From Nitrospirota bacterium (GTDB lineage: Bacteria; Nitrospirota; Nitrospiria; Nitrospirales; Nitrospiraceae): a stretch of DNA of 64,000 bases. Under the pieces are notes generated by a model. It saw nothing but the letters and a program-made list of their open reading frames with translations, ran no database searches and was not told the DNA's origin. The number at the start of each line of letters is the position of its first letter. Within the stretch, counting starts at the first letter, position 1. The stretch lies in the NCBI GenBank assembly GCA_030684575.1, contig JAUXVD010000021.1, positions 1-64,000 of the forward strand. The letters are read 5' to 3'. A program made the translations under genes and the position numbers. Shown in pieces: positions 1 to 64,000 of this stretch.

Positions 1-128
1 TCCCCTAACGGGTTCCCGACTTCGATGACCGGCTGGAGCGCGGTCAACGCCAGGACCTTATCCGCCACCGCCACTGCGGCGACCGTCCCCACGGAGACTT
101 TTAAGAACTGCCTACGTGACAAAAACAT
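1..128 (-). CDS. N-terminus of a Tat-exported oxidoreductase, candidate nitrite oxidoreductase alpha subunit (partial)
   Basis: Reading the minus strand from ATG at 128 gives 42 residues that run off the left edge. A strong Shine-Dalgarno (GGAGGTG, 6 bases before ATG) fixes the start. The protein begins with a twin-arginine signal (SRRQFLK at residues 4-10), then a short hydrophobic Ala/Val stretch, then a mature start with VIEVGNPLG. Tat signals of this form are typical of molybdopterin or FeS enzymes exported folded. The gene follows a histidine kinase and a sigma-54 response regulator in the same direction, which resembles the setting reported for nxr clusters in Nitrospira. That it is NxrA is inference; 42 residues cannot establish the catalytic class, and another Tat-exported redox protein is possible. 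Confidence 0.6.
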   Translation of the reverse strand, partial: MFLSRRQFLKVSVGTVAAVAVADKVLALTALQPVIEVGNPLG

Positions 129-564
129 GGGTAACACCTCCCTGCTAGTTAGACACTGACTAACTGCTACTTGCTCCCGAATCGAACCGTCCCACCTCCC
201 TTCGCCGTTGATCGACACGATGCAATCACGCACAGGCAACCGTTTCGATCTGCGAGGATCCTTTACAAGCCCTGTGCCCAACGGGAGAGTTTTCAGGAAA
301 GAGATGCGGCTAGAAATAGACCAGGTTAATCATTTGGTTACGCGAGGCCTGGATTGCGATTTTTACCGGAAGACCAATGGAGGCAGGAGGGCACCGTCAG
401 CGATTGCTGACTCATGGATTGGAGAATCTTCTAACCGTGCAGATCGACAGGATATTTTACTGTCAGTGAATCAAGACAGGAGGCGCTGGCAGTCGAAAAC
501 GCAATAGGGAGGCGTGATTCAGCCGTAAATACGGAAAGGACTGTCAGGGAAACATGACGCTCGG
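129..564 (-). promoter_or_regulatory. Leader and probable promoter region of the Tat-exported gene
   Basis: No convincing gene; a 99-codon frame here has no recognisable composition or ribosome site. A perfect inverted repeat AGTTAG-N7-CTAACT lies at 147-165, just upstream of the Shine-Dalgarno, and could be an operator or leader hairpin. On the minus strand GGGCACAGGGCTTGTA (279 down to 264) has GG and GT at sigma-54 -24/-12 spacing but misses the canonical GC. TGGTCTATTTCTAGC (322 to 308) has GG-N10-GC but a poor -12 box. The adjacent sigma-54 activator makes such a promoter plausible, but neither match is strong. Confidence 0.35.
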
Positions 565-1980
565 TTACTTCTCGTCTTTCAGATATCGTCGCATAATTTC
601 GTGAAAATACGAACGAGGAAGTCCTGCCTCCAGCGAGGCATGAGTCACGTTTCCCTGGTGGCGGTCGAGTTTGCGCTTGATGTATCGGCGACTGAAATCC
701 TCCAATACTTTTTCCTTCGCCTTTGCGTAAGGCAAGGAGAGGTAGTCGTCCGACTCCGGTCGTTGCGCTTGATCGGTGAATTGCAGCAACCCGACGACGT
801 CGTGGTAACCGATACGGTCGCCTTTGGCTAACATCACAGCCCGCTCCATTACGTTCCGCAACTCGCGTACGTTTCCAAGCCAGCAATAGGCGACGAGTTC
901 GGTCGCGGCCGAGGGATGCAAGTCCGCGATGGGTTTTCCAAATTCTTTCGCGTATCGCCTGATGAAATGGCGTGCAAGAAGGGGGATATCTTCCGTTCGC
1001 TCCCGCAACGGTGGCACCTTAATCGCCATCACATTGAGCCGAAAGAAGAGATCCTTTCTGAACTCGTTCCGTTTAACTTTTTCAATCAACTCCTGATTCG
1101 TCGCGGCAATGAAGCGAGCCCTGAATTTCTTGAGCTGGACGCTTCCGACCGCCCGTACCTCACCTTCCTCCAACACACGAAGCAGTTTCGCCTGTAAGGG
1201 GAGCGGTAAGTCGCCGATTTCATCGAGGAATAGCGTCCCTCCCACCCCCTGTTCGAGGAGGCCGAGCTTGTCTCCGACAGCGCCCGTAAACGCGCCACGC
1301 ACATGGCCGAAGAGTTCGCTATCGACGGTGCCTTCCGAGAAGGTCGTGCAATCGATGACTTGAAAGGGACCGTTTCGTTCCGCGCTCCGATCATGGATCG
1401 CTCTGGCGATGAGCTCTTTCCCGGTCCCGGTTTCACCGATGATCAAGGTCGTGGTATGGACGCTGGCGGCCGCTTCGATCATGGTCGTCAAGGCGCGAAA
1501 GGCGGGGCTGACTCCTACAAGTTCCTTGAACGGGAGCGCGTCCCCGGTCTGGCCAGGCTCGTAGCGGTACAGCATTTCTGAAATCCGCATGGCGCGATGA
1601 ATCCGCGCCGCTAAATCGAGCTTCTCGAATGGCTTGGTGATGTAGTCGAAGGCGCCGCACCGCATGGCTTCAACCCCGATATCCACCGTATCCACCCAGC
1701 TGATCATAATGACGGGGATCCTCCGGTCCATGGCTTGCACGCGCTGCAGCAGTTCAAGGCCGCTCATGCCCGGAAGGCGCACATCCGAAATCACCAGATC
1801 GATTCGTCGCTCATTCAGGATCTGCAACCCGCCCTCGGCTCGGGCGGCAATGACCAATTCGACTCTTTCATCATCTTTTCGAGGCAGCTCCTCCTCGACC
1901 GTTCGGAGGAACATTTCGACATCTCCCCCGTTATCCTCCACGAGCAGAATGGTAAAGGTCTTATCGATGGTGCTGTACAT
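565..1980 (-). CDS. Sigma-54-dependent response regulator (NtrC family)
   Basis: A 471-residue enhancer-binding response regulator. The order is receiver domain (about 1-125, phosphoacceptor Asp in [10 protein letters not shown]), AAA+ sigma-54 interaction domain (about 150-390, Walker A GETGTGKE, sigma-54 contact loop GAFTGA, arginine-rich LRERTEDIP), and a Fis-type helix-turn-helix at the C-terminus ([17 protein letters not shown]). It should convert phosphorylation by the kinase 51 bases upstream into open-complex formation at sigma-54 promoters. The next gene downstream on the same strand is the Tat-exported oxidoreductase, the most obvious target. All key motifs look intact. Confidence 0.93.
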
Positions 1981-2031
1981 TGCGCATCACTCCTATTGCT
2001 TCGACCATGAATCGCTGAGCCCAGAATCCCC

Positions 2032-4062
2032 TTACGGAGCGGCGAGGTTGTGCTGCTGCCGGTCGGGAGGCGACGGTGCTATGGATAACACGGGCAACCG
2101 GACAAAAAACGTACTGCCCGATCCGACAGCGGACTCCACGGTGACCTCGCCCTCATATTGCTCGACCACCGTCTTGACGATCGAGAGACCGATTCCCGAT
2201 CCCGGAACCTCCTCCCCTACCAGTCGGGAAAATGGGAGGAACAGGCGATCAAACATGGACGCGTCGATCCCCATCCCGTTGTCGCGGACATACAAGAGGG
2301 GCCCCCGACTGCTCCCGGTCGTGCCGATCTCTACATGGGGGTCCGCCTGATCGCCCATGTACTTAATGGCGTTACTGATCAGATTATCAAACACTTGTTT
2401 CACATGGATGCGACGGCATCCGAGGCGTGGCAGATCGGGCTCGATCGTCACCCGGATCCTGTTCTTCAGGCAATCTTTCTCCAGCAGGGCCAGGATTTCG
2501 CCGATGACCGAATTCACGTCCACGCTTTCCAGCGGCGAGGGCTCATATTTGATCCGCGCAAGATCCAAGGTTCGCTCAGCCAGCGCCGCAAGATCCTTCC
2601 CCTCGTTCTTGATCCAGGCAAGGTATTGCAGTCCCTTCGCATCAAGGTGCTTGCCGTAATCCTGCTCGATCCATGACGCGAACTCCGCCACACGTCCCGC
2701 CGGCGCTTTGACCTCATGAATCATCTCGGCGACGTTGCGCTCGACCGCCTGCAGTCTCGCGCGCAGCGTGTGAGACTCGAACTCGACCGCCTCGAACAGA
2801 CGCGCATTCTCCATCGTGACCGCGGCATACGACGCGAATTGCTGAGCCAACTGAATGTCCCACTCCGTAAACTTCTGTGTATGCGTCAGGCTCAACAGCA
2901 CCAGCACGCCACGGCACTCATGCGGGCCCACCATGGGAACCGCCATATAACTCTTGGCGCCGAACTGGTCGCGAAACCGGATTGGTCTGTCCGGATATTT
3001 CGACAGGTCTTCGACCACCACGGGGCGCTTCGTTTCGAACGCCTGGTTGGAAAACGGCGTTTCTTCGACGAGGAGAATTTGATCCCGGATCCGATCGAAG
3101 GCCGTGCCGGAAGCCGCCGCCACCAGCCAGCATTCCATCGTAGGATGGCGGACCATCACCAGCGCGAGATCGGCTTCCAAGGATTCGACCGCGCGATCGG
3201 CGATTCGTCGAAGCACACCATCCAGCCCCCCCGGCTCCAGCATGCCGATGTCTTCCCCCGTCGCGTGCAGGGCCTGTATTTCCTCAATATGACCTTGAAT
3301 GGTTTCGGCCATTCGATCAAAGGTCCGCGCGAGCTGTCCCAGTTCATCCCTTGTGTCGACTTGGATTTTCGTATGGAACTCGCCGGCTGCCATACGCTCG
3401 GCTCCCTCCGTCAGGCGTTTGAGCGGCTCACGGATCAGACGATAGAGAAACAGCAGCGCCGTGCCTACCAATCCGAGCGACAGGACAAGAAACCCGATCT
3501 GCAAACTATACAGAGCGTGCAGCCGACCGGCAGACTCCTGCTCCACCGACTGCACCACCTCCTCCATGTCCGTGACGAATTCATCCGTCAGATCGAGGTA
3601 CTCCTCCTGCTGCGTGATGAGATCCCTGCCCGTCGATTCTAACGCCCGCTCCAGGGCAGGCCTCAGCTGATTCGACCAGCGATCCTGGACCTTCTGCATT
3701 TGCGCGGACAGGTGGGGGTTGATGTCCCCGACGGCGTCATGCTCCGGCGTCCCGAAGCGTAGTCCTTCCAGGACCCGTTCCAACTCGAGGATGTCTTCGC
3801 GAATGAGCGCCGCTTCTTTTCCTGCAAGGGAACCGGGAAGACGCTGGACGAGGGAAGCCAGTTTGTATGCGCGCATGCGCTCGGCCCCGGCCTGTTCGAT
3901 CGCTTTGCTCGTTCCGATGAGCTGCCGTGTGTAATGGGACGTGATCAGGAGCAACAAGCCGAATGCTACCGACAGGCCGCCGACGACCATCCCGACCTTG
4001 ATAAGAATCGAGGCGGTGCCGCGCTGCCCCCCATTGTCTTGTATGCCGATCGAGGCGCTCAT
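2032..4062 (-). CDS. Membrane sensor histidine kinase with HAMP and GAF domains
   Basis: 676 residues. Membrane segments lie at about 22-45 and 188-212 and flank a periplasmic helical region of about 140 residues. A HAMP linker follows (REPLKRLTEG to ELGQLARTFDRMAETI), then a GAF domain (about 275-425). The phosphoacceptor region is MIHEVKAPAGRV, near residue 445. The HATPase domain has N-box DNLISNAIKYM, G1 DNGMGI and G2 GSGIGLSIV. The ALEST-like C-terminal tail is uninformative. It is transcribed ahead of the sigma-54 response regulator and is its likely partner. The GAF domain suggests a cytosolic ligand or redox input in addition to the periplasmic sensor. Confidence 0.92.
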   Translation of the reverse strand: MSASIGIQDNGGQRGTASILIKVGMVVGGLSVAFGLLLLITSHYTRQLIGTSKAIEQAGAERMRAYKLASLVQRLPGSLAGKEAALIREDILELERVLEGLRFGTPEHDAVGDINPHLSAQMQKVQDRWSNQLRPALERALESTGRDLITQQEEYLDLTDEFVTDMEEVVQSVEQESAGRLHALYSLQIGFLVLSLGLVGTALLFLYRLIREPLKRLTEGAERMAAGEFHTKIQVDTRDELGQLARTFDRMAETIQGHIEEIQALHATGEDIGMLEPGGLDGVLRRIADRAVESLEADLALVMVRHPTMECWLVAAASGTAFDRIRDQILLVEETPFSNQAFETKRPVVVEDLSKYPDRPIRFRDQFGAKSYMAVPMVGPHECRGVLVLLSLTHTQKFTEWDIQLAQQFASYAAVTMENARLFEAVEFESHTLRARLQAVERNVAEMIHEVKAPAGRVAEFASWIEQDYGKHLDAKGLQYLAWIKNEGKDLAALAERTLDLARIKYEPSPLESVDVNSVIGEILALLEKDCLKNRIRVTIEPDLPRLGCRRIHVKQVFDNLISNAIKYMGDQADPHVEIGTTGSSRGPLLYVRDNGMGIDASMFDRLFLPFSRLVGEEVPGSGIGLSIVKTVVEQYEGEVTVESAVGSGSTFFVRLPVLSIAPSPPDRQQHNLAAP

Positions 4063-4182
4063 GGGTATGCGACTCCGGTGCCGAAAGTGCTGGAACGATG
4101 CGCCTCACAGACCAGGCCCACCGATCGGCGCAGTTGAAGATAACAGCCGGGCATGGAGTCGACGGCGGAGATGCCGCGGCTT

Positions 4183-5097
4183 TCAGCCCTGCCCACCAGG
4201 TGCCTCCCGGACATCCCGCGCGCAGCGAAAGCCCATCCAGTTCATCTTGGTGTTCGGATCGGTCCCGTTGCGTTGCGCGGTCCGTACGCTGGGGGTACTG
4301 TCAATCCAGCCGCCGCCGCGGAAGCTCCGCTGCGTTCCCTTCTCTGGCCCCTTGGGATTCTTATCCGGCGCAGTCGCGTAGTACTTGGGGTCGAACCAAT
4401 CTGCCACCCACTCGGCCACGTTACCCGCCATCTGGAACGTGCCGTAGGGACCGACGCCATTGTCGTACTTGTCCACGGAAATGATCGGTGGATAGAGGAG
4501 TAACCGCTCGGGACGATCGCGCACCGGGCCGGACAAGCCGGTCCGACCGAAGTTCGCACGCGACAGACCGGCTGGCTGGTTACCCCAAGGATAAATCCGC
4601 CCATCCTCCCCACGGGCCGCCTTCTCCCACTCGGCCTCGGTGGGGAGGCGTTTGCCGGCCCACGTGCAGTAGGCAGCGGCATCGTCCCACGATACGTGCA
4701 TCACCGGATGGTTAACCATGGTGTCCTGGAAGTTACCGCCGTCATATTGCCAGTCGATCAGCGGTGCAAAACCTTTGGCGAGGGTGTACTTCAGATATTG
4801 CACGGTGGTCACTTCGAATTTATCGATCTCATAGGCATCCAGATAGACCGTTCGCTGCGGGAACTCCGCCGGGTACGCATTGCGATCGACCTTTCGATCG
4901 CTCCCCATCAGGAAAGGCCCCGCGGGAACCAGGACCATGTCGTCGTGAGCCGGCAGCTTCGCCCGCTCGGCAGCAAGCTTCTTTCCTTCAGGAGTCCATT
5001 CCCGGACGACGTCGGACACATCCAACGCATACACCGGCCCACTGACTCCCATCAACCCTGAGATCACGACCCCAACGATGATTCCACATGCTCGCAC
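4183..5097 (-). CDS. Exported FGE/sulfatase-modifying-factor fold protein
   Basis: A GTG start at 5097 is chosen because AAGGAGG lies 7 bases upstream. The 304-residue product begins with a signal peptide ending near VYA. An FGE-sulfatase domain (PF03781) follows: VLVPAGPFLMGSD, the VTTVQYLKYT segment, HVSWDDAAAYCTWAGKRLPTEAEWEKAARG, and the terminal MGFRCARDV. True formylglycine-generating enzymes have a catalytic Cys pair in the RGGSW-loop; here that loop reads RGGGWIDSTPSVRTAQR without cysteines. Sulfatase activation is therefore unlikely, and a structural or binding role as in many bacterial SUMF1-like proteins is more probable. The next minus-strand gene upstream (5118-5729) ends 20 bases away, so the two probably share an operon. 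Confidence 0.85.
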   Translation of the reverse strand: MRACGIIVGVVISGLMGVSGPVYALDVSDVVREWTPEGKKLAAERAKLPAHDDMVLVPAGPFLMGSDRKVDRNAYPAEFPQRTVYLDAYEIDKFEVTTVQYLKYTLAKGFAPLIDWQYDGGNFQDTMVNHPVMHVSWDDAAAYCTWAGKRLPTEAEWEKAARGEDGRIYPWGNQPAGLSRANFGRTGLSGPVRDRPERLLLYPPIISVDKYDNGVGPYGTFQMAGNVAEWVADWFDPKYYATAPDKNPKGPEKGTQRSFRGGGWIDSTPSVRTAQRNGTDPNTKMNWMGFRCARDVREAPGGQG

Positions 5098-5117
5098 GAT
5101 CCATCCTCCTTGCTGTG

Positions 5118-5729
5118 TTACATGCCCGGCGTAATCGGCTCCGGGGCTGCTTGTTTCTGGAAATCTTCCAACGGCTGAAAATTGAGCGGCAGATTAAAGA
5201 GGTAGTCCGAAACCGAGCGCAACTTCACATGCTGGTACTCCACGATCCAACTCCCGTCTTTCTTCGCCAGCTTCATCGGGAAATGCATGTCCGTCGCGAC
5301 CCACTGATAATAGACCTCGACCAGCTCCCCTTGCTTCGTCGTCACTTCATACAGAACGGTCGGATGACCTTCGCGCATTTCCGTCCCGATCTCCTGTCGC
5401 GACACTTCCCCCTCCATCCGTTCGCTCACCCTGAGATCCTGCTCCGGACCATAGGGCATCGTTTTGAAATGCTTCATCCGCGAAAGCAGCAACCACACGA
5501 CCTGCTTATCCTTGCGCACGATGCTCACGTTGACCGGTCCCATTGAATGGTGCTCGATCCGCCACATCTGATCCCGGTAATAGATGACCGCTTTGTGCGA
5601 CTTACCGTCGATCTTCGTCACTTGATCGGCGGTAAACTCCAGCGCCCAAGCCGGTAAACCGACGAGCAGCAGGCTGCAAACCATACACATAGCGAGACCG
5701 ATCTGACGCATTGCGGAAAACTCTACCAT
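5118..5729 (-). CDS. Exported protein, LolA/outer-membrane-lipoprotein-sorting-like
   Basis: 203 residues with an N-terminal signal (LAMCMVCSLLLVGLPAWA). The mature part alternates charged beta-strand segments (KSHKAVIYYRDQMWRIEH, TVLYEVTTKQGELVEVYYQWVATDMHFPMKL), as in DUF4412 or LolA-type periplasmic proteins. It probably folds as a half beta-barrel that binds a lipid or lipoprotein tail. An internal ATG at 5711 is an alternative start with a more typical signal length. It ends 20 bases before the GTG of the FGE-fold gene and probably shares its transcript. No enzymatic motif is visible. Confidence 0.72.
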   Translation of the reverse strand: MVEFSAMRQIGLAMCMVCSLLLVGLPAWALEFTADQVTKIDGKSHKAVIYYRDQMWRIEHHSMGPVNVSIVRKDKQVVWLLLSRMKHFKTMPYGPEQDLRVSERMEGEVSRQEIGTEMREGHPTVLYEVTTKQGELVEVYYQWVATDMHFPMKLAKKDGSWIVEYQHVKLRSVSDYLFNLPLNFQPLEDFQKQAAPEPITPGM

Positions 5730-5757
5730 AAGCCCCTGCTCACCTGCTTCTGATCGG

Positions 5758-6759
5758 TTACGAGAGGACGAGCACCCCGGCTCCCGAATACCCTCCGGCT
5801 TTCAATTCCTGCAGCGCGCGATTGGCGTCAGCGAGGGGGAACGACAGGGTATGTGGTTTAATCGGAATCGCAGCGGCTTCGCGCAGGAGATCGAGCCCGT
5901 CCTGCCTCGTATTGGCCGTCACGCTTCGAAGGACCCTCTCGCCAAAGACCTCGCGATCGTAGTCGAGCGAGGGAATCGCCGTCATGTGAATCCCGGCGAG
6001 AGCGAGCGTGCCGCCGCGTTCCAATGCACGCAGAGCCGGCGGGACCAATTCACCGGCCGGAGCAAAGATGATCGAGCCGTGGAGCTTGTCGGGCGGCTGG
6101 TCGGTCGCCCCGCCCACCCAGACGGCGCCCAAGTCACGGGCGAAACGTTGATGCGCCTCTGTCAACGAGCTGACATAGACCTGACAGCCCCAATGGCGAG
6201 CAATCTGGATGACAATGTGCGCGGACGCGCCAAACCCATAGAGACCGAGCCGTTGCCCCGGCTTGATGCCGCTCAAACGCAAGGCGCGGTAGCCGATGAT
6301 CCCGGCACAGAGGAGAGGGGCCGCTTCTTCATCGCTGAAGATAGGTGGAATCGGATAGGCAAAGGCTGCCGGAACGAGCGCATACTCCGCATATCCGCCA
6401 TCGACCTGATAGCCGGTAAACCTGGCATGCTCGCACAGGTTCTCGCGCCCGCTCGTGCAAAACTCACACATGCCGCACGTGTGCTGCAGCCAGGCGATGC
6501 CGACTCGCTCGCCGACCGTCCGCTCACTCACGCCGGGGCCAACCTGACTGACGACCCCCACGGCTTGGTGGCCGGGAATAAGCGGAAGCGTGGGATTGGC
6601 CAACTCGCCTTCGATGACATGCAAATCCGTCCTGCAGATCCCGCAGACGGTGAGGCGAACCAAGACCTCACCAGGACCTGGCTGTGGTGTTGGACGCTCG
6701 CACAGCTGCAGCGGGGAGGTTTCCACATCCGCCGTGCGCGCCAGAACCATCGCTTTCAT
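5758..6759 (-). CDS. Zinc-dependent alcohol dehydrogenase (AdhA/YogA-like)
   Basis: 333 residues, the usual length for the zinc-dependent MDR family. Catalytic zinc ligands are in VCGICRTDLH and in GHQAVGVV. The structural zinc loop has four cysteines in CGMCEFCTSGRENLC. The nucleotide-binding glycine motif is degenerate (LYGFGASAHIVIQIA). It should oxidise or reduce a small alcohol/aldehyde with NAD(P). Transcription is away from a palindromic repeat and YceI. The substrate cannot be told from sequence. Confidence 0.9.
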   Translation of the reverse strand: MKAMVLARTADVETSPLQLCERPTPQPGPGEVLVRLTVCGICRTDLHVIEGELANPTLPLIPGHQAVGVVSQVGPGVSERTVGERVGIAWLQHTCGMCEFCTSGRENLCEHARFTGYQVDGGYAEYALVPAAFAYPIPPIFSDEEAAPLLCAGIIGYRALRLSGIKPGQRLGLYGFGASAHIVIQIARHWGCQVYVSSLTEAHQRFARDLGAVWVGGATDQPPDKLHGSIIFAPAGELVPPALRALERGGTLALAGIHMTAIPSLDYDREVFGERVLRSVTANTRQDGLDLLREAAAIPIKPHTLSFPLADANRALQELKAGGYSGAGVLVLS

Positions 6760-6837
6760 GCGTGATTGCTCTCAGAAAGATGAGACTCGATGCGCCGATT
6801 ATTGGTCACGCGTATTAGGACAACAGGAAAACACTCT

Positions 6838-6962
6838 TGCAGGCTGTTCAAAATGACCGTCCGGCAAGGCCGCAGCAAGCGAAGTGGCGAGGCGTACCCT
6901 TGAGGTACGTTGAGCCTCTGAGCAAAGCGAGAACGAAGCCGGCGGGATTTTTCAACAGCCTG
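6838..6962. repeat. Imperfect palindromic repeat, copy 1
   Basis: About 125 bases with outer arms GCAGGCTGTTCAAAA and TTTTTCAACAGCCTGC. Inner conserved blocks are GCAAGGCCGCAGC, GAGGCGTACCC, GTACGTTGAG and GCGAGAACGA. The right end abuts the stop codon of YceI (TAG, minus strand). The same blocks in the same order occur in copies at 11024-11213 (inverted) and 32651-32773, and in a shortened copy at 24942-24995. It lies between YceI and alcohol dehydrogenase and may act as a transcription terminator. Confidence 0.85.
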
Positions 6963-7574
6963 CTAGGGTTTCGCCTTGATACATTCAATATCGAGTCGTA
7001 TCTGAACCTCATCGCCGACCACGAGCCCGCCGCTATCCAACGTTTTGTTCCAGACCATCCCGAAGTCTTTGCGATTCAGCTTCCCCTCCGCATTGAAGCC
7101 GGCCCTCGTATTGCCCCAAGGGTCTTTCGTCACTCCGTTATAATGGCCCACCAGGGTAATTTCCTTGGTCACGCCCCGCATCGTGAGATCGCCCACCGCC
7201 GCATAACCCTCTGCGGTTTTCTTATAGCTCTTCATCTTGAAGGTCATCGTCGGTGCATGTTCCACATCAAAAAAGTCGGCACTCCGCAAGTGGGCATCCC
7301 GTTTTTCGTGATTCGTATTCACCGACCCCGTCTTGATCGTGGCCTCAATCGCCTTCACCGTGCCGGCTTCGGTATCCATGTCGATATGCCCGGTATAGTC
7401 CATGAACCGCCCCGTCGTCTTCGATACCAGCATGTGCGCGACACGAAACTCGATCGACGAATGCTCAGGATCCACATTCCAACGAGCCGGTTCTGCGTGA
7501 CTCTCCAACGGACACCAGACCATCACGCCGAACAGCACACACAGACCCCACCTCTGCATTCTTCGCCTCAACAT
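6963..7574 (-). CDS. YceI-family periplasmic protein
   Basis: 203 residues, start supported by AAAGGAG 6 bases upstream. Signal peptide (LCVLFGVMVWCPLESHA), then the YceI lipocalin-like barrel: WNVDPEHSSIEFRVAHMLVSKTTGRF, HLRSADFFDVEHAPTMTFK, LTMRGVTKEITL, and FGMVWNKTLDSGGLVVGDEVQI. YceI proteins bind polyisoprenoid or amphiphilic lipids in the periplasm and are often stress-linked. Its TAG stop is immediately followed by a palindromic repeat. Confidence 0.93.
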   Translation of the reverse strand: MLRRRMQRWGLCVLFGVMVWCPLESHAEPARWNVDPEHSSIEFRVAHMLVSKTTGRFMDYTGHIDMDTEAGTVKAIEATIKTGSVNTNHEKRDAHLRSADFFDVEHAPTMTFKMKSYKKTAEGYAAVGDLTMRGVTKEITLVGHYNGVTKDPWGNTRAGFNAEGKLNRKDFGMVWNKTLDSGGLVVGDEVQIRLDIECIKAKP

Positions 7575-7643
7575 ACAACACTCCTTTGGGATCCCATCGA
7601 TCGGTATGGCCGACAGGGCCTGAATGGAATAATGGAATAACTG

Positions 7644-8621
7644 CTACTTCTTCGCAGGCTGGCTGACTGACGGATTCCCCACCGCCTGTACATCGCGAGA
7701 CCGCACCCGGCTACCGGTTCGCATCCGGATATGCACGTCCACCGCGTCCTCCCCCAGCTCACTGGGGAACGGCAGAAACGGTTGCGCATGGACCACGGCA
7801 TAAATTCCCGCTTCGTCGATTTCACGGGCGCCGGACCCCTTCTCAACTTCAATCAGCTGGGCGCGGCCGTTGGGAAACATTTTGAAACGGACCTTTACGG
7901 TTTCGCTGCTCGCCGCATGCCGGATTCCGCGGACCTGGCGAGCCCAACTCTTGCTGATCAGTTGACTGACATGCTGCCAGTAGGCCTTGCCCTCCCCGGG
8001 AGAAGCAAACGGGACCAAATCCTCCTCGGCTAAGACGCCCGTCGAGATCGGTTCCACCGCCGTCTGCACTTCATCCAGAACCACCTCATCGCCCCGTGAT
8101 TCTTCGGAGCGGACAGGGAGCACCTCACTCGTCTCATCGACCGGCTCTGACCGATCCATCGTCACATACACGACCCGACGCATCAGCCGTTCGAGTTTAT
8201 CCTGACGGGATCGGGCAAAGGTCACTTGGACTCGCGCCGCTCTGGGCGGCACAGAGGTCCGGCTCATCGGGATGGGCTCGAGCGTCACCGTCCCCTTCAG
8301 CCCCATCGACTCTGCATCCGGCTCAAGCGTAACCGTTTGGGCTTGAAACGCCATCGATTCACAGATCGCCACCACCGGAGTCGTCCCCGCAGCGACCCCC
8401 CCAAGTACGATCGTCAATGTCACCGGCTTGCCGGTTTGCGGATCGCCCATCGACTCCGCTTGGCTTAACTCGAACTGCGCCCAACGCTTCGTGGGACCCG
8501 ACGAGGGGGCCGTCTGTGGGGATGATGCGGAATATGCGGGTGAGGGAGAGCCGGGAGCCAACCATGCGGCGCAACAGATGCCTGCCACAATCACAAGGCT
8601 TTGGTGGTACAGCGCCTTCAT
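7644..8621 (-). CDS. Exported protein with a TonB-like C-terminal domain
   Basis: I chose ATG at 8621 (MKALYHQS) because TAGGA sits 8 bases upstream; an upstream in-frame ATG at 8657 would add 12 residues. About 325 residues: signal peptide, a beta-rich middle with a repeated TVTLEP element, then about 95 C-terminal residues matching TonB-C (YWQHVSQLISKSWARQ, VRFKMFPNGRAQLIEVEKGSG, DEAGIYAVVHAQPFLPFP). TonB-C domains contact outer-membrane transporters. The N-terminal part lacks the proline-rich spanning region of real TonB, so this may be a periplasmic relative rather than an energy transducer. It is divergent from tdh. Confidence 0.78.
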   Translation of the reverse strand: MKALYHQSLVIVAGICCAAWLAPGSPSPAYSASSPQTAPSSGPTKRWAQFELSQAESMGDPQTGKPVTLTIVLGGVAAGTTPVVAICESMAFQAQTVTLEPDAESMGLKGTVTLEPIPMSRTSVPPRAARVQVTFARSRQDKLERLMRRVVYVTMDRSEPVDETSEVLPVRSEESRGDEVVLDEVQTAVEPISTGVLAEEDLVPFASPGEGKAYWQHVSQLISKSWARQVRGIRHAASSETVKVRFKMFPNGRAQLIEVEKGSGAREIDEAGIYAVVHAQPFLPFPSELGEDAVDVHIRMRTGSRVRSRDVQAVGNPSVSQPAKK

Positions 8622-8711
8622 AAACTGCATCCTACCGATCTCGCCGCACCCGTGCAACTCGGTGTTCCCCTAGGAGTAGGCATGGTCCAATCGCTGGTAT
8701 ACAATGGATTC

Positions 8712-9746
8712 ATGCAGGCGCTTGTGAAAACATCGGCTCAACCAGGATTGACGCTCAGCACCTGCCCCGATCCACAACCGGGCCGCACCGATGCGGTCAT
8801 CCGCGTGAAAGCCACGTCGCTCTGCGGGACCGATGCCCATATTTACAATTGGGATCCTTGGGCCCATAGCCGCATCCACCCGCCACGGATCATCGGTCAT
8901 GAAATGTGCGGCGAGGTCGTGGAAGTCGGGCCCGAGGTCACCTTGGTCAAGAGAGGGGACTATGTCGCAGCCGAGTCGCACCTCACATGTGGGCACTGTT
9001 TCCAATGCCGGACCGGACAGGCGCATGTGTGCAAGAACTATCGCATCCTGGGAGTCGATCTCGACGGATCGTTTGCGGAATACGTTGTCCTGCCGGAAGC
9101 CGTGCTCTGGAAGACGTCACCCACCATTCCACCGGAACTCGCCTGCGCGCAAGAACCGCTCGGCAACGCCGTCGATGCCGCCTTAGTCGAAGACCTCACG
9201 GGACAGACGGTACTGATCACCGGCTGCGGTCCGACCGGACTCTTCGCAGCCGCCGTCGCACGAACGGCCGGCGCCGCCACCATCATTGCGTCGGACGTCA
9301 GTGCCTACCGCCTGGACCTGGCCAAACAGGTCGGGGTCGATCATGTGCTCAACGCCACAACTGACACCGCCGATCACATCGCCGCCGCCATTCGTGACAT
9401 CACCGCCGGCGAAGGGGTCGATGCCTCCCTCGAAATGTCGGGAAACCCGATCGCCTTACATCAGGCCTTCAATGCCGTGAAGAACGGTGGACGTGTGACG
9501 CTCTTCGGCATTCCCACAGGGTCCGTATGTTTTGATCTCCCCAACGAAATTATTTTTAAGGGCATCCGCGTGTACGGCGTGACGGGCCGCCGACTCTTCA
9601 AAACCTGGTACCGCTTGGCCGGGCTCTTCCAGGCCGGGCTGAATATTAAGCCGATCATGACCCATACCTTTCCCATGAAAGACTTTGAACAGGGGTTCAA
9701 GTTGATCAACTCAGGACAATGTGGAAAAGTGGTGCTGATTCCGTGA
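8712..9746 (+). CDS. tdh: L-threonine 3-dehydrogenase
   Basis: NAD-dependent zinc enzyme oxidising L-threonine to 2-amino-3-ketobutyrate. Starting at ATG 8712 (MQALVKTSAQPGL) gives 344 residues, close to the 341 of E. coli Tdh. An ATG at 8682 has a better Shine-Dalgarno (AGGAG, 5 bases) and would add 10 residues. Seen: SLCGTDAHIYNWD, GHEMCGEVVEVG, structural zinc cysteines in CGHCFQCRTGQAHVC, coenzyme motif GCGPTGLFAAAVA, and the family ending GQCGKVVLIP. It is followed by kbl, completing threonine conversion to glycine plus acetyl-CoA. Confidence 0.94.
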   Translation: MQALVKTSAQPGLTLSTCPDPQPGRTDAVIRVKATSLCGTDAHIYNWDPWAHSRIHPPRIIGHEMCGEVVEVGPEVTLVKRGDYVAAESHLTCGHCFQCRTGQAHVCKNYRILGVDLDGSFAEYVVLPEAVLWKTSPTIPPELACAQEPLGNAVDAALVEDLTGQTVLITGCGPTGLFAAAVARTAGAATIIASDVSAYRLDLAKQVGVDHVLNATTDTADHIAAAIRDITAGEGVDASLEMSGNPIALHQAFNAVKNGGRVTLFGIPTGSVCFDLPNEIIFKGIRVYGVTGRRLFKTWYRLAGLFQAGLNIKPIMTHTFPMKDFEQGFKLINSGQCGKVVLIP

Positions 9747-9832
9747 AAGGCTAGAGGCCAGAGGCTAAAGGCAAGAGGCTCCAGATAGAGCCCGCTAGCC
9801 ACTCGCCCCAGGCCTCTCGCCTAAACAATGTT

Positions 9833-11023
9833 ATGGCCTACCATTCACTCAAGACATCAGTCTCAGCGCGGCTCGCGGACATCCGTGCGGCGGGCCTCTA
9901 TAAATCCGAGCGCCAAATCCTCAGTCCGCAAGGGGCCGAGATTCGCGTGACGCAAGGTGAGGTTCTCAATCTCTGCGCCAACAACTATCTGGGGCTCGCC
10001 AACCACCCTGACATCAGACGGGCCGCCATGGAAGGGTTGCACGAACATGGCTACGGTATGGCCTCCGTCCGGTTCATCTGTGGCACGCAGGATCTCCACC
10101 TACAGCTCGAACAGACGCTCAGCACCTTCCTGGGTACCGAGGACACCATCCTGTATAGTTCCTGCTTCGATGCCAACGGCGGACTCTTCGAGGTGCTGCT
10201 CGGCGAGCAAGACGCCGTCATCAGCGATGCCCTGAACCATGCCAGCCTGATCGATGGTATCCGTCTCTGCAAGGCCACCAAACTTCGTTATGCGCATTCC
10301 GATATGGCGGACCTGGAAGCCAAGCTGCATGACGCAACAGCCTGCCGCCTTCGCCTGATTGCGACGGACGGGGTCTTCTCCATGGATGGCGATCTCGCGA
10401 AACTCGATCGGATCGTCGAGCTGGCGGAGCGGTACGATGCAGCGGTGATCGTCGACGACAGTCACGCGACCGGCGTACTCGGACGCAATGGCCGCGGCAC
10501 GCCGGACCATTTCGGCGTGGCGGACCGGATCGAGATCGTCACCAGCACGTTGGGGAAAACATTGGGGGGCGCAGCAGGCGGGTTTACATCCGGACGAAAA
10601 GAAATCGTCGAGCTGTTGCGACAACGGTCGCGACCATACTTGTTTTCAAACTCACTTCCCCCGGTCATTGCCGCAGCGGCTCAACGGGCCGCCATCCTGG
10701 TCGCCCAAGGCGACCAGTTGCGAACCAGACTGCGCGAGAACGCTGCCTTCTTCCGTGCGCAACTCACCGCCCTCGGGTTCCGGCTCATTCCCGGCGAACA
10801 TCCCATCATCCCGGTCATGTTGGGCGATGCCTCGCTCGCGACCAGGATGGCAGAACGGCTGTTGGAGGAAGGGATCTATGTCGTGGGATTTAGTTACCCG
10901 GTTGTGCCGGAAGGGCAAGCGCGGATTCGCGTCCAGATGTCGGCAGCCCATACCAGAGAACAGCTGGAGCGGGCCAGCGCTGCCTTTGCCACGGTTGGAC
11001 GGGAACTGGGTGTGATTTCCTAA
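9833..11023 (+). CDS. kbl: 2-amino-3-ketobutyrate CoA ligase (glycine C-acetyltransferase)
   Basis: 396 residues, the normal length. A PLP enzyme of the alpha-oxoamine synthase family: [50 protein letters not shown], and the PLP-lysine loop [13 protein letters not shown]. It cleaves 2-amino-3-ketobutyrate with CoA to glycine and acetyl-CoA, the second step after Tdh. The 86-base gap after tdh is filled with short AGAGGC-type direct repeats and no promoter I can recognise, so co-transcription is likely. The TAA stop directly precedes a palindromic repeat. Confidence 0.95.
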
Positions 11024-11213
11024 CAGGCGGCTGAAACCGTCCGCCAGCGTCGTTCTCGCATCGTTCAGACTCTCAACGGGGACCCAGCCGCCTCACCACT
11101 CGGCGGCGCGCACAAACATGGTACTCCTTATTCGTCGCACCGTGCGCCCCAGCGGGTACGCCTCGGCCCTTCACTCGCTGCGGCCTTGCTGAACGAACGG
11201 TTTGAGCCGCCTG
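11024..11213. repeat. Palindromic repeat, copy 2, with an internal insertion
   Basis: Outer arms CAGGCGGCTGAAACCG and CGGTTTGAGCCGCCTG. The copy is inverted relative to copy 1, with the shared blocks GCAAGGCCGCAGC, GAGGCGTACCC, GTTGAGAGTCTGA and GCGAGAACGACGC on the minus strand. The central 9-base loop of copy 1 is replaced here by about 75 bases (roughly 11079-11150) with their own inverted repeats. The element starts at the base after the kbl stop codon and fills the space to mlaA, whose coding region converges on it. Confidence 0.8.
11093..11119 (-). other. Eight-codon mini-ORF with a full Shine-Dalgarno inside repeat copy 2
   Basis: On the minus strand AAGGAG is followed after TACC by ATG and a reading frame MFVRAAEW then TGA. 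It lies wholly inside the segment inserted in repeat copy 2, followed closely by GAGGCGGCTGG. It is far too short for a normal protein. It may be a fortuitous match or a conserved part of a mobile or regulatory element; I cannot test conservation here. Confidence 0.3.
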
Positions 11214-11247
11214 CGAAGGCTATTTGCTTCTTTGCCCCAGCACTTGC

Positions 11248-12123
11248 TTACTCTCGGACTGCCTTCGCTCGCGTCTGCAGATAGGCATTACGGACAGCCG
11301 TGTAGAGATCGAGCGTCGCCTCTTCGACTCCCTGGTATTTCTCGAGATTTCGCGAGCGCTCATTCACGATCTCTTCGACACGGACGCCGAATTGGATCAC
11401 GCTGGTCGTCGTCCGATTCTTATGTGCGATGATCGAGGGAACATTCTTGACCTCGATGAGCGGAGCAACCAGCCAGTTGATCGGGTTTAAGAACACGTCG
11501 CCCACGTAGCCCGTGAAATCTCTGACGGTAAAGGGAGGCAACAACGGCAACACTAAATAGGGGCCAGGCTTCATACCGTAATGCCCGAGTGTTTGGCCCA
11601 TATCTTCTTCAGGCGTCTCTAAGCCCATGTCTTTGGCCACGTCGATCAGTCCCGCCCCACCGATCGTGCTGTTCACCAAGAACCGTCCGACTTCGATGCC
11701 GGCCCCCTTGAACTTGCCCTGAAACATATTGTTCAAGAAACGCGGAGGAAAACGCAGGTTGTAATAGATGTTGCTGATACCGATCTGAACCCAGTCCGGC
11801 AAGAGAAAGTTATACCCCTTCGCGGCCGGCTTGAGCACAAATCGGTCGACCTGACGGTTGAACTGAAAGATATTGCTGTTGAACGGCTCCCAGGGATCGT
11901 ACTCCTCACCGGCTGCTTCATCGGCCCTGGCAAAGGGATCGAACGGTTCGTCTGGAGCGGTCACGTCCTGCGACGGAGGAGTCTGTGCGGAAGTCTCCCC
12001 AATCGCCGGCTTCTCGTCGCTCACCCCCTGCGTCTGTACTGTGCCTGATTTCCCCGCACAGCCAGTAACCAGTAGCATCACAACCGTCAGCAGACTGAAC
12101 GTCAGCATACGAAAAGAACTCAT
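11248..12123 (-). CDS. mlaA: MlaA-family outer-membrane lipoprotein (VacJ)
   Basis: Start ATG 12123 is chosen for AAGGAGG 8 bases upstream and because the lipobox (LLVTGC) then falls near residue 20; an open frame extends further upstream without signal. About 291 residues. After an acidic linker the MlaA core follows: YDPWEPFNSNIFQFNRQVDRFVLKP, NNMFQGKFKGAGIEVGRFLVNSTIGGAGLIDVA, EDMGQTLGHYGMKPGPYLVLPLLPP. MlaA removes mislocalised phospholipids from the outer leaflet and passes them to MlaC. The other mla genes are not in this window. Confidence 0.94.
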   Translation of the reverse strand: MSSFRMLTFSLLTVVMLLVTGCAGKSGTVQTQGVSDEKPAIGETSAQTPPSQDVTAPDEPFDPFARADEAAGEEYDPWEPFNSNIFQFNRQVDRFVLKPAAKGYNFLLPDWVQIGISNIYYNLRFPPRFLNNMFQGKFKGAGIEVGRFLVNSTIGGAGLIDVAKDMGLETPEEDMGQTLGHYGMKPGPYLVLPLLPPFTVRDFTGYVGDVFLNPINWLVAPLIEVKNVPSIIAHKNRTTTSVIQFGVRVEEIVNERSRNLEKYQGVEEATLDLYTAVRNAYLQTRAKAVRE

Positions 12124-12350
12124 CAGCCCGGCCTCCTTCACCCACATTGCATGAACAAGTCTCTTTCGGCCGCCATCCCCCTCTGAGCGGGCCTTCTGGT
12201 CAACCGACGGCACTCTACCAAATGCCGGCGCGATCTCCAATCACTTCTTACGAAATTCAGGCATGGCACGCGATAGGCCTACTCTATCTCGGTCTGTCGG
12301 CCCATTTGCTCAAGTCTTACAAACCTATGCGAGCACGGACTAGCAGCCTG

Positions 12351-13112
12351 CTAAGACCGGATGGCGGCTTGAACAAACTCTACCCACCGCCTGAAATAGG
12401 CCGTGCCACCGATCTGATAGGTATTGTTATGGTCGGCGCCCTCGATGAGATAGAAGAATTTCGGCGGCCTCGCTGCCTCAAAGACCTGCTTGCCTAATTC
12501 GAGGGGAATAATGTCGTCTCTGTCGCCGTGAATGATCAGCTTCGGCAGCGAGAGCTGCGGAAGGCGATCAAGGAGCGTGAACGCGGCCCCCAACAGCCAA
12601 TGAACCGGCAACCCGCCGTAATGGAACTTGGCCACCGCTTCGATGGACGGAAACACCGATTCGAGGATCAGCCCTGCAGCAGGCTTCTGAGAGGCCAATT
12701 CCCCCGCCACCGCTCCACCGAGTGAACGTCCGAAGATGATGAGGCGTTCGGAACGGATCATTCTGGTGCGAGTTAGATAATCATAGGCACCCAGCGCATC
12801 CTGATAGAGCCCTTCCTCCGAAGGCCGCCCCTGGCTCCGACCGTAGCCGCGATAGTCGAACAGAAACACCGACAGGCCTGACTGATAGAGCAGCTTCAGA
12901 TTCTCCAGCCGATGGATCACATTACCGGCATTACCATGGCACCAGAGTATGACCGGACGATCGGCTTGCGCTTCGACATACCACCCGAACAGGCGGATGC
13001 CATCGCCGGCCTGAAACCACACCTCCTCCAGCGGCAAGCCGGTCAGCCTCGCCCAATCGCGATCTTGCCAGGGTTCAGGATGATAGACGAAAAATTGGTC
13101 GAGGATGCTCAT
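12351..13112 (-). CDS. Alpha/beta hydrolase (YfhR/ABHD13-like)
   Basis: 253 residues. Alpha/beta hydrolase fold with oxyanion region LWCHGNAGNVIHRLENL, the FDYRGYGRSQG segment, nucleophile elbow GRSLGG (Ser), acid region HGDRDDIIP (Asp) and catalytic His in EGADHNNTY. The spacing fits the BAAT/YfhR group of serine hydrolases of unknown substrate. No signal peptide is evident, although the family often has a membrane anchor. Its TAG stop lies in TAGCAGCCTGCTA, which resembles the outer end of the palindromic repeat family, so a degraded copy may follow it. Confidence 0.87.
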   Translation of the reverse strand: MSILDQFFVYHPEPWQDRDWARLTGLPLEEVWFQAGDGIRLFGWYVEAQADRPVILWCHGNAGNVIHRLENLKLLYQSGLSVFLFDYRGYGRSQGRPSEEGLYQDALGAYDYLTRTRMIRSERLIIFGRSLGGAVAGELASQKPAAGLILESVFPSIEAVAKFHYGGLPVHWLLGAAFTLLDRLPQLSLPKLIIHGDRDDIIPLELGKQVFEAARPPKFFYLIEGADHNNTYQIGGTAYFRRWVEFVQAAIRS

Positions 13113-13145
13113 AGCAGCTTCGGACAGGTTGGCTTCGCGGTCAGT

Positions 13146-13883
13146 TCAGAACGACCATCCAATGCCGCCGGACAGGATCTGCGTGTGGAAATCGAGTTTG
13201 ACCCGCTGGTTACCGGCGCCTCCACTGTCCCAACTATACTTGGTCACGAAATATTTGTACTCGCCAAAGAGAAACAGTTGCTCCGTCATGAAGACCCGCA
13301 GGCCGCCGAGAAACTGATAGGCGAAGGCGAAATCTGCTGAACTGCCAGACAGCCTGACATTGCTACTGGTGATGTTCACGCTATGGAGGATGCCGGTCGA
13401 CGTACCCCCTCCGGCTCCGATGTAGGGGTGGACCGCCTCACCTGGATACCGCAATATCACGTTATACATCGTTGCGAGGGCGATCACGCTGCCCTGCGCC
13501 TCTGTCGTGCCGGTCCCGGACGTGGTTCGCGGAGCCCTCACGCTGCCGCCAAGCCCGAAGGCTTCGATCTCAGCACCGACGATTTTCCTGGTGAACCAAG
13601 GATAGATATCGAATTTGATCCCCGCACCGATTGCCCCCCGTACGTCGGTGCTTGGGATACGATTGCCGCCGACGGAAAGGTCCTCATTTTGGGGGAAGAG
13701 GCCCATGACATGTCCGCTCAAGTAGAGATCGATATTCTTTTCTGGCGGGGATAACGGAGCTGGCTGCGGAGGCACTCCCTGTGCGAATGCCACACCGTCC
13801 CCTATCGGCTCGATACCGGAAATTCCCGACAGGCAAACGATGGAAACACAGACGAGTCTGCTCCTCCAGGTCGTTTCTCCCAT
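13146..13883 (-). CDS. Outer-membrane beta-barrel protein
   Basis: ATG 13883 (MGETTWRSR) has TGAGGT 7 bases upstream and gives a proper signal peptide ending near VAFA; an open frame continues upstream without one. The mature part of about 210 residues has alternating amphipathic strands (KNIDLYLSGHVMGLFPQN, GAGIKFDIYPWFTRKIVGAEIEAFG, VHPYIGAGGGTSTGI, LFLFGEYKYFVTKYSWD) and ends in an aromatic residue (GGIGWSF), as barrel proteins do. It resembles the OmpW/OmpA-like outer_membrane_beta-barrel family (PF13505). Function unknown. Confidence 0.85.
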   Translation of the reverse strand: MGETTWRSRLVCVSIVCLSGISGIEPIGDGVAFAQGVPPQPAPLSPPEKNIDLYLSGHVMGLFPQNEDLSVGGNRIPSTDVRGAIGAGIKFDIYPWFTRKIVGAEIEAFGLGGSVRAPRTTSGTGTTEAQGSVIALATMYNVILRYPGEAVHPYIGAGGGTSTGILHSVNITSSNVRLSGSSADFAFAYQFLGGLRVFMTEQLFLFGEYKYFVTKYSWDSGGAGNQRVKLDFHTQILSGGIGWSF

Positions 13884-14071
13884 AGCCGTAACCTCATTCG
13901 CACAAATGTGCAGTACGTGAGTTTTTTCATGGAACCTAGCACGGTCGGCCAACAGAGACAACGCCGAGAAAGTCATGGCAGAGTCGTTCCAAACCGATGT
14001 CTCCAACCCGTCCTTGATCTAGCAACGTTATCCCTTCTTGGATATACTCCAACCCACTCGATTACCATGCC

Positions 14072-15439
14072 ATGAGGTTGTCCATGTCTTCCGTCCCTTC
14101 CGCAGGCTCGAATACGACTCCGACCCCATGCGACGTCCTCGTGGTTGGAGGCGGCCCGGCCGGCTCGACCATTTCAGCTGTGCTCGCGGAACGCGGATGG
14201 AATGTGCATCTGCTGGAAAAAGATTCCCACCCGCGCTTTCATATTGGAGAATCGCTCCTCCCGCATTCGGTCCCGATGTTGAGAAAGCTCGGCGTGCTGC
14301 CGGAAATCGAGAAGATCGGCATCATCAAGTACGGCGCGGAAATGGTGTCGAAGTACCATGGTCGATCACACATGTTCTATTTCGCTAAGGCCATCGATTC
14401 CTCCCAGCCCTATGCATTCGAGGTCAAACGATCCGAGTTTGACGCTATCTTGATGAAAAACGCGGTGGCAAAAGGCACTCATATCCACGAAGGCCTGAAG
14501 GCCCAGCATGTCGAGTTTCGTCCTGGATCGTCTTCAATCGTTCATGCCGAAGATCGGACCGGGCGCCCCGTCGCCTGGGAGGCGAAGTTCGTCGTGGATG
14601 CCAGCGGCCGCGATACGTTTCTTTCCGCACAGCTGGGAGGGAAACATCGGAGCGCCACCCACAACAGCGCGGCAATCTTCGGACATTTCGAAGGGGTGAC
14701 TCGATTGCCCGGCGCAGACGAAGGGAACATCACGGTCGGCTGGCACGACCACGGGTGGTGCTGGCTGATTCCCTTCAAAGACGGCACGATGAGCGTGGGC
14801 GTCGTCTGCTGGCCCGACTACATTCGATCGCGACAGGTCCCGCTCGACCAATTTCTCCTAGACACCCTCGCGCTGATGCCGTCCATCGCTGAGCGGATGA
14901 AGCAGGCCACGCTGAGGACCGAGGTCTACGCCGCCGCAAATTTTGCCTACCGTAGAGAAACCATGTCCGGCGAGGGCTATCTCATGGTCGGCGACGCATT
15001 CGCCTTCATCGACCCCATGTTCTCCAGCGGTGTCCACCTGGCCTTGAACAGCGCGATGATGGGAGCCGACGTCGTCGAGGCCTATCTGCGGCACTCCCCG
15101 GAATATAGGCCGAAACTTCGCGAATTCAACCGCACCGTGCGGCGGGGGATCGATGCATTTTCCTGGTTCATCCATCGATTCACTCAACCGGCCTTTCGGG
15201 ATCTGTTCATGTCGATGCGGAGACCCCCGAAGATGGAACAGGCTGTCCTCTCGCTCTTGGCCGGTGATGTCTTTACCCAATCACGGGCGCGAGTGCCGCT
15301 TTTCATCTTTAAAGTTGCCTACTACCTGACCTATGTGCTCAATTGGAAAGAGAATAGGACTGCGGCTCGTCGTCGCAGATTAGGGCTCCAGACCACCGTC
15401 ACCAACCTGAAAGATTACGCCGTCAACCACGAGACCTAG
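14072..15439 (+). CDS. FAD-dependent halogenase-like oxidoreductase
   Basis: 455 residues; ATG 14072, with 14084 an alternative. FAD-binding motif GGGPAGSTISAVLAERG, then LEKDSHPRFHIGESLLP, typical of the tryptophan-halogenase/geranylgeranyl-reductase branch. A WxWxIP signature is present (W229, W231, I233, P234), diagnostic for flavin-dependent halogenases, and GEGYLMVGDAFAFIDPMFSSGVHLA is the second FAD contact. It probably installs Cl or Br on an aromatic ring, or is a close oxidoreductase relative. It is 25 bases upstream of a chorismatase giving hydroxybenzoate and next to an aryl-polyene operon, so the polyene head group is the natural substrate candidate. Confidence 0.83.
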   Translation: MRLSMSSVPSAGSNTTPTPCDVLVVGGGPAGSTISAVLAERGWNVHLLEKDSHPRFHIGESLLPHSVPMLRKLGVLPEIEKIGIIKYGAEMVSKYHGRSHMFYFAKAIDSSQPYAFEVKRSEFDAILMKNAVAKGTHIHEGLKAQHVEFRPGSSSIVHAEDRTGRPVAWEAKFVVDASGRDTFLSAQLGGKHRSATHNSAAIFGHFEGVTRLPGADEGNITVGWHDHGWCWLIPFKDGTMSVGVVCWPDYIRSRQVPLDQFLLDTLALMPSIAERMKQATLRTEVYAAANFAYRRETMSGEGYLMVGDAFAFIDPMFSSGVHLALNSAMMGADVVEAYLRHSPEYRPKLREFNRTVRRGIDAFSWFIHRFTQPAFRDLFMSMRRPPKMEQAVLSLLAGDVFTQSRARVPLFIFKVAYYLTYVLNWKENRTAARRRRLGLQTTVTNLKDYAVNHET

Positions 15440-15464
15440 CCGAGGGACCAAGAGGAGCGTCGTC

Positions 15465-16511
15465 GTGCGACCAAGCCAGACACAACAATCCTACGCGGCA
15501 GGTCATCACACGTCGGACGCAACGTTGCGGCCCCGCCTGACCTATGTCGAGACTTCGGAGCTGACGACCTGGCTCGCCGCGTCCGGCACCCATCCCTTGG
15601 CCATCATTTCATTCGGACAGGCCACCCCACGCACCATTTTATGTCCAACCATGAGCCTCGACCTCGCGCAATTGGAGGGGCATCCCTTGCTTGAAGTCTG
15701 GACATCCGACCAGCCCGTGGCGACTCTTCAGAAGAATGAATGCTCCTTGGCAATGAGCGGGGATGTCCTGGCTGGGACCATCTCCCTCGACGAAAAATCG
15801 GGAGCCACGTTGGATGTCACGACAGAGCTGGCCTACCGACAGCTCCTTCAGCACACGCGTGAACTCGGGTTTCCCTATCTGTGGCGAGTCTGGAACTTTT
15901 TCCCGGATATTAATGAAGAAAAAGATGGTCTGGAGCGGTATCGGCGATTTTGCATGGGACGCCATCAGGCGTTGGAGGCAAGCCTTCAGAACTTCCCCTC
16001 TGCGCTTCCCGCCGGCACGGCAGTGGGCACGCGATCCGGGCCGCTGCAGCTCTACTTTCTGGCTGGGGCTCACCCCGCGACCCATCTCGGGAACCCACGT
16101 CAAATGAACGCCTACGAGTATCCGGACACGTACGGACCACACAGCCCGTCGTTTGCCCGCGCAACCGTTTCCCGATCTGAGACCCGCGCGCAACTCTATA
16201 TTGCCGGAACGGCAAGCGTGGTCGGACATACCAGCCAACATGTAGGACTTCCGAAGCAACAGACGCTCGAAACGATCCAGAACCTCAAGGTCTTGCTCCC
16301 TCATGCTGAAAGCGCAGCCCACAGAGATTTCACCGGGCCACAGAGCGAAGCCCTGTATAAAGTCTATGTGCGGGATGCAGCCCATCTATCTGAAATCCGC
16401 GAGGCCCTCCGCAGCTTCCCGTTATCCTTGAATCAGGTTCTCTTCCTGCAAGGAGAACTCTGTCGCAAGGAACTGCTGGTTGAAATCGAAGGGCTCGTCA
16501 CCTCGGACTGA
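15465..16511 (+). CDS. xanB2: Chorismatase (XanB2/Hyg5/FkbO family)
   Basis: 348 residues with a GTG start; AGAGGAG lies 7 bases upstream. The family signatures are clear: YLWRVWNFFPDIN, GLERYRRFCMGRHQAL, LPAGTAVGTRSG, YFLAGAHPATHLGNPRQMNAYEYPDTYGPHSPSFARAT, and LYIAGTASVVGHTSQH. These enzymes hydrolyse chorismate; XanB2 yields 3- and 4-hydroxybenzoate. In Xanthomonas the 3-hydroxybenzoate starts xanthomonadin synthesis, and here the gene lies beside a polyene operon. The product specificity (3-HBA, 4-HBA or dihydroxycyclohexadienoate) depends on a few active-site residues I cannot assign safely. Confidence 0.9.
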   Translation: MRPSQTQQSYAAGHHTSDATLRPRLTYVETSELTTWLAASGTHPLAIISFGQATPRTILCPTMSLDLAQLEGHPLLEVWTSDQPVATLQKNECSLAMSGDVLAGTISLDEKSGATLDVTTELAYRQLLQHTRELGFPYLWRVWNFFPDINEEKDGLERYRRFCMGRHQALEASLQNFPSALPAGTAVGTRSGPLQLYFLAGAHPATHLGNPRQMNAYEYPDTYGPHSPSFARATVSRSETRAQLYIAGTASVVGHTSQHVGLPKQQTLETIQNLKVLLPHAESAAHRDFTGPQSEALYKVYVRDAAHLSEIREALRSFPLSLNQVLFLQGELCRKELLVEIEGLVTSD

Positions 16512-16587
16512 TTCCATCCATGCGATATCCTGCATCGTCTGTTCAACAGCCGTTCCATCTCCCCGTCATGCGCGGGAGCCATTCATA

Positions 16588-17547
16588 ATGTTCAGAAGTC
16601 GTGCCACACATCTCCATGCCGTCGAGGGGAACGGGCATGGAGCGATCGCGCCCCCGAAGTTTTACTTTACGATCGACTGCGATTGGGTGCCCGGCTCTCA
16701 CTCGGGACTCGAACTGCTCCTCAGCCTCTGCGATCGCTACCAGCTCAAGGGCACGATCTTCTTCGCGGGACGCTTCGCGGAAGCCTATCCGCATTTGGTC
16801 AGAGACTGTCACGACCGCGGACACCAGCTAGGCACACATGGATGGGCCCACGGCGGGCTGGAACACGACGAAGATTTCCGCACGGCCAGTTACGAGCAGC
16901 AACGGGAATGGATCAGCCGCGCCACCGAGGCGGTCGAGCGAGCCGCCGGCATTCGTCCTGTCGTATTCCGCGCGCCCAACCTCTCGATCGGTGAAACCAC
17001 GCTCCGCGCCCTCGAACACGAAGGGTATCGATGCGACTCCTCCGTTCCGGCCAGGCGATTCGACATGGGGCTGGGACGAGTCCATTATCTGAAATACTTC
17101 TGGGCTCCACGAGACCCCTATCGACCATCGCGGGAAAATTTGACGACACCCGGTGAGGGTCCCTTGACCGAAGTCCCCCCCTCCTCATACCTGTTTCCGA
17201 TCAACCTGGCGACGCTGCGCACGCTCGGCCTACCGATGATTCAACGCATGATTCGCTGGATCGGACGCCGTTCGCGCCATCTGGTCTTCTACTGTCATCC
17301 CTCGGAGTTCGTACTCGCGAAGCATCAGGTCTTCCCAAACGCCATGTCCAAGTGGAACCAGAAGGGCATGTGCCCGGCCAACCTCTCGCTAGTCGAAGAT
17401 TTGATCGACCATGTCCTCGAGCGCGGCTATGCCCCTACACCTATGATGGAGGCCCCGACGCGTGAACTTGACTTGAGACCGAGGGTGGGATTAAGAGCAA
17501 AGAACTTTCAGTCAACCGGGGCCTATCCAAAGGAGGGACAGCGATGA
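16588..17547 (+). CDS. Polysaccharide deacetylase family protein (NodB domain)
   Basis: ATG 16588 is preferred (GGGAG 9 bases upstream); an open frame extends back into the chorismatase gene. About 319 residues. The NodB domain begins FYFTIDCDW (metal Asp), continues KGTIFFAGRFAEAYPHLV and GHQLGTHGWAHGGLEHD (metal His pair), then VFRAPNLSIGETTL and a late FYCHPSEF. It resembles the cytosolic PgdA/DUF3473-type deacetylases that process N-acetylated sugars. Its 4-base overlap with the next lipoprotein gene and its place between chorismatase and the polyene operon suggest a role in a sugar-bearing conjugate, but that is inference. Confidence 0.85.
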   Translation: MFRSRATHLHAVEGNGHGAIAPPKFYFTIDCDWVPGSHSGLELLLSLCDRYQLKGTIFFAGRFAEAYPHLVRDCHDRGHQLGTHGWAHGGLEHDEDFRTASYEQQREWISRATEAVERAAGIRPVVFRAPNLSIGETTLRALEHEGYRCDSSVPARRFDMGLGRVHYLKYFWAPRDPYRPSRENLTTPGEGPLTEVPPSSYLFPINLATLRTLGLPMIQRMIRWIGRRSRHLVFYCHPSEFVLAKHQVFPNAMSKWNQKGMCPANLSLVEDLIDHVLERGYAPTPMMEAPTRELDLRPRVGLRAKNFQSTGAYPKEGQR

Positions 17548-17954
17548 AGCAGTTGCTATCTGGGATTCTTGTGGCATGTCTGGCTGTTGTGATCGTGACA
17601 GGATGCCGGGGTGCAGGACAAATCTATAATGTCAAAGAAGCGCCGATTACGACGTCGGCTGGCAAAGAGCTGACCGTGGATCAGGTCGGCAAGGCGATCA
17701 TGGATGCGGGGATCGGACTCAGATGGATCATGGTGGTCACCAAGCCGGGCCAGATCGTCGCCACGCAAAATGCTCGAAACCACACCGCCATCGTCGACAT
17801 TGCGTACGACACCAAAACGTACAGCATGACCTATAAAGATAGCGTGAACTTAAACTACAACGCCGAGAAACAAACCATCCACGAGGCCTACAGCGGCTGG
17901 ATTCGCAATCTTGATAACGCCATCAAGGGTCGGCTCGCTATAGCAGGAATGTAA
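17544..17954 (+). CDS. Small lipoprotein
   Basis: 136 residues, start ATG overlapping the previous stop (ATGA) with GGAGG upstream. Signal peptide with lipobox VTGC. The mature part (IYNVKEAPITTSAGKELTVDQVGKAI, GQIVATQNARNHTAIVDIAYDTKTYSMTY, NLNYNAEKQTIHEAYSGWIRNLDNAI) matches a widespread uncharacterised lipoprotein family in proteobacteria. It forms the end of the plus-strand part of the polyene region and is followed by a strong hairpin. No enzymatic residue pattern is visible; a periplasmic binding or assembly role is possible. Confidence 0.8.
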   Translation: MKQLLSGILVACLAVVIVTGCRGAGQIYNVKEAPITTSAGKELTVDQVGKAIMDAGIGLRWIMVVTKPGQIVATQNARNHTAIVDIAYDTKTYSMTYKDSVNLNYNAEKQTIHEAYSGWIRNLDNAIKGRLAIAGM

Positions 17955-17963
17955 GACGCTTCA

Positions 17964-17991
17964 CCCTCTGCCGCAAACATGCGGCAGAGGG
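17964..17991. terminator. Hairpin between convergent operons
   Basis: Perfect 11-base stem CCCTCTGCCGC / GCGGCAGAGGG with loop AAACAT. It sits 10 bases after the lipoprotein stop and 36 bases before the end of the glycosyltransferase gene on the other strand. The T-run after it is weak on either strand, so it may work bidirectionally with partial efficiency. Confidence 0.7.
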
Positions 17992-18026
17992 AATCTTCCC
18001 GCTCCCTGCCCATCCCCGACAATTCG

Positions 18027-18836
18027 TTATTTACGTGAAGACTTGGCAGGCTTGTCGGCCCGCGAAAGACCTTCCGCGGACGAAGGACCGAGCCATTCCC
18101 TGACAACGCGATACAGGCCTGCCGGATACATCCCTCGCGAGAGCAACCTCGCGGCGACCATGAGCGTAATCTTCGCGATGTCATACACCGGCCTGAAATG
18201 GCTGGGGCTTGGCCCCCTCCGAGGCGCTACGCCGACGGCGATCATGTTGATCGGAGTACCCACTTGACTCGCGGCAATCAGAACTTCGCTTTCAAACACG
18301 AAACTTCGCGCCTTTCCATGTGCGAGATTAATATTTTTCAACAATGTCGCCGGATACAACCGGAACCCGGATTGCGTATCGTCGATGAGTTGACCAGCCG
18401 CCCACGAGATCCAAAAATCCGCAACTCGATTGGCACCATATCGCCAACATGACATCTTGCGCTTGTCTCGCGGGCGGACCCCGACAAGAAACGTATCGGG
18501 AGCATTCACGGAAGCCGTAAGGAAGATCGGGATCTCTTCCGGCGCATGTTGCCCGTCTGCATCGAGCGTGATGATGCCGACGGCTCCGTGGGCCAAGGCA
18601 TGCTCGAATCCGCGCTGGAGGCTCCCCGCCTTTCCCCGGTTCTCTGCATTGTGGATCAGGGCGATATCCAGACCAGCCAGGGCACGGGCCGTGCCGTCGG
18701 TTGAGCCGTCGTCCACGACGATGACGTTCGGACATTGTTGCCGCGCACGCATCGCCACATCGCGCACCGTTTCCGCCTCATTGTAAGCCGGGATCACGAC
18801 CCAATATGCACGGGCGAGGTCGCCCGGCGTGGTCAT
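18027..18836 (-). CDS. Family 2 glycosyltransferase
   Basis: 269 residues, GT-A fold: WVVIPAYNEAETVRDVAMRA, VIVVDDGSTDGTARALAG, ENRGKAGSLQRGFEHALA, ITLDADGQHAPEEIPIF (the DAD metal motif), and DTQSGFRLYP. It resembles dolichol-phosphate-mannose-synthase-like transferases without the long membrane tail. Last gene of the polyene operon; its ATG overlaps the ketoreductase stop by 4 bases. Aryl-polyene clusters often encode a similar GT2 thought to glycosylate the lipid carrier or head group. Confidence 0.9.
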   Translation of the reverse strand: MTTPGDLARAYWVVIPAYNEAETVRDVAMRARQQCPNVIVVDDGSTDGTARALAGLDIALIHNAENRGKAGSLQRGFEHALAHGAVGIITLDADGQHAPEEIPIFLTASVNAPDTFLVGVRPRDKRKMSCWRYGANRVADFWISWAAGQLIDDTQSGFRLYPATLLKNINLAHGKARSFVFESEVLIAASQVGTPINMIAVGVAPRRGPSPSHFRPVYDIAKITLMVAARLLSRGMYPAGLYRVVREWLGPSSAEGLSRADKPAKSSRK

Positions 18837-19558
18837 GCCATGCCTCCGTTTACACCGATGACCTGGCCGGTAATATACCCGGCTTCCTCGGACGCGAGGA
18901 ACGACACGAGCGCCGCAACGTCGTCCGGTGTACCAACCCGTTTCATCGGCACCAACGTGGCGACCTGCTCCGCCTTGAATGATTCTCTTGTTGCGGGCGA
19001 TTCGATCAAACCGGGAGCCACCACATTGACAGTAATGCCTCGTGACGCCACCTCAATCGCCAACGACTTGCTGGCTCCATGCAGACCGGCCTTCGCAGCG
19101 GCATAGTTGGTCTGGCCGCGGTTGCCTATCACCCCGGCCAGCGACGAAATCGAGACGATCCGCCCCCAGCGGGTCCCGATCATCGGCAGCAACAGCGGCT
19201 GCGTGACGTTGAAGAATCCGTTCAGCGAAAGGTCGATGACCCTCGTCCATTGTTCGTGAGACATCCCTGCCATCGGCGCATCGTCGTGGGCTCCGGCATT
19301 GTTGACGAGGACTTGGACCGGGCCATCCTTCAGCAGCGCATCGAGTGCCTGCCTCGTGGCAGACTCATCGGTCAGGTCGAAACAGACAACCGACGCCGAC
19401 CCGCCTGTATTCCGAATCTTCTCTGCCGCCTGCTCAGCCGATTCAGGATGCCGATGGGCATGCACGATGACGGCATAACCATCCGCCGCCAATCGCTCGG
19501 CGATGGCCGAACCGATGGCACCACTGCCTCCGGTGACGAGGGCGCGTTTCCGCATCAT
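18833..19558 (-). CDS. 3-ketoacyl-ACP reductase of the polyene operon (FabG-like)
   Basis: 241 residues from ATG 19558, overlapping the dehydratase stop; a long open frame upstream is not coding. Short-chain dehydrogenase: TGGSGAIGSAIAERLA (NADP site), NNAGAHDD, catalytic Ser-Tyr-Lys in ISSLAGVIGNRGQTNYAAAKAG, and the FabG ending TGQVIGVNGGMA. In aryl-polyene clusters (ApeQ type) it reduces the beta-keto group at every elongation cycle. The overlaps on both sides indicate coupled translation. Confidence 0.92.
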   Translation of the reverse strand: MMRKRALVTGGSGAIGSAIAERLAADGYAVIVHAHRHPESAEQAAEKIRNTGGSASVVCFDLTDESATRQALDALLKDGPVQVLVNNAGAHDDAPMAGMSHEQWTRVIDLSLNGFFNVTQPLLLPMIGTRWGRIVSISSLAGVIGNRGQTNYAAAKAGLHGASKSLAIEVASRGITVNVVAPGLIESPATRESFKAEQVATLVPMKRVGTPDDVAALVSFLASEEAGYITGQVIGVNGGMA

Positions 19559-19998
19559 GATGGCTCGCGCTTTAAAAATATCGAGGCCCGTCCCGTCATC
19601 ATGTTGTGGCCCCCGGATGAAATCGCAAACTGATACATGAAACTCTCGCCGCTGTCGAACAGACGCGAGGCCTCGATCGTGAGTTCCCCTGGACAGTCGT
19701 CGAGACGGTCTACCGACAACACCACATCCTTCACCCCGCCGACATAGCCGATCAGCCCCTCCGGAGACCGCGCTCGATTCAGAAGCCCCACATGGACCCC
19801 CATCGCCTGTGCCGCATATTCCAGCCCGGTCACCGCATCGAGACGCCCGCCCTGCCGCAGTGGATTCGTCCCATCGCGATGCGAACGCGTGCGGCATCGA
19901 ATCGTCGCGGCATCCCACGACTCCACGAGGTCGATCAGCTGCATCGCCCCGGTATGGGGAAGGAATACGCTCAGTTCTTCTTTGGTCAATGACGGCAT
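19555..19998 (-). CDS. 3-hydroxyacyl-ACP dehydratase-like protein (ApeP type)
   Basis: 147 residues, hotdog fold: FLPHTGAMQLIDLVESW, RCRTRSHRDGTNPLR, LDAVTGLEYAAQAMGVHVGLL, and RLFDSGESFMYQFAI. The LPH and GMEYAAQA-like segments match the ApeP dehydratases of aryl-polyene operons rather than housekeeping FabZ. It should dehydrate the 3-hydroxyacyl intermediate to the enoyl form, which is kept because there is no enoyl reductase in the cluster, giving a conjugated polyene. It overlaps the upstream ketosynthase-like gene by 13 bases. Confidence 0.85.
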   Translation of the reverse strand: MPSLTKEELSVFLPHTGAMQLIDLVESWDAATIRCRTRSHRDGTNPLRQGGRLDAVTGLEYAAQAMGVHVGLLNRARSPEGLIGYVGGVKDVVLSVDRLDDCPGELTIEASRLFDSGESFMYQFAISSGGHNMMTGRASIFLKREPS

Positions 19999-20786
19999 GA
20001 ATCGATGTCCAATACGAGTTGCTGGCTTTCGAGCAGACTCACGACCACCCTCTCCGAACCACCGGTGGCAAGTGCTTTCAAGAGCGGCAGCGAGCGGGCC
20101 GCAGGATTACCCAGTCTCACCTGCTCCAATGCAAGGTCTTGCAGGTGGCTCGCCGGTTCTTGATCTGTCTCTCTGAGATGCAGTTGCATGGTGGCGAGCG
20201 CGACCTCCGACGGCGGAGCGAGTACGAGGGCCACGGCAAAACCCGCCGCGATCGGACGCGCTTCGTTGAGCGGAGCAGGCACGGCCAGATCGTAGGCGAC
20301 CAGCAACAGCGGACGTTGCTCCACATGGACGAACGTCACGGCTTCGAGTAGGCCGGCCCCAAACGAGTCATCGTAACAGGACAGCGACGTCGACGACTGC
20401 TGACAGGTTGTGGCGATTCCCCAATAACCGGAGGGCGTGTTGTGGACCGATTGATGAAAGAGCGTGGGCGAGATCACCCGCTCAGGGGTCGCCAAGGTGC
20501 GGCAGAGTGTATCGAGCACCCCCATTTCCCCGCCAGAGGACGCAAAGACCGTGGGCACCTCACGGGGATCCAGGCCAGATTGGGCGATCGCTTCCTGTGC
20601 AACCTGCACGGCCCACCGGACGCAGTCGCTGCTCCGCCGCCGTTCGTTCGGAGGCAACAAAGCCGCTTCAGGATCGGGCATCTCACCCGGTTGAAACGGA
20701 CCGTGACCGGCCAGCACGGCACGGCCTGTCTCCCAACCGGCGAGACCAGAGGCCAGCAGGCCGATGCCCTGAATCGCAACCTTCAT
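19986..20786 (-). CDS. Ketosynthase-like chain-length-factor protein (ApeC type)
   Basis: 266 residues from ATG 20786; a GTG one codon earlier is possible. Only an N-terminal ketosynthase-like domain is present, about 65% of a full KS. Where KS enzymes have the nucleophile (TACSS), this protein has QQSSTSLSCYDDSF, and the paired histidine motifs are absent. It should therefore be non-catalytic and may pair with the full ketosynthase encoded directly upstream, as ApeC does with ApeO. It overlaps both neighbours. Confidence 0.84.
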   Translation of the reverse strand: MKVAIQGIGLLASGLAGWETGRAVLAGHGPFQPGEMPDPEAALLPPNERRRSSDCVRWAVQVAQEAIAQSGLDPREVPTVFASSGGEMGVLDTLCRTLATPERVISPTLFHQSVHNTPSGYWGIATTCQQSSTSLSCYDDSFGAGLLEAVTFVHVEQRPLLLVAYDLAVPAPLNEARPIAAGFAVALVLAPPSEVALATMQLHLRETDQEPASHLQDLALEQVRLGNPAARSLPLLKALATGGSERVVVSLLESQQLVLDIDSCRH

Positions 20787-22000
20787 CACAATTTTCCCAA
20801 GATTAGGCTGCAGTTATTCCCGCCGAACCCGAAAATATTGCTCGCCACGCAGGAAAGCGAGCCGATCTGGTTCTCACGGAGGATTCGACTCTTCAAGGAA
20901 GGATCGACGCGCGCACAATTGAGCGTGCCAGGGATCAATCCCTCTGTGAGACAGATCGCGGAAATGACGGCCTCGGTAATGCCGGCGGCACCCAACGTAT
21001 GGCCGGTCCAGCCTTTGGTCGAACTGCAGGCAGGCCGCGCGCCAAACATGCGGTAGACGGCTTTATCCTCGACTGAGTCATTAGCCCTTGTGGCCGTCCC
21101 ATGCAAATTCACGTATTCGATGTCTTCAGGGCGAAGCCCGGCCCGGGCCAGCGCATCCTGGATTGCGCGAATGGCGCCAGCGCCTTCCGGATGGGGATGC
21201 GACATGTGATAGCCATCCGTGCTCTCGCCGTAACCGAGCAGCGCCACCGCTCCACGTCTGCCGACCAACTCACTGGATTCCAGCAAGGCAAACCCCGCGG
21301 CCTCGCCCAACGACAACCCGTCGCGATCCTCGTCGCAGGGACGGCAGGGAGTGGCCGAGAGCAGCTGCAGCGCCGAAAACCCATACAGGGTAGTCAAGCA
21401 GAGGCTATCGACGCCGCCGACGATGGCGGCATCGCAGAGACCCGCTCGCAACAAACGATCGGCCGTCGCGAAGACCTTTGCGCTGGAGGAACAGGCCGTC
21501 GAGACCACCAGGGCAGGCCCGCGCAACCCGAGACAGGCCTGCACGAAATGGCCCAGCGAAAACATGTTGTGGGTGTAGCGATAACGCGAGGTATACCGGT
21601 CCGGGAGCGAACCGGCTTGGTTCCTGGCCTGATAGGCATGTTCCGTCTCCAGAATGCCTGAGGTGCTGGTCCCCATGACGACGGCGACACGATGCGCGCC
21701 ATACCGTTGCTTCGCTTCCGCCACCGCGACCATGAACCCATCCTGCTGCAGGCCGAGCCAGGCCAGCCGATTGTTGCGACAATCGAATCGTTCCAACTCA
21801 TTGCCGAGCGAAAAATCTTCAAGGCCCTCGACGCGTCCAATGTAGGTCTTGAGCGTAACGTCTTCGAAGTCGCAGGGTTTCAATCCCGACCGCCGCCCGC
21901 GCAGGGCTTGAAGAACCGGCCCCACCCCACGGCCGTTGGCTGTGACGAGCGTATAGGCCGTCAGGGTCAAGGGAGTAATCGGGTGCACGTTAGCTGACAT
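20786..22000 (-). CDS. Beta-ketoacyl-ACP synthase (ApeO/FabF-like)
   Basis: 404 residues, the normal KAS II length. Catalytic Cys in VSTACSSSAKVFATADRLL, His in YVNLHGTATRANDSVE, second His in KGWTGHTLGAAG, and the end FGFGGNNCSLILG. It condenses malonyl-ACP with the growing aryl-polyenoyl chain. The ATG overlaps the MMPL gene stop by 11 bases. The truncated partner downstream likely helps set chain length. Confidence 0.93.
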   Translation of the reverse strand: MSANVHPITPLTLTAYTLVTANGRGVGPVLQALRGRRSGLKPCDFEDVTLKTYIGRVEGLEDFSLGNELERFDCRNNRLAWLGLQQDGFMVAVAEAKQRYGAHRVAVVMGTSTSGILETEHAYQARNQAGSLPDRYTSRYRYTHNMFSLGHFVQACLGLRGPALVVSTACSSSAKVFATADRLLRAGLCDAAIVGGVDSLCLTTLYGFSALQLLSATPCRPCDEDRDGLSLGEAAGFALLESSELVGRRGAVALLGYGESTDGYHMSHPHPEGAGAIRAIQDALARAGLRPEDIEYVNLHGTATRANDSVEDKAVYRMFGARPACSSTKGWTGHTLGAAGITEAVISAICLTEGLIPGTLNCARVDPSLKSRILRENQIGSLSCVASNIFGFGGNNCSLILGKL

Positions 22001-24311
22001 GGGAACCCTGCCCGGCTAAAAATCCCGCAAAGAGCAAACAGGTCAACGATCCACAGGCTGCCGTCAGGCCGATCGCATGCAGCACAGGAATGCTCGAACA
22101 GGCCAGTACGCCGAACACCAGCACGGTCGTGGTGCTACAGACCAGCAACCCAAAGACGGTCCTCTGCCGTTCCTCTCCTTGGTCCTCCGCACGATTGAAG
22201 AACAGCGCGTAATCCAGTCCCAACCCGACCACCAGGAGTAACGTCGCGACATGAAAGAGCGACAGCGATTCACCGGACAGATTGAGAATACCCACCACGA
22301 CGATGAGCCCGGCGATAATCGGGACAAGCACACGCCAGAGCCGGGCAACCGATTGCAATCCGATGGCTAAGGCCCCTGCAATGGCGATCGTTCCCCACCC
22401 GAGCAACTGCACCGTTCTATTTCGATAGTCCCTCATCAGCCGGTTGGACTCTTCCTTGATATCCACGTAGGAGACCCCGGACTCTCCCCAGCCTGCCACT
22501 GCCGCCTTCAATCCCTCCCGATCGGCCAGGCCGCGCAGCGGGGCAACGGCCACCCATCGTCCATGATCTTCCAGCATCAACGCTTCGATCTTCAGGCCTA
22601 ACGGCGTGCCATGGAACAGGTCCCGATCGATCAAGGGTTGCGTCCGAGCCACCTCGACTTCGTTCAGGAATGGTTCGAACAGCCCTGGCGCAAACGGCAA
22701 TCCCTTCACCGCCTCGCCCAGCCGATCCTTCAACTCAACCGAATCTGGCAGGGCCTGCTGCCGCGCTCGCTGCACATGATGGCTCGGCAAGTAGCGCGAT
22801 ACCAGGTCGTATCCCTCCAAGATGCCGGCTTCTCGAAGACGATCCAGTTGCGGCATCACCGTTTCACTCCGCTCCAACAGATCTTCTTGCGTCGCCGCTT
22901 CAACCACCAGGAGATCCCGCATATCCGGTGCACCGAGCGCACGACGCAACTGCTGGTCGAGTTGCTTCTTCTCCTCCGATACCGGACTGATCTTCGCCAG
23001 ATCTTCTTCCCACAATGGCGTATCTGACCATATCATCACGCTTGCCGCAAGAACGACGGCCACCGGCACCACCATCTTCGCCTTCGACAAATAGGCCATC
23101 GTGCCAAGTAGATTGGTCCGGATCTCCCGCGGAACAAAACCGGCCGGAATACAGACCGGCAATACCCATCGAGTCACCAGGGCCGCAGTGCCCAGACCTG
23201 CCAGCGCGAAGAGTCCCAGTTGCGCTAACGCTGGAAATCCCGCCAGCAGCAGGGAGGAAAACCCGATCGCAGTCGTGAGGACCCCGAGCCGCATCGTCGG
23301 CCAGATCGCCCGCATGGTGACAGAGGCAGAGGCCTGCCTGTTCAGATGGCTGAATAAATGGATGGGGTAATCGTCGGCGACGCCTAACAGCGTGATGCCG
23401 AAGCCCAATGTAATGCCATGCACAAACCCGAACCAACTATGCACCGCGACCATACCGGCCAAAATCCCGCTCGAAATCGGGATCAAACTCAGCAGCACCA
23501 GCATCCAGGATCGATAGCTGGCGTAGAGAAAGAGAATGACCAGCGTCGCCGCCAGGGTCGAGAGCCACCAGACTTCACGCTCAATCGTCCGCTGGATTTC
23601 GACCGTAAAGACCCCGGGGCCGCTCATCAACAACCGGGCCGATGGTGATGGCCCATCGGTCACCCGATGAAACGACGCCCGGATATCCCGTTGAATCGCT
23701 TCCTGCGCATCGGCATCGAACCCCGCGGCGTTGGTCTCAACGACCAACAAGGCGCGCTGGTGATCCGCCGACATCCAGACTCCGCGATATGTAGCGGGCG
23801 ACTCCCATCCCGACCAGGACTGGAGGATCCCGAGAAACTCTCCGGTCGGATCGGTTGGAATAAATTCTTTGATCATCGGGGCGAGAGGAGAGCGCAGCTC
23901 ATCGAGCCGTTGCTCAAGGGCGGCATGCAGCGAATCGGCCGAAAAGGTCTCGGCCCTCACCGTCCGGCTCAAGAGATAACGCGCGCGAAACAGGATCTGC
24001 CGCTCTTCAGGCGACAATGCCTGGGTGCCGTTGCCTACGAAATCGATCTGGGCATGCCCTCGCAACCCTTCGCCCAACGTCTTGCTGAGCCTGGCCAATT
24101 CATCCGGCGGCGCCCCCTCGATGGCCAGCAGCAGCATCCGGCCGGCCAGGCCCGAGCGCACCTGCGTCAGCAACAATCGTTGTGTCGCCGTGGTGCCTTC
24201 GGGAAGCAGGTCGCCGAGTTCGTTATGGACAGACAGACGGGTTCCGGTGAACCAGAGCGCACCGGTGATGAGGGCGGCCCAGACGAGAACCGGCCACCAG
24301 GCGGCTTTCAT
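21990..24311 (-). CDS. MMPL/RND-type exporter of the polyene operon
   Basis: 773 residues with the duplicated RND-like arrangement: one TM helix, a periplasmic domain (about 35-240), a five-helix bundle (about 245-400), a second periplasmic domain and a second bundle (about 625-770). The GxxxDY/F motifs are visible in LGVADDYPIHLFSH and VVGLGLDYALFFNRAEDQ, where the Asp residues probably carry protons. Homologues in aryl-polyene and xanthomonadin clusters are thought to move the lipid-linked pigment from the inner membrane. ATG overlaps the LolA-like gene by 4 bases. Confidence 0.9.
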   Translation of the reverse strand: MKAAWWPVLVWAALITGALWFTGTRLSVHNELGDLLPEGTTATQRLLLTQVRSGLAGRMLLLAIEGAPPDELARLSKTLGEGLRGHAQIDFVGNGTQALSPEERQILFRARYLLSRTVRAETFSADSLHAALEQRLDELRSPLAPMIKEFIPTDPTGEFLGILQSWSGWESPATYRGVWMSADHQRALLVVETNAAGFDADAQEAIQRDIRASFHRVTDGPSPSARLLMSGPGVFTVEIQRTIEREVWWLSTLAATLVILFLYASYRSWMLVLLSLIPISSGILAGMVAVHSWFGFVHGITLGFGITLLGVADDYPIHLFSHLNRQASASVTMRAIWPTMRLGVLTTAIGFSSLLLAGFPALAQLGLFALAGLGTAALVTRWVLPVCIPAGFVPREIRTNLLGTMAYLSKAKMVVPVAVVLAASVMIWSDTPLWEEDLAKISPVSEEKKQLDQQLRRALGAPDMRDLLVVEAATQEDLLERSETVMPQLDRLREAGILEGYDLVSRYLPSHHVQRARQQALPDSVELKDRLGEAVKGLPFAPGLFEPFLNEVEVARTQPLIDRDLFHGTPLGLKIEALMLEDHGRWVAVAPLRGLADREGLKAAVAGWGESGVSYVDIKEESNRLMRDYRNRTVQLLGWGTIAIAGALAIGLQSVARLWRVLVPIIAGLIVVVGILNLSGESLSLFHVATLLLVVGLGLDYALFFNRAEDQGEERQRTVFGLLVCSTTTVLVFGVLACSSIPVLHAIGLTAACGSLTCLLFAGFLAGQGSHVS

Positions 24312-24934
24312 TTAGATGGTCCTCGGCGAAGCGTCATCACTGAGCGGTCGCCATCCGGCGCTCGGATGGCGATGCTCGTCAGGTGCCCGTCCGACCCGGA
24401 CAACAGCAGATAGTCGACCATGGATTTTCCGGCCGGATCGTGGGGACGGAGCAACAATGTCCATTGTCGGCTGGTGCCGTCAACGGTGGTTTCGTACACG
24501 TTCTTGAGTCGTGCGACATCTCCCGTGAGCGTCGCCCGAAAGGCTTCGACAAAGCTGCGTAACGCCGGATAGTCTTCCAGCGAAATGGTTTTCTTCACAT
24601 GTTTGCGTTCACTCTCGAAGGTCACCAGGTCTCCTTCAATGAGGTACCGTTCCCGGTACGGCTCCAGCACTTCCTTTTCCAGCGTCGACGGAGGCATAAA
24701 GCGCAGCAGGCCGCGCACGATCAAGGGCTCGGTGAGCAATGAGGAATAGGTCGCTTCTTCAAACGATACCGAGGGCTCCCGCCCTTCCTTCAGCTGAGCC
24801 ACGACCTGCTCAACCGTCCAAGCACGACTTGAATGGTCGCTGTGAGACGGCACATTCTCGCCAGCTGTTGCCAGGGAACCAATCAGTGAAAACGTTCCTA
24901 GAATAATGAATATACTGGTCCACAGGATGCTCAT
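24308..24934 (-). CDS. LolA-like outer-membrane lipoprotein carrier of the polyene operon
   Basis: ATG 24934 with AGGA upstream gives 208 residues starting with a signal peptide (LWTSIFIILGTFSLIGSLATA). An open frame runs far upstream but overlaps the acyltransferase and is not coding. Beta-rich LolA-fold features: VSFEEATYSSLLTEPLIVRGLLRF, RYLIEGDLVTFESERKHVKKTI, WTLLLRPHDPAGKSMVDYLLLSG. LolA-like proteins accompany the MMPL exporter in aryl-polyene clusters and may shuttle the lipid pigment across the periplasm. It is the only operon junction broken by a gap, which contains a palindromic repeat remnant. Confidence 0.85.
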   Translation of the reverse strand: MSILWTSIFIILGTFSLIGSLATAGENVPSHSDHSSRAWTVEQVVAQLKEGREPSVSFEEATYSSLLTEPLIVRGLLRFMPPSTLEKEVLEPYRERYLIEGDLVTFESERKHVKKTISLEDYPALRSFVEAFRATLTGDVARLKNVYETTVDGTSRQWTLLLRPHDPAGKSMVDYLLLSGSDGHLTSIAIRAPDGDRSVMTLRRGPSK

Positions 24935-24941
24935 TAGGTTT

Positions 24942-24995
24942 GTCCTGCAAAGCCACAGCGAGTGAAGACCGGAGGCGGACCTGTTCAACATCCTG
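24942..24995. repeat. Shortened palindromic repeat, copy 3
   Basis: About 55 bases after the acyltransferase TAA. On the plus strand it begins TCCTGCAAAGCCACAGCGAG and ends GACCTGTTCAACATCCTG, joined through GACCGGAGGCG. The left part matches the GCAAGGCCGCAGC...GAGGCG block of copies 1, 2 and 4, and the right end matches their CTGTTCAA arm. It looks like an internal deletion of the full element. It is the only interruption in an otherwise overlapping operon. Confidence 0.6.
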
Positions 24996-25892
24996 TTACT
25001 GCTTCTCGTTCCAAAATTCATAGAAATTAAACCAATTATCCGGCGCGAGGCGGCAATATGCCTCGAGGCGATCGGCATACCGCTGCGTCCACTGCTGCAA
25101 ATCGATGGCGCGCTGATCGGGCGACAGCTCCATCCCGTCGCTAAAGGACTCGAGATGCACCTCATAACGGTTCCCTCCCCGGTACAGCCCGAAGAACAGG
25201 ACCACCGGGGCATGGACGACGCGGGCCAATCGCATCGCGCCGGTTGGGAATCTGGCCTGCCCCCCCAAGAAGGTACAGGCGACAGTCCGGTCATGCTGCA
25301 TCACACGATCGCCCATGATCCCGACGACACCACCCCTATCCAGACATTCCTTTACGTGCAGCATGGTGCCGGCTCCGCCGACCTGAATGACCGTCTCGGC
25401 GACGGTGGGATTCAACTCCTGAATCAGGTGACGAATCAAGGGCGCGTTCTGCTCGTCCATCAGGACGCGGATCTCGATGTGCTGACGGGACAGTCCTACG
25501 GCCCGCACGACTTCAAAACTTCCAAGGTGCGACCCCAGGAGCACACAGCCACGGCCTTTCGCCAACTCCCGGTCCAACACCTCTAACCCATGGATCTGAA
25601 TGTCGAACAGATCGAACCGGCCCCGCAGAAAATAGACCCGGTCAAGGATCGTTGAGGCGAAGGCACGATAATGGCGATAGAGATCGCGCCACGTCACCGG
25701 CCGACCGAACAGCCGCTCGCGAAATTGCCCGATCGCGAGGCTGGCAGACCCTGAGGCCAACAGAAAGTACAGACAGATCGGATGGAGCAGGACCCGAGCG
25801 GTCGGACGGCCCAGCGATTGCGCCACCCAGGCCATCACCCGGATGGCCGTCGGACTCCCGCGTTCCTGCTGCTGCTGCCAAGCGAGGCTCAC
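24996..25892 (-). CDS. LpxL/HtrB-like acyltransferase of the polyene operon
   Basis: A GTG start at 25892 (GTGA, 4-base overlap with the dehydratase stop) gives 298 residues and removes an unlikely N-terminal extension. Family features: RGSPTAIRVMAWVAQSLGR, the acyltransferase motif GSHLGSFEVVRA (His/Glu), GGVVGIMGDRVMQHDRTV, and FPTGAMRLARVVHAPVVLFFG. It probably transfers the aryl-polyene acyl chain, or a fatty acid, onto a lipid-linked glycerol or sugar acceptor. Aryl-polyene clusters commonly hold one or two such enzymes. Confidence 0.88.
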   Translation of the reverse strand: MSLAWQQQQERGSPTAIRVMAWVAQSLGRPTARVLLHPICLYFLLASGSASLAIGQFRERLFGRPVTWRDLYRHYRAFASTILDRVYFLRGRFDLFDIQIHGLEVLDRELAKGRGCVLLGSHLGSFEVVRAVGLSRQHIEIRVLMDEQNAPLIRHLIQELNPTVAETVIQVGGAGTMLHVKECLDRGGVVGIMGDRVMQHDRTVACTFLGGQARFPTGAMRLARVVHAPVVLFFGLYRGGNRYEVHLESFSDGMELSPDQRAIDLQQWTQRYADRLEAYCRLAPDNWFNFYEFWNEKQ

Positions 25893-26215
25893 GGCCGTTC
25901 CCTGTGCGCCGTCGCGCCAGGCATGAACTCGATGGTACCGGACGCCACGAGGCGGCCATCCACCCGGCAAGAAAATGTGGCCTGCCCGGCTGCCTCTTCA
26001 TTCACACGAATGGTCACGGCCTCGCCCGGCCGGATCGGAGAAGAAAATTTCACTATCGGCAGGCCCTTCACCATCAATGGCGCAGCCAATCCCCGACGCA
26101 GGACGTCGAGCACTTCGTTCAGCAGGACCACGCCAGGCACGACGGGATAGCCGGGGAAATGCCCAGCCAGCGATGGATGATCATGGCTGATGGAGAGCAC
26201 CCACTCATGTACCAT
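25889..26215 (-). CDS. Small hotdog dehydratase (ApeI/FabA-like)
   Basis: ATG 26215 (MVHEWVLSISHDHPSL) gives 108 residues; the longer open frame overlaps the AMP-ligase. Signature HDHPSLAGHFPGYPVVPGVVLLNEVLDVL carries the catalytic His of the FabA/FabZ type, followed by IVKFSSPIRPGEAVTI. It is shorter than FabZ, as usual for ApeI proteins, and should act with the second dehydratase in forming all-trans double bonds. It overlaps the AMP-ligase by 11 bases and the acyltransferase by 4. Confidence 0.87.
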   Translation of the reverse strand: MVHEWVLSISHDHPSLAGHFPGYPVVPGVVLLNEVLDVLRRGLAAPLMVKGLPIVKFSSPIRPGEAVTIRVNEEAAGQATFSCRVDGRLVASGTIEFMPGATAHRERP

Positions 26216-27569
26216 GGCCCTGCCCTGCCAGCCATTGCCGGGCCAGCTCACGTACCGATTCCTGTGGTAATTTTCCTGTGGCATTGCGAGGAAGACTGGG
26301 CACACAGACCAAGGGACGCGGGAGAAACACCGGATCGATGTGGGTCCGTAACGCGCGCTGAATCTCCTCGCTGGTTTTTCCCGGAGCCACGACAAAGGCC
26401 ATCAGCCTGGTGACGAAGTCGGAGCCCTCCTCGGGCAAATAGAACACACCGTCCTGCACCCCCTCGACCTCCAGCAGTTTTTGATTCAAGTCGCCGAGCG
26501 ATACCCGATGGCCGGCGACATTGATCTGGTCTGCTTCACGGCCATGGACGACGAACAGCCCCTGCGCATCGACCGTAATACGATCCGGCACCCGAACCGG
26601 AGCGGGAAGGTAGTCCGTCTCTACGGTCCACCCCCTCTCGCTGGATTGAAGCCGCACTCCATCTAAGGGCCGCCAGGAATTGCCCGCAGTCGTCCGTCGC
26701 TCCGCGACACTGCCGGCTTCGGCAAATCCGAAAATTTCGTGTACCTCGGTGTGAAAATGCCGTTCAGCTTCTTGGGCCAAGTCCTGAGAAAGGGGAGCGG
26801 TGGCGGAGAGGATCAGCCCGACCGGCGGCATTCTCACGCCTTCGGTCATGCAGGCGCGAAGATGCAAGGGTGTGGTCACGAGAATCCTTCGCCCCTCGAC
26901 GTCGGCCAATGCGCTCAGGATGTCGGCCGGGAAGAGCGGTCGCCCGGCATGCATGACCAATCCATGCATGAGGGGCAACATGACGGAGGCTTCGAGGCCG
27001 AACATATGTTGATGCGGAACGGTGGCCACCACCGAGGCGCGATCGCCGCCTGTGATCCCAAGCCTGGATCCGGTTGCGTAAGCCACGGACGTCAACGCCC
27101 CCCACGTTTTCTTGTTGGGCATCGGCTGGCCTGTGCTCCCGGAGGTGAAGGCGATCGCCACGACTTGATTCAAGGGGACCAGGGGAATCTCATCCGGCCA
27201 GGGAGCCAGGCCCCGTCGATGTGGCATCGCGACAGATTCGATCCCGTCGATCCTCTCGTCACGATCGGTCAGGGCGTAACTCTCGGGGTAATCGCCGGCG
27301 ATGCGGCGAAGGGTCTGGACCGCCCGGCTTTGAGGCAGCAACGTCAACTGCCGCCGGAGAATGGCCGCGGCAAATCCCACCAGAAACTCGTAGCGGCTCG
27401 TTGCGAGATTGATGACGGTGAGCCGATCGGGCAAGGACTCCGCGAGTCGAGCGACGTCGGATAAAAACTGCCGCGCCGAGCGTGAACCATCCGGCTCATG
27501 CGCCAGCACATCGTCCGGACTGTAGGGGCCGATCAAAGGGCTATCGTGCATGGCCCCACCCGCGGTCAC
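26205..27569 (-). CDS. AMP-dependent acyl/aryl-ACP ligase
   Basis: 454 residues from GTG 27569 (GTGA overlap with the ACP gene); ATG 27551 is an alternative. ANL superfamily: P-loop IAFTSGSTGQPMPNKKTW, TVPHQHMFGLEASVMLPL, EIFGFAEAGSVAERRT, and the GREADQINVAGHRVSLGDLNQ hinge. It should activate an aromatic acid, likely hydroxybenzoate from the chorismatase, as an adenylate and load it on the adjacent ACP, the role shown for XanA2 in Xanthomonas. Direct contiguity with the ACP supports this. Confidence 0.88.
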   Translation of the reverse strand: MTAGGAMHDSPLIGPYSPDDVLAHEPDGSRSARQFLSDVARLAESLPDRLTVINLATSRYEFLVGFAAAILRRQLTLLPQSRAVQTLRRIAGDYPESYALTDRDERIDGIESVAMPHRRGLAPWPDEIPLVPLNQVVAIAFTSGSTGQPMPNKKTWGALTSVAYATGSRLGITGGDRASVVATVPHQHMFGLEASVMLPLMHGLVMHAGRPLFPADILSALADVEGRRILVTTPLHLRACMTEGVRMPPVGLILSATAPLSQDLAQEAERHFHTEVHEIFGFAEAGSVAERRTTAGNSWRPLDGVRLQSSERGWTVETDYLPAPVRVPDRITVDAQGLFVVHGREADQINVAGHRVSLGDLNQKLLEVEGVQDGVFYLPEEGSDFVTRLMAFVVAPGKTSEEIQRALRTHIDPVFLPRPLVCVPSLPRNATGKLPQESVRELARQWLAGQGHGT

Positions 27570-27838
27570 TTCGTGCGGTTCTTCACAATCGCGTTGGCCA
27601 ACGCCCGCAGGGAGGAAAAGATCGCTTTGATATCTGGATCGCTCGACTTGAGTTGATAGCCGTACGTTTGTGAAATGGCCAGCGAAAGCTCCAAGGCATC
27701 GATCGAGTCGAGGCCGAGCCCCTCTCCGAACAGCGCGGCGTCAGGCTGGATCGTAGCCGGATCGATCTTCAGCTTGAGCGTCTGGACGATCAAGTTCGCG
27801 ACCTCTTGTTCAAGCGGCAGTGACTTTGAATCTTCCAT
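27566..27838 (-). CDS. Acyl carrier protein of the polyene operon
   Basis: 90 residues. The phosphopantetheine attachment serine is in GLGLDSIDALELSLAI; the rest is the usual four-helix acidic ACP pattern. It carries the starter and growing chain between the ligase, ketosynthases and dehydratases. Many aryl-polyene clusters have two ACPs; only this one is visible here. Confidence 0.92.
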   Translation of the reverse strand: MEDSKSLPLEQEVANLIVQTLKLKIDPATIQPDAALFGEGLGLDSIDALELSLAISQTYGYQLKSSDPDIKAIFSSLRALANAIVKNRTK

Positions 27839-27845
27839 ATTCGTG

Positions 27846-28637
27846 CTAGGCTTTCACGGCCCGGTAGTCCCGCAAGAGTCCGTTGAATAACTCGTGCAGC
27901 GAACAATCGGTCAACCCGACCTCCCGTAACGCGCCGAGGATCGTCTCCGGCGAAACACAAAACTCGGTCGTATCCCACCAATAGGCCATCAATGTTTTCA
28001 TGTCCCGATTCCCGGTCGAGGCGGCAAAGGCGATGCCCATGACCGTCTTGATGTAAAAGCGCGACAGGGACAGCAGCAGCGGAGAACGAGGCCGACAGAT
28101 GTCTAGCAGCAGCACGATCCCTCCTGGCTTGAGCACGCGCCGATACTCAGCAAACGCGGTCTTCAAATCGGAGACATGCCGCATGGCATAACCCATGCTC
28201 AAGAAATCGAAACTCTGATCGGGAAAGGGCAGCTGCTCTCCTATGCCTCGCACCACATTCCGGCAGGGGCCCTTCTGAGCCTCCCGCAACATGCCCATGC
28301 TCGGATCCAGCCCAACCACTCTACCGGATGGGCCAACCAATTCATGGGCACCTTGCGAGACTAACCCAGGCCCGCAGGCGACATCGAGCATATGCATCCC
28401 GGGCTTCAGTCCCGCTTCCCGGAGCGCCTTTTTCCGATACCAGATCCCAGAACCGAATCCGGTGGCCATATCGATATGGCGATACTGATAGGCTGTCCGA
28501 TCGAACAGCTCATTCAGAAACACTTGCCGTTTCTCGTCCTCGGAATAGTATCGGCGCAAGGGGGGATGGGGCGCGACAGGCACCATCGGTACGTGGGATG
28601 CGGGCTGCTCACTGGATGGATCTGTCCTGTAACTCAT
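27846..28637 (-). CDS. SAM-dependent methyltransferase, first gene of the polyene operon
   Basis: 263 residues, UbiE-like class I fold: MHMLDVACGPGLVSQGAHELVG (SAM site), VGLDPSMGMLREAQ, QLPFPDQSFDFLSMGYAMRHVSDL, EYRRVLKPGGIVLLLDICRP. Methylation of the aromatic head group occurs in flexirubin and E. coli-type aryl polyenes, so an O- or C-methylation role here is plausible. It is 7 bases upstream of the ACP gene; the promoter must lie in the 71-base gap upstream or further. Confidence 0.9.
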   Translation of the reverse strand: MSYRTDPSSEQPASHVPMVPVAPHPPLRRYYSEDEKRQVFLNELFDRTAYQYRHIDMATGFGSGIWYRKKALREAGLKPGMHMLDVACGPGLVSQGAHELVGPSGRVVGLDPSMGMLREAQKGPCRNVVRGIGEQLPFPDQSFDFLSMGYAMRHVSDLKTAFAEYRRVLKPGGIVLLLDICRPRSPLLLSLSRFYIKTVMGIAFAASTGNRDMKTLMAYWWDTTEFCVSPETILGALREVGLTDCSLHELFNGLLRDYRAVKA

Positions 28638-28708
28638 GATGGGCTCCTGGAAACCCGTGACTCACTCTTGTAGCAGGACTCTCTGGTACGGGCAAGGGGC
28701 GATGCCAA

Positions 28709-30646
28709 TTAGAAAAAGGCTTGGACGGAGAAGACCAGGTCATTATCCCGGTCCCGGTGGTTATATTCCAGCCGCAACGCCCAGTTCTGCGAGAGCGTAT
28801 AGCGCGACCCGGCATACCAGCGGATGTCGTCGGACTTGTCTCCGAGTGCATACCGTAAATAGGAGCCAGACAGCATCAACTTCCAGCGATCCGTTACGTC
28901 GGTCAACATCCCGACCGTCCCGCCGCCTCCAATCCGATGCCGCTCTTCGTAGGCTCTGCTGTAGTTGGCTTCCGCTTCTGCAAAGGCGAAATAGACTTCC
29001 CGCTTCAGCAGATGGGTCTCTGCCGCAGCGCCGATGCCTCCGTTGAATACGCCGTTGCTGCAGAGTTGGCAGCCGTTGTGCCGGATCGTCTGCATCCCCA
29101 GGTTCACCTTCCAGGAGGGCAGCTGAGAAAGTGAATCCATCGGAGCCAGCGAAACAATATTGATCGGGCTAAACTTCTCGACGCGGGCCTGCGATTGGTG
29201 ATGGTAGTGGCGTACCGATACCGACATGATTTCTATTTGCGCATTGGGGGTGAACCCCGGCTCCGGATCCAACAGGTCTTGGTAGGCTGCACGGAGGGTC
29301 GCTTCTTCAAACGCACGATGGTTGCGCCATCCGGCTCCCGTTGAGATTCGACTGGTTCCATGACCCAAATCAGGCCGTGTGACATAGGGCTCGACCGATA
29401 CATCACGCGGCGTCACTTTCAATTCGCTTCTGGCACGCAGGATCGTTCGATTCTTATCTCGAAATGGCGCACCCTCTTCTCCCCCGACCGCACTATGCTG
29501 CAGGAGATAGTCCGATGCCGTTTCCAATACGAAGGCCTGTCGATCCGGCTGCAACAGGCGGAACCCCTCTGCCTGTAGCTCTGCGGGATTTCGGATCAGG
29601 CGATCGAACCAGGTTCGCTCTTCGATCGCCATCGACGCGCGCTTGCGCCGCACCAACGTACTCCTGGATGGCCGGGATACCACTTCGTCGACCAGCCCGG
29701 ACTCCCGCAGCAGCCGAACGGTATCGACCGGAATCGTGTAGAGCGGAAACCGGTCGAGTAGATGGATCGAGGGCTCGGCTACTTCAATGAGAGAGAGGAT
29801 GTGATAGGCGCAGTTTTCACCGAAGAAAAAGTAATCGAAATAGGCGTTCCCCAACTCCCACGCATGCATGAGGAGTCGCCTGATTTGCGGGGCCGTCAGA
29901 TTGAGTCGGTACTCCCAAATATCCCGATTATCGATGTCGCGATATTCCTGCACCTTGAGATAGTACGGAATGGTCGAAAAATATCCAGGATACGCCCCGA
30001 AGACACCCTTGACCGCATATTCAATCCCCGCATCGGGCGGCAATTGTGCCGCGTAGTTGATCGTATAGGCGAGGATGCGGGTCTGCGGCGTCTGCTCCTT
30101 TCCGTCCACGCGTAGAAATGTGTGGCCGAACATGGAGGAGGGGTTATTCATGAACCCGGTCGGAAAGATGACGGTGATCGCAGCCGCATTGAAATCGTCG
30201 AACCAGCGCGTGAACCGTTCGCACGGCTGCTGGGGCAATCGGCGCCCGTCGAATTGAAGTCGCTCGTTGAGCCAATAATACCGAGCGATAAAGGCGCATT
30301 GCGCCGGCTGCTTTGAGCGCCCGACGAGTTCATCTGAGAAAAATTTTGCCAGGGTCGCCGCCAACTCGGCCTGAGAATCGGTCTTGCCGTCCGGAGACAG
30401 GAAGAAGCCAGGATCGTCTTGCATGCTCTCGATCCCTCCGAAGAGAGTCCGATGGTAATGCAGCAAGACCTGCCATTCACGCTCATCGGCGAGGCGCTCC
30501 ACAACGGCACGATCAATGAGTTCGTTCAGATAGGAGACGTCGTCGGATTGAGCGGCCCAGCTTGAAACAGAACCGGGACCGAGGAGGACGACGAGGAAGA
30601 GGAAAAAGAAAAAGATATCCCGGAAAAGACCGTGGGGTTCCAGCAC
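28709..30646 (-). CDS. DUF4105 membrane/periplasmic protein
   Basis: About 645 residues. A hydrophobic Phe-rich signal (IFFFFLFLVVLLG) precedes the DUF4105 domain: FFSDELVGRSKQPAQCAFIARYYWL, FPTGFMNNPSSMFGHTFLRVD, GVFGAYPGYFSTIPYYLKVQEY, FFFGENCAYHILSLIEVAEP. The GHTFLR and GENCAYH elements carry a conserved His and Cys suggestive of a papain/NlpC-like active site. The C-terminal third is beta-barrel-like and ends FSVQAFF. The start is unclear: GTG 30646 lies in the loop of a hairpin and GTG 30664 in its stem; no ATG is available before residue 70. Confidence 0.85.
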   Translation of the reverse strand: MLEPHGLFRDIFFFFLFLVVLLGPGSVSSWAAQSDDVSYLNELIDRAVVERLADEREWQVLLHYHRTLFGGIESMQDDPGFFLSPDGKTDSQAELAATLAKFFSDELVGRSKQPAQCAFIARYYWLNERLQFDGRRLPQQPCERFTRWFDDFNAAAITVIFPTGFMNNPSSMFGHTFLRVDGKEQTPQTRILAYTINYAAQLPPDAGIEYAVKGVFGAYPGYFSTIPYYLKVQEYRDIDNRDIWEYRLNLTAPQIRRLLMHAWELGNAYFDYFFFGENCAYHILSLIEVAEPSIHLLDRFPLYTIPVDTVRLLRESGLVDEVVSRPSRSTLVRRKRASMAIEERTWFDRLIRNPAELQAEGFRLLQPDRQAFVLETASDYLLQHSAVGGEEGAPFRDKNRTILRARSELKVTPRDVSVEPYVTRPDLGHGTSRISTGAGWRNHRAFEEATLRAAYQDLLDPEPGFTPNAQIEIMSVSVRHYHHQSQARVEKFSPINIVSLAPMDSLSQLPSWKVNLGMQTIRHNGCQLCSNGVFNGGIGAAAETHLLKREVYFAFAEAEANYSRAYEERHRIGGGGTVGMLTDVTDRWKLMLSGSYLRYALGDKSDDIRWYAGSRYTLSQNWALRLEYNHRDRDNDLVFSVQAFF

Positions 30647-30666
30647 ATGAGACCGGAACCCCACGG
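30630..30666 (-). terminator. Hairpin after DUF3015, overlapping the DUF4105 start
   Basis: Perfect 12-base stem CCGTGGGGTTCC / GGAACCCCACGG with a 13-base loop. It begins 9 bases after the DUF3015 stop and is followed on the minus strand by T-rich sequence (CTTTTCC, then TTTTTCTTTTTCC), as in an intrinsic terminator. The possible GTG start of DUF4105 lies in its loop, so it may also control translation. Confidence 0.75.
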
Positions 30667-30674
30667 AGACACCG

Positions 30675-31187
30675 TTACTGCTTCAGTGAAACTTTGGCCA
30701 GCATCGGATGCGTGGCCACCGCTTCGTTGAGCGCCTTCACCATCGCAACCGGGGAGGTTTCACCCGCGGTGACGAGCGACGCATACTTTTCCTGCGTCAT
30801 GGCAAAAAACGCCGGTTGTTGATCGGCGGGAATCCCCATGAGCGTCGCCAAGGACGCGATATGCTCGCCATGGCCCTGCGCCATATCCTGAGACAGGTTC
30901 TCGAAATTCAAGGCTGCAAAGGCATTGACCTTGTGCTCCGCCCAGAACTTACCATCGTTGGTGCAGCCGGATGTCCCGCTGGTGATCCCGAACGTCTGGT
31001 TGCCCATGAGCCCGTTCGTGGTCGCTTCCATGGTCTGGATACCGATGACCTTCTGGTGGGGATAATTCTGCCAGGCCAACTTGCCGAGACCACAGCCTGG
31101 TCCGGTGTCAGGATTGGCTGCCATCGCAAGTCCACCCTGCATCGCCAGAAACACTCCTACCATTCCGAGCATAATCACTTTTTTCAT
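30675..31187 (-). CDS. DUF3015 exported protein
   Basis: 170 residues; ATG 31187 with GAGGAGGG upstream. Signal peptide (MLGMVGVFLAMQGGLAMA), then the DUF3015 pattern: PDTGPGCGLGKLAWQN, the TSGTSGC segment, FENLSQDMAQGHGEHIASLATLMGIP, and FFAMTQEKYASLV. Two cysteines about 40 residues apart may form a disulfide. The family is periplasmic and of unknown function. Confidence 0.9.
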   Translation of the reverse strand: MKKVIMLGMVGVFLAMQGGLAMAANPDTGPGCGLGKLAWQNYPHQKVIGIQTMEATTNGLMGNQTFGITSGTSGCTNDGKFWAEHKVNAFAALNFENLSQDMAQGHGEHIASLATLMGIPADQQPAFFAMTQEKYASLVTAGETSPVAMVKALNEAVATHPMLAKVSLKQ

Positions 31188-31375
31188 AGGCCCTCCTCAT
31201 AATAATGATGGTGGTGAGTCGCACGGCCACGATATGACTCAATAACTTCGGCAATTATAGCCTAACTATTCGAGAGTGCCACAATTTTTTTCCTGCTCGC
31301 CGGTCCACGATCATCCCGAAGAACAGGACCGCCCCCATTCATTTGTCCTGTATCTCTCCGCTTCCTTTGATCCCG

Positions 31376-31468
31376 CTATTCCAATGATCGACCTTCTTCA
31401 TCAGCCGGATCATAGAGACCGTGGGTATCGGCAATGACACCAAGTCGAATCGTGTTCTTCCGGCTCAC
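31376..31468 (-). pseudogene. N-terminal fragment of a YfcE/MJ0936-like metallophosphoesterase
   Basis: A GTG at 31468 overlaps the M48 peptidase stop (GTGA). The frame reads VSRKNTIRLGVIADTHGLYDPADEEGRSLE and stops at TAG after 30 codons. IRLGVIADTHGLYDP is the metal-binding start of calcineurin-like phosphoesterases (DxH), which normally run to 150-180 residues. No continuation of the domain (GDxx, GNxD motifs) is visible in any frame of the following 170 bases. It therefore looks like a gene cut off by deletion or replacement. Confidence 0.7.
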
Positions 31469-32607
31469 GGAGCGACGACCGGCGGAGATCCGAGCGAGGC
31501 CTGGACCTGTTTCCAATTGAACGTAAAGGGCTCCGGAGATTTCTTCGGCAAGGCCGCTAACTCCGCCTTCAGTCGTTCGGCCCTGGCTGTGCTCATCGGA
31601 TGCGTCGAGAGCCATCCCATCCGCCCCTCGTCTTTTTCCGAGAGCCGCTCGAAAAACTTGATCATGCCGGCGGGATCGATCTTGGCCCGCTGAAGCAGTT
31701 GCAAACCCGTCACGTCCGCTTCGGTCTCCTGCTCCCGGCCGAATTTAAGGGTGAGCAGTTCGACGCCGACTTGCTTCATCATCCCGACGAGGCCCTGTTG
31801 ATCACCGAGCACAATCGCCACTACGGTCATCAGCCCAAGACTCTTGACGACCCGCTCAAGCCCATGGCGCTGCAACACATGGTTGAGCTCATGGCTCATG
31901 ACGCCCGCCACTTCTTCACCGCTGTCCGCTTTTTTCATGAGCCCGGTGAACACCACCACATGCCCGCCTGGCAGCGCGAAGGCATTGACGACGTCGCTCT
32001 TCACGACGGTCACTTCAAACGTATAGGGATTGTTGGCGATCTGTTCGGTCAGCCGCTGTGTCATCTCTCCCAGCGCAGTGACTGCCGGACCTTCCGTCAT
32101 CACCTCTTGATGGGCAAGAAAGTCCCGATAGGCCGATTCCCCCAGCTTTTGCTCCCACTCCACCGGAATCCGGCTCACGGCGACCTCGACCAACAGATCG
32201 GCTCCGAACCAGAGGCCCAGTACCAGGGAGAGAATCGAACCGCCGACGGCAGCCCACAGGACACGATGGCGATGCCGCACCTGCCGCACCCGCTCGGCCG
32301 CCTGTTCAAACGGAGCGCTCAAATGATCCGGCGCGGCTTGGCGGAAGGCGCGTATCACGTCGTGGTTTTTGAGATAGAGCCTCCGCTCCCCCTGTGCGTG
32401 AGCCCACTTCACCACGAGATGGTCATAGTCGAGCCCGCCTGCCGAGACAGTGAGTGCAGAAAACGGGATCACCTCTCGCGCACCCTCGGTCCCCTCAGAC
32501 TCGATGATGATCGTGAGACCCTCCCCATCGACCTGGACGACGCAAGGAGCACCGCTGGCGGGAAACTCGTTACCGAAACAAAGGGCGTTGGGAAGAAATT
32601 GAGTCAT
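31465..32607 (-). CDS. M48-family membrane zinc metallopeptidase
   Basis: 380 residues. One TM helix lies at about residues 115-137 (VLWAAVGGSILSLVLGLWFGADLL). The catalytic HExxH variant is MSHELNHVLQRHGLERVV, with the third ligand in REQETEADVTGLQLL and a final STHPMSTARAERLKAEL. N-terminal residues 1-100 form a beta-rich region unlike HtpX or Oma1. Such proteins act in envelope quality control. A cut-off phosphoesterase gene was translationally coupled downstream. Confidence 0.9.
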   Translation of the reverse strand: MTQFLPNALCFGNEFPASGAPCVVQVDGEGLTIIIESEGTEGAREVIPFSALTVSAGGLDYDHLVVKWAHAQGERRLYLKNHDVIRAFRQAAPDHLSAPFEQAAERVRQVRHRHRVLWAAVGGSILSLVLGLWFGADLLVEVAVSRIPVEWEQKLGESAYRDFLAHQEVMTEGPAVTALGEMTQRLTEQIANNPYTFEVTVVKSDVVNAFALPGGHVVVFTGLMKKADSGEEVAGVMSHELNHVLQRHGLERVVKSLGLMTVVAIVLGDQQGLVGMMKQVGVELLTLKFGREQETEADVTGLQLLQRAKIDPAGMIKFFERLSEKDEGRMGWLSTHPMSTARAERLKAELAALPKKSPEPFTFNWKQVQASLGSPPVVAP

Positions 32608-32650
32608 GGGGTGATTGACGATTGATTCATTAAAGATGGAGTGCCTTCGT

Positions 32651-32773
32651 GCGGATGCTCAAAACGGCGACCAACAAGGCCGCAGGCGAGAGACAACCGG
32701 AGGCGTACCCTTCGGGGTACGTTGAGGATTGTTTCGAGCCGAGAACGACGTTGGCCGGCGTTTTGAGCATCCG
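32651..32773. repeat. Imperfect palindromic repeat, copy 4
   Basis: About 123 bases with arms GCGGATGCTCAAAACGGCG and CGGCGTTTTGAGCATCCGC. Inner blocks are AACAAGGCCGCAGGCGAG, GGAGGCGTACCCTTCGGGG, GTACGTTGAG and GAGAACGACG, matching copy 1 in the same orientation. The outer arms differ from copy 1 while the inner blocks stay alike. The right end abuts the TAG stop of AIM24. Confidence 0.85.
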
Positions 32774-33457
32774 CTACTCGGAGACGGGGATGAATTGCCT
32801 GATCCACGCTCCGAAACTGCCTGGATTCCGGCTTTGAATGTACACAAGTCCGGGCCCTCGGAACCGGCACACAAATCCCTCGCCAGAGGTGAAGCTGGCG
32901 ACCCATCCAGACGTGGCCTTTTCGATGTTGTAAGTCGTGGTGGCAGACCAGGCCACCAAGTGGCTGTTGTCCACGATGTATTCCTGATCTGGCTTCAACT
33001 CGATCTTGTGAATCGCCCCAAAGCTGTTCAGGACCAGCGTCCCTTTCCCGCTGATTTTCAAGATGAAGAAGCCTTCTCCGCCCAATAAACCACGGCTCAG
33101 GCTCTGCATTTTGCTTTCGATCACGATCGCGTCGGCGCCTGCAAGGAAACCGTCTTTCTGCACCATGTATTCGTTCACGCCATCGAGTTCCAAGATGACG
33201 ATTTCACCTGGGACGGTCGGCGCCAGCAAGGCTTCACCGGGACCACGGCTGGCACGCAGCGTTTGGAAGAAAAACTTCTCTCCCGTCAGGAACTTTCGCG
33301 ACAGGGCTCCAAGAAACCCACCTTCCATTTTGCTTTCGATGTCGATGGTCGGCGAACAGGCCACCATCGCACCAGACTCGGCCTTGATCGACTCGCCCGC
33401 TGCCAAATCCACCCGCACCATCGGAAATGCCCCTGGATATAAGATCTCGCTCTTCAT
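32774..33457 (-). CDS. AIM24/TIGR00266 family protein
   Basis: ATG 33457 (MKSEILYPGAFPMVRVDLAAGESI) gives 227 residues; an open frame extends 29 codons upstream without support. Family marks: AESGAMVACSPTIDIESKMEGG, KFLTGEKFFFQTLRA, PGEIVILELDG, GGEGFFILKISGKGTLVLNSFGAIHKIEL, VDNSHLVAWS. It is a beta-sandwich protein found across bacteria and in mitochondria as AIM24; biochemical role unknown. Its stop abuts a palindromic repeat. Confidence 0.92.
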   Translation of the reverse strand: MKSEILYPGAFPMVRVDLAAGESIKAESGAMVACSPTIDIESKMEGGFLGALSRKFLTGEKFFFQTLRASRGPGEALLAPTVPGEIVILELDGVNEYMVQKDGFLAGADAIVIESKMQSLSRGLLGGEGFFILKISGKGTLVLNSFGAIHKIELKPDQEYIVDNSHLVAWSATTTYNIEKATSGWVASFTSGEGFVCRFRGPGLVYIQSRNPGSFGAWIRQFIPVSE

Positions 33458-33604
33458 CTTTGTCTCTCCATCACATGTGAGTCTTTCGAACTGTTGTCCG
33501 TTCGTTGCGTCGACGATTCTCTGGAATACCACCGGCAGTGTCAAGCAGCCAGCGCGAGCAAATGGATCAACGCTTGTTGATCACGGAGGGGAGAGAGACA
33601 TGGA

Positions 33605-36600
33605 TTACTTGGGTCGAGAGGGAGACATGGAGCGGCTGCTCTCAATCGCAACCGTTTGAATCGTGGGAATGGTAGCCGCAACATCGAGACGGAGATCGCC
33701 ATCTTGATCCTTGCCGTCTTGCCCGACACTATACATCACGCCCCTCTGCTGGTTGACCAGCATGGGAAGACCCGTGAAGGGGTCGTAGTAGGCTTGCCCC
33801 GCCTTTGCAAGACGCGTGAGGACATTCCCCTCTTGCGGCCCTCGTCTAATCCAGACTTGCAGGCCCGCCAAACGAAGTCGAGCATCGGTCTCCACAATTC
33901 GTCCGACGTAGGGATCCCATGAGGGAAGCGGCTCGATACCGACGATGTGCTCGACCGGATTGGCCACATAATCCAACGCGCTGACCGCGGGAGTCCGGAT
34001 GAAGCTGGATGGTTTCGGCAAGTTGGTGTAGCGCCCTTCGGCCACGGCTTTGCTCGCCGCCTCGTAATAGTCCGCATAGGCGTTGGCCCGACGCTGCACG
34101 GGGAGGGGCATCGCCGCTGCGAGGGAAACGTACAGCGGACGCTCATCGGTCTTGTCGTTCTTCAGGCTGCTCGGCACCGTCTTCGTGGCCCACACGAAAT
34201 GGCTCTGCATCGGCCACCGGAGGGATAGTTCTACCTGATCGAGGGGGCGAACGATCTTGCCAAGCCGACCGATGGCTGCCGCATCGAGGTCCTGACGGGT
34301 CAAGAGTCCGGACGCAATGGCCACATCGTCCTGGACTGCCGTCGCGGCCAACATCTTGACCATCAACGTCTTCGACTGTCCCAGCGCGACGCGCCAGGAC
34401 CCCATATCGCTTTCAAGTCGTCCAAGCCCGGTGTTGAGATCCTGCGCAAACCCTTCTGCCAGATACAGCCGATGGGCCAGCAGAACTTGTGCACAGTTTG
34501 GACTCACGATGTGTCCGTACCCTACATCTTCAAACGGCATCGACAACCATTGTTGATACCGCGTGAGGCCGACCGCTTCTTGAGCCACCCATGATCGTAC
34601 GGCTGCAGCCTGCGGCTTCATCTGCGCCACGGGGTCGGTACCGCTGAACCACCCTCTCAACACATTGGCAGAGGCCCCGGTGGTCGTCCTCCCTGCCCCT
34701 TCATCACCGGCCATACAGGCCTGTGCCGCCTGGAGTTCCCGTCCCTCGGCCTTCCTCTCATAACCAGCTTGGAGTGGGTCCCGTTCCGAAGACGAGCCGA
34801 AACCAAGCAGCATAAAGTACCCGTTCTTTCGTGGGTCTATATGCGCCTGAGGGGAGCTAGCCGTCAGGTTGCGATAGGCCGGGGTCGGGGGCTCTTCCAT
34901 GACGAGCCAGGCCACTCCCACCCCTCCGATCCCGATCGCGACCAGGGCCGCACAGGCAAGCGCCAACACCAAGCAAAGCATGACCATCGATTGCGTCGTC
35001 GAAAAACAGGACCCGATCATCGATGAGAGGCCACTGCGGATCCGAGCCACCCTCGTCGCAAACAATGGGAAAGGTCGTGACTGCGCCGTGCGATACTGCG
35101 TGGGAGCCTGGGGTCTCTGCCCCGTCGAGTCAAACAGGACATCCACCGCCGACGCAGCGACCGAGAATGCAGGTTCCGGCTTGGACGGGACAGATTCGAT
35201 GCCGGAATCCTGCCACGTTGCCGGAGAGGAGGGACTAGGAGTCACAAATGTAATCGACTCACTCGCCCGCATCCATTCCGGTCTCGTATCCACTTCATGA
35301 ACCACTGGCTCTACGACGGGAGCCACTGCTTCAACTGCAGGAGGAAGCGCCTCAGAGGGAGCCGACTCCCAATCGGCTCGCGGCATGACAACCGGCTCAT
35401 ATTCCTCTACCACCGGCACGGGAGCTGGGGGAACGCCTGTCGCTTCCCCTTTTTCCTTGTCCCAGTTTCGTTTTTTATCAGTCGGACGATGTGTTTGCAC
35501 CTCGACTTCGCCAGTGCTCCAATGTGAGGGGGTCTCTATCGGAGCCAATAGCACCGCTGACTCCGCACTGGTTGTTTCAGAGAGCGGAGGAGCCTCGGCA
35601 GTCTGGACTGCTGTACTGGTTACTTCATCGTTGACTGCTGAAAAAGCCTCCGGTGCGGGTAGTGCTTCCGGAATCACCACTGAAGATGAAGTCTCCGGAG
35701 CGGCGGCGTCTTGAAATGACGCCACAGGCTGAGGATCCATGGAAAATGGGGACGATAGGGGCTCAGCCTCGCGAGCGAGTTCGATGGGCTCCGACATCGT
35801 CTGCACTGGAAGGTCCACCTCAAGAACATGTGCAATCTCGACCGAAAGAGTCGATGCCTCTTCCTGACGCAAGGGCTCTTCCGATAGAAACGCCGCGACG
35901 GATTCAGAAGGGTCTGGCTCTCTGATTACAGCTGTTTTTGAGATCGAGTCACGCTCTGCATTCAAGCCTGAAGCCTGAACCGATGGCACTGGACCTGGTT
36001 CCGTGAAAGAGAATGGCGGTGCTGGTGCTGCGGTGCTGACGGGGTCGGCGAGCGCTGGCTCTGGCGCTAATTCAGGCTGACCTGATTCCAACTCCCTCGC
36101 ATCCTGTGGGATCATATCCGGCCTGGAGAATGAGCCAGGCGAGCTCGGCGCCGAAGTTCCCACGCCAAACTTCCATGCGCCATCAAACACGGAGTTCCAT
36201 GAAAACGGAACAGATGCAGGAGAATCTGCGACAGAAGGGGTCGGGGCTTCAGGCTCTGAAACCACCGCATCGCTCAATGCACTCGGCAGCGTCGGCTCCG
36301 GCACAAACACCGGACTCGCCGGCAGCACTTCCTCCAATACTGGCTGCGACAGGAAGGAGAACGGCGGCACGTCAGGCTCTGCGACCACCGCGGGGCTTGC
36401 CGGCGAATCCACCGCATCGCTCAATACACTCGGCACCGCCGGCTCTGGCGTAAACTCAGAACTCGGCGGCAGCGCTGCCTCCGATTCTGGCTGAGCCATG
36501 AAGGAGAATGGCGGCACGTCAGGCTCCGCGACCACTGCAGGGCTTGCCGGCGAATCCACCGCATCGATCAACGCACTCGGCACCGTCAGCTCCGGCGTAA

Positions 36601-38044
36601 ACTCAAAACTCACCGGCGTCGGCACCTCCGATTCTGTCTGAGCTATGAAGGAGAGCGGCGGCACGTCAGGCTCTGCGACCACCGCGGGGCTCATCGCCGA
36701 ATCCACCCCGGACGACTGACTCGGCTCTGGCAATTCCTGGGAAAGAGTCAGGCTGGCCGCCTGATCGGATGCAGGTCCAGACTGTGCCATGCTGGGCGAA
36801 GCAGGAAACGATTCGGCCCCAAAGAGTGGGGCCTCATCCGATTGAGCGGGAGGAGCTATCGACGGCGCCGCATCTTCAATTCTGATATTGGAATGCTCGA
36901 TCTGTTCCCAAGGCATGGGAGCGGACAACTGCGGCGATTCGACGGGAGAGGGAATGGATATCCCGACCTCCGTTGCACGCTCCTCTAATATGTCCGGAAT
37001 AGGCCCTTCTCCCACAACAGAGGGGGGCAATTCGAACATTGGCTGCCCAATCCCAATATCTCGATGTTCGAAAGACGAAAGCGACGGCTCGGCCGATACC
37101 ATCGGAGGGGCAGACGGAACTTCCCCGGAACTCGGCAAGCACGACATCTCTGGCAAATGATCCTGTCCGGGAGCATCGGCTGACAGGATTAGCTCCGTCG
37201 ACTCGGACAGTGGAACCAGCAATTCCTGAGGGATCGAAGAGACAGGTACCGAGTCGATCAAGACCTCCGGAACCTCGCTCGATTCAATGACGGGACTCGA
37301 TGTCGCAGGTAGCGGAACATCTTGATGGCTCGGAGCACGATCGCCCGGCTCCCATGACATCACACCAGAAGAACTCGCCTCTTCAGTGGGAGCAAGGATT
37401 ACATCCTGAGGCGGGACAGTATCGACTTCTGCTAACGTCGCTGCTTCAGCGACGACCGGAGCTGACCCTAAATAATCACCGGTTTGTATGTCGAAGAGCG
37501 AGGCGAACTGAAACGCCACAGAGCTGGCCGGTGCAAGCGTTCTCACCTTGGCATAGAGCTGAGACGGCTTCTTGGGATTGTCAGAGTCGGGACTCTCGAT
37601 GAGAATATCGATGGCCTTGCCCAATTCGGCCACTGCGGCCATGGCATCACCCTTCTCCTCATACACATGCGCCAACTGTTCGAGAAATGGCACGCACCGA
37701 GGGCCAGCCGCTAAGTATTCACGCAAGAGGGATTCGGCTAACCAAAAGTCTTGCCTGCCGATCGCTTCATTGGCAAGAGATTCAAATGCCTGCCGAGCCG
37801 TAACGAGGCTGCCGAGTCGCAAATGCAGCGTGGCAAAGAGCCGGCGAGCTTCCGTATTATGAGGATCAAGAGTGAGCAGCTCTTTCAACGCAGCTGACGT
37901 CCGGCCGTATTTGCCGGCATTCATGTGCGTGATGGCTTCTTCGAGCAGTGCGCTCTTCTTGCTGTAGCCGACAAGACCCCGCTTCGGTGCCCGGGATGGA
38001 GCCTTTTTGTCCGTTTTTTGAGGGGGAGTTTTATCCGTCCGCAC
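33605..38044 (-). CDS. Very large TPR, low-complexity and single-TM protein
   Basis: 1479 residues, not assigned to a known family. Residues about 28-170 form TPR-like helical pairs (ALLEEAITHMNAGKYGRTSAALKELL, NTEARRLFATLHLRLGSLVTARQAFE). From about 200 to 1000 the chain is Pro/Ser/Glu/Ala/Val-rich and acidic, including tandem 49-residue repeats with the core AVVAEPDVPPFSF. A single TM helix follows at about 1020-1045 (VMLCLVLALACAALVAIGIGGVGVAWLV). The final about 430 residues are ordered and end in YDPFTGLPMLVNQQRGVMYSVGQDG, resembling the calcium-loop end of type II pseudopilins. It is divergent from a lone secretin, so a role in secretion or pilus assembly is possible. The low-complexity part would be cytosolic if the N-terminus is inside. 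Confidence 0.85.
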   Translation of the reverse strand: MRTDKTPPQKTDKKAPSRAPKRGLVGYSKKSALLEEAITHMNAGKYGRTSAALKELLTLDPHNTEARRLFATLHLRLGSLVTARQAFESLANEAIGRQDFWLAESLLREYLAAGPRCVPFLEQLAHVYEEKGDAMAAVAELGKAIDILIESPDSDNPKKPSQLYAKVRTLAPASSVAFQFASLFDIQTGDYLGSAPVVAEAATLAEVDTVPPQDVILAPTEEASSSGVMSWEPGDRAPSHQDVPLPATSSPVIESSEVPEVLIDSVPVSSIPQELLVPLSESTELILSADAPGQDHLPEMSCLPSSGEVPSAPPMVSAEPSLSSFEHRDIGIGQPMFELPPSVVGEGPIPDILEERATEVGISIPSPVESPQLSAPMPWEQIEHSNIRIEDAAPSIAPPAQSDEAPLFGAESFPASPSMAQSGPASDQAASLTLSQELPEPSQSSGVDSAMSPAVVAEPDVPPLSFIAQTESEVPTPVSFEFTPELTVPSALIDAVDSPASPAVVAEPDVPPFSFMAQPESEAALPPSSEFTPEPAVPSVLSDAVDSPASPAVVAEPDVPPFSFLSQPVLEEVLPASPVFVPEPTLPSALSDAVVSEPEAPTPSVADSPASVPFSWNSVFDGAWKFGVGTSAPSSPGSFSRPDMIPQDARELESGQPELAPEPALADPVSTAAPAPPFSFTEPGPVPSVQASGLNAERDSISKTAVIREPDPSESVAAFLSEEPLRQEEASTLSVEIAHVLEVDLPVQTMSEPIELAREAEPLSSPFSMDPQPVASFQDAAAPETSSSVVIPEALPAPEAFSAVNDEVTSTAVQTAEAPPLSETTSAESAVLLAPIETPSHWSTGEVEVQTHRPTDKKRNWDKEKGEATGVPPAPVPVVEEYEPVVMPRADWESAPSEALPPAVEAVAPVVEPVVHEVDTRPEWMRASESITFVTPSPSSPATWQDSGIESVPSKPEPAFSVAASAVDVLFDSTGQRPQAPTQYRTAQSRPFPLFATRVARIRSGLSSMIGSCFSTTQSMVMLCLVLALACAALVAIGIGGVGVAWLVMEEPPTPAYRNLTASSPQAHIDPRKNGYFMLLGFGSSSERDPLQAGYERKAEGRELQAAQACMAGDEGAGRTTTGASANVLRGWFSGTDPVAQMKPQAAAVRSWVAQEAVGLTRYQQWLSMPFEDVGYGHIVSPNCAQVLLAHRLYLAEGFAQDLNTGLGRLESDMGSWRVALGQSKTLMVKMLAATAVQDDVAIASGLLTRQDLDAAAIGRLGKIVRPLDQVELSLRWPMQSHFVWATKTVPSSLKNDKTDERPLYVSLAAAMPLPVQRRANAYADYYEAASKAVAEGRYTNLPKPSSFIRTPAVSALDYVANPVEHIVGIEPLPSWDPYVGRIVETDARLRLAGLQVWIRRGPQEGNVLTRLAKAGQAYYDPFTGLPMLVNQQRGVMYSVGQDGKDQDGDLRLDVAATIPTIQTVAIESSRSMSPSRPK
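36230..36710. repeat. Tandem 147-base repeat inside the large TPR-protein gene
   Basis: The block starting GCGGCACGTCAGGCTC recurs at 36364, 36511 and 36658, an exact 147-base (49-codon) period, with a partial diverged copy to the left. In protein, each unit runs SPAVVAEPDVPPFSF, a variable acidic part, then VPSALSDAVDSPA. Nucleotide identity between units is high, indicating recent duplication and probable copy-number variation between strains. Confidence 0.88.
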
Positions 38045-38547
38045 GCTTCAACCTTAGCAGATCATTAAAAGGTGCAACATGGCTCCCCAAGCCACTTTGC
38101 CAAAAATTCACATCCGTGTGGAGGCTCACGCTCGTCGAGGGGCAAACCAAGCAGAGAACTGCAATCCCAATGCCATTACAGCTTTCACATATAATTTGAG
38201 CACCCCTATCTTATTGAGGAGTTAGTCGATACCGTTATTCCCCCCTTGTCCCGTCTGGTCGTCAAAAATGAACAAGGCTGTCAGAAATCAGCAACAGGTA
38301 CTGTGCCACGGCGTAGCTCCGCCGCTCAGCTCAATGTTCAGACGGAGACAAACGAGACACAATGAATGATCGGTAGCCTAACAAATAAAGAAGTTCGAGG
38401 CATTGCTCGAGCACGAAGGCATCGCTGTAGTTTGGTTGTGTCGATGGCAAGCTTATGGTACGGTCGTTCATTCCCATCTTCATGATCGATGTGATCCGGG
38501 GGATTACCGACCCCACCGCATACGCATACATTCATTGTTTGTAAATC
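38045..38547. promoter_or_regulatory. Divergent intergenic region between the large TPR gene and the secretin
   Basis: No supported gene; open frames here are shadows with odd composition. It must hold promoters for both flanking genes. A short hairpin CGGCG-N6-CGCCG lies near 38310-38325. No sigma-54 site with correct spacing was found. Confidence 0.4.
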
Positions 38548-40143
38548 ATGAGTACTTTCTCTTTCGGACAATTTAAGTGGATCAGGCAGACCTCGCTCAT
38601 CTGTCTGCTGGCAGTACTGAGTGGGTTTCTGCTTCCTCTCACCCTGCGGGCCGAACCTGGCGCAAGCTCCCCCGGTCGCGTCTCCCTCGACTTCAATGAC
38701 GTTGAACTCGCTGTTTTTGTTCGTTTCATTAGCGAGTTGACCGGCAAAAACTTCGTCTTGGATGATGTCGTCAAGAAAGCCGGCGGGAAAATCAGTGTGT
38801 ATTCCCCGACCAAGGTCACGCATGACCAAGCCTACAGCATGTTCGTGGCAGCGCTCGAGGTGAGCCGTCTGGCTGTCGTCCAGAAAGGCAATGTCAATCA
38901 GATCGTCGCGATGGGGGACCTTCCTCCAGAGCGAGGCGCATTCGTCTACAAACTCAAACATGCCAATGCGACAGACCTGGCCGCCATCCTGACTAATCTC
39001 GTTGCCCGATCTCAAACCGTGGCACAAACCTCACCGGGCACGAGACCGCTGTTCAGGCCCTTGAGCGAATTCGAAGCCCCTGTTCAAGTCTTTGCGGACA
39101 AAGCCACAAATTCGATCATCATCAGTGCGACCAAAAGCGCCTATACCAAGTTGCAATCTGTCATTCGAGACCTGGATACGCGCCGGAAACAGGTCTTTGT
39201 CGAAGCCGTCATCCTGGAAGTGCAGGTCGACCGGCTCAGACAGATCGGGAGCGACCCTCTTCAGGTCATCGGTTCAGGCAGGAGCGGTTCACTGCAAGGC
39301 ATTGCCGGACTCAATAGTGCACCGGAAAACTTAGCCACCATTGCGCAGGCCATTAGCGGCGTGGCTGCAGGTGGGGCAACAGGGGGAGCATTCACGGTAC
39401 TCAACACGGTCAATGTGCGGGCATTTCTTCAACTGTTGCTGAACCTCACAGACACCAACGTCCTCTCGACACCTCAGGTACTTGCCGCAGACAATCAAAA
39501 GGCCAAAATCGTCGTGGGTGAAAATCGTCCCTTCCCAACCGGCCAGGCCCAGGGAATCACGGGCGGTACGCTCGTCACGATCGAACGAAAAGACGTGGGC
39601 GTCACACTGGAGTTCACGCCCCAAGTCTTAGAAAACGACTTGATCCGCTTGGAGATCAAGCAGGAGATTTCCGCGATCGCGGAAAATGTGTCACAAACGA
39701 TCGGGAGCGGAACATCATCCGTCCCCGTAGGACCGACCACGACCAAACGGTCAATGGAAACCACCACCATTGCGAAAGATCAACAGACCATCGTCATCGG
39801 CGGGCTCGTGCGCGACAATCTCGTTCTCAACGAACGGAAAGTCCCGTTCCTTGGAGATATTCCGCTCTTAGGCTGGCTCTTCCGCTTCCAAAGCCGGGCG
39901 ACCGAGAAACTCAGCCTGCTGGTGTTTCTCACCCCAACCCTGGTCAGGGATGAAGCAGACATGGTGGAATTGAACGCCCGCAAAGCAGCGGAGCTGGGAA
40001 CCCTGCAGCGAGAAAATCGTATCGAGGAGCCCACAAGGCTCAAGCAAGATGTCCTGGAAAAACTCGAACGCCCGAATGGTTCCCGGCAAGTCCCCCCCAC
40101 TTCAGACCAGCCCGTAGCCCCTCAGCCGGTGCCACAGCCCTGA
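38548..40143 (+). CDS. Type II secretion/type IV pilus-like secretin (GspD family)
   Basis: 531 residues with a signal peptide (SLICLLAVLSGFLLPLTLRA). The N-domain is RVSLDFNDVELAVFVRFISELTGKNFVLD, then KLKHANATDLAAILTNLVARSQ and VFADKATNSIIISATKSAYTKLQSVIRDLD. The secretin domain has VFVEAVILEVQ, NVLSTPQVLAADNQKAKIVVGENRPF, and the conserved end KVPFLGDIPLLGWLFRFQS...LLVFLTPTLVRD. Shorter than typical GspD, it has fewer N-domains. A Pro-rich tail ends the protein. No other gsp gene is adjacent; the divergent 1479-residue protein with a pseudopilin-like end may be a partner. Confidence 0.9.
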   Translation: MSTFSFGQFKWIRQTSLICLLAVLSGFLLPLTLRAEPGASSPGRVSLDFNDVELAVFVRFISELTGKNFVLDDVVKKAGGKISVYSPTKVTHDQAYSMFVAALEVSRLAVVQKGNVNQIVAMGDLPPERGAFVYKLKHANATDLAAILTNLVARSQTVAQTSPGTRPLFRPLSEFEAPVQVFADKATNSIIISATKSAYTKLQSVIRDLDTRRKQVFVEAVILEVQVDRLRQIGSDPLQVIGSGRSGSLQGIAGLNSAPENLATIAQAISGVAAGGATGGAFTVLNTVNVRAFLQLLLNLTDTNVLSTPQVLAADNQKAKIVVGENRPFPTGQAQGITGGTLVTIERKDVGVTLEFTPQVLENDLIRLEIKQEISAIAENVSQTIGSGTSSVPVGPTTTKRSMETTTIAKDQQTIVIGGLVRDNLVLNERKVPFLGDIPLLGWLFRFQSRATEKLSLLVFLTPTLVRDEADMVELNARKAAELGTLQRENRIEEPTRLKQDVLEKLERPNGSRQVPPTSDQPVAPQPVPQP

Positions 40144-40448
40144 GCATGCCGTCGTCGCCCGAACCGGCAACAAATAGCTCCACCCCAACGCTGTCTCCGC
40201 AATCGACATCCACAATAGCTGTCAGGAATTTTTCACGCAGCGCGAACGCACCGTAGCGTTAACGGATCAATGTTACACCTATGCAGATTACTCGATCTGA
40301 TGTATAGGGTGAATGCACGAGCGAACTCATAGCGTTTCTGGACGGGCATCCTGACTTCACATTCGACGAAATGTGGGCTACGGTCACTCCCTAAATACAA
40401 GTTGGCAAAGACGGAGGTGCCCGGCGAGCCCTGTGATCGGCTTCAGTG

Positions 40449-40479
40449 GTGCGCCACAGCACGATCAGTGCGCCCGCAC
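40449..40479 (+). promoter_or_regulatory. Candidate activator site (UAS) of dabB
   Basis: GTGCGCCACAGCACGATCA followed by GTGCGCCCGCAC. The first part is GTGC-N6-GCAC, and it shares GTGCG.CA..GCACGATC with the site before the 49725 gene. Its GTGC begins 143 bases before the -24 GG, the same distance as at the three other promoters. Confidence 0.55.
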
Positions 40480-40590
40480 ACCGATCTTCCGATCAGCTCG
40501 CTGATCAAACCTTCCAACCGCAGTATATTCCATTTAGAATTTATATTATTATTCATCGACTTACATTGATTGTCGGCCATTCAAGCCCAT

Positions 40591-40606
40591 CGGCCCTGTT
40601 TTTGCT
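40591..40606 (+). promoter_or_regulatory. Sigma-54 promoter of dabB
   Basis: CGGCCCTGTTTTTGCT: GG at 40592-40593 and GC at 40604-40605 with exactly 10 bases between, and a perfect TTGC -12 box. Nearly identical to the dabA2 promoter (CGGCCCTCTTCTTGCT). The predicted start is near 40617, 20-30 bases before the gene. Confidence 0.75.
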
Positions 40607-40648
40607 GATGGATTCTCGATTCCTACGATCACTATAATGGAGCAATCA

Positions 40649-42331
40649 ATGGACTTTATCTTCCTGATCATCGCAATAGGAGCTCCCCTCCTGGCAAGCG
40701 GATCGATCGCGCTGCTCGGGGCCACACTCGGCGAGAGGAGCTCCTCCATCGGGGTCGGTGCCCTGTGGCTCTCGACGGGCGCAGCGCTGGCTTGCCTCTA
40801 TCAGGTCGTGCAAGGCGAGCCGCTGCTCCTCACGCTGTCCGGATTTCTTCCCGGGCCTCTGTCCTACACGATCCTGCTTGATCGACTTGCTGCGGTGATG
40901 ATGGTCCTCATCACCGGCGTGAGCCTGGTGATCCACGTCTATTCACAACGCTATATGCAAGGCGACCAGGGCTACGTGCGGTTCTTTAGCCTGCTGGGCC
41001 TGCTGACCTTTGTGCTCTTGAGTCTGGTAACCAGTGGCAATCTATTCTGGCTCTTCATCTGTTGGCATCTGGTCACGTGGTTATTAGTCCACTTGCTCTC
41101 CTTCAATGCCGCCAGTGCTGCAGCGCGGGCGGCGGCTCTGACCACGTTGCGGGTGCAAGGATTCGGTGATGCCACCTTGCTTGCCGGTATTGTCCTCATC
41201 TACGCCAAGTTCGGGACCTTCGATCTCGCGGAACTGTTCCGTGCCATTCACACGTCTCCCGCGCCGGCCTTCTGGGCTGGAACCGTCTTTGAAATCAATG
41301 CCATCACGGCGATTACGCTGTTGAGCTTGATCGCGATCATGACGAAGTCCGCTCAATTTCCCTTCCACGTCTGGCTGCCTGGAACCATTGAGGCGCCCAC
41401 GCCAGTCTCGGCCATGCTCCATGCAGGGATCGTCAACGCCGGAGGGTTCCTGGTCAACCGGCTGGCCCCGCTCTACGGCGCCGCTCCGGCGTCGCTCCAT
41501 CTGATGTTTCTCATCGGAGGGCTGACCGCATTGATCGGAGCCACCACGATGCTGACCCAATCCAGCATCAAGCGGACGCTCGTCTATTCCACGATGGGAC
41601 AGATGGGCTATATGATCATGGAATGCGGGCTCGGAGCCTTCGCCCTTGCCGTGTTTCACCTCTGCGCTCATGGGCTGTTCAAGGCCACCCTGTTCCTCAA
41701 TTCTGGAGCCAACATTCAAAAAGCACGGAACGAGTTCAAACTTCCTGGGCATGAGCCCGTGGAAAAAGAGATTCGCTTCTCCTTGGTGACCTGGGCGACA
41801 GGCCTGGGGGTCACGCTGCTGTTGCCGTTGATCATCCTGCTCGCGGCCCACGGTCTCGTCCACATCCCCCTGTTTGAGACGCAGGGCACCTTGATCTTCT
41901 TGTTCTTTGCCTGGGTCACCTCGGCTCAAGCGATCTTCAGCCTCTATCGCCTTGATGCGGTGGCCTCGTGGAAAGTCTCCTTGACGATGGTGGCGACACT
42001 CGCCTTGATCGGCCTGACCTACTTGTGGGCCGGGGAATCCTTCACCCATTTTCTCTACCCGGACACCGAGCAGGTGGCAACCTATTTCCAGGCGGCATCT
42101 TGGCCGAAAGGCCTCTTTGATGCCGTGGTCGCCCTCGCGGCCGTCCTCGTGATTGGGGTCTGGATCCTCTTATACGGCAGGGCCCATGGAATGCGGTTCC
42201 TGGTTCCAGGCTGGCTGGGCACCCTCCAGACCCGCGCCTATGTCGCATTCCTCAACGGCCTCTACGTCGAGGATGCGCTGCGGGCCTGGGGAAGACGCTT
42301 AGGACGGATGAAGGCTCGACCACGCGAATAA
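40649..42331 (+). CDS. dabB: DabB-type proton-conducting membrane subunit of an inorganic-carbon transporter
   Basis: ATG 40649 (MDFIFLIIAIG) has GGAG 6 bases upstream; ATG 40637 is possible. About 560 residues with roughly 14 TM helices, NuoL/MrpA-like: FFSLLGLLTFVLLSLVTSGNLFWLFICWHLVTWLLVHLL, TKSAQFPFHVWLPGTIEAPTPVSAMLHAGIVNAGGFLVNR, SSIKRTLVYSTMGQMGYM, HLCAHGLFKATLFLNSG. It lacks the long lateral helix of NuoL. DabB with DabA forms a bicarbonate/CO2-accumulating complex driven by cation flow; the dabA gene follows 27 bases downstream. No other complex I genes are nearby, supporting the Dab assignment over respiration. Confidence 0.9.
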   Translation: MDFIFLIIAIGAPLLASGSIALLGATLGERSSSIGVGALWLSTGAALACLYQVVQGEPLLLTLSGFLPGPLSYTILLDRLAAVMMVLITGVSLVIHVYSQRYMQGDQGYVRFFSLLGLLTFVLLSLVTSGNLFWLFICWHLVTWLLVHLLSFNAASAAARAAALTTLRVQGFGDATLLAGIVLIYAKFGTFDLAELFRAIHTSPAPAFWAGTVFEINAITAITLLSLIAIMTKSAQFPFHVWLPGTIEAPTPVSAMLHAGIVNAGGFLVNRLAPLYGAAPASLHLMFLIGGLTALIGATTMLTQSSIKRTLVYSTMGQMGYMIMECGLGAFALAVFHLCAHGLFKATLFLNSGANIQKARNEFKLPGHEPVEKEIRFSLVTWATGLGVTLLLPLIILLAAHGLVHIPLFETQGTLIFLFFAWVTSAQAIFSLYRLDAVASWKVSLTMVATLALIGLTYLWAGESFTHFLYPDTEQVATYFQAASWPKGLFDAVVALAAVLVIGVWILLYGRAHGMRFLVPGWLGTLQTRAYVAFLNGLYVEDALRAWGRRLGRMKARPRE

Positions 42332-42357
42332 AATAGGGCTGAATCGGAGTGTTGGCG

Positions 42358-45300
42358 ATGACCATCGAGAGACAGACGTTCACCGATACGCAGCGCATGG
42401 AAGTGCGCTCCTACGTCCAATTGGCGAGAGAAGTCATTGCCCCGTATTGGCCGATGCGGACCTTCATCCATCACAATCCCTTACATGGGCTGGAAGGGCT
42501 GCATTTCGACGCGGCCATCAAGCGGGGGACACAGCTGTTCGGCGGCCGTGGGTATCTGAGCAACGAGACCTTTCGCCGCTACTTCAAGAGCGGGCGCATT
42601 TCCCCGGAAGACCTGCAGGCCACCATCGAGCCTCTTGCCGCTGCGAAACAGGTGACCTTTTCCGGTCGCACCACATCACACGTGGATGTGCTCATGGCGT
42701 CAATGGTGCACGGCATTTCCGAGACCCGGGTGAGTCAATCCGATCCGCCGGATCAGGACACACAGCAGGCCGTTCGCATGATTGAGTCCTGGCTCAAGGC
42801 CGTGGGCGCCGACGTTACGCCCCCCACCCTGTCGTTGATGCCGTGGGAGCCAGCGGAGCTTCCTCTCCGAGAAACTTGTGCCGTCTGGTGTGACCGGACG
42901 ATCGGCACGACGATCGTCGAGACGATCAACCGTGAAATGGTCAAGTGGTGCAGCGCCTTCCTCGATGAGGGGGAAGCCTCCTGGGCGATGCCGGATCGCG
43001 GCAAGAAGTTTTACCAAGTGTGGAAGTCTCTGGCCACGCACGATATGAGCTTACGGCTCATCGGCATTCGGAATGCGGCGCAGAAAATCGCCGCTCTGTC
43101 CGATCGGTCGGAAGACGCCCTCTTAGAGAGTTTGACGATCTTACAAATTCCCAAAGCCGCGTGGGAGGAATATCTGGCGCACCAGTTAGCGGCCTTGTCA
43201 GGCTGGGCCGGCTACATCAAGTGGCGTGTCGATCAAGGCAACTATCCCTGGCAACAACAGCAGCCGATCGATCTGGTGAAATATTTGGCGGTCCGCCTAT
43301 TTTACGAACGCGAACTGGTCGACCGAAGCTGCCGGGAGGCACTCGGATTTCCTGGAAGTGCCGACGCGATCCGCGCCTACATGGAGCGCTATCCCCACGC
43401 CTACTGGTTCCGCCGGGAATGGGTGGCAGGCTGTGTGGCGACGTCGGCCGCCAAACAGGCACGCCGGCTGAGCAAGGCCGGACGAGGGCCGGACGCCGAC
43501 GCCTGGGAGGAACTGGGCCGTCAGGAGTTTCGCCAGGCGAACGACCGCCGGGCGGAGAAGGCTGTGACCCTGGCCGCGCAGCGACTGCTCGATCTGGCGC
43601 AAGCCCTGGAGATCGATCCTCCCGCCATCGAATCAACCGCTCCGTCTGATGTCCCTGTCCTGCTCAACTGGATCGAAGGATTTCCTGCCTCGCAGCACGG
43701 ACCGCGATGGCTTGAGGCGTTTGAGGCCAGCCACCGCCGACAGGTACTGGCCGAACTGGCGACCGGAGTCCGCAAGGCTGCAGAAAACTCTCAGGCAGGA
43801 GATCACGCGGCCCCTTCACGACCGCTTGCCCAAGTGGTGTTCTGCATCGATGTACGCTCAGAGGTGTTTCGTCGTCACCTCGAACATCGCGGCGGGTACG
43901 AAACCTTGGGGCTTGCCGGATTTTTCGGTGTACCACTAGACTATCAGCCGTTCAATGCACAACATGCGGTGGCCCATTGTCCGGTGCTCCTGAAGCCCAA
44001 AAATCGGATTCGGGAGGTGCCTCGAAGCTATCATGTGGTGCAGGCCGAGCGGCACAAGATGGCGGCGCAACTCAGCAAGGCCGCGCACATGCTCCTGCAC
44101 GACTTGAAGGAAAATATCGTCACGCCCTATGTCATGGTGGAAGCGGTCGGGTGGCTGTTCGGCCTGCCCCTGTTCGGGAAGACCCTGTTCCCTGGCCGGT
44201 ACCACGCGATTTCCCGGTGGTTGAAGGCGCTCCTCATGCCCTCCATCGCCACGACGTTGACGGTCGAGAAAATTACGTGGAGCGAGGGCGAGGAAATGGT
44301 CGCGACCGAACAGCAGGCGAAGATCCGTGAAGTCGTGCGCGAGCGGTTCGGCTTGCACGGCGCGGCTCTCTCGTCCTCGCTCATGGAACAGATTCGCAGA
44401 AAGGCCATGGGAACGGCGGACGGAACCAGCAACGACGTGGCCCGAACCTTGGCCCTGTCGCCGCAGGACGAAGAACTGTTCTACGAGCGGCTCCGCCGGG
44501 AGTACGGCATCAGTCCACGAGGCGTTTCGGATCGGCTCCACCGTATCACGCATACCGGCTTCTCCACGACCGAGCAGGCCTATTTCGCCGAAGCGGCGCT
44601 ACGGCTCATGGGGCTCACCTCAAACTTCTCCCGCGTCGTCCTGTTCTGCGCACATGGCAGCACCTCGCTCAATAACCCCTACGAATCGGCGCTCGACTGT
44701 GGCGCCTGCGGAGGCAACCAGGGCTTGCCCAATGCGCGCGCCATCGCGGCGATGGCCAATAACCCAACCGTGCGTGAGTTATTGCAAGCACGCGGCATCA
44801 AGATTCCAGGCGATACCCATTTCTTCGCCGCGCAACATGACACCACCAGCGATTACGTTCGCATCGTGGATTTGGAGGACGTGCCTGCCACGCACCGGAA
44901 AGATCTCCAGCGCCTGGCAACAGACTTGGCCAACGCCGGGGCACGGACCGCACTCGAGCGAGGCACCTTCCTCGACGAGGGGGCCAACAGGATCGACCCC
45001 TCGACGGCCCAGCAGCAAGCCACGCGACGGGGCGACGACTGGGCACAGGTTCGTCCGGAATGGGGGCTCTCGAAGAACAGCCTCATGGTGATCGGGCGGC
45101 GCGAATTGACTCAGTCCGTCAATTTGCACGGGCGATCGTTCCTCCACTCCTACGATCATCGGCAGGATGCGTCGGGCAGATTACTGGAAACCATCATGAC
45201 GGCCCCGTTGGTGGTGGCGCAGTGGATCAACATGGAGCATTACTTTTCGACGGTCGATAACGAGGTCTACGGCAGCGCCAGCAAGGTCTACCACAACGTG

Positions 45301-45621
45301 GTCGGCCGCATCGGGGTCATGACCGGCGTCTGGAGCGATCTGCGCATTGGTCTGCCCGCCCAGACGGTCTGGAATGGGCACGAGCCCTACCACGAACCTA
45401 TGCGGTTGCTGGCCGTGATTGAAGCGCCCAAAGACCGTATCCGCGCCATCATCAATCGGCAACCGCTGCTTGAACAATTATTCGATCGGAGGTGGGTGAC
45501 GCTCGTGGCCTTGGAACCTCGGGACGGCGCGTTTTATCAGTACGATGGCATGAGCGAATGGACATTATTAGGAGGAGAGTCGCATGATCAGCTTAACACT
45601 GCATCCCATGAAAGAAATTAA
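42358..45621 (+). CDS. dabA: DabA inorganic-carbon transporter subunit (DUF2309), copy 1
   Basis: ATG 42358 (GGAG 8 bases upstream) gives 1087 residues. The carbonic-anhydrase-like zinc ligands of DabA are present: C496 and D498 in VVFCIDVRSEVF, H766 in LFCAHGST, C781 in ALDCGACGG; the H-to-C spacing of 15 matches characterised DabA. Other marks are PYWPMRTFIHHNPLHGLEGL near the start and VMTGVWSDLRIGLPAQTVW near the end. With DabB it is expected to hydrate CO2 unidirectionally to bicarbonate in the cytosol. The last 38 bases overlap the PII-like gene. Confidence 0.95.
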   Translation: MTIERQTFTDTQRMEVRSYVQLAREVIAPYWPMRTFIHHNPLHGLEGLHFDAAIKRGTQLFGGRGYLSNETFRRYFKSGRISPEDLQATIEPLAAAKQVTFSGRTTSHVDVLMASMVHGISETRVSQSDPPDQDTQQAVRMIESWLKAVGADVTPPTLSLMPWEPAELPLRETCAVWCDRTIGTTIVETINREMVKWCSAFLDEGEASWAMPDRGKKFYQVWKSLATHDMSLRLIGIRNAAQKIAALSDRSEDALLESLTILQIPKAAWEEYLAHQLAALSGWAGYIKWRVDQGNYPWQQQQPIDLVKYLAVRLFYERELVDRSCREALGFPGSADAIRAYMERYPHAYWFRREWVAGCVATSAAKQARRLSKAGRGPDADAWEELGRQEFRQANDRRAEKAVTLAAQRLLDLAQALEIDPPAIESTAPSDVPVLLNWIEGFPASQHGPRWLEAFEASHRRQVLAELATGVRKAAENSQAGDHAAPSRPLAQVVFCIDVRSEVFRRHLEHRGGYETLGLAGFFGVPLDYQPFNAQHAVAHCPVLLKPKNRIREVPRSYHVVQAERHKMAAQLSKAAHMLLHDLKENIVTPYVMVEAVGWLFGLPLFGKTLFPGRYHAISRWLKALLMPSIATTLTVEKITWSEGEEMVATEQQAKIREVVRERFGLHGAALSSSLMEQIRRKAMGTADGTSNDVARTLALSPQDEELFYERLRREYGISPRGVSDRLHRITHTGFSTTEQAYFAEAALRLMGLTSNFSRVVLFCAHGSTSLNNPYESALDCGACGGNQGLPNARAIAAMANNPTVRELLQARGIKIPGDTHFFAAQHDTTSDYVRIVDLEDVPATHRKDLQRLATDLANAGARTALERGTFLDEGANRIDPSTAQQQATRRGDDWAQVRPEWGLSKNSLMVIGRRELTQSVNLHGRSFLHSYDHRQDASGRLLETIMTAPLVVAQWINMEHYFSTVDNEVYGSASKVYHNVVGRIGVMTGVWSDLRIGLPAQTVWNGHEPYHEPMRLLAVIEAPKDRIRAIINRQPLLEQLFDRRWVTLVALEPRDGAFYQYDGMSEWTLLGGESHDQLNTASHERN

Positions 45622-45913
45622 GATCGTAGTCGAGGGCGAGCAGGTCAAATTTGTGACCGACATGCTGGATCGTGTCGGCGCAACCGGCTACACGATCATC
45701 AACAATGTATCGGGCAAGGGCCATCACGGATTTCATGAGGGCCATTTGCTCTTTAACGACACCAGCAGCCAGGTGATCGTCTTCACGGTCGTGCCGGAAG
45801 AGCGAGTCGAACCGATTCTGGCGGGCCTGGGTCCGCTCTTCAATAAACATTCAGGCGCGATGTTTGTGACGGACGTGGCCGTCAGCCGTCGTGATCGCTT
45901 CGTCGCCAAATAA
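45584..45913 (+). CDS. PII-like regulatory protein coupled to dabA
   Basis: 109 residues; ATG 45584 with a strong AGGAGGAG 6 bases upstream, inside the dabA end. PII-like ferredoxin fold: MKEIKIVVEGEQVKFVTDMLDRVGATGYTIINNVSGKG, then the short T-loop region HHGFHEGHLLFND, and VIVFTVVPEERVEPILAGLGPLF. It lacks the uridylylation Tyr of GlnB and is closer to the PII-like proteins found beside bicarbonate transporters (the SbtB or CPII role). It probably gates DabAB activity by a nucleotide or carbon signal. The overlap suggests fixed stoichiometry. Confidence 0.85.
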   Translation: MISLTLHPMKEIKIVVEGEQVKFVTDMLDRVGATGYTIINNVSGKGHHGFHEGHLLFNDTSSQVIVFTVVPEERVEPILAGLGPLFNKHSGAMFVTDVAVSRRDRFVAK

Positions 45914-46037
45914 GAAGGCCGGTCGCCCCGGTCCGCTCGCGCCGATGCCTCCCTTGAGGGTCTGCGCCAGACGGGGCATACTGCCCACGCGACGATAAGA
46001 GCTCTTTTGCTCCTGTGCGCTGCCTAACTGAGTACCA

Positions 46038-48008
46038 ATGCCTATGCCTTCCTCACGTCGATCACGTCCCAAGCTATCCGCCCAGGCGCAATCGGACATC
46101 GCCGCCGGGGAAGTCTTGGTGTGGCTCAGTGACTGCATCCAGGGCGGCCTCTGTTTTGTGTCCCACGGCGCCGTGATCTTCGAAAACGCGCAGTTCGGAG
46201 AGCTGGTCGAGGCACCTCATCCGGGGTCGGAGCTTCCGCTGCGAACGCGTCTTCTCGATGAGGCGATGGCCTGGAATCACGAACCGCTCGGAGCCCGTGA
46301 CACAACGGAATATCGCATGACGGATCGACAGGGCGATCCGCTCATTTACGAATGCCGATTCAACGTCGTTCCCTATCGCGGCGACAACGGCGTGCTCATC
46401 GTGCTGGAAAATGTCACGGAGCGGACTCTGCTCTCGCAGGAAGCCTCCCAGGTGGCCCGGTTTCAGTCGGTCCTCGCGCGCATCGGAACGCTGGCGGTGA
46501 GCGGAACCCCGGTCCAAGAAATCATGAACGAGGCCGCGCGCCTGACGGCCGAGGCCTTGCACGTGGAACTCTGCAAAATTCTCATTCCTCGTGAGTCGGA
46601 TGAGCACCTGTATCTCGTCGCCGGTACCGGGTGGCCTGAAGGGCTCATCGGAACCTTGACGGTAGAGGGAGGTACGCATTCTCAGGCGGGTTTTGCGATC
46701 CGCGAACGGCAGCCGGTAGTCGTGCGCGACTTGCGCACAGAAACGCGCTTCATGCCCTCGAAGCTCCTGTCGGAACATGGCGGCATTGCCGGCATGAGTG
46801 TGCCCATGATGGTGCAGGATCGGGTGTACGGGGTCATGGGGGCGCACTGCAAGTCCGTGCGTGATTTTTCACCCAAAGAATTGGAGTTTCTCCGCTCGGT
46901 CGCCAACACGGTAGCCACCGTGCTCGAACGATGGCGGCGAGAAGAAACGCAGCTTCAGCTCTATCACCGGATGTTCGAACTGGTGCAGGACGGCGTCATG
47001 TTAACCGATACGCAGGGGGCGCTCCTGGAATGGAACCCCGCGATGGAACGTCTGTCGGGCTGGACACGGCACGAGGTCATCGGGCGAACGCCGTCGTTAC
47101 TGAGATCCGGAAAGCATCCGCCGGAATTCTTCGAGCGCATGTGGCAGACGATCCGCTCCGGGTCGGCCTTCGTCGACCGTGTGGTGAACCGCCGCAAGGA
47201 CGGGTCCGAGTTTCTGGCGTGGGAAAGCGTGAGCCCGGTCAAAGACCCGGACGGGACCATCCGCTACTTTCTCGCCATCCTGACCGACCTCAGCGAGCGC
47301 GAACAGATGCTGGAAGCCCTGCGCCATACGGAACAGGTGAAACTCGTCGGCCAACTCGCCGGCGGCATCCTCCACGAAGTCCGCAATCCTCTTATCGGAC
47401 TCGGGAGCCTCGCCACCCATCTGGCCGACCAGGACACGCTCCCTCAAGCCGCGCGCGACCGGTGCCGCTTGATCGCGCGCGAAGCGGCGCGGATCGACGA
47501 CCTCCTGGAATCTCATCTTGGGCAGTTGCGGCCACGACCCTTCGAGATCGCCCCCTGTGACCTGTCCTCGCTGCTTGACGACACCCTGACCCTGTTGCAT
47601 CCGAACCTATCGAAGCACCGCGTGTCCGTGAAGAGAAACCTGGCCGCGAACCTTCCCTTGGTGGAGGCCTCGCGAGCCCATATGCTCCAGGTGTGTCTGA
47701 ACATCGCCATGAATGCGATCGACGCGATGCCGAACGGCGGAGAATTGACGATCACCCTCAGGCCGGAGACCAGGCGAGGCCTAGGGCTGCTCATGACTGT
47801 CGCCGATTCCGGGAAGGGCATCTCCCCTGAAAACTTGCAGCGCATCTACGAACCGTTCTTTACGAATGGAAAAGCCAAAGGTGTCGGTCTTGGGCTGACC
47901 ATTACCCGCGACATCATCGAGCGACATGGCGGCCACTTGCTGATTCACAGTCCACCTGGCAGCGGGGCCGTCGTGGACGTCTGGCTTCCACTGAAATGCG
48001 AGGGCTAA
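46038..48008 (+). CDS. Soluble histidine kinase with GAF and PAS domains
   Basis: 656 residues, no TM helix. Order: an N-terminal PAS-like region (about 20-135), GAF (about 150-300: GTLAVSGTPVQEIMNEAARLTAEAL...ERQPVVVRDLRTETRF), PAS (about 315-430: VQDGVMLTDTQGALLEWNPAMERLSGW), HisKA with GQLAGGILHEVRNPLIGLGSL, and HATPase (QVCLNIAMNAIDAMPNGG, DSGKGISPENLQRIYEPFFT, GVGLGLTITRDIIERHGG). NtrB-like architecture. It lies 1 base before the sigma-54 regulator and 124 bases after the PII-like gene. A cytosolic metabolic signal is likely sensed. Confidence 0.93.
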   Translation: MPMPSSRRSRPKLSAQAQSDIAAGEVLVWLSDCIQGGLCFVSHGAVIFENAQFGELVEAPHPGSELPLRTRLLDEAMAWNHEPLGARDTTEYRMTDRQGDPLIYECRFNVVPYRGDNGVLIVLENVTERTLLSQEASQVARFQSVLARIGTLAVSGTPVQEIMNEAARLTAEALHVELCKILIPRESDEHLYLVAGTGWPEGLIGTLTVEGGTHSQAGFAIRERQPVVVRDLRTETRFMPSKLLSEHGGIAGMSVPMMVQDRVYGVMGAHCKSVRDFSPKELEFLRSVANTVATVLERWRREETQLQLYHRMFELVQDGVMLTDTQGALLEWNPAMERLSGWTRHEVIGRTPSLLRSGKHPPEFFERMWQTIRSGSAFVDRVVNRRKDGSEFLAWESVSPVKDPDGTIRYFLAILTDLSEREQMLEALRHTEQVKLVGQLAGGILHEVRNPLIGLGSLATHLADQDTLPQAARDRCRLIAREAARIDDLLESHLGQLRPRPFEIAPCDLSSLLDDTLTLLHPNLSKHRVSVKRNLAANLPLVEASRAHMLQVCLNIAMNAIDAMPNGGELTITLRPETRRGLGLLMTVADSGKGISPENLQRIYEPFFTNGKAKGVGLGLTITRDIIERHGGHLLIHSPPGSGAVVDVWLPLKCEG

Positions 48009-48009
48009 C

Positions 48010-49410
48010 ATGGCATGGCAACTTCTACTGGTCGAGGATGAAGCGTCCGTTCGGGAGGCCTTCGCCCTGCGTCTCACCGGCCAGGGCTACCTCGTCCAAA
48101 CGGCGGGATCGGGGGAAGACGCCCTCACCCTCCTGCGCTCCTTCGAGCCGGATATCCTGGTGTTGGATCTCGTCATGCCCAACCTCTCGGGCCTGGACGT
48201 CCTCGCCCGGGTGAAACAAACCACACCGGAGCTTCTCGTGATCGTGCTGACCGCCAGAGGAACGGTAAAGGATGCGGTCGAAGCCATGCGGCTCGGGGCC
48301 TTCGATTTTGTGGCTAAGTCCATCGACATGGACGATCTCCACCACACCCTGCGCCGCGCAACGGATCTGCTCACGCTGCGCCGGCAGGTCCAACTGCACA
48401 CCAGTCAGGATGCAAAGGGCTATGCGATCGATCGCATCATCGCAAACAGTCCCGCCATGCAGACGTTTATGCAGCAGGTTCGGGAATTGGCCAAGAGCGA
48501 TCGCGTGACGGTCCTGCTCCAAGGCGAGACCGGGACCGGCAAGCAGTACATGGGCCGCGTGATCCATTTCAACAGTCCACGGGCAGACAAGCCCTGCATG
48601 GAAGTGGATTGCCCCTCTATCCCGCGCGAACTGTTCGAGAGCGAATTGTTCGGCCATGAGAAGGGATCGTTTACGGGGGCTGCAGGACGAAAATGCGGAC
48701 TGCTCGAACTGGCCGATGGCGGGACGGTCCTCTTCGATGAAATCGGCGACTTGCCGCTCCCCCTGCAGGCGAAGCTCTTACGGGTGATCGAAGAGCGGAC
48801 GTTGCGTCGCGTCGGAGGCGCGGCCACGATCCCTGTGGATGTCCGTTTCATGGCCGCGACGAATCGTGATCTCAAAGAGGCGGTCGCGAAGGGCGAGTTT
48901 CGCGAGGATCTCTACTATCGGCTCAACGTCGTGACGCTCACCGTCCCGCCGCTCCGCGAACGAGGCGACGAGATCATTCCTCTCGCCGAGCAGTTTCTCA
49001 TTCGTTCTGCGGTGGCGCTCAAGAAGCCGGTCCGCACATTGGGCGCGAGCGCACAGGCCCTCTTGCGCCAATACCGCTTCCCCGGCAATATCCGTGAGTT
49101 GAGCAATCTCATGGAACGGGCCGTCCTGTTCTGCCAAGGCTCAACCCTCGAAGCCGCCAACTTTCCCTCCGATGTCCATAGCGGAAGCCTGCCATCGGTC
49201 CCAGCAGCGCAGACACATCCGATTCCTGCATCGGATGCGTCCGATCCCACCGCCGTCCAGATCTCCTTTCGAGTCGGAGAGCAATCGCTGAACGATCTTG
49301 AAGATCGGATCATCGCCGAGGTGCTGCAGCGGTCAGACGGCAACAAGACCCTAGCCGCCAAACATCTCGGCATCACGCGCTGGATGCTGGACCGGCGGCG
49401 CAAACCGTAA
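48010..49410 (+). CDS. Sigma-54-dependent response regulator of the dab region
   Basis: 466 residues. Receiver domain with Asp in DILVLDLVMPNLSG; AAA+ domain with Walker A GETGTGKQ, contact loop GSFTGA (residues 219-224, Ala to Ser variant of GAFTGA), [13 protein letters not shown] (Walker B), and LRERGDEIIPLA; C-terminal Fis helix-turn-helix GNKTLAAKHLGITRWMLDRRR. It is the natural activator of the four sigma-54 promoters at 40591, 49676, 54661 and 63543, whose shared palindrome could be its binding site. The last of these is about 14 kb away. Confidence 0.93.
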   Translation: MAWQLLLVEDEASVREAFALRLTGQGYLVQTAGSGEDALTLLRSFEPDILVLDLVMPNLSGLDVLARVKQTTPELLVIVLTARGTVKDAVEAMRLGAFDFVAKSIDMDDLHHTLRRATDLLTLRRQVQLHTSQDAKGYAIDRIIANSPAMQTFMQQVRELAKSDRVTVLLQGETGTGKQYMGRVIHFNSPRADKPCMEVDCPSIPRELFESELFGHEKGSFTGAAGRKCGLLELADGGTVLFDEIGDLPLPLQAKLLRVIEERTLRRVGGAATIPVDVRFMAATNRDLKEAVAKGEFREDLYYRLNVVTLTVPPLRERGDEIIPLAEQFLIRSAVALKKPVRTLGASAQALLRQYRFPGNIRELSNLMERAVLFCQGSTLEAANFPSDVHSGSLPSVPAAQTHPIPASDASDPTAVQISFRVGEQSLNDLEDRIIAEVLQRSDGNKTLAAKHLGITRWMLDRRRKP

Positions 49411-49504
49411 ATCCTCCACCTACGGCCCCTCCTCCCTCTTGTCTGGCGTCCCAGCCCCCTGCTCTCCACCCACGCCTCAGGGCATCTGTACGACAACGGT
49501 GAGT

Positions 49505-49550
49505 GCGGCCATGCACGATCGTTGGGCACACCGTGCATGCACACACGGTT
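49505..49550 (+). promoter_or_regulatory. Double palindrome, candidate activator site (UAS)
   Basis: GTGCGGCCATGCACGATCG (49505-49523) is followed by CGTGCATGCACACACGG (49534-49550). ATGCACG (49513) and CGTGCAT (49534) are also perfect inverted arms. GTGC at 49535 lies 142 bases before the -24 GG. The first block aligns closely with those before dabB and dabA2. Confidence 0.6.
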
Positions 49551-49675
49551 TCACCGACGGAACACGAGCTCTCCGCTCCAGCTCTTTTCAGTGGGTGGGA
49601 GGCCCACGGGAAGATTCGTGAGTCGCGGTGCGGAGTTACTCTCTTCTCCGCATGGGGAACCCTCGTGCAGGAGCG

Positions 49676-49691
49676 CGGAACTCTATTTGCA
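49676..49691 (+). promoter_or_regulatory. Sigma-54 promoter of the exported-protein operon
   Basis: CGGAACTCTATTTGCA: GG 49677-49678, GC 49689-49690, 10 bases apart, TTGCA perfect. Predicted start near 49702, 23 bases before the ATG. Confidence 0.75.
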
Positions 49692-49724
49692 ATAGCTTCA
49701 GGAGACAACCAGGGAGCGAGACCC

Positions 49725-50729
49725 ATGAAGACTCTGTCCTTCGTCATCGTCCTGCTTCTGACCAGTGCGTCTGCCTGGGCGGCAATGGTGCAACCCGTTC
49801 CCGCGACAAGCTCAACGTCGTCGGAACAGATTGTGCCCGATCATGTGATTCTGTTTGTGCTGGAAGGAGTCGATCAGCCGGCGCTCACGGCGGGGCCGAT
49901 GCCGGTCCTGAAGCGCCTTGTACAGGATGGGGCCGTGACATGGTCGGCCGCAACGAGTACGCCTCCGCTTCGCCTCCCGGCCATGGCCTCCCTGCTCACG
50001 GGGCTACCGGTCGAGAAGCACGGCATCACATGGAACACCTTCGAATTCAGCCGAGGCTATCCTCGCCCCCCCACGATCTTCGACTATCTCGACCTCAGCG
50101 GCGGGCGGGACAGCGCCATCTTCCTGATGGACGAATCGCTCTACCAGCTCGCGAAACCGGAACCCTATACGGATTATCAGCTGTGCGGGCCGCTCAAGCC
50201 GGAATGCAGTCCGGAGCGGCTCGTGTCCTATATCAAGCAGTATTTCAAGAAGGCGACGAGCGGCCATGGATATGGGCATGCGATTCTGGCGCTGCCGCAT
50301 CTCCTCGTGGTGCATCTGCCGGATGGAGGGCGCGCCGGCGTCGAGCGAGGCTGGACCTCGAAGAACTATCGCACAGCGCTCCAGTCGGTGGATCGGGCGA
50401 TGGGGTCAGTGCTGGAGATCTTCAAAGAGCATGGATTGCTCACGCGCACCACGGTGTTTGTCACGTCTTTGAGTGGGACCGGCGCGACGAAACCAACAGC
50501 GGCAGAAGCGCAGACCACACCCGTCTCATCGCTCGTCCCCTGGATTGCCTCCGGTGTCGGGATTAAGACCGGACATGCGATTCGTCAGCCCGTCTCCATT
50601 GTAGATACCGGCGCAACAGTGCTGCGGGCGTTTCGAGTTGAGACGCATACCGAGTGGGACAGCCGTGTGGTCGAGGAGATCTTTCGCGACGCCGGCGCCA
50701 TATCCGCTATTCCGACGAAGGGACGGTGA
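49725..50729 (+). CDS. Exported alkaline-phosphatase-superfamily protein with lost metal ligands
   Basis: ATG 49725 (GGGAG upstream) gives 334 residues with a signal peptide (FVIVLLLTSASAWA). Fold marks of type I phosphodiesterases/nucleotide pyrophosphatases are present: DHVILFVLEGVDQPAL, STPPLRLPAMASLLTGLPVEKHGITWN, and VDRAMGSVLEIFKEHGLLTRTTVFVTS. But the usual D-x-x-GHxxGW reads PDGGRAGVERGW, and the DHG after VTS reads LSGTG, so two metal-binding sites look destroyed. It is probably a binding or structural protein rather than a hydrolase. First gene of a sigma-54 operon through cysD. Confidence 0.82.
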   Translation: MKTLSFVIVLLLTSASAWAAMVQPVPATSSTSSEQIVPDHVILFVLEGVDQPALTAGPMPVLKRLVQDGAVTWSAATSTPPLRLPAMASLLTGLPVEKHGITWNTFEFSRGYPRPPTIFDYLDLSGGRDSAIFLMDESLYQLAKPEPYTDYQLCGPLKPECSPERLVSYIKQYFKKATSGHGYGHAILALPHLLVVHLPDGGRAGVERGWTSKNYRTALQSVDRAMGSVLEIFKEHGLLTRTTVFVTSLSGTGATKPTAAEAQTTPVSSLVPWIASGVGIKTGHAIRQPVSIVDTGATVLRAFRVETHTEWDSRVVEEIFRDAGAISAIPTKGR

Positions 50730-50735
50730 TTGCGC

Positions 50736-51197
50736 ATGACCTCTGCCGACTACAAGCCGCGCCTTACTACGCAGATCTGGCGCATAATCCTGGGTTGCGC
50801 CTCTGTCGCATGGATTACGTGGGTGGGGGCCGACGCTATCGCAGATTCGCGTGAAACGTCGGCGAAGGCCTATGCCATCACCATCGATGCCACGTCGATC
50901 GTGTCCCAAAGCTGGTGGCAGGTGCCGGGCGTGACTCCCTCGATTTGGACCTCCGATCCAGAGACGTCCGATGCCTATCGGACATCGGAGCCTCGCGATC
51001 TTCAGTTGAAGCCGGGCCAATATAAATTCATCAGCTTCACGTTCGACTTTCCCTTTGAGGTGACGCCGGAGGGAGCCGTGGCATATGCACCGACACTCGA
51101 TCAATGCGTGGAGGGACGTGGCACACACACCTTGATCGTGCGATGCAAGCGGACCTATCCGCATGGGGGACAGCCGGAGTATTCCTTCGCTCCATGA
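50736..51197 (+). CDS. Small exported protein of unknown function
   Basis: ATG 50736, 6 bases after the previous stop (a TTG at 50730 is also possible); 153 residues. An N-terminal hydrophobic signal (IWRIILGCASVAWITWVGADAIA) is followed by a beta-rich domain: AYAITIDATSIVSQSWWQVPGVTPSIWTS, LQLKPGQYKFISFTFDFPFEVTPEGAVAYA, and two C-terminal cysteines (DQCVEG, IVRCKR) about 14 apart that may pair. I do not recognise a family. It is in the sigma-54 operon and likely periplasmic. Confidence 0.72.
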   Translation: MTSADYKPRLTTQIWRIILGCASVAWITWVGADAIADSRETSAKAYAITIDATSIVSQSWWQVPGVTPSIWTSDPETSDAYRTSEPRDLQLKPGQYKFISFTFDFPFEVTPEGAVAYAPTLDQCVEGRGTHTLIVRCKRTYPHGGQPEYSFAP

Positions 51198-51217
51198 ACC
51201 AGGAACAGAGAGGCACT

Positions 51218-53596
51218 ATGGGAACGCAACATCGTTTGACGAAGTGGTTGTTCGTGATGCTGGCGCTGGCCGGGTCGGCACTGGCTCACGATAGAGCGGC
51301 TGCCGCCGGGACTAAGCCGGCAACACCCGCACAAAACGGCCCGGCTCGCATCGTGTCGCAATATGGTGCGGCGCTCGCCGCGAGCCGGGTGACAGAGTGG
51401 GCTGCACTCGATTTGGGTTGCTTGACGCTCAGGCGCCAACGAGGCCTATCCGAACAGACCGACAGGGCCTGCTGGGACGGCACGCTGAAGGTCCATCGGG
51501 AATTGGTCCAGGATCATCCGGAAACCGGAATCTTCGAGTCGGTGGGGCGGGGGGTTGGGTTCGGCTTGCTGTCCGAAACACATCGCCATGCCGATTACTG
51601 GAAGGACTATATGCCGGCGGTCGCCGTCTCCCCTGCCGTAATCGGCAGCGAGGAGGGAGCAGGTCCCGCCCTTGAAGTCCTCACCGTCTCACCCACCAGA
51701 CCCTTCGCCTTGAAAAATCTCACAGGGAAAGATCCGGTGGGGGTTTCCGGCCATACCGTCGAGATCAGGGTATCCTATCCGGATCCTCTGACGGCTCCTC
51801 TCGCGTTGCGCCCAGGAGAGGTATGGTGGGCCAGCGGCGTCCTGCGCCGATACGGTCCGGTCAAAGAAATGACGGTCCGATTCGTGGTGGTTTCAGGATT
51901 GCGAAAGCTGGGCTATCCGGTCGATCAGGCCGTCATCAATGAGGCCCTCCCCGATGCGCCGGTGCAGGTCGGCATTCATTATGGGCGTCTTCCGAAAACA
52001 AGCGATCCCGGTGGGCAGCAGAACGAAGAGGTCAAGAATCGCTTAGGGGCCGGCGGGCTCGTCCTGGGTTCCGCTCGCTGGTGGGACCTGAAGGACGCGC
52101 GACCGATCTTTGCCACCGCGCTGGCACGCGCCAAACAGATGCCACGCTCCGTTGAACGGACCAGGCTTCTGACTCGGCTGACCTTGATCGATTCAGACGA
52201 TCCGGCCTTGCACAGGGTCATCGCCGACGACAAGTTTCGGACTTTTATCTTAGAAGGTCTGGCAAAAAGTGAAATCTCTGGACCGGATAGTACGGTGACG
52301 GAGAAGCTGGCAGAATTGTATTGGAACTTTCAGGCGCAGAGTTGGCGCCAGGAGCTCACGGAAGTCGCAAAGGGGCACTCTCACGCAGCGGAGGCGTTCT
52401 ACCAGGCCATCGATTCCCTTGAGCATGTCACGAGCGGCGGACGGGCGACTCCCGAAGAACGGAGGCAACTCGGCGCACTCTCTCGATGGAACAACGATGC
52501 GACCACCGCGCTGACGGTGCATGAAGCACTGCTGAACGACATCGCCCCGGAAGGACCTCTTCATGGCCGGCTGTTATCCGAACTCGCCTGGGACCGGATT
52601 CAGTGGCTCTCCTGGGAGCGCCGATACGGGCATCCCTGGCTGGACCAGGCCCGCCAAGAGGCCGAGCAGGCGTTGAGCCAGGTCGAGACTCCCGTCGATA
52701 AACTCGTGGCCGCATATGCGTTGGTTCTGGTGGAGGCCCTGCGGGTGCCGCGCGAGCCGGCGCGCCTCCAGGAACGACTGCGCACCGTGAAGACCTGGCA
52801 CGATCGCGTGACCGGCGTTGCCGGCCTGTGGCCCCATCTCATCGGGAACGACATGGTGAAGGCCTTGGTGCCTGGCGGTACCGAAGTGATGCTGCCCATG
52901 ACGGATCGTGCCGCCGACGTGCTCGATGTCGAAATCCATTCCCAACCGCCGCAGCAGGATATTGTGTGGCAGTGGAACTTCGACCAGGATGTTCCCCAGG
53001 CACTGCCCGTGGGATTCGTGGCGGTGAGTACGCCTGGAGCGAAGCCCTCTGGCTGGCATGTGCTCCCGGACGGCCAGATCCCCACGCCCGGGAAACTGGT
53101 CGTCCAGGATCTCCCATGCGGGACAAGCGATTGCGCCCATCTGCTGCTGGCCGATCGCATCCGCACCACCTATCCTGACATCGCGGTACAGGTCCAGGTT
53201 CTGTCGGCAGACGGCAGTGGCGAAGCCGGAATCGCACTAGCTGTGCGCGACAACCGGAATTTCTATGCCGTCACGCTCAATCCCTCGACAGGCAGGCTGA
53301 CCACGAGGCGCGTGGCCGACGGCCGCACGACGGTGCTGGGGGACATCCCGGTCAAGCTGACCCAACGTCCGTGGCATAGCCTGCGAGTTCAACGAATCAA
53401 TTTCATTCACCTGGATCGCGGACGCCTGAGTGTATTTATCGACGGAGCCCAGGTCGCCGCAGTGGCGGACGAGTGGATCACGGGGGACGGGTCGATCGGG
53501 CTGATCACGTTCGGCCGAACCGCGGCACAGTTCGACGGGCTCCACCTGCTCGATCTCGTGTCGAATCGCACGCTGTCTGGCCCCGCAGCCTATTGA
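51218..53596 (+). CDS. Large exported protein with a C-terminal lectin-like domain
   Basis: ATG 51218 (GAGAGG 4 bases upstream) gives 792 residues with a signal peptide (WLFVMLALAGSALA). N-terminal about 250 residues: beta-rich (GFGLLSETHRHADYWKDYMPA, VEIRVSYPDPLTAPLALRPGEVWW). The middle, 280-570, is helical and reminiscent of repeats (ALHRVIADDKFRTFILEGLAK, RLLSELAWDRIQWLSWERRYGHP). C-terminal about 200 residues: a concanavalin/DUF1080-like sandwich (DIVWQWNFDQDVPQALPVGF, GEAGIALAVRDNRNFYAVTL, RLSVFIDGAQVAAVADEWITGDGSIGLITFG). Such folds usually bind glycans or ligands. No known family assigned. It ends 27 bases before cysD. Confidence 0.8.
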   Translation: MGTQHRLTKWLFVMLALAGSALAHDRAAAAGTKPATPAQNGPARIVSQYGAALAASRVTEWAALDLGCLTLRRQRGLSEQTDRACWDGTLKVHRELVQDHPETGIFESVGRGVGFGLLSETHRHADYWKDYMPAVAVSPAVIGSEEGAGPALEVLTVSPTRPFALKNLTGKDPVGVSGHTVEIRVSYPDPLTAPLALRPGEVWWASGVLRRYGPVKEMTVRFVVVSGLRKLGYPVDQAVINEALPDAPVQVGIHYGRLPKTSDPGGQQNEEVKNRLGAGGLVLGSARWWDLKDARPIFATALARAKQMPRSVERTRLLTRLTLIDSDDPALHRVIADDKFRTFILEGLAKSEISGPDSTVTEKLAELYWNFQAQSWRQELTEVAKGHSHAAEAFYQAIDSLEHVTSGGRATPEERRQLGALSRWNNDATTALTVHEALLNDIAPEGPLHGRLLSELAWDRIQWLSWERRYGHPWLDQARQEAEQALSQVETPVDKLVAAYALVLVEALRVPREPARLQERLRTVKTWHDRVTGVAGLWPHLIGNDMVKALVPGGTEVMLPMTDRAADVLDVEIHSQPPQQDIVWQWNFDQDVPQALPVGFVAVSTPGAKPSGWHVLPDGQIPTPGKLVVQDLPCGTSDCAHLLLADRIRTTYPDIAVQVQVLSADGSGEAGIALAVRDNRNFYAVTLNPSTGRLTTRRVADGRTTVLGDIPVKLTQRPWHSLRVQRINFIHLDRGRLSVFIDGAQVAAVADEWITGDGSIGLITFGRTAAQFDGLHLLDLVSNRTLSGPAAY

Positions 53597-53623
53597 ACGG
53601 GCCCTTGTGGCCGGAGGACTCCT

Positions 53624-54421
53624 GTGCAACATCTTCGCGACCTCGAAGACCAAAGCGTCTATGTGATCCGTGAGTCCTACAAACACTTCGACAACCTCGC
53701 CATGCTCTGGTCGATGGGCAAGGACTCGACCGTGCTGCTCTGGCTTGCACGCAAGGCCTTCTTCGGGCATGTGCCGTTTCCACTGGTACATATCGATACG
53801 GGTTACGAGATGCCGGAATTGATCGACTATCGGGACCGGCTCTGCCGAGAGTGGGGGCTCAATCTGGTCGTCGGCCAGAACAAGGAGGCCTTGGCGGAAG
53901 GTATGAACCACACGGTCGGACGCGTAAGCTGTTGCTCGGCCCTCAAGATCGAGGCGCTCAAACAGACCATCGCCACACATGGGTGGACGGCCGTCATTCT
54001 CGGCATTCGCGCGGACGAGGAAGGCACGCGGGCGAAAGAGCGCTACTTCTCGCTCCGGGACAAACATGGAGAATGGGATTTCCGCGACCAGCCTCCGGAA
54101 CTGTGGGATCAGTACAAGACAACGTTTCCCGCCGGTTCTCATGTACGCGTGCATCCGCTGCTGGATTGGACCGAACTCAACATTTGGGAGTACATCGAGC
54201 TGGAGCAGATTCCCCTGCCGAACCTGTACTTCGACCGGGGCAACGGCACCCGTTATCGGAGCCTCGGTTGCGTGCCTTGCACGGGAACTGTCAACTCCTG
54301 TGCGAACACGATTCCACAAATCATCACGGAGTTGCGGACCACGACGACCGCTGAACGCGCCGGTCGGGCACAAGACGAAGGCCGCGGCATGGAAACCCTC
54401 CGCAAACTCGGACATATGTAA
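53624..54421 (+). CDS. cysD: CysD-like ATP-pyrophosphatase (sulfate adenylyltransferase subunit 2 family)
   Basis: GTG start with GGAGG 6 bases upstream; 265 residues against about 300 in E. coli CysD. PP-loop [120 protein letters not shown]. The middle segment carries SCCSALK and the end has a CxxCx7C arrangement not typical of CysD. There is no adjacent cysN (GTPase partner). It may adenylate sulfate with a distant CysN, or act on another oxyanion. Last gene of a sigma-54 operon of exported proteins, an odd place for sulfate activation. Confidence 0.82.
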
Positions 54422-54516
54422 CCACTCACGACTCGCGCAGCCTGCTCCCTCTCCAACTTCCCCCTCCCCCAATCTGCAACCCTTCTACGCACGGCGGCAT
54501 GCGATGGCTACGGCCA

Positions 54517-54536
54517 CGTGCAGGCATGCACGAGCG
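54517..54536 (+). promoter_or_regulatory. Candidate activator site (UAS) of dabA2
   Basis: CGTGCAGGCATGCACG is a perfect 6-4-6 palindrome. Continuing to AGCG it matches the 49505 site at most positions (GTGC..GCATGCACGA.CG). Its GTGC begins 144 bases before the -24 GG. Confidence 0.65.
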
Positions 54537-54660
54537 TGTGTCTGCGCACTTATATTTGAGGGCAGGATCTGCTTGCGCTGGCCGTTCGACGACCCTGGTA
54601 GATCGGTTTCTCCTTATTCACGAAGCGGTTGCGCACCCTCATTGAAGGAAGACCACGTCG

Positions 54661-54676
54661 CGGCCCTCTTCTTGCT
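54661..54676 (+). promoter_or_regulatory. Sigma-54 promoter of dabA2
   Basis: CGGCCCTCTTCTTGCT: GG 54662-54663, GC 54674-54675, 10 bases apart, TTGCT. Only two differences from the dabB promoter. Predicted start near 54687. Confidence 0.75.
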
Positions 54677-54741
54677 GTATGTAGAGGGACAAGGGACAGA
54701 AGGGAATGGTGAACAGCATGACACAGGCGAAGGAGAAGCCG

Positions 54742-57700
54742 ATGCCCTATACCGACGTGCAGCGAATGGAGCTGCGCTCCTATGCCAACCTCGCAGGCGA
54801 GGTGGTGGCGCGTCTCTGGCCGATGCGGACCTTCATCTCAAGAAATCCGCTGCAGGGACTTGAGTCGCTTAGTTTCGACAAGGCCGTGAGCCGGGGAGAA
54901 GAGCTCTTCAGCGGGCGGGGGTATTTATCCTCTGAGGCCTATCGCGACGCGTTTCGAAGCGGGCGTATCCAACAGCGGCATCTGGATGAGGTCTTACGGT
55001 CGCTCGACTCCGGGAAAGAAATTGTCTTCGGCGATCGCAGGCTTTCCCACCTGGACCTTCTCCGTGCCGCGATGGTGCATGGCGTGCAGCCGTCCTCCTC
55101 CGACCGATCCGCACCGGCCGGGTCCGGATCGCCACGCGAGGACGCCACGTCCCTCGCCCAACTCACGCAGTGGATCACAGCAATCCTAAAATCCGATGTG
55201 TTGGCCGAGAGTGAGAGCCTGCGCCTCTGTGAGCCGGACGAGTGGCCCTATCGGGAAACGATGGCCACCTGGTGCGATCGGACGATCGGGACCGATCTTG
55301 ATGACCAAATTAACCGCCAATTGATCAAATGGAGTGCCGCCTTCTGCGACGAGGGGGAAGCCACCTGGTCGATGCCCCGTCGCGAGGGCACATTTTTTCG
55401 TGCCTGGAAGACTGCCGCGCAGCATGACCTGAGTCTGTCCTTGCTCGGAATCGACCGGGCATCGGAAAAAATCAGCGCGTTATCAGACCGCCCCGAGGAT
55501 GCGCTCCTGGAATCGCTTGAGCGACTGAAGGTCCCCACATCGGCGTGGGAGGAATATCTCTCGCGCCATGTAGCGGCATTGCCGGGATGGGCCGGATTCA
55601 TTAAATGGCGTGCCGAACAAACGGCGTATCCCTGGCAAGAGGCCTATCGCATCGACTTGGTGAAATATCTCGCCGTGCGCCTGTTCTATGAGCGGGAGCT
55701 GGTGGACGTCTCCTGCCGGAACAGTTTGAACTGCTCAGGGAATATCGAGGCGATTCAGGATTATGCGCGGCGGTTTCCCCATGCAGTCTGGTTTCGCCGT
55801 ACGCTCCTGAAGGGACAGCTCCCGAAGAAAGCCTCGGCGGATGCCGCGAGGCTGCAGGGCTGGTGGCGATCGTCGGATGCCCAGGCCTGGGAGGATCTCG
55901 GTCGGCGGTGGTACGGCGAGCACCGGCTTCTCCGCCTGGAAGAGGCCACCACCGACTATGCCCGCACCCTATTACGGCTGGCTGAGGCCCTCGACATCCC
56001 CACCGAGCAGATCGTCTCGATGGCGCCTGGCGATCTCAGGACGCTCCTGCACTGGTTCCGGGCCTTTCCAGAACAGCTGCATGGCTCCAAGTGGCTGGAG
56101 GCCTATGAACGTTCGCACCAGGCCATAATCCTGCGGCAGCTGGACACGCAGGCTCACGGCGACGTCCGTCTACAGCGCCATGGGAGCCCTGTGCGTCCGC
56201 CCGCGCAGCTCGCCTTTTGTATCGATGTGCGATCGGAAGTCTTTCGCCGGCATCTGGAGCAGCGCGGCGGCTATGAGACCTTCGGTTTTGCCGGATTCTT
56301 CGGGTTGCCTGTCGCCTATCGCGCGCTCGGCACAGACTTTTTGACGGACCTGTGCCCGGTGCTCCTCAAACCGAAGCACATCGTTCGCGAGATCCCGCGG
56401 ACCTATCAGAACGGGGCCGCGCTGCGACGGAAATCGAGCAGCCAGATGGCCAAGGTCGGACATGACCTGCTGCAGGATCTCAAACACAACGTCGTGACGC
56501 CCTATGTCATGGTGGAAGCGATCGGATGGCTCTTCGGATTGCCGTTGTTAGGAAAGACGCTTTGTCCTCGCTGGTATCATCGAGTGGCAACCTGGCTGAA
56601 GCACTTGTTTATGCCTGAGGTGGCCACGACCTTGACGGTAGACAAACTCCCCGCCGTTGAGGCGGAAGAGATGGTCGCGGCCGAGCAACGGATAGATATT
56701 ACACGATGGCTGCGTGCGAGATTCGACGTGCCGGGCCACCGGCTGACGGCTGACAGGCTTGAGGGCATCCGGCGTCAGGCTCTGGGAGAAGGCCCAGAGC
56801 TCCAGTCGGCGTCGGGCGATCTCGGTCATCTCCTGGCTCTCTCGACGACGGAGGAAGAGGCCTTGATCGAGGACCTCCGCCGTGAATGCCGGATCACGCC
56901 TCGCGGCACCGCAGCCCAGCTCGCGCGGATCGCGCAGAGAGGGTTCACGCTGACCGAACAGGCGTACTACGTGGAGACCTCGCTTCGGCTCATGGGCTTG
57001 ACCTCATCCTGGTCGCGCCTCGTCATCCTGTGCGGGCATGGGAGCACCTCACAAAACAATCCCTATGAATCGGCGCTGGATTGCGGCGCCTGTGGAGGGA
57101 GCCATGGGCTTCCAAATGCACGCATGTTCGCGATGATTGCCAACCGGCCACACGTACGCGAGCTATTGGCGAAGCGGGGCCTGTCCATCCCGGCGGACAC
57201 CCATTTTCTCGCGGCCCTCCACGACACGACGACGGATCACGTCCGGATCGCGGATCTGGAAGATGTGCCGCCGACGCACCGCAAGGAGCTGGCGCAGGTG
57301 CTGGAAGACGTGAACGAAACCGGGTCCATGGCTGCCGCTGAACGAGGGATCGCGCTGCAGGCCGCGTCCACCCGGCACGATCGTCGAAACTCGCTGCAGG
57401 ACGTGCAACTCCGCAGTATGGATTGGGCGCAGGTCCGTCCTGAGTGGGGCTTGGCAAGAAACAGTCTGTTCATTATCGGGAGCCGACAGTTGACGCAGGG
57501 GGTCGATCTTGAGGGCCGATCCTTCCTGCATTCCTACGACCATCGGCCAGACCTGGACGGGAAGCTGCTGGAGATCATCATGACGGCGCCCCTGATCGTG
57601 GCGCAATGGATCAATCTGGAATATTACTTTTCAACGGTAGATCCGGAGACCTACGGCAGCGGCAGCAAGGTGTACCACAATGTGACGGGTCGTATCGGGG

Positions 57701-58005
57701 TGATGACGGGGGGGCAAAGCGACCTCCGGATGGGATTGCCCGTTCAGACAGTCATGAACGGCCCGCGCCCATACCATGAGCCCATGCGCCTGACGGCCAT
57801 TATCGAAGCCCCGCGGGACCGGATTTCTTCCATCATCAATCGCCAGCCGCTGCTGCAGGGGATCTTCAACAATCGGTGGCTTCACCTGATCGCCTACGAA
57901 CCGAGCGAACGGCGATATTATCGCTATGAGGGCGCAGGAGAATGGGTTCACGTCACCATTGAGACCGTCGATAACGAAACGGCTGTCGCCGGCGAGCGGG
58001 CCTAA
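54742..58005 (+). CDS. dabA: DabA inorganic-carbon transporter subunit, copy 2
   Basis: ATG 54742 has AAGGAG 6 bases upstream and aligns with copy 1 (PYTDVQRMELRSYANLAGEVVARLWPMRTF); upstream ATGs at 54718 and 54706 add 8 or 12 residues. 1087 residues. Zinc ligands are conserved: C493 and D495 (LAFCIDVRSEVF), H766 (ILCGHGST), C781 (ALDCGACGG). It is clearly homologous to copy 1 along its whole length but well diverged. It has no dabB of its own and its own sigma-54 promoter, so it may share DabB or be an alternative subunit. Confidence 0.94.
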   Translation: MPYTDVQRMELRSYANLAGEVVARLWPMRTFISRNPLQGLESLSFDKAVSRGEELFSGRGYLSSEAYRDAFRSGRIQQRHLDEVLRSLDSGKEIVFGDRRLSHLDLLRAAMVHGVQPSSSDRSAPAGSGSPREDATSLAQLTQWITAILKSDVLAESESLRLCEPDEWPYRETMATWCDRTIGTDLDDQINRQLIKWSAAFCDEGEATWSMPRREGTFFRAWKTAAQHDLSLSLLGIDRASEKISALSDRPEDALLESLERLKVPTSAWEEYLSRHVAALPGWAGFIKWRAEQTAYPWQEAYRIDLVKYLAVRLFYERELVDVSCRNSLNCSGNIEAIQDYARRFPHAVWFRRTLLKGQLPKKASADAARLQGWWRSSDAQAWEDLGRRWYGEHRLLRLEEATTDYARTLLRLAEALDIPTEQIVSMAPGDLRTLLHWFRAFPEQLHGSKWLEAYERSHQAIILRQLDTQAHGDVRLQRHGSPVRPPAQLAFCIDVRSEVFRRHLEQRGGYETFGFAGFFGLPVAYRALGTDFLTDLCPVLLKPKHIVREIPRTYQNGAALRRKSSSQMAKVGHDLLQDLKHNVVTPYVMVEAIGWLFGLPLLGKTLCPRWYHRVATWLKHLFMPEVATTLTVDKLPAVEAEEMVAAEQRIDITRWLRARFDVPGHRLTADRLEGIRRQALGEGPELQSASGDLGHLLALSTTEEEALIEDLRRECRITPRGTAAQLARIAQRGFTLTEQAYYVETSLRLMGLTSSWSRLVILCGHGSTSQNNPYESALDCGACGGSHGLPNARMFAMIANRPHVRELLAKRGLSIPADTHFLAALHDTTTDHVRIADLEDVPPTHRKELAQVLEDVNETGSMAAAERGIALQAASTRHDRRNSLQDVQLRSMDWAQVRPEWGLARNSLFIIGSRQLTQGVDLEGRSFLHSYDHRPDLDGKLLEIIMTAPLIVAQWINLEYYFSTVDPETYGSGSKVYHNVTGRIGVMTGGQSDLRMGLPVQTVMNGPRPYHEPMRLTAIIEAPRDRISSIINRQPLLQGIFNNRWLHLIAYEPSERRYYRYEGAGEWVHVTIETVDNETAVAGERA

Positions 58006-58045
58006 GCCGCGTCACGCAGGTGCGGTACGAGTAAAGGAGAGAGGT

Positions 58046-59431
58046 ATGCCGGATACGGATTCGATGAAGTTCCCGCGATATCAGGCGGTTCCGTTCTCCT
58101 CCTACAAAGAGGTGACCGATTTTCTGCGCGAACTTGAAACCGCCTGCATCCTGCGCGGCCAGCCCTCGGACGGCACCGTCAGCTTCGGAGCCCTCGCACG
58201 ATGTCTGCACGAACTCGGCCGTCCAGACCGAGCCTACCGGTCCGTACACATCACCGGCACCAACGGAAAAACCAGCGTGAGTCGTATGACGGCGGCGTTG
58301 ATCCAAGCCAGCGGGATGAAGGTCGGACTCTATACCAGTCCCCATCTCGGACATTTTCGAGAACGGATCGCCGTCAACGGTCAGCCGATTAGCGAACGGG
58401 AATTGCTGGATGCCTGCAACCACCTCAAGTCGCTGATGGACTGGGCAGGAGCCGAACTGACGTCCTTTGAGTTTCTCACCGCCGCCGCCTTCTTCGCGTT
58501 CCGCACGGCCAAGGTGGACTATGCCGTCGTCGAGGTCGGTATCGGCGGGCGGCAAGACGCCACCAACATCATCGCGCCCGAGGTGTCGGTCATCACCAAC
58601 GTGGACTACGACCATATGGATATTCTGGGCGACAGGCTGGAGCAGATCGCCGCGGAAAAATCAGGGATCATCAAACCGTTGACTCCCGTCGTCTGCGGGC
58701 CCATGCAGGAGGGTCCTCGATCGCTGATTCTGTCGCGGGCGGAGCAGCTGAAGGCTCCGGTCTTGTCGATCGGACAGGAGTATGACACCAGTGATTTCGT
58801 GCGCACCGGGTACCGTGGAACATGCACGATTCGAGTCGGAAGCACCATCTGGGAAGAGGTCACCGTGGATTCCCCCGCCGCCTTTATGGCCACCAACGCC
58901 GCACATGCGGTCGCCGCCTATGATGTCCTTCGACGCCGCGGGTTGGTCACGGCCTTGGATGGACCGGCGCTTCGTCACACATTCGAACAGATTCACTTGC
59001 CGGCCTGCTGTGAAGTACTTCCCGGACATCCGACGATCATCATCGACGGGGCCCACAATGCGCCGGCTGCCGCCAGTCTCTCTTCAACCATCCGAAGCGT
59101 CTGTGAAGGCCGCCGAACGGTGTTGCTGGTCTCGCTTTCACGGGAGAAAGAGTTCGAAAAAATTATCCGGCATCTGGCCTGTGCTGGAGCTGACCGGGCC
59201 ATCTTCACCCGGTATCCACAGGATCGCTCGGTCGACCCTCAGGATCTTTCGGATATCTGGCGATCCTGTACGCCGGCCGCGGCAGAAATCGTGGGCGACC
59301 CCGATGATGCCTTTCGCAGGGCAGTCCAAGGAGCAGGGTCTCAAGGGCTTGTCGTGGTCACCGGGTCTTTGGAGTTGGGGGGCTATTGCCGTCCCCTCGC
59401 GCAAGCGGCGTTATCGGACGTTGGCGTCTAA
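58046..59431 (+). CDS. folC: Dihydrofolate/folylpolyglutamate synthase (Mur-ligase family)
   Basis: ATG 58046 (AAAGGAGAGAGGT upstream) gives 461 residues. P-loop VHITGTNGKTSVSRMTAALI, YTSPHLGHFRERI, ELTSFEFLTAAAFFAF, VGIGGRQDATNI, ITNVDYDHMDILGDRLEQIAAEKSGIIK, and HPTIIIDGAHNAPAA. FolC adds glutamate to dihydropteroate or tetrahydrofolate. It follows dabA2 by 40 bases and could be co-transcribed from its sigma-54 promoter, though housekeeping promoters may also exist. Confidence 0.93.
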   Translation: MPDTDSMKFPRYQAVPFSSYKEVTDFLRELETACILRGQPSDGTVSFGALARCLHELGRPDRAYRSVHITGTNGKTSVSRMTAALIQASGMKVGLYTSPHLGHFRERIAVNGQPISERELLDACNHLKSLMDWAGAELTSFEFLTAAAFFAFRTAKVDYAVVEVGIGGRQDATNIIAPEVSVITNVDYDHMDILGDRLEQIAAEKSGIIKPLTPVVCGPMQEGPRSLILSRAEQLKAPVLSIGQEYDTSDFVRTGYRGTCTIRVGSTIWEEVTVDSPAAFMATNAAHAVAAYDVLRRRGLVTALDGPALRHTFEQIHLPACCEVLPGHPTIIIDGAHNAPAAASLSSTIRSVCEGRRTVLLVSLSREKEFEKIIRHLACAGADRAIFTRYPQDRSVDPQDLSDIWRSCTPAAAEIVGDPDDAFRRAVQGAGSQGLVVVTGSLELGGYCRPLAQAALSDVGV

Positions 59432-59553
59432 CCGCCTCATGTGACGCCGGAGTTTCGACGCGCATACTGCCTCCGGGGAGGATGGAAGGTGCATCGAAAC
59501 CCATCAAACGAGAAACATTACCGACAATGCGGTGTCGAGATAAGGAGGATGCG

Positions 59554-61332
59554 ATGGATGAGCATGCGCAAGATCAGGTGGAGGCGTCTATGAGTCAACC
59601 GAACCGGTCCTTCGAGAAGACCAGGACGCGATGGATCCTGGCGCTGATTGTCACGGCGTTTGGGGTTTCCGGAGTCTCCCCTGGATTTGGCGCATCCGCT
59701 CGCCCCGTCACGCTCCAGCCGGACCATGCCACTCCTGGCGCAACCCTGTCGCTCAACGGGAAAGGATTTGGGAATTTCCAATCTGTCCAAACTAATAAAG
59801 TCACGGTGAACGGTGTGCCGGCTCTCATACAGCGATGGGAATCTGACCTGATCGAAGTGAAGGTGCCGTTGACGGCGACAAGCGGTCCCGTTGAGGTGGT
59901 GGTGGGTAAGAAGAAGCGGCCTGCCGGGACATTGACGATCGTGCAACCGCACATCGAGAGCATCACACCGGCGGAAGCCGAGCGGGGCACGCTGCTCCAG
60001 ATCACGGGGCGCCATTTCGGCGTGACGGCAGGCGCGCGCGATCCCAATACCATGTTCGGCGTGAATGATGTGGTGATCGGCGGTGGCGTGGTGCGCCCTC
60101 GGCGATGGACAGACAACCTGATTGAAGTCAAGATCCCCGCGAACGCGGTGTCCGGAGACGTCGTCGTTCGCTTGGCCTCTTCCGATCCGCTGCCGGATGG
60201 ATCCTGCTGCGCACCGGTGACGCATGTGGTGAGTAACGCGGTGCCGATCTCGTTGATTCCTTCAATCCGTGTGGACCCCGTCCATGGTCCTGCCGGCACC
60301 AAGGTCGTGCTGTTTGGGCAGGGGGTCGGCACCGGCAAGGGGCCGAACGACGCGGTACTGATCGGCGGGAAGCCGGCCACGATTGCGCAATGGAACGACG
60401 AGGTGATTGTCGTCCATGTGCCACTCGGGGCTGAGTCGGGCCCGATGGTGCTGAAGAGCCGCGGGCGCGAACGGACGGTGGGCACCTTCACCGTCCATGT
60501 TCCCAAGGCCACCACGATAAGTCCGGCGAGCGCGCCCATCGGCACGCTGCTCCGCATCAACGGAGAGCACTTCGGGTACTATTCCGAAAGCGGCTCGACG
60601 CCCTACAATTTCATGGACTTCAATACAGGCGAAAATCGCGTGGAGATCGGCGGGGTCCCGGCCGTCATCTATCGCTGGAACGACGACCGGATCGATGTCT
60701 GGGTGCCCTTCAGCGCGAAAAGCGGACCAGTCGTGATCTATCGCAGTGCCAACAAGCCGAACCCGGATGGCTCCTGCTGCGCCGAACGGGGAGTGGTGGC
60801 GACGGGCGCCGGAGACTTTACGCTGGTGACGCCGGTCATCGAGTCGTATGAACCGAAATCAGCCGGGTTGGATGAGCGGGTGACGATCAAGGGGAAAGGA
60901 TTCGGAACGTTTCTCAAGACCGCTGAGCATACGGAACTGGCGATAAACCAGAAAGCCTATAAGCGGCGACTCGATGTGGAAATCAACGAGTCCGATACGA
61001 GCACGACCGTCGTGTCGAACGTGTCGAGAACGGAAGTGCTGTTCAATGGGGCGGCTGCCCTGGTTCAGTCTTGGAGCGATACGGAGATTGTGGTGACGGT
61101 GCCGCATCGGAATCTCTATGGGATCGGGAGGCGGGGTGAGTTTTTCGACAATCTGGCGACTGGTCCGCTGGTCGTTCGGCGTGGCTCCTGGGATGTGCTT
61201 CCCGATGGCACCTGCTGCTCGCCGAAGCAGTGGGTGACGCGTGAGGCCGGATCGTTCACGATTGAAGCGAAGGGACTCCCCGACACAGGCTATTGGAATA
61301 ACAATCGGCCCGACGCGAACACCAATCAGTAG
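59554..61332 (+). CDS. Exported IPT/TIG-repeat protein with Cys-Cys loops
   Basis: ATG 59554 (AAGGAGG 5 bases upstream) gives 592 residues: signal/TM (WILALIVTAFGVSGVSPGFG), then about five IPT/TIG immunoglobulin-like units. Each has the pattern xPxxAxxGTLLxIxGxxFG...V.IGG..A.I.RWNDDxIxVxVP.xAxSG. Three units carry the loop PDGSCCA, PDGSCCA and PDGTCCS before a GxFT strand. Vicinal cysteines at the same place in repeated Ig domains are unusual and may be disulfide or metal sites. Surface adhesion or a periplasmic scaffold is likely; function unknown. Confidence 0.85.
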   Translation: MDEHAQDQVEASMSQPNRSFEKTRTRWILALIVTAFGVSGVSPGFGASARPVTLQPDHATPGATLSLNGKGFGNFQSVQTNKVTVNGVPALIQRWESDLIEVKVPLTATSGPVEVVVGKKKRPAGTLTIVQPHIESITPAEAERGTLLQITGRHFGVTAGARDPNTMFGVNDVVIGGGVVRPRRWTDNLIEVKIPANAVSGDVVVRLASSDPLPDGSCCAPVTHVVSNAVPISLIPSIRVDPVHGPAGTKVVLFGQGVGTGKGPNDAVLIGGKPATIAQWNDEVIVVHVPLGAESGPMVLKSRGRERTVGTFTVHVPKATTISPASAPIGTLLRINGEHFGYYSESGSTPYNFMDFNTGENRVEIGGVPAVIYRWNDDRIDVWVPFSAKSGPVVIYRSANKPNPDGSCCAERGVVATGAGDFTLVTPVIESYEPKSAGLDERVTIKGKGFGTFLKTAEHTELAINQKAYKRRLDVEINESDTSTTVVSNVSRTEVLFNGAAALVQSWSDTEIVVTVPHRNLYGIGRRGEFFDNLATGPLVVRRGSWDVLPDGTCCSPKQWVTREAGSFTIEAKGLPDTGYWNNNRPDANTNQ

Positions 61333-61427
61333 CGGAAGGTCGAACCAGAGGCATGGCGATGTCGGGCGCGGCGAGCCGCACGTCGTCACCACTCAATAGA
61401 GAACGAAGATTACTGAACGGGAGGACG

Positions 61428-62417
61428 ATGACTCCAACAGGGAAAGTGCTCCCGGCAGCGAACGAGGAGTCGATCAGGCTTGCCGCCGAGGTGATCCGGA
61501 ACGGCGGCCTCGTCGCCTTCCCGACCGAAACGGTGTATGGGCTCGGCTGCGATGCGCTGAATCCCGATGCCGTGGCGCGCGTTTTCGAGGCCAAGCGCCG
61601 ACCGTCGTTTGACCCCCTCATCGTGCACATCGCGACCGAAGCGTCTCTCGATGGGTTGGTTCAGGCCATCAGCCCAGCCGAACGCCGATTGATCAAACGA
61701 TTCTGGCCCGGTCCGCTGACGCTCGTCCTCCCGAAGCGAGCGCAGGTTCCCGATCTCGTGACGGCAGGGCTTCCCACCGTCGCGATTCGGATGCCGTCCC
61801 ATCCGGTGGCACAAGCGCTGATCCGGGAAGCGGGCGTCCCGATCGCCGCGCCAAGCGCCAATCCGTTCGGCTACGTAAGTCCGACGTCTGCGCAACATGT
61901 GGTGGAGGGACTCGGCGATCGCGTCGACCTGATTCTCGACGGAGGCCCGTGCCCGATTGGCGTGGAATCCACCATCGTATCGATGGGCGACACCTGGCCG
62001 GAGGTCCTGCGGCCTGGCAACATTACGCTCGCAGAAATCCAGGAAGTCATCGGCCAGGTTGTGCGAGGGACTGCCAGCCGGCCCGTGGCTGCGCCGGGCC
62101 AACTCCCCCGCCATTATGCAACCAGGACACCGCTAACCATTCTGGCTGCTCAAGGGGCCAGACCAGTTGTTCATGGCCACGAGCGCGCCGGACTGTTGGC
62201 TGTCTCGGCACCGCTCCACAGGGACGAGGGGTTCTGCGCGATCGAAGTGCTCTCGACATCAGGCGATCTGCGGGAGGCTGCACGGAATTTGTTTGCGGCG
62301 CTGCGGAGGCTGGATGCGCTGGGCCTCGATCGCCTGTACGCCGAGCCCTGCGACGAACGAGGCCTGGGTCTGGCAATCATGGACCGGCTTCAGCGCTGTG
62401 CAGTGTCAACCGACTAG
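61428..62417 (+). CDS. L-threonylcarbamoyladenylate synthase (Sua5/YwlC)
   Basis: ATG 61428 (GGGAGG just upstream) gives 329 residues, the long Sua5 form. The YrdC domain is visible: LAAEVIRNGGLVAFPTETVYGLGCDALN, AKRRPSFDPLIVHI, KRFWPGPLTLVLPK, PTVAIRMPSHPVAQALI, APSANPFGYVSPTSAQHV. A C-terminal Sua5 domain follows the linker PGQLPRHYATRTPL. It makes threonylcarbamoyl-AMP for t6A37 tRNA modification. It is upstream of larB. Confidence 0.94.
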   Translation: MTPTGKVLPAANEESIRLAAEVIRNGGLVAFPTETVYGLGCDALNPDAVARVFEAKRRPSFDPLIVHIATEASLDGLVQAISPAERRLIKRFWPGPLTLVLPKRAQVPDLVTAGLPTVAIRMPSHPVAQALIREAGVPIAAPSANPFGYVSPTSAQHVVEGLGDRVDLILDGGPCPIGVESTIVSMGDTWPEVLRPGNITLAEIQEVIGQVVRGTASRPVAAPGQLPRHYATRTPLTILAAQGARPVVHGHERAGLLAVSAPLHRDEGFCAIEVLSTSGDLREAARNLFAALRRLDALGLDRLYAEPCDERGLGLAIMDRLQRCAVSTD

Positions 62418-62502
62418 CGACTGTCGCGCCTGTAGTCATGGATATAGAGGTGACGGATATTTTGACGGATTTCGTTCCTGCCACACCACGAGCGCTGATG
62501 GA

Positions 62503-63210
62503 ATGAAGAGGGAGATCAAACTGGCAACCGGCACACGTTCCAAAAAGCCGCGCGCGGCGAGCGACAGCGCATCTCTCGGTGGGCTGCGGTCCGCTCGGCA
62601 AGGGTTTCCGTCCGTGGTCTTTTGTGACGGCAAAACTCCACAAGAAATTGTGAGGCTCGCGCGCAAGCTGCTGGCTCAGCATCGGCATCTGCTGGTGCCC
62701 CGGGTTTCGCCAGAGATTGCACGTGCCCTGCTGCGATTGGATCGCCGCGCCGTGTATCACAAGGCGGCCAAAGCCGTCACGGTTCAGGATCCAACACAAC
62801 GGCTCAAGGGAGACCTGTTGATCGTGACGGCGGGAACCGCCGACACCCCGATTGCGGAGGAAACGCGAGTGACGGCTGAAGTGATGGGGAGCCGGGTGGA
62901 AGTGATCTCTGACGTGGGTGTGGCCGGTCTACACCGAGTGCTGGCCCGTCATAGCAGACTCTTGCAAGCCCGTGTCATCGTGGTGGTAGCCGGTATGGAT
63001 GGGGCGCTTCCGAGCATCGTCGGCGGACTGGTCAACTGCCCCGTCATCGCAGTCCCGACAAGCATCGGCTACGGGGCCAGCTTTGGCGGCGTCGCCACTC
63101 TCCTCACCATGCTGAACTCATGCGCCTCCGGCGTGGGGGTGGTCAACATCAACAACGGATTCAGCGCCGGCTGCCTGGCGCACCGCATCAATATGGTAAC
63201 CGGTGAATAG
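62503..63210 (+). CDS. larB: Nickel-pincer cofactor biosynthesis protein LarB
   Basis: ATG 62503 gives 235 residues with a weak ribosome site. PurE-like domain: ARQGFPSVVFCDGKTPQEIVRLA, GDLLIVTAGTADTPIAEETRVTAEVMG, VISDVGVAGLHRVL, VIVVVAGMDGALPSIVGGLVNCPVIAVPTSIGYGASFGGVATLLTMLNSCASGVGVVNINNGF. LarB carboxylates and activates nicotinic-acid dinucleotide for the lactate-racemase cofactor; larC and larE are not seen nearby. The usual N-terminal segment before HHxxLRQGFPE is shorter and lacks the HH, so the start may be wrong or shifted in frame. Confidence 0.88.
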   Translation: MKREIKLATGTRSKKPRAASDSASLGGLRSARQGFPSVVFCDGKTPQEIVRLARKLLAQHRHLLVPRVSPEIARALLRLDRRAVYHKAAKAVTVQDPTQRLKGDLLIVTAGTADTPIAEETRVTAEVMGSRVEVISDVGVAGLHRVLARHSRLLQARVIVVVAGMDGALPSIVGGLVNCPVIAVPTSIGYGASFGGVATLLTMLNSCASGVGVVNINNGFSAGCLAHRINMVTGE

Positions 63211-63401
63211 AGAATGGCTGTTGCCGTCTCTACCGACAGACGCGGCACGTCTTCACGCTGGTCCGTTGAATCCTCATGCTGACTGGCAGCCGTAACAGAG
63301 CCGACAACGCGACCTTCCTCTATTCCTGCCTCAAAAATTCTTTCAGGTCGGACCACCTAGCACTGAACCTCCACGAGCATTGAGCAGTGACGCACAGCTC
63401 A

Positions 63402-63429
63402 CCGTGCAGCATCGTGTGCCGATGCACGG
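63402..63429 (+). promoter_or_regulatory. Candidate activator site (UAS) of the isocitrate dehydrogenase gene
   Basis: Perfect 7-base arms CCGTGCA and TGCACGG separated by 14 bases containing CATCG and CGATG (second inverted pair). GTGC begins 140 bases before the -24 GG. It starts like the dabA2 site (CGTGCAG). Confidence 0.6.
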
Positions 63430-63542
63430 GAAATTTCTTACCCCCAGAACAACATGTACGCGCCGCGAACTCCCGATCGTGTGAGCCGCGAATTTGCTGG
63501 TGAATTTCGATGGTCCGTTCGGAGCGCAGGCCCCACGCGCTC

Positions 63543-63558
63543 TGGAATCTGTTTTGCA
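63543..63558 (+). promoter_or_regulatory. Sigma-54 promoter of the isocitrate dehydrogenase gene
   Basis: TGGAATCTGTTTTGCA: GG 63544-63545, GC 63556-63557, 10 bases apart; both TGG and TTGCA match consensus. Closely resembles the 49676 promoter. Predicted start near 63569. Confidence 0.8.
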
Positions 63559-63620
63559 AACATGACCAGTCATGGGAACGGATGGTCCGATCCCCCTTGC
63601 TGCTTAAGGGAGGTTGTTGA

Positions 63621-64000
63621 ATGGGTACACAGCATATCGTAACGATGTTGCCGGGAGAGGGCACTGGCCCGGAAATTTGTGAAGCGGTGCGGCTGGTGAT
63701 CGATGCCAGCGGCGTCAATATCAAATGGGAGTACGAAGAGATCGGACTGGACTGCCTGGATAAGCACGGCACGTTGCTGCCGGACAAGACGGTCCAAGCC
63801 ATCGCCAGAAACAAGATCGCGTTGAAAGGGCCCACGACCACGCCGATCGGGACCGGTCACAAGAGCGCGAACGTGACACTGCGGAAGGTGTTCGACCTGT
63901 ACGCCAACGTGCGGCCCGCGAAGCTGATCCCAGTGCTCAAGAGGCCCTGGGACAAGATCGATATCCTGAACTTTCGGGAAAACACCGAAGACTGTTACGC
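63621..64000 (+). CDS. Isocitrate/isopropylmalate dehydrogenase family enzyme (partial)
   Basis: ATG 63621 with GGGAGG 7 bases upstream; 126 residues before the edge. Beta-decarboxylating dehydrogenase pattern: VTMLPGEGTGPEICEAVRLVIDA, the KGPTTTPIGTGHKSANVTLRKVFDLYANVRPAKLIP segment, and the substrate/NAD loop NFRENTEDCYA. The STPIGxGxxSxNVxLR element fits NAD-dependent isocitrate dehydrogenase better than isopropylmalate dehydrogenase. In a reductive TCA cycle this enzyme would carboxylate 2-oxoglutarate. Sigma-54 control alongside DabA fits a carbon-fixation role. Confidence 0.88.
   Translation, partial: MGTQHIVTMLPGEGTGPEICEAVRLVIDASGVNIKWEYEEIGLDCLDKHGTLLPDKTVQAIARNKIALKGPTTTPIGTGHKSANVTLRKVFDLYANVRPAKLIPVLKRPWDKIDILNFRENTEDCY

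Follow-up and report, generated by a model that had tools for sequence, protein, structure and literature searches.

The locus raises the question of why a gene for a CysD-like ATP-pyrophosphatase lies with genes for three exported proteins behind a sigma-54 promoter, between two dab loci of a Nitrospiraceae genome, and whether these genes belong to one system. Nitrospira are the dominant nitrite oxidisers and comammox bacteria, and are reductive-TCA autotrophs. DAB/MpsAB systems supply bicarbonate, the SulP family includes BicA-type bicarbonate carriers, and CO2 is a substrate of the isocitrate dehydrogenase (IDH) in the reductive TCA cycle (PMC10880623, PMC8552792). DAB genes are co-located with reductive TCA genes, the Nitrospirae are among the groups likely to be adapted to low CO2, and how reductive-TCA autotrophs supply CO2 and regulate this supply without carboxysomes is a further question (PMC10880623).

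Locus architecture and sigma-54 sites

We analysed a stretch of 64,000 nucleotides, referred to as the window, in which the following features were located:

40591..40606, + strand: sigma-54-type -24/-12 site CGGCCCTGTTTTTGCT upstream of dabB, conserved in dabB upstream regions
40637..42331, + strand: dabB, NuoL-like DAB subunit (NCBIfam NDH_I_L 3.5e-86), with dabA directly after it
42349..45621, + strand: dabA1 (PF10070 1.5e-271), with the motifs CIDVR, HG and DCGAC all found
45584..45913, + strand: P-II-like protein (PF00543 1.7e-24)
46038..48008, + strand: GAF-PAS sensor histidine kinase, from Pfam domains
48010..49410, + strand: NtrC-type sigma-54 response regulator (PF00158 2.9e-65)
49676..49691, + strand: sigma-54-type site CGGAACTCTATTTGCA of the PDE-small-792aa-cysD2 operon, kept in orthologous spacers
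49725..50729, + strand: exported pseudo-phosphodiesterase (PDE) of the alkaline-phosphatase superfamily, ATG start (PF01663 7.9e-19)
50736..51197, + strand: small exported protein, 6 bp after the PDE gene
51218..53596, + strand: 792-aa exported protein, 20 bp after the small gene
53624..54421, + strand: cysD2, CysD-family ATP-pyrophosphatase paralog, GTG start, 27 bp after the 792-aa gene, with a CC...CxxC and HIDTGYE signature
54661..54676, + strand: sigma-54-type site CGGCCCTCTTCTTGCT upstream of dabA2, conserved in dabA2 upstream regions
54706..58005, + strand: dabA2, second DabA (PF10070 4.0e-270), whose start may be the ATG at 54742
57926..59431, + strand: folC ORF (TIGR01499 5.3e-97), a regular dabA2 neighbour, with the true start inside the ORF
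59518..61332, + strand: exported five-TIG-domain protein (PF01833), which trails the module in relatives
63621..63998, + strand: isocitrate dehydrogenase start, reductive TCA (PF00180 4.2e-28), a recurrent neighbour

The four genes from PDE to cysD2 are packed 6–27 bases apart, as the first-pass annotation had described (gaps of 6, 20 and 27 bp, with coordinates that hold), and they do lie between two dab loci, dabB-dabA1-PII-kinase-NtrC upstream and dabA2 downstream. DabA (PF10070) adjoins the NuoL-like DabB in the window, the arrangement that identifies a DAB locus, and the gene order downstream of cysD2 is DabA2-FolC-TIG protein-Sua5-LarB-IDH.

Three near-identical -24/-12 sites occur in the window, upstream of dabB, of the PDE-cysD2 operon and of dabA2. 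Sites were scored with a simple purpose-made weight scheme, and expected counts were obtained from dinucleotide-type shuffles. In counts that are not independent, since the site-bearing upstream sequences are related, a score of at least 16.5 was reached by 18 of the 25 spacers behind regulator orthologs (3.9 expected), by 15/15 dabA2 upstream regions (2.0 expected) and, in relatives, by 9/10 SulP upstream regions (0.5 expected), and a score of at least 15.5 by 19/19 dabB upstream regions (4.5 expected). The internal gene dabA1, used as a control, had no site beyond chance, with 6/25 upstream regions scoring at least 15.5 compared with 9.1 expected. A common motif, approximately CGGCCCTnTTCTTGCT, lies at similar distances upstream of dabB, dabA2 and SulP, and the source genome of the window encodes RpoN; a GG-N10-GC -24/-12 site, an NtrC-type activator and RpoN are thus all present, and the sigma-54 promoter proposed in the first-pass annotation is well supported by its recurrence in orthologous spacers. 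Because the motif recurs upstream of dabB, the operon, dabA2 and SulP, and RpoN is present, the DAB genes and the PDE-cysD2 operon, joined by SulP in relatives, appear to form a single predicted sigma-54 regulon; at the level of sequence, the comparison demonstrates the architecture of this regulon and the conservation of its promoter sites.

Two classes of CysD and their neighbourhoods

The assignment of the last gene of the operon as CysD-like was confirmed: CysD2 matches PF01507 with an E-value of 3.1e-44 and the NCBIfam CysD subfamily model PRK05253 with 354 bits (cut-off 195). Its score with TIGR02039, a model that fits the long proteobacterial-type CysD, is 266 bits, below the cut-off of 396.6. 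An identity as a phosphorothioation protein was rejected, the matches being weak (SspD 4.6e-5, DndC 0.015) and the CysD scores strong. The source genome has a second CysD, CysD1, which is 74% identical and lies on another contig, beside sulfite reductase and CysH and beside CysN, of which this genome, the one where the count was made, has a single copy. The description of CysD2 as an orphan is therefore correct in place, as no cysN adjoins it, but not genome-wide, because a full CysD-CysN-CysH set is present on another contig; that the genome lacks cysN was rejected for the same reason. The first-pass annotation had counted the discovery of cysN elsewhere in a known pathway against its reading, and cysN does lie elsewhere, with a different CysD.

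Intact operon-type CysD2 was found in 27/147 genomes of the family, with 83–100% identity to the window copy, clearly apart from the housekeeping copies, which are about 72–77% identical to it. In a tree of 132 sequences, CysD2 forms one clade (support 100/95, or 99/91 when two deeper sequences, L213 and L244, are included), sister to all sampled Nitrospirales CysD1; as the latter include other families of the order, the CysD1/CysD2 split is old. In genome-matched comparisons, identity between genomes averaged 87% for CysD2 and 92% for CysD1, and identity between CysD2 and CysD1 within a genome averaged 72%; judged by these alignments, CysD2 evolves somewhat faster than CysD1 yet is well conserved. 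CysD2 is dispensable, because pseudogene remnants with in-frame stops persist behind the sigma-54 regulator in two genomes (G062:C1:1121705-1122295 and G128:C76:62613-63287).

The fixed differences between the two classes cluster after the HxDT motif, which is followed by GYEM in CysD2 and by SYKI in CysD1. Residue 62, beside this ATP motif, is Glu in 33/33 CysD2 and Lys in 95/95 CysD1, so that CysD2 does not have the Lys of the HxDTxxK segment of CysD. The Lys is also found in CysD of Gemmatirosa, Parabacteroides, Azospirillum, Paracoccus and Bradyrhizobium (Gemmatimonadota, Bacteroidota and alphaproteobacteria), and the exceptions among the other CysD checked were one phylum entry with Asp and one Streptomyces plasmid copy with Asn. 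The PP-loop, Arg-rich and ATP-binding motifs are intact in CysD2 and common to CysD1. Compared with CysD as sulfate adenylyltransferase subunit 2 (1zun; PRK05253, TIGR02039), CysD2 has full-length homology, the PP-loop SxGKDS, HxDT, the Arg-rich loop and the LGC motif, but it is shorter, shares CC plus CxxC with APS reductase, has K62 replaced by E and is without a cysN partner gene. Compared with the assimilatory APS reductase CysH (2goy), the CC...CxxC of CysD2 aligns with the cysteine quartet and its DTG-Y-x segment is closer to CysH than that of CysD1 is, whereas the C-terminal catalytic-Cys segment of CysH is missing and both tree and scores group CysD2 with CysD; an APS-reductase identity was rejected on these grounds. 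The four cysteines (C103, C104, C216 and C219) are invariant in 31 CysD2 and 83 CysD1 and align with the 2goy quartet, and CysD2 thus carries a putative four-cysteine ligand set of the APS-reductase type (CC plus CxxC). It is possible, from this alignment, that Nitrospirota-type CysD is a [4Fe-4S] ATP-sulfurylase subunit. The quartet and the short length are also seen in Nitrospirota and Gemmatirosa CysD (L064:10289-11224, which is G000:C19; window 53624-54421; L332-L335; L340), and no such quartet occurs in the CysD checked from proteobacteria and Bacteroidota.

The two classes occupy different surroundings. Among CysD1 loci of family genomes, CysN is present in 56/59, CysH in 59/59 and a DAB, SulP or carbonic anhydrase gene in 3/59; DAB, SulP or carbonic anhydrase genes are present in 26/27 CysD2 loci, and neither CysN nor CysH adjoins CysD2 in any of the 27. 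The 27th CysD2 locus (L156) is truncated at a contig end, and L201, with a near-identical gene set, shows SulP. Alignments and gene maps together establish two CysD classes with exclusive neighbourhoods and a Lys62-to-Glu change. The order DabB-DabA1-PII-kinase-regulator-CysD2-DabA2-FolC is found in L145-L151, with dabA1 missing in some; other orders are kinase-regulator-792aa-CysD2-SulP-Usp-IDH (L206), kinase-regulator-CysD2-SulP (L154), carbonic anhydrase-CysD2 (L155) and, in N. moscoviensis (L199), 792aa-CysD2-PDE-small-Sua5-TIG-DabA2-FolC-IDH with no adjoining kinase/regulator pair. MpsC, IDH and the split IDH C-terminal domain recur beside CysD2. Kinase orthologs occur in 51/147 family genomes, namely in 25/27 with CysD2 versus 26/120 others, counts that ignore phylogeny; shared ancestry inflates all such presence/absence tests. 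Two CysD2 loci have no kinase or regulator nearby, L155, by a Tat-type beta-carbonic anhydrase, and L162, by SulP pieces. Kinase, regulator and CysD2, together with DAB or SulP, make up the conserved core.

The three CysD1 loci that do have carbon genes (L232, L247 and L251, from three Nitrospira genomes) carry a second-type DabA-PII pair, different from the CysD2-type, directly upstream of the SiR-CysH-CysD1-CysN operon. This arrangement is a second, independent physical link of carbon uptake and sulfate assimilation.

The exported proteins

Signal-peptide-like N-termini of the PDE, small and 792-aa proteins were judged by eye. The PDE protein shares fold-level homology with bacterial NPP-type phosphodiesterases (Xanthomonas NPP, 2gsn) but is without their nucleophile and metal ligands: in the alignment, EG stands in place of DG, Arg in place of the nucleophile Thr, and both metal sites, DxxxH and DH, have disappeared, so that neither the Thr nucleophile nor the Asp/His metal ligands of an NPP phosphodiesterase were found. 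The degenerate phosphatase fold reported by the first-pass annotation is thus real, as the PF01663 match and these losses agree. A PDE paralog in the core genome has the same catalytic losses. Neither the small nor the 792-aa protein has a Pfam match. The small protein gave a weak beta-sandwich model (pLDDT 62), with a best Foldseek E-value of 3.6e-3 to a CnaB-like domain; it had been called a member of no known family, which agrees with the Pfam result, but it does have a core paralog, which likewise follows the core PDE paralog. In the 792-aa protein, residues ~20-560 resemble a core family of ~570 aa and residues 582-792 a core family of ~275 aa. Its model (pLDDT 77) comprises a beta domain, a helical-repeat middle and a C-terminal CBM66/ConA-like domain (580-782), the last aligning with 4azz with Z 19.6 and an rmsd of 2.6 over 160 residues; the fold-search matches listed were mostly to this domain and barely probed the N-terminal and middle parts. 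The lectin-like character noted earlier is accordingly retained for the modelled C-terminal domain at fold level. That the three exported genes are unique was rejected, since core-genome paralogs exist.

At the core locus (G000:C8; L065:9838-11301), the PDE and small-protein paralogs are followed by HEAT-repeat-like proteins, and the core phosphatase paralog is present in 140/147 family genomes. In L083, a divergent 792-aa homolog is flanked by a carbonic-anhydrase-like gene on one side and a DabB-DabB-DabA cluster on the other.

The PDE, small and 792-aa genes are missing from many genomes, and in G055, G038 and G098 they lie elsewhere (L067-L069) while CysD2 stays with DAB (L145-L147). The exported genes form a module that is separable in part, and because CysD2 stays with DAB where this module sits elsewhere, the core link is regulator-CysD2-carbon uptake and not the four-gene operon. 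The neighbourhood conservation that the first-pass annotation proposed as a check therefore applies to the sigma-54/CysD/DAB linkage, which is found in relatives including N. moscoviensis, but does not extend to a fixed system of all four genes.

A predicted inorganic-carbon regulon and its alternatives

On balance, the region is probably part of a Nitrospiraceae sigma-54 regulon for inorganic carbon, presumably for low CO2, with a recruited specialised CysD isoform. From what is known of DAB, SulP and IDH, from the low-CO2 adaptation of Nitrospirae and from the gene maps, we infer a low-CO2 regulon, the signal being suggested by gene content. The GAF-PAS kinase and the NtrC-type regulator would activate the -24/-12 promoters of dabB-dabA1-PII, PDE-small-792aa-cysD2 and dabA2, and the same pair would control the promoter of the SulP (bicarbonate/sulfate) transporter in relatives. 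DAB and SulP would increase the bicarbonate within the cell to feed the reductive TCA cycle; the CO2-using IDH of this cycle is encoded next door. CysD2 would be a paralog, old and specialised, of the subunit that catalyses the ATP-sulfurylase reaction; freed from cysN/cysH, it would be retained for an adenylation needed under carbon shortage, serving either as a second possible partner of the single CysN or in CysN-free adenylation. These are the activity and partner that we infer. The exported proteins, namely binding proteins and a pseudoenzyme, may form an envelope module that is optional and turned on together with the regulon, a presumed role most simply read as an envelope change accompanying the carbon response, with position and the shared promoter as its two ties.

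For CysD2 itself, a specialised adenylating isoform is favoured, and the main rival is a second ATP-sulfurylase subunit that pairs with the housekeeping CysN and boosts sulfate activation once the regulon is induced, with no new chemistry, e.g. feeding Fe-S-rich reductive TCA enzymes or using SulP-imported sulfate. This reading is a serious if tentative possibility: CysD2 scores as CysD, its PP-loop and Arg-rich motifs are intact as in CysD1, CysN is available in the source genome, the neighbouring SulP can be a sulfate carrier, and DabA-PII lies directly upstream of SiR-CysH-CysD1-CysN in three genomes. However, the complete absence of CysN and CysH beside CysD2 in 27 loci, the invariant charge reversal beside the ATP motif, and a clade that is separate and old all argue against a mere extra subunit. 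It is rather doubtful that CysD2 no longer activates sulfate at all and acts without CysN as a carbon-responsive adenylating enzyme, e.g. in adenylate signalling or in supporting bicarbonate use; if so, it would be the first ATP-pyrophosphatase known as part of a system for inorganic-carbon uptake.

The regulon could instead respond to sulfate or another nutrient, with DAB and SulP as anion supply and CysD2 as a sulfur gene. CysD2 and SulP are both compatible with sulfur, and P-II-like proteins and NtrC-type regulators also serve nitrogen control, but the recurrence of DabA/DabB, MpsC, carbonic anhydrase and CO2-using IDH, together with a CysD2 gene set that never includes CysH or sulfite reductase, makes this unlikely. 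Shared inheritance, i.e. a stable block of one bacterial family with no joint function, would account for the restriction of every case to Nitrospirales and for the decay of CysD2 in some genomes; it appears quite unlikely given that the neighbourhood has been put together anew in different genomes, with DAB, SulP or carbonic anhydrase as its carbon genes, and that physically separate units have the promoter motif in common. Very improbable is a module that makes or removes sulfated envelope glycans, in which CysD2 would give APS/PAPS, the lectin-like protein would bind the glycan and the phosphatase-fold protein would act on sulfate esters. The CBM66/ConA-like domain and the alkaline-phosphatase superfamily membership of the PDE protein fit such a module, whereas the phosphatase-fold protein is without catalytic residues, the mapped loci showed neither a sulfotransferase nor CysC, and CysD2 often occurs without the exported genes.

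The locus is real, conserved and more coherent than the first-pass annotation supposed, and it is a variant of the known DAB locus that does not amount to a system of an entirely new category. It resembles DAB/MpsAB systems in the DabB-DabA pair, the P-II-like protein, the MpsC relatives, the nearby IDH and an autotrophic host predicted to need CO2/bicarbonate supply, and differs in a second DabA with its own sigma-54 promoter, a dedicated kinase-NtrC pair, a CysD paralog and an exported module. In the papers searched, we found no description of these four features for DAB loci, nothing specific on DAB in Nitrospira, CysD with DAB or CysD Fe-S clusters, and, as the first-pass annotation had maintained, no described system of such composition. 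What makes the locus interesting is the regulon together with the divergence of CysD2 from CysD1: carbon-uptake genes share a sigma-54 switch with a diverged CysD and, in many Nitrospira, also with several exported proteins, a hint that carbon uptake is tied in some unstudied way to an ATP-cleaving enzyme of the sulfur type. The regulon gives a concrete testable set of a kinase-regulator pair, a promoter motif and a target list, partly present in cultured N. moscoviensis, and the CysD2/CysD1 split is a natural experiment on an ATP-sulfurylase subunit gaining a new role, with the same genome, a single CysN, exclusive neighbourhoods and one charge reversal.

Between the TIG gene and IDH, the window encodes Sua5, which is bicarbonate-using, and a LarB-like protein (NF033503, 263 bits), LarB being CO2-using (61389-63210); LarB occurs again near CysD2 in L066 and L156. 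With a LarB gene downstream, a LarE identity of CysD2 was considered and rejected, as the LarE model gave an E-value of 0.0056 only. IDH is apparently split into an IDH of ~338 aa followed by a separate 116-aa protein (window 63621-63998; L320:3622-5027), and the 116-aa protein, tested on the L077 ortholog, matches the bacterial IDH C-terminal domain PF18324.
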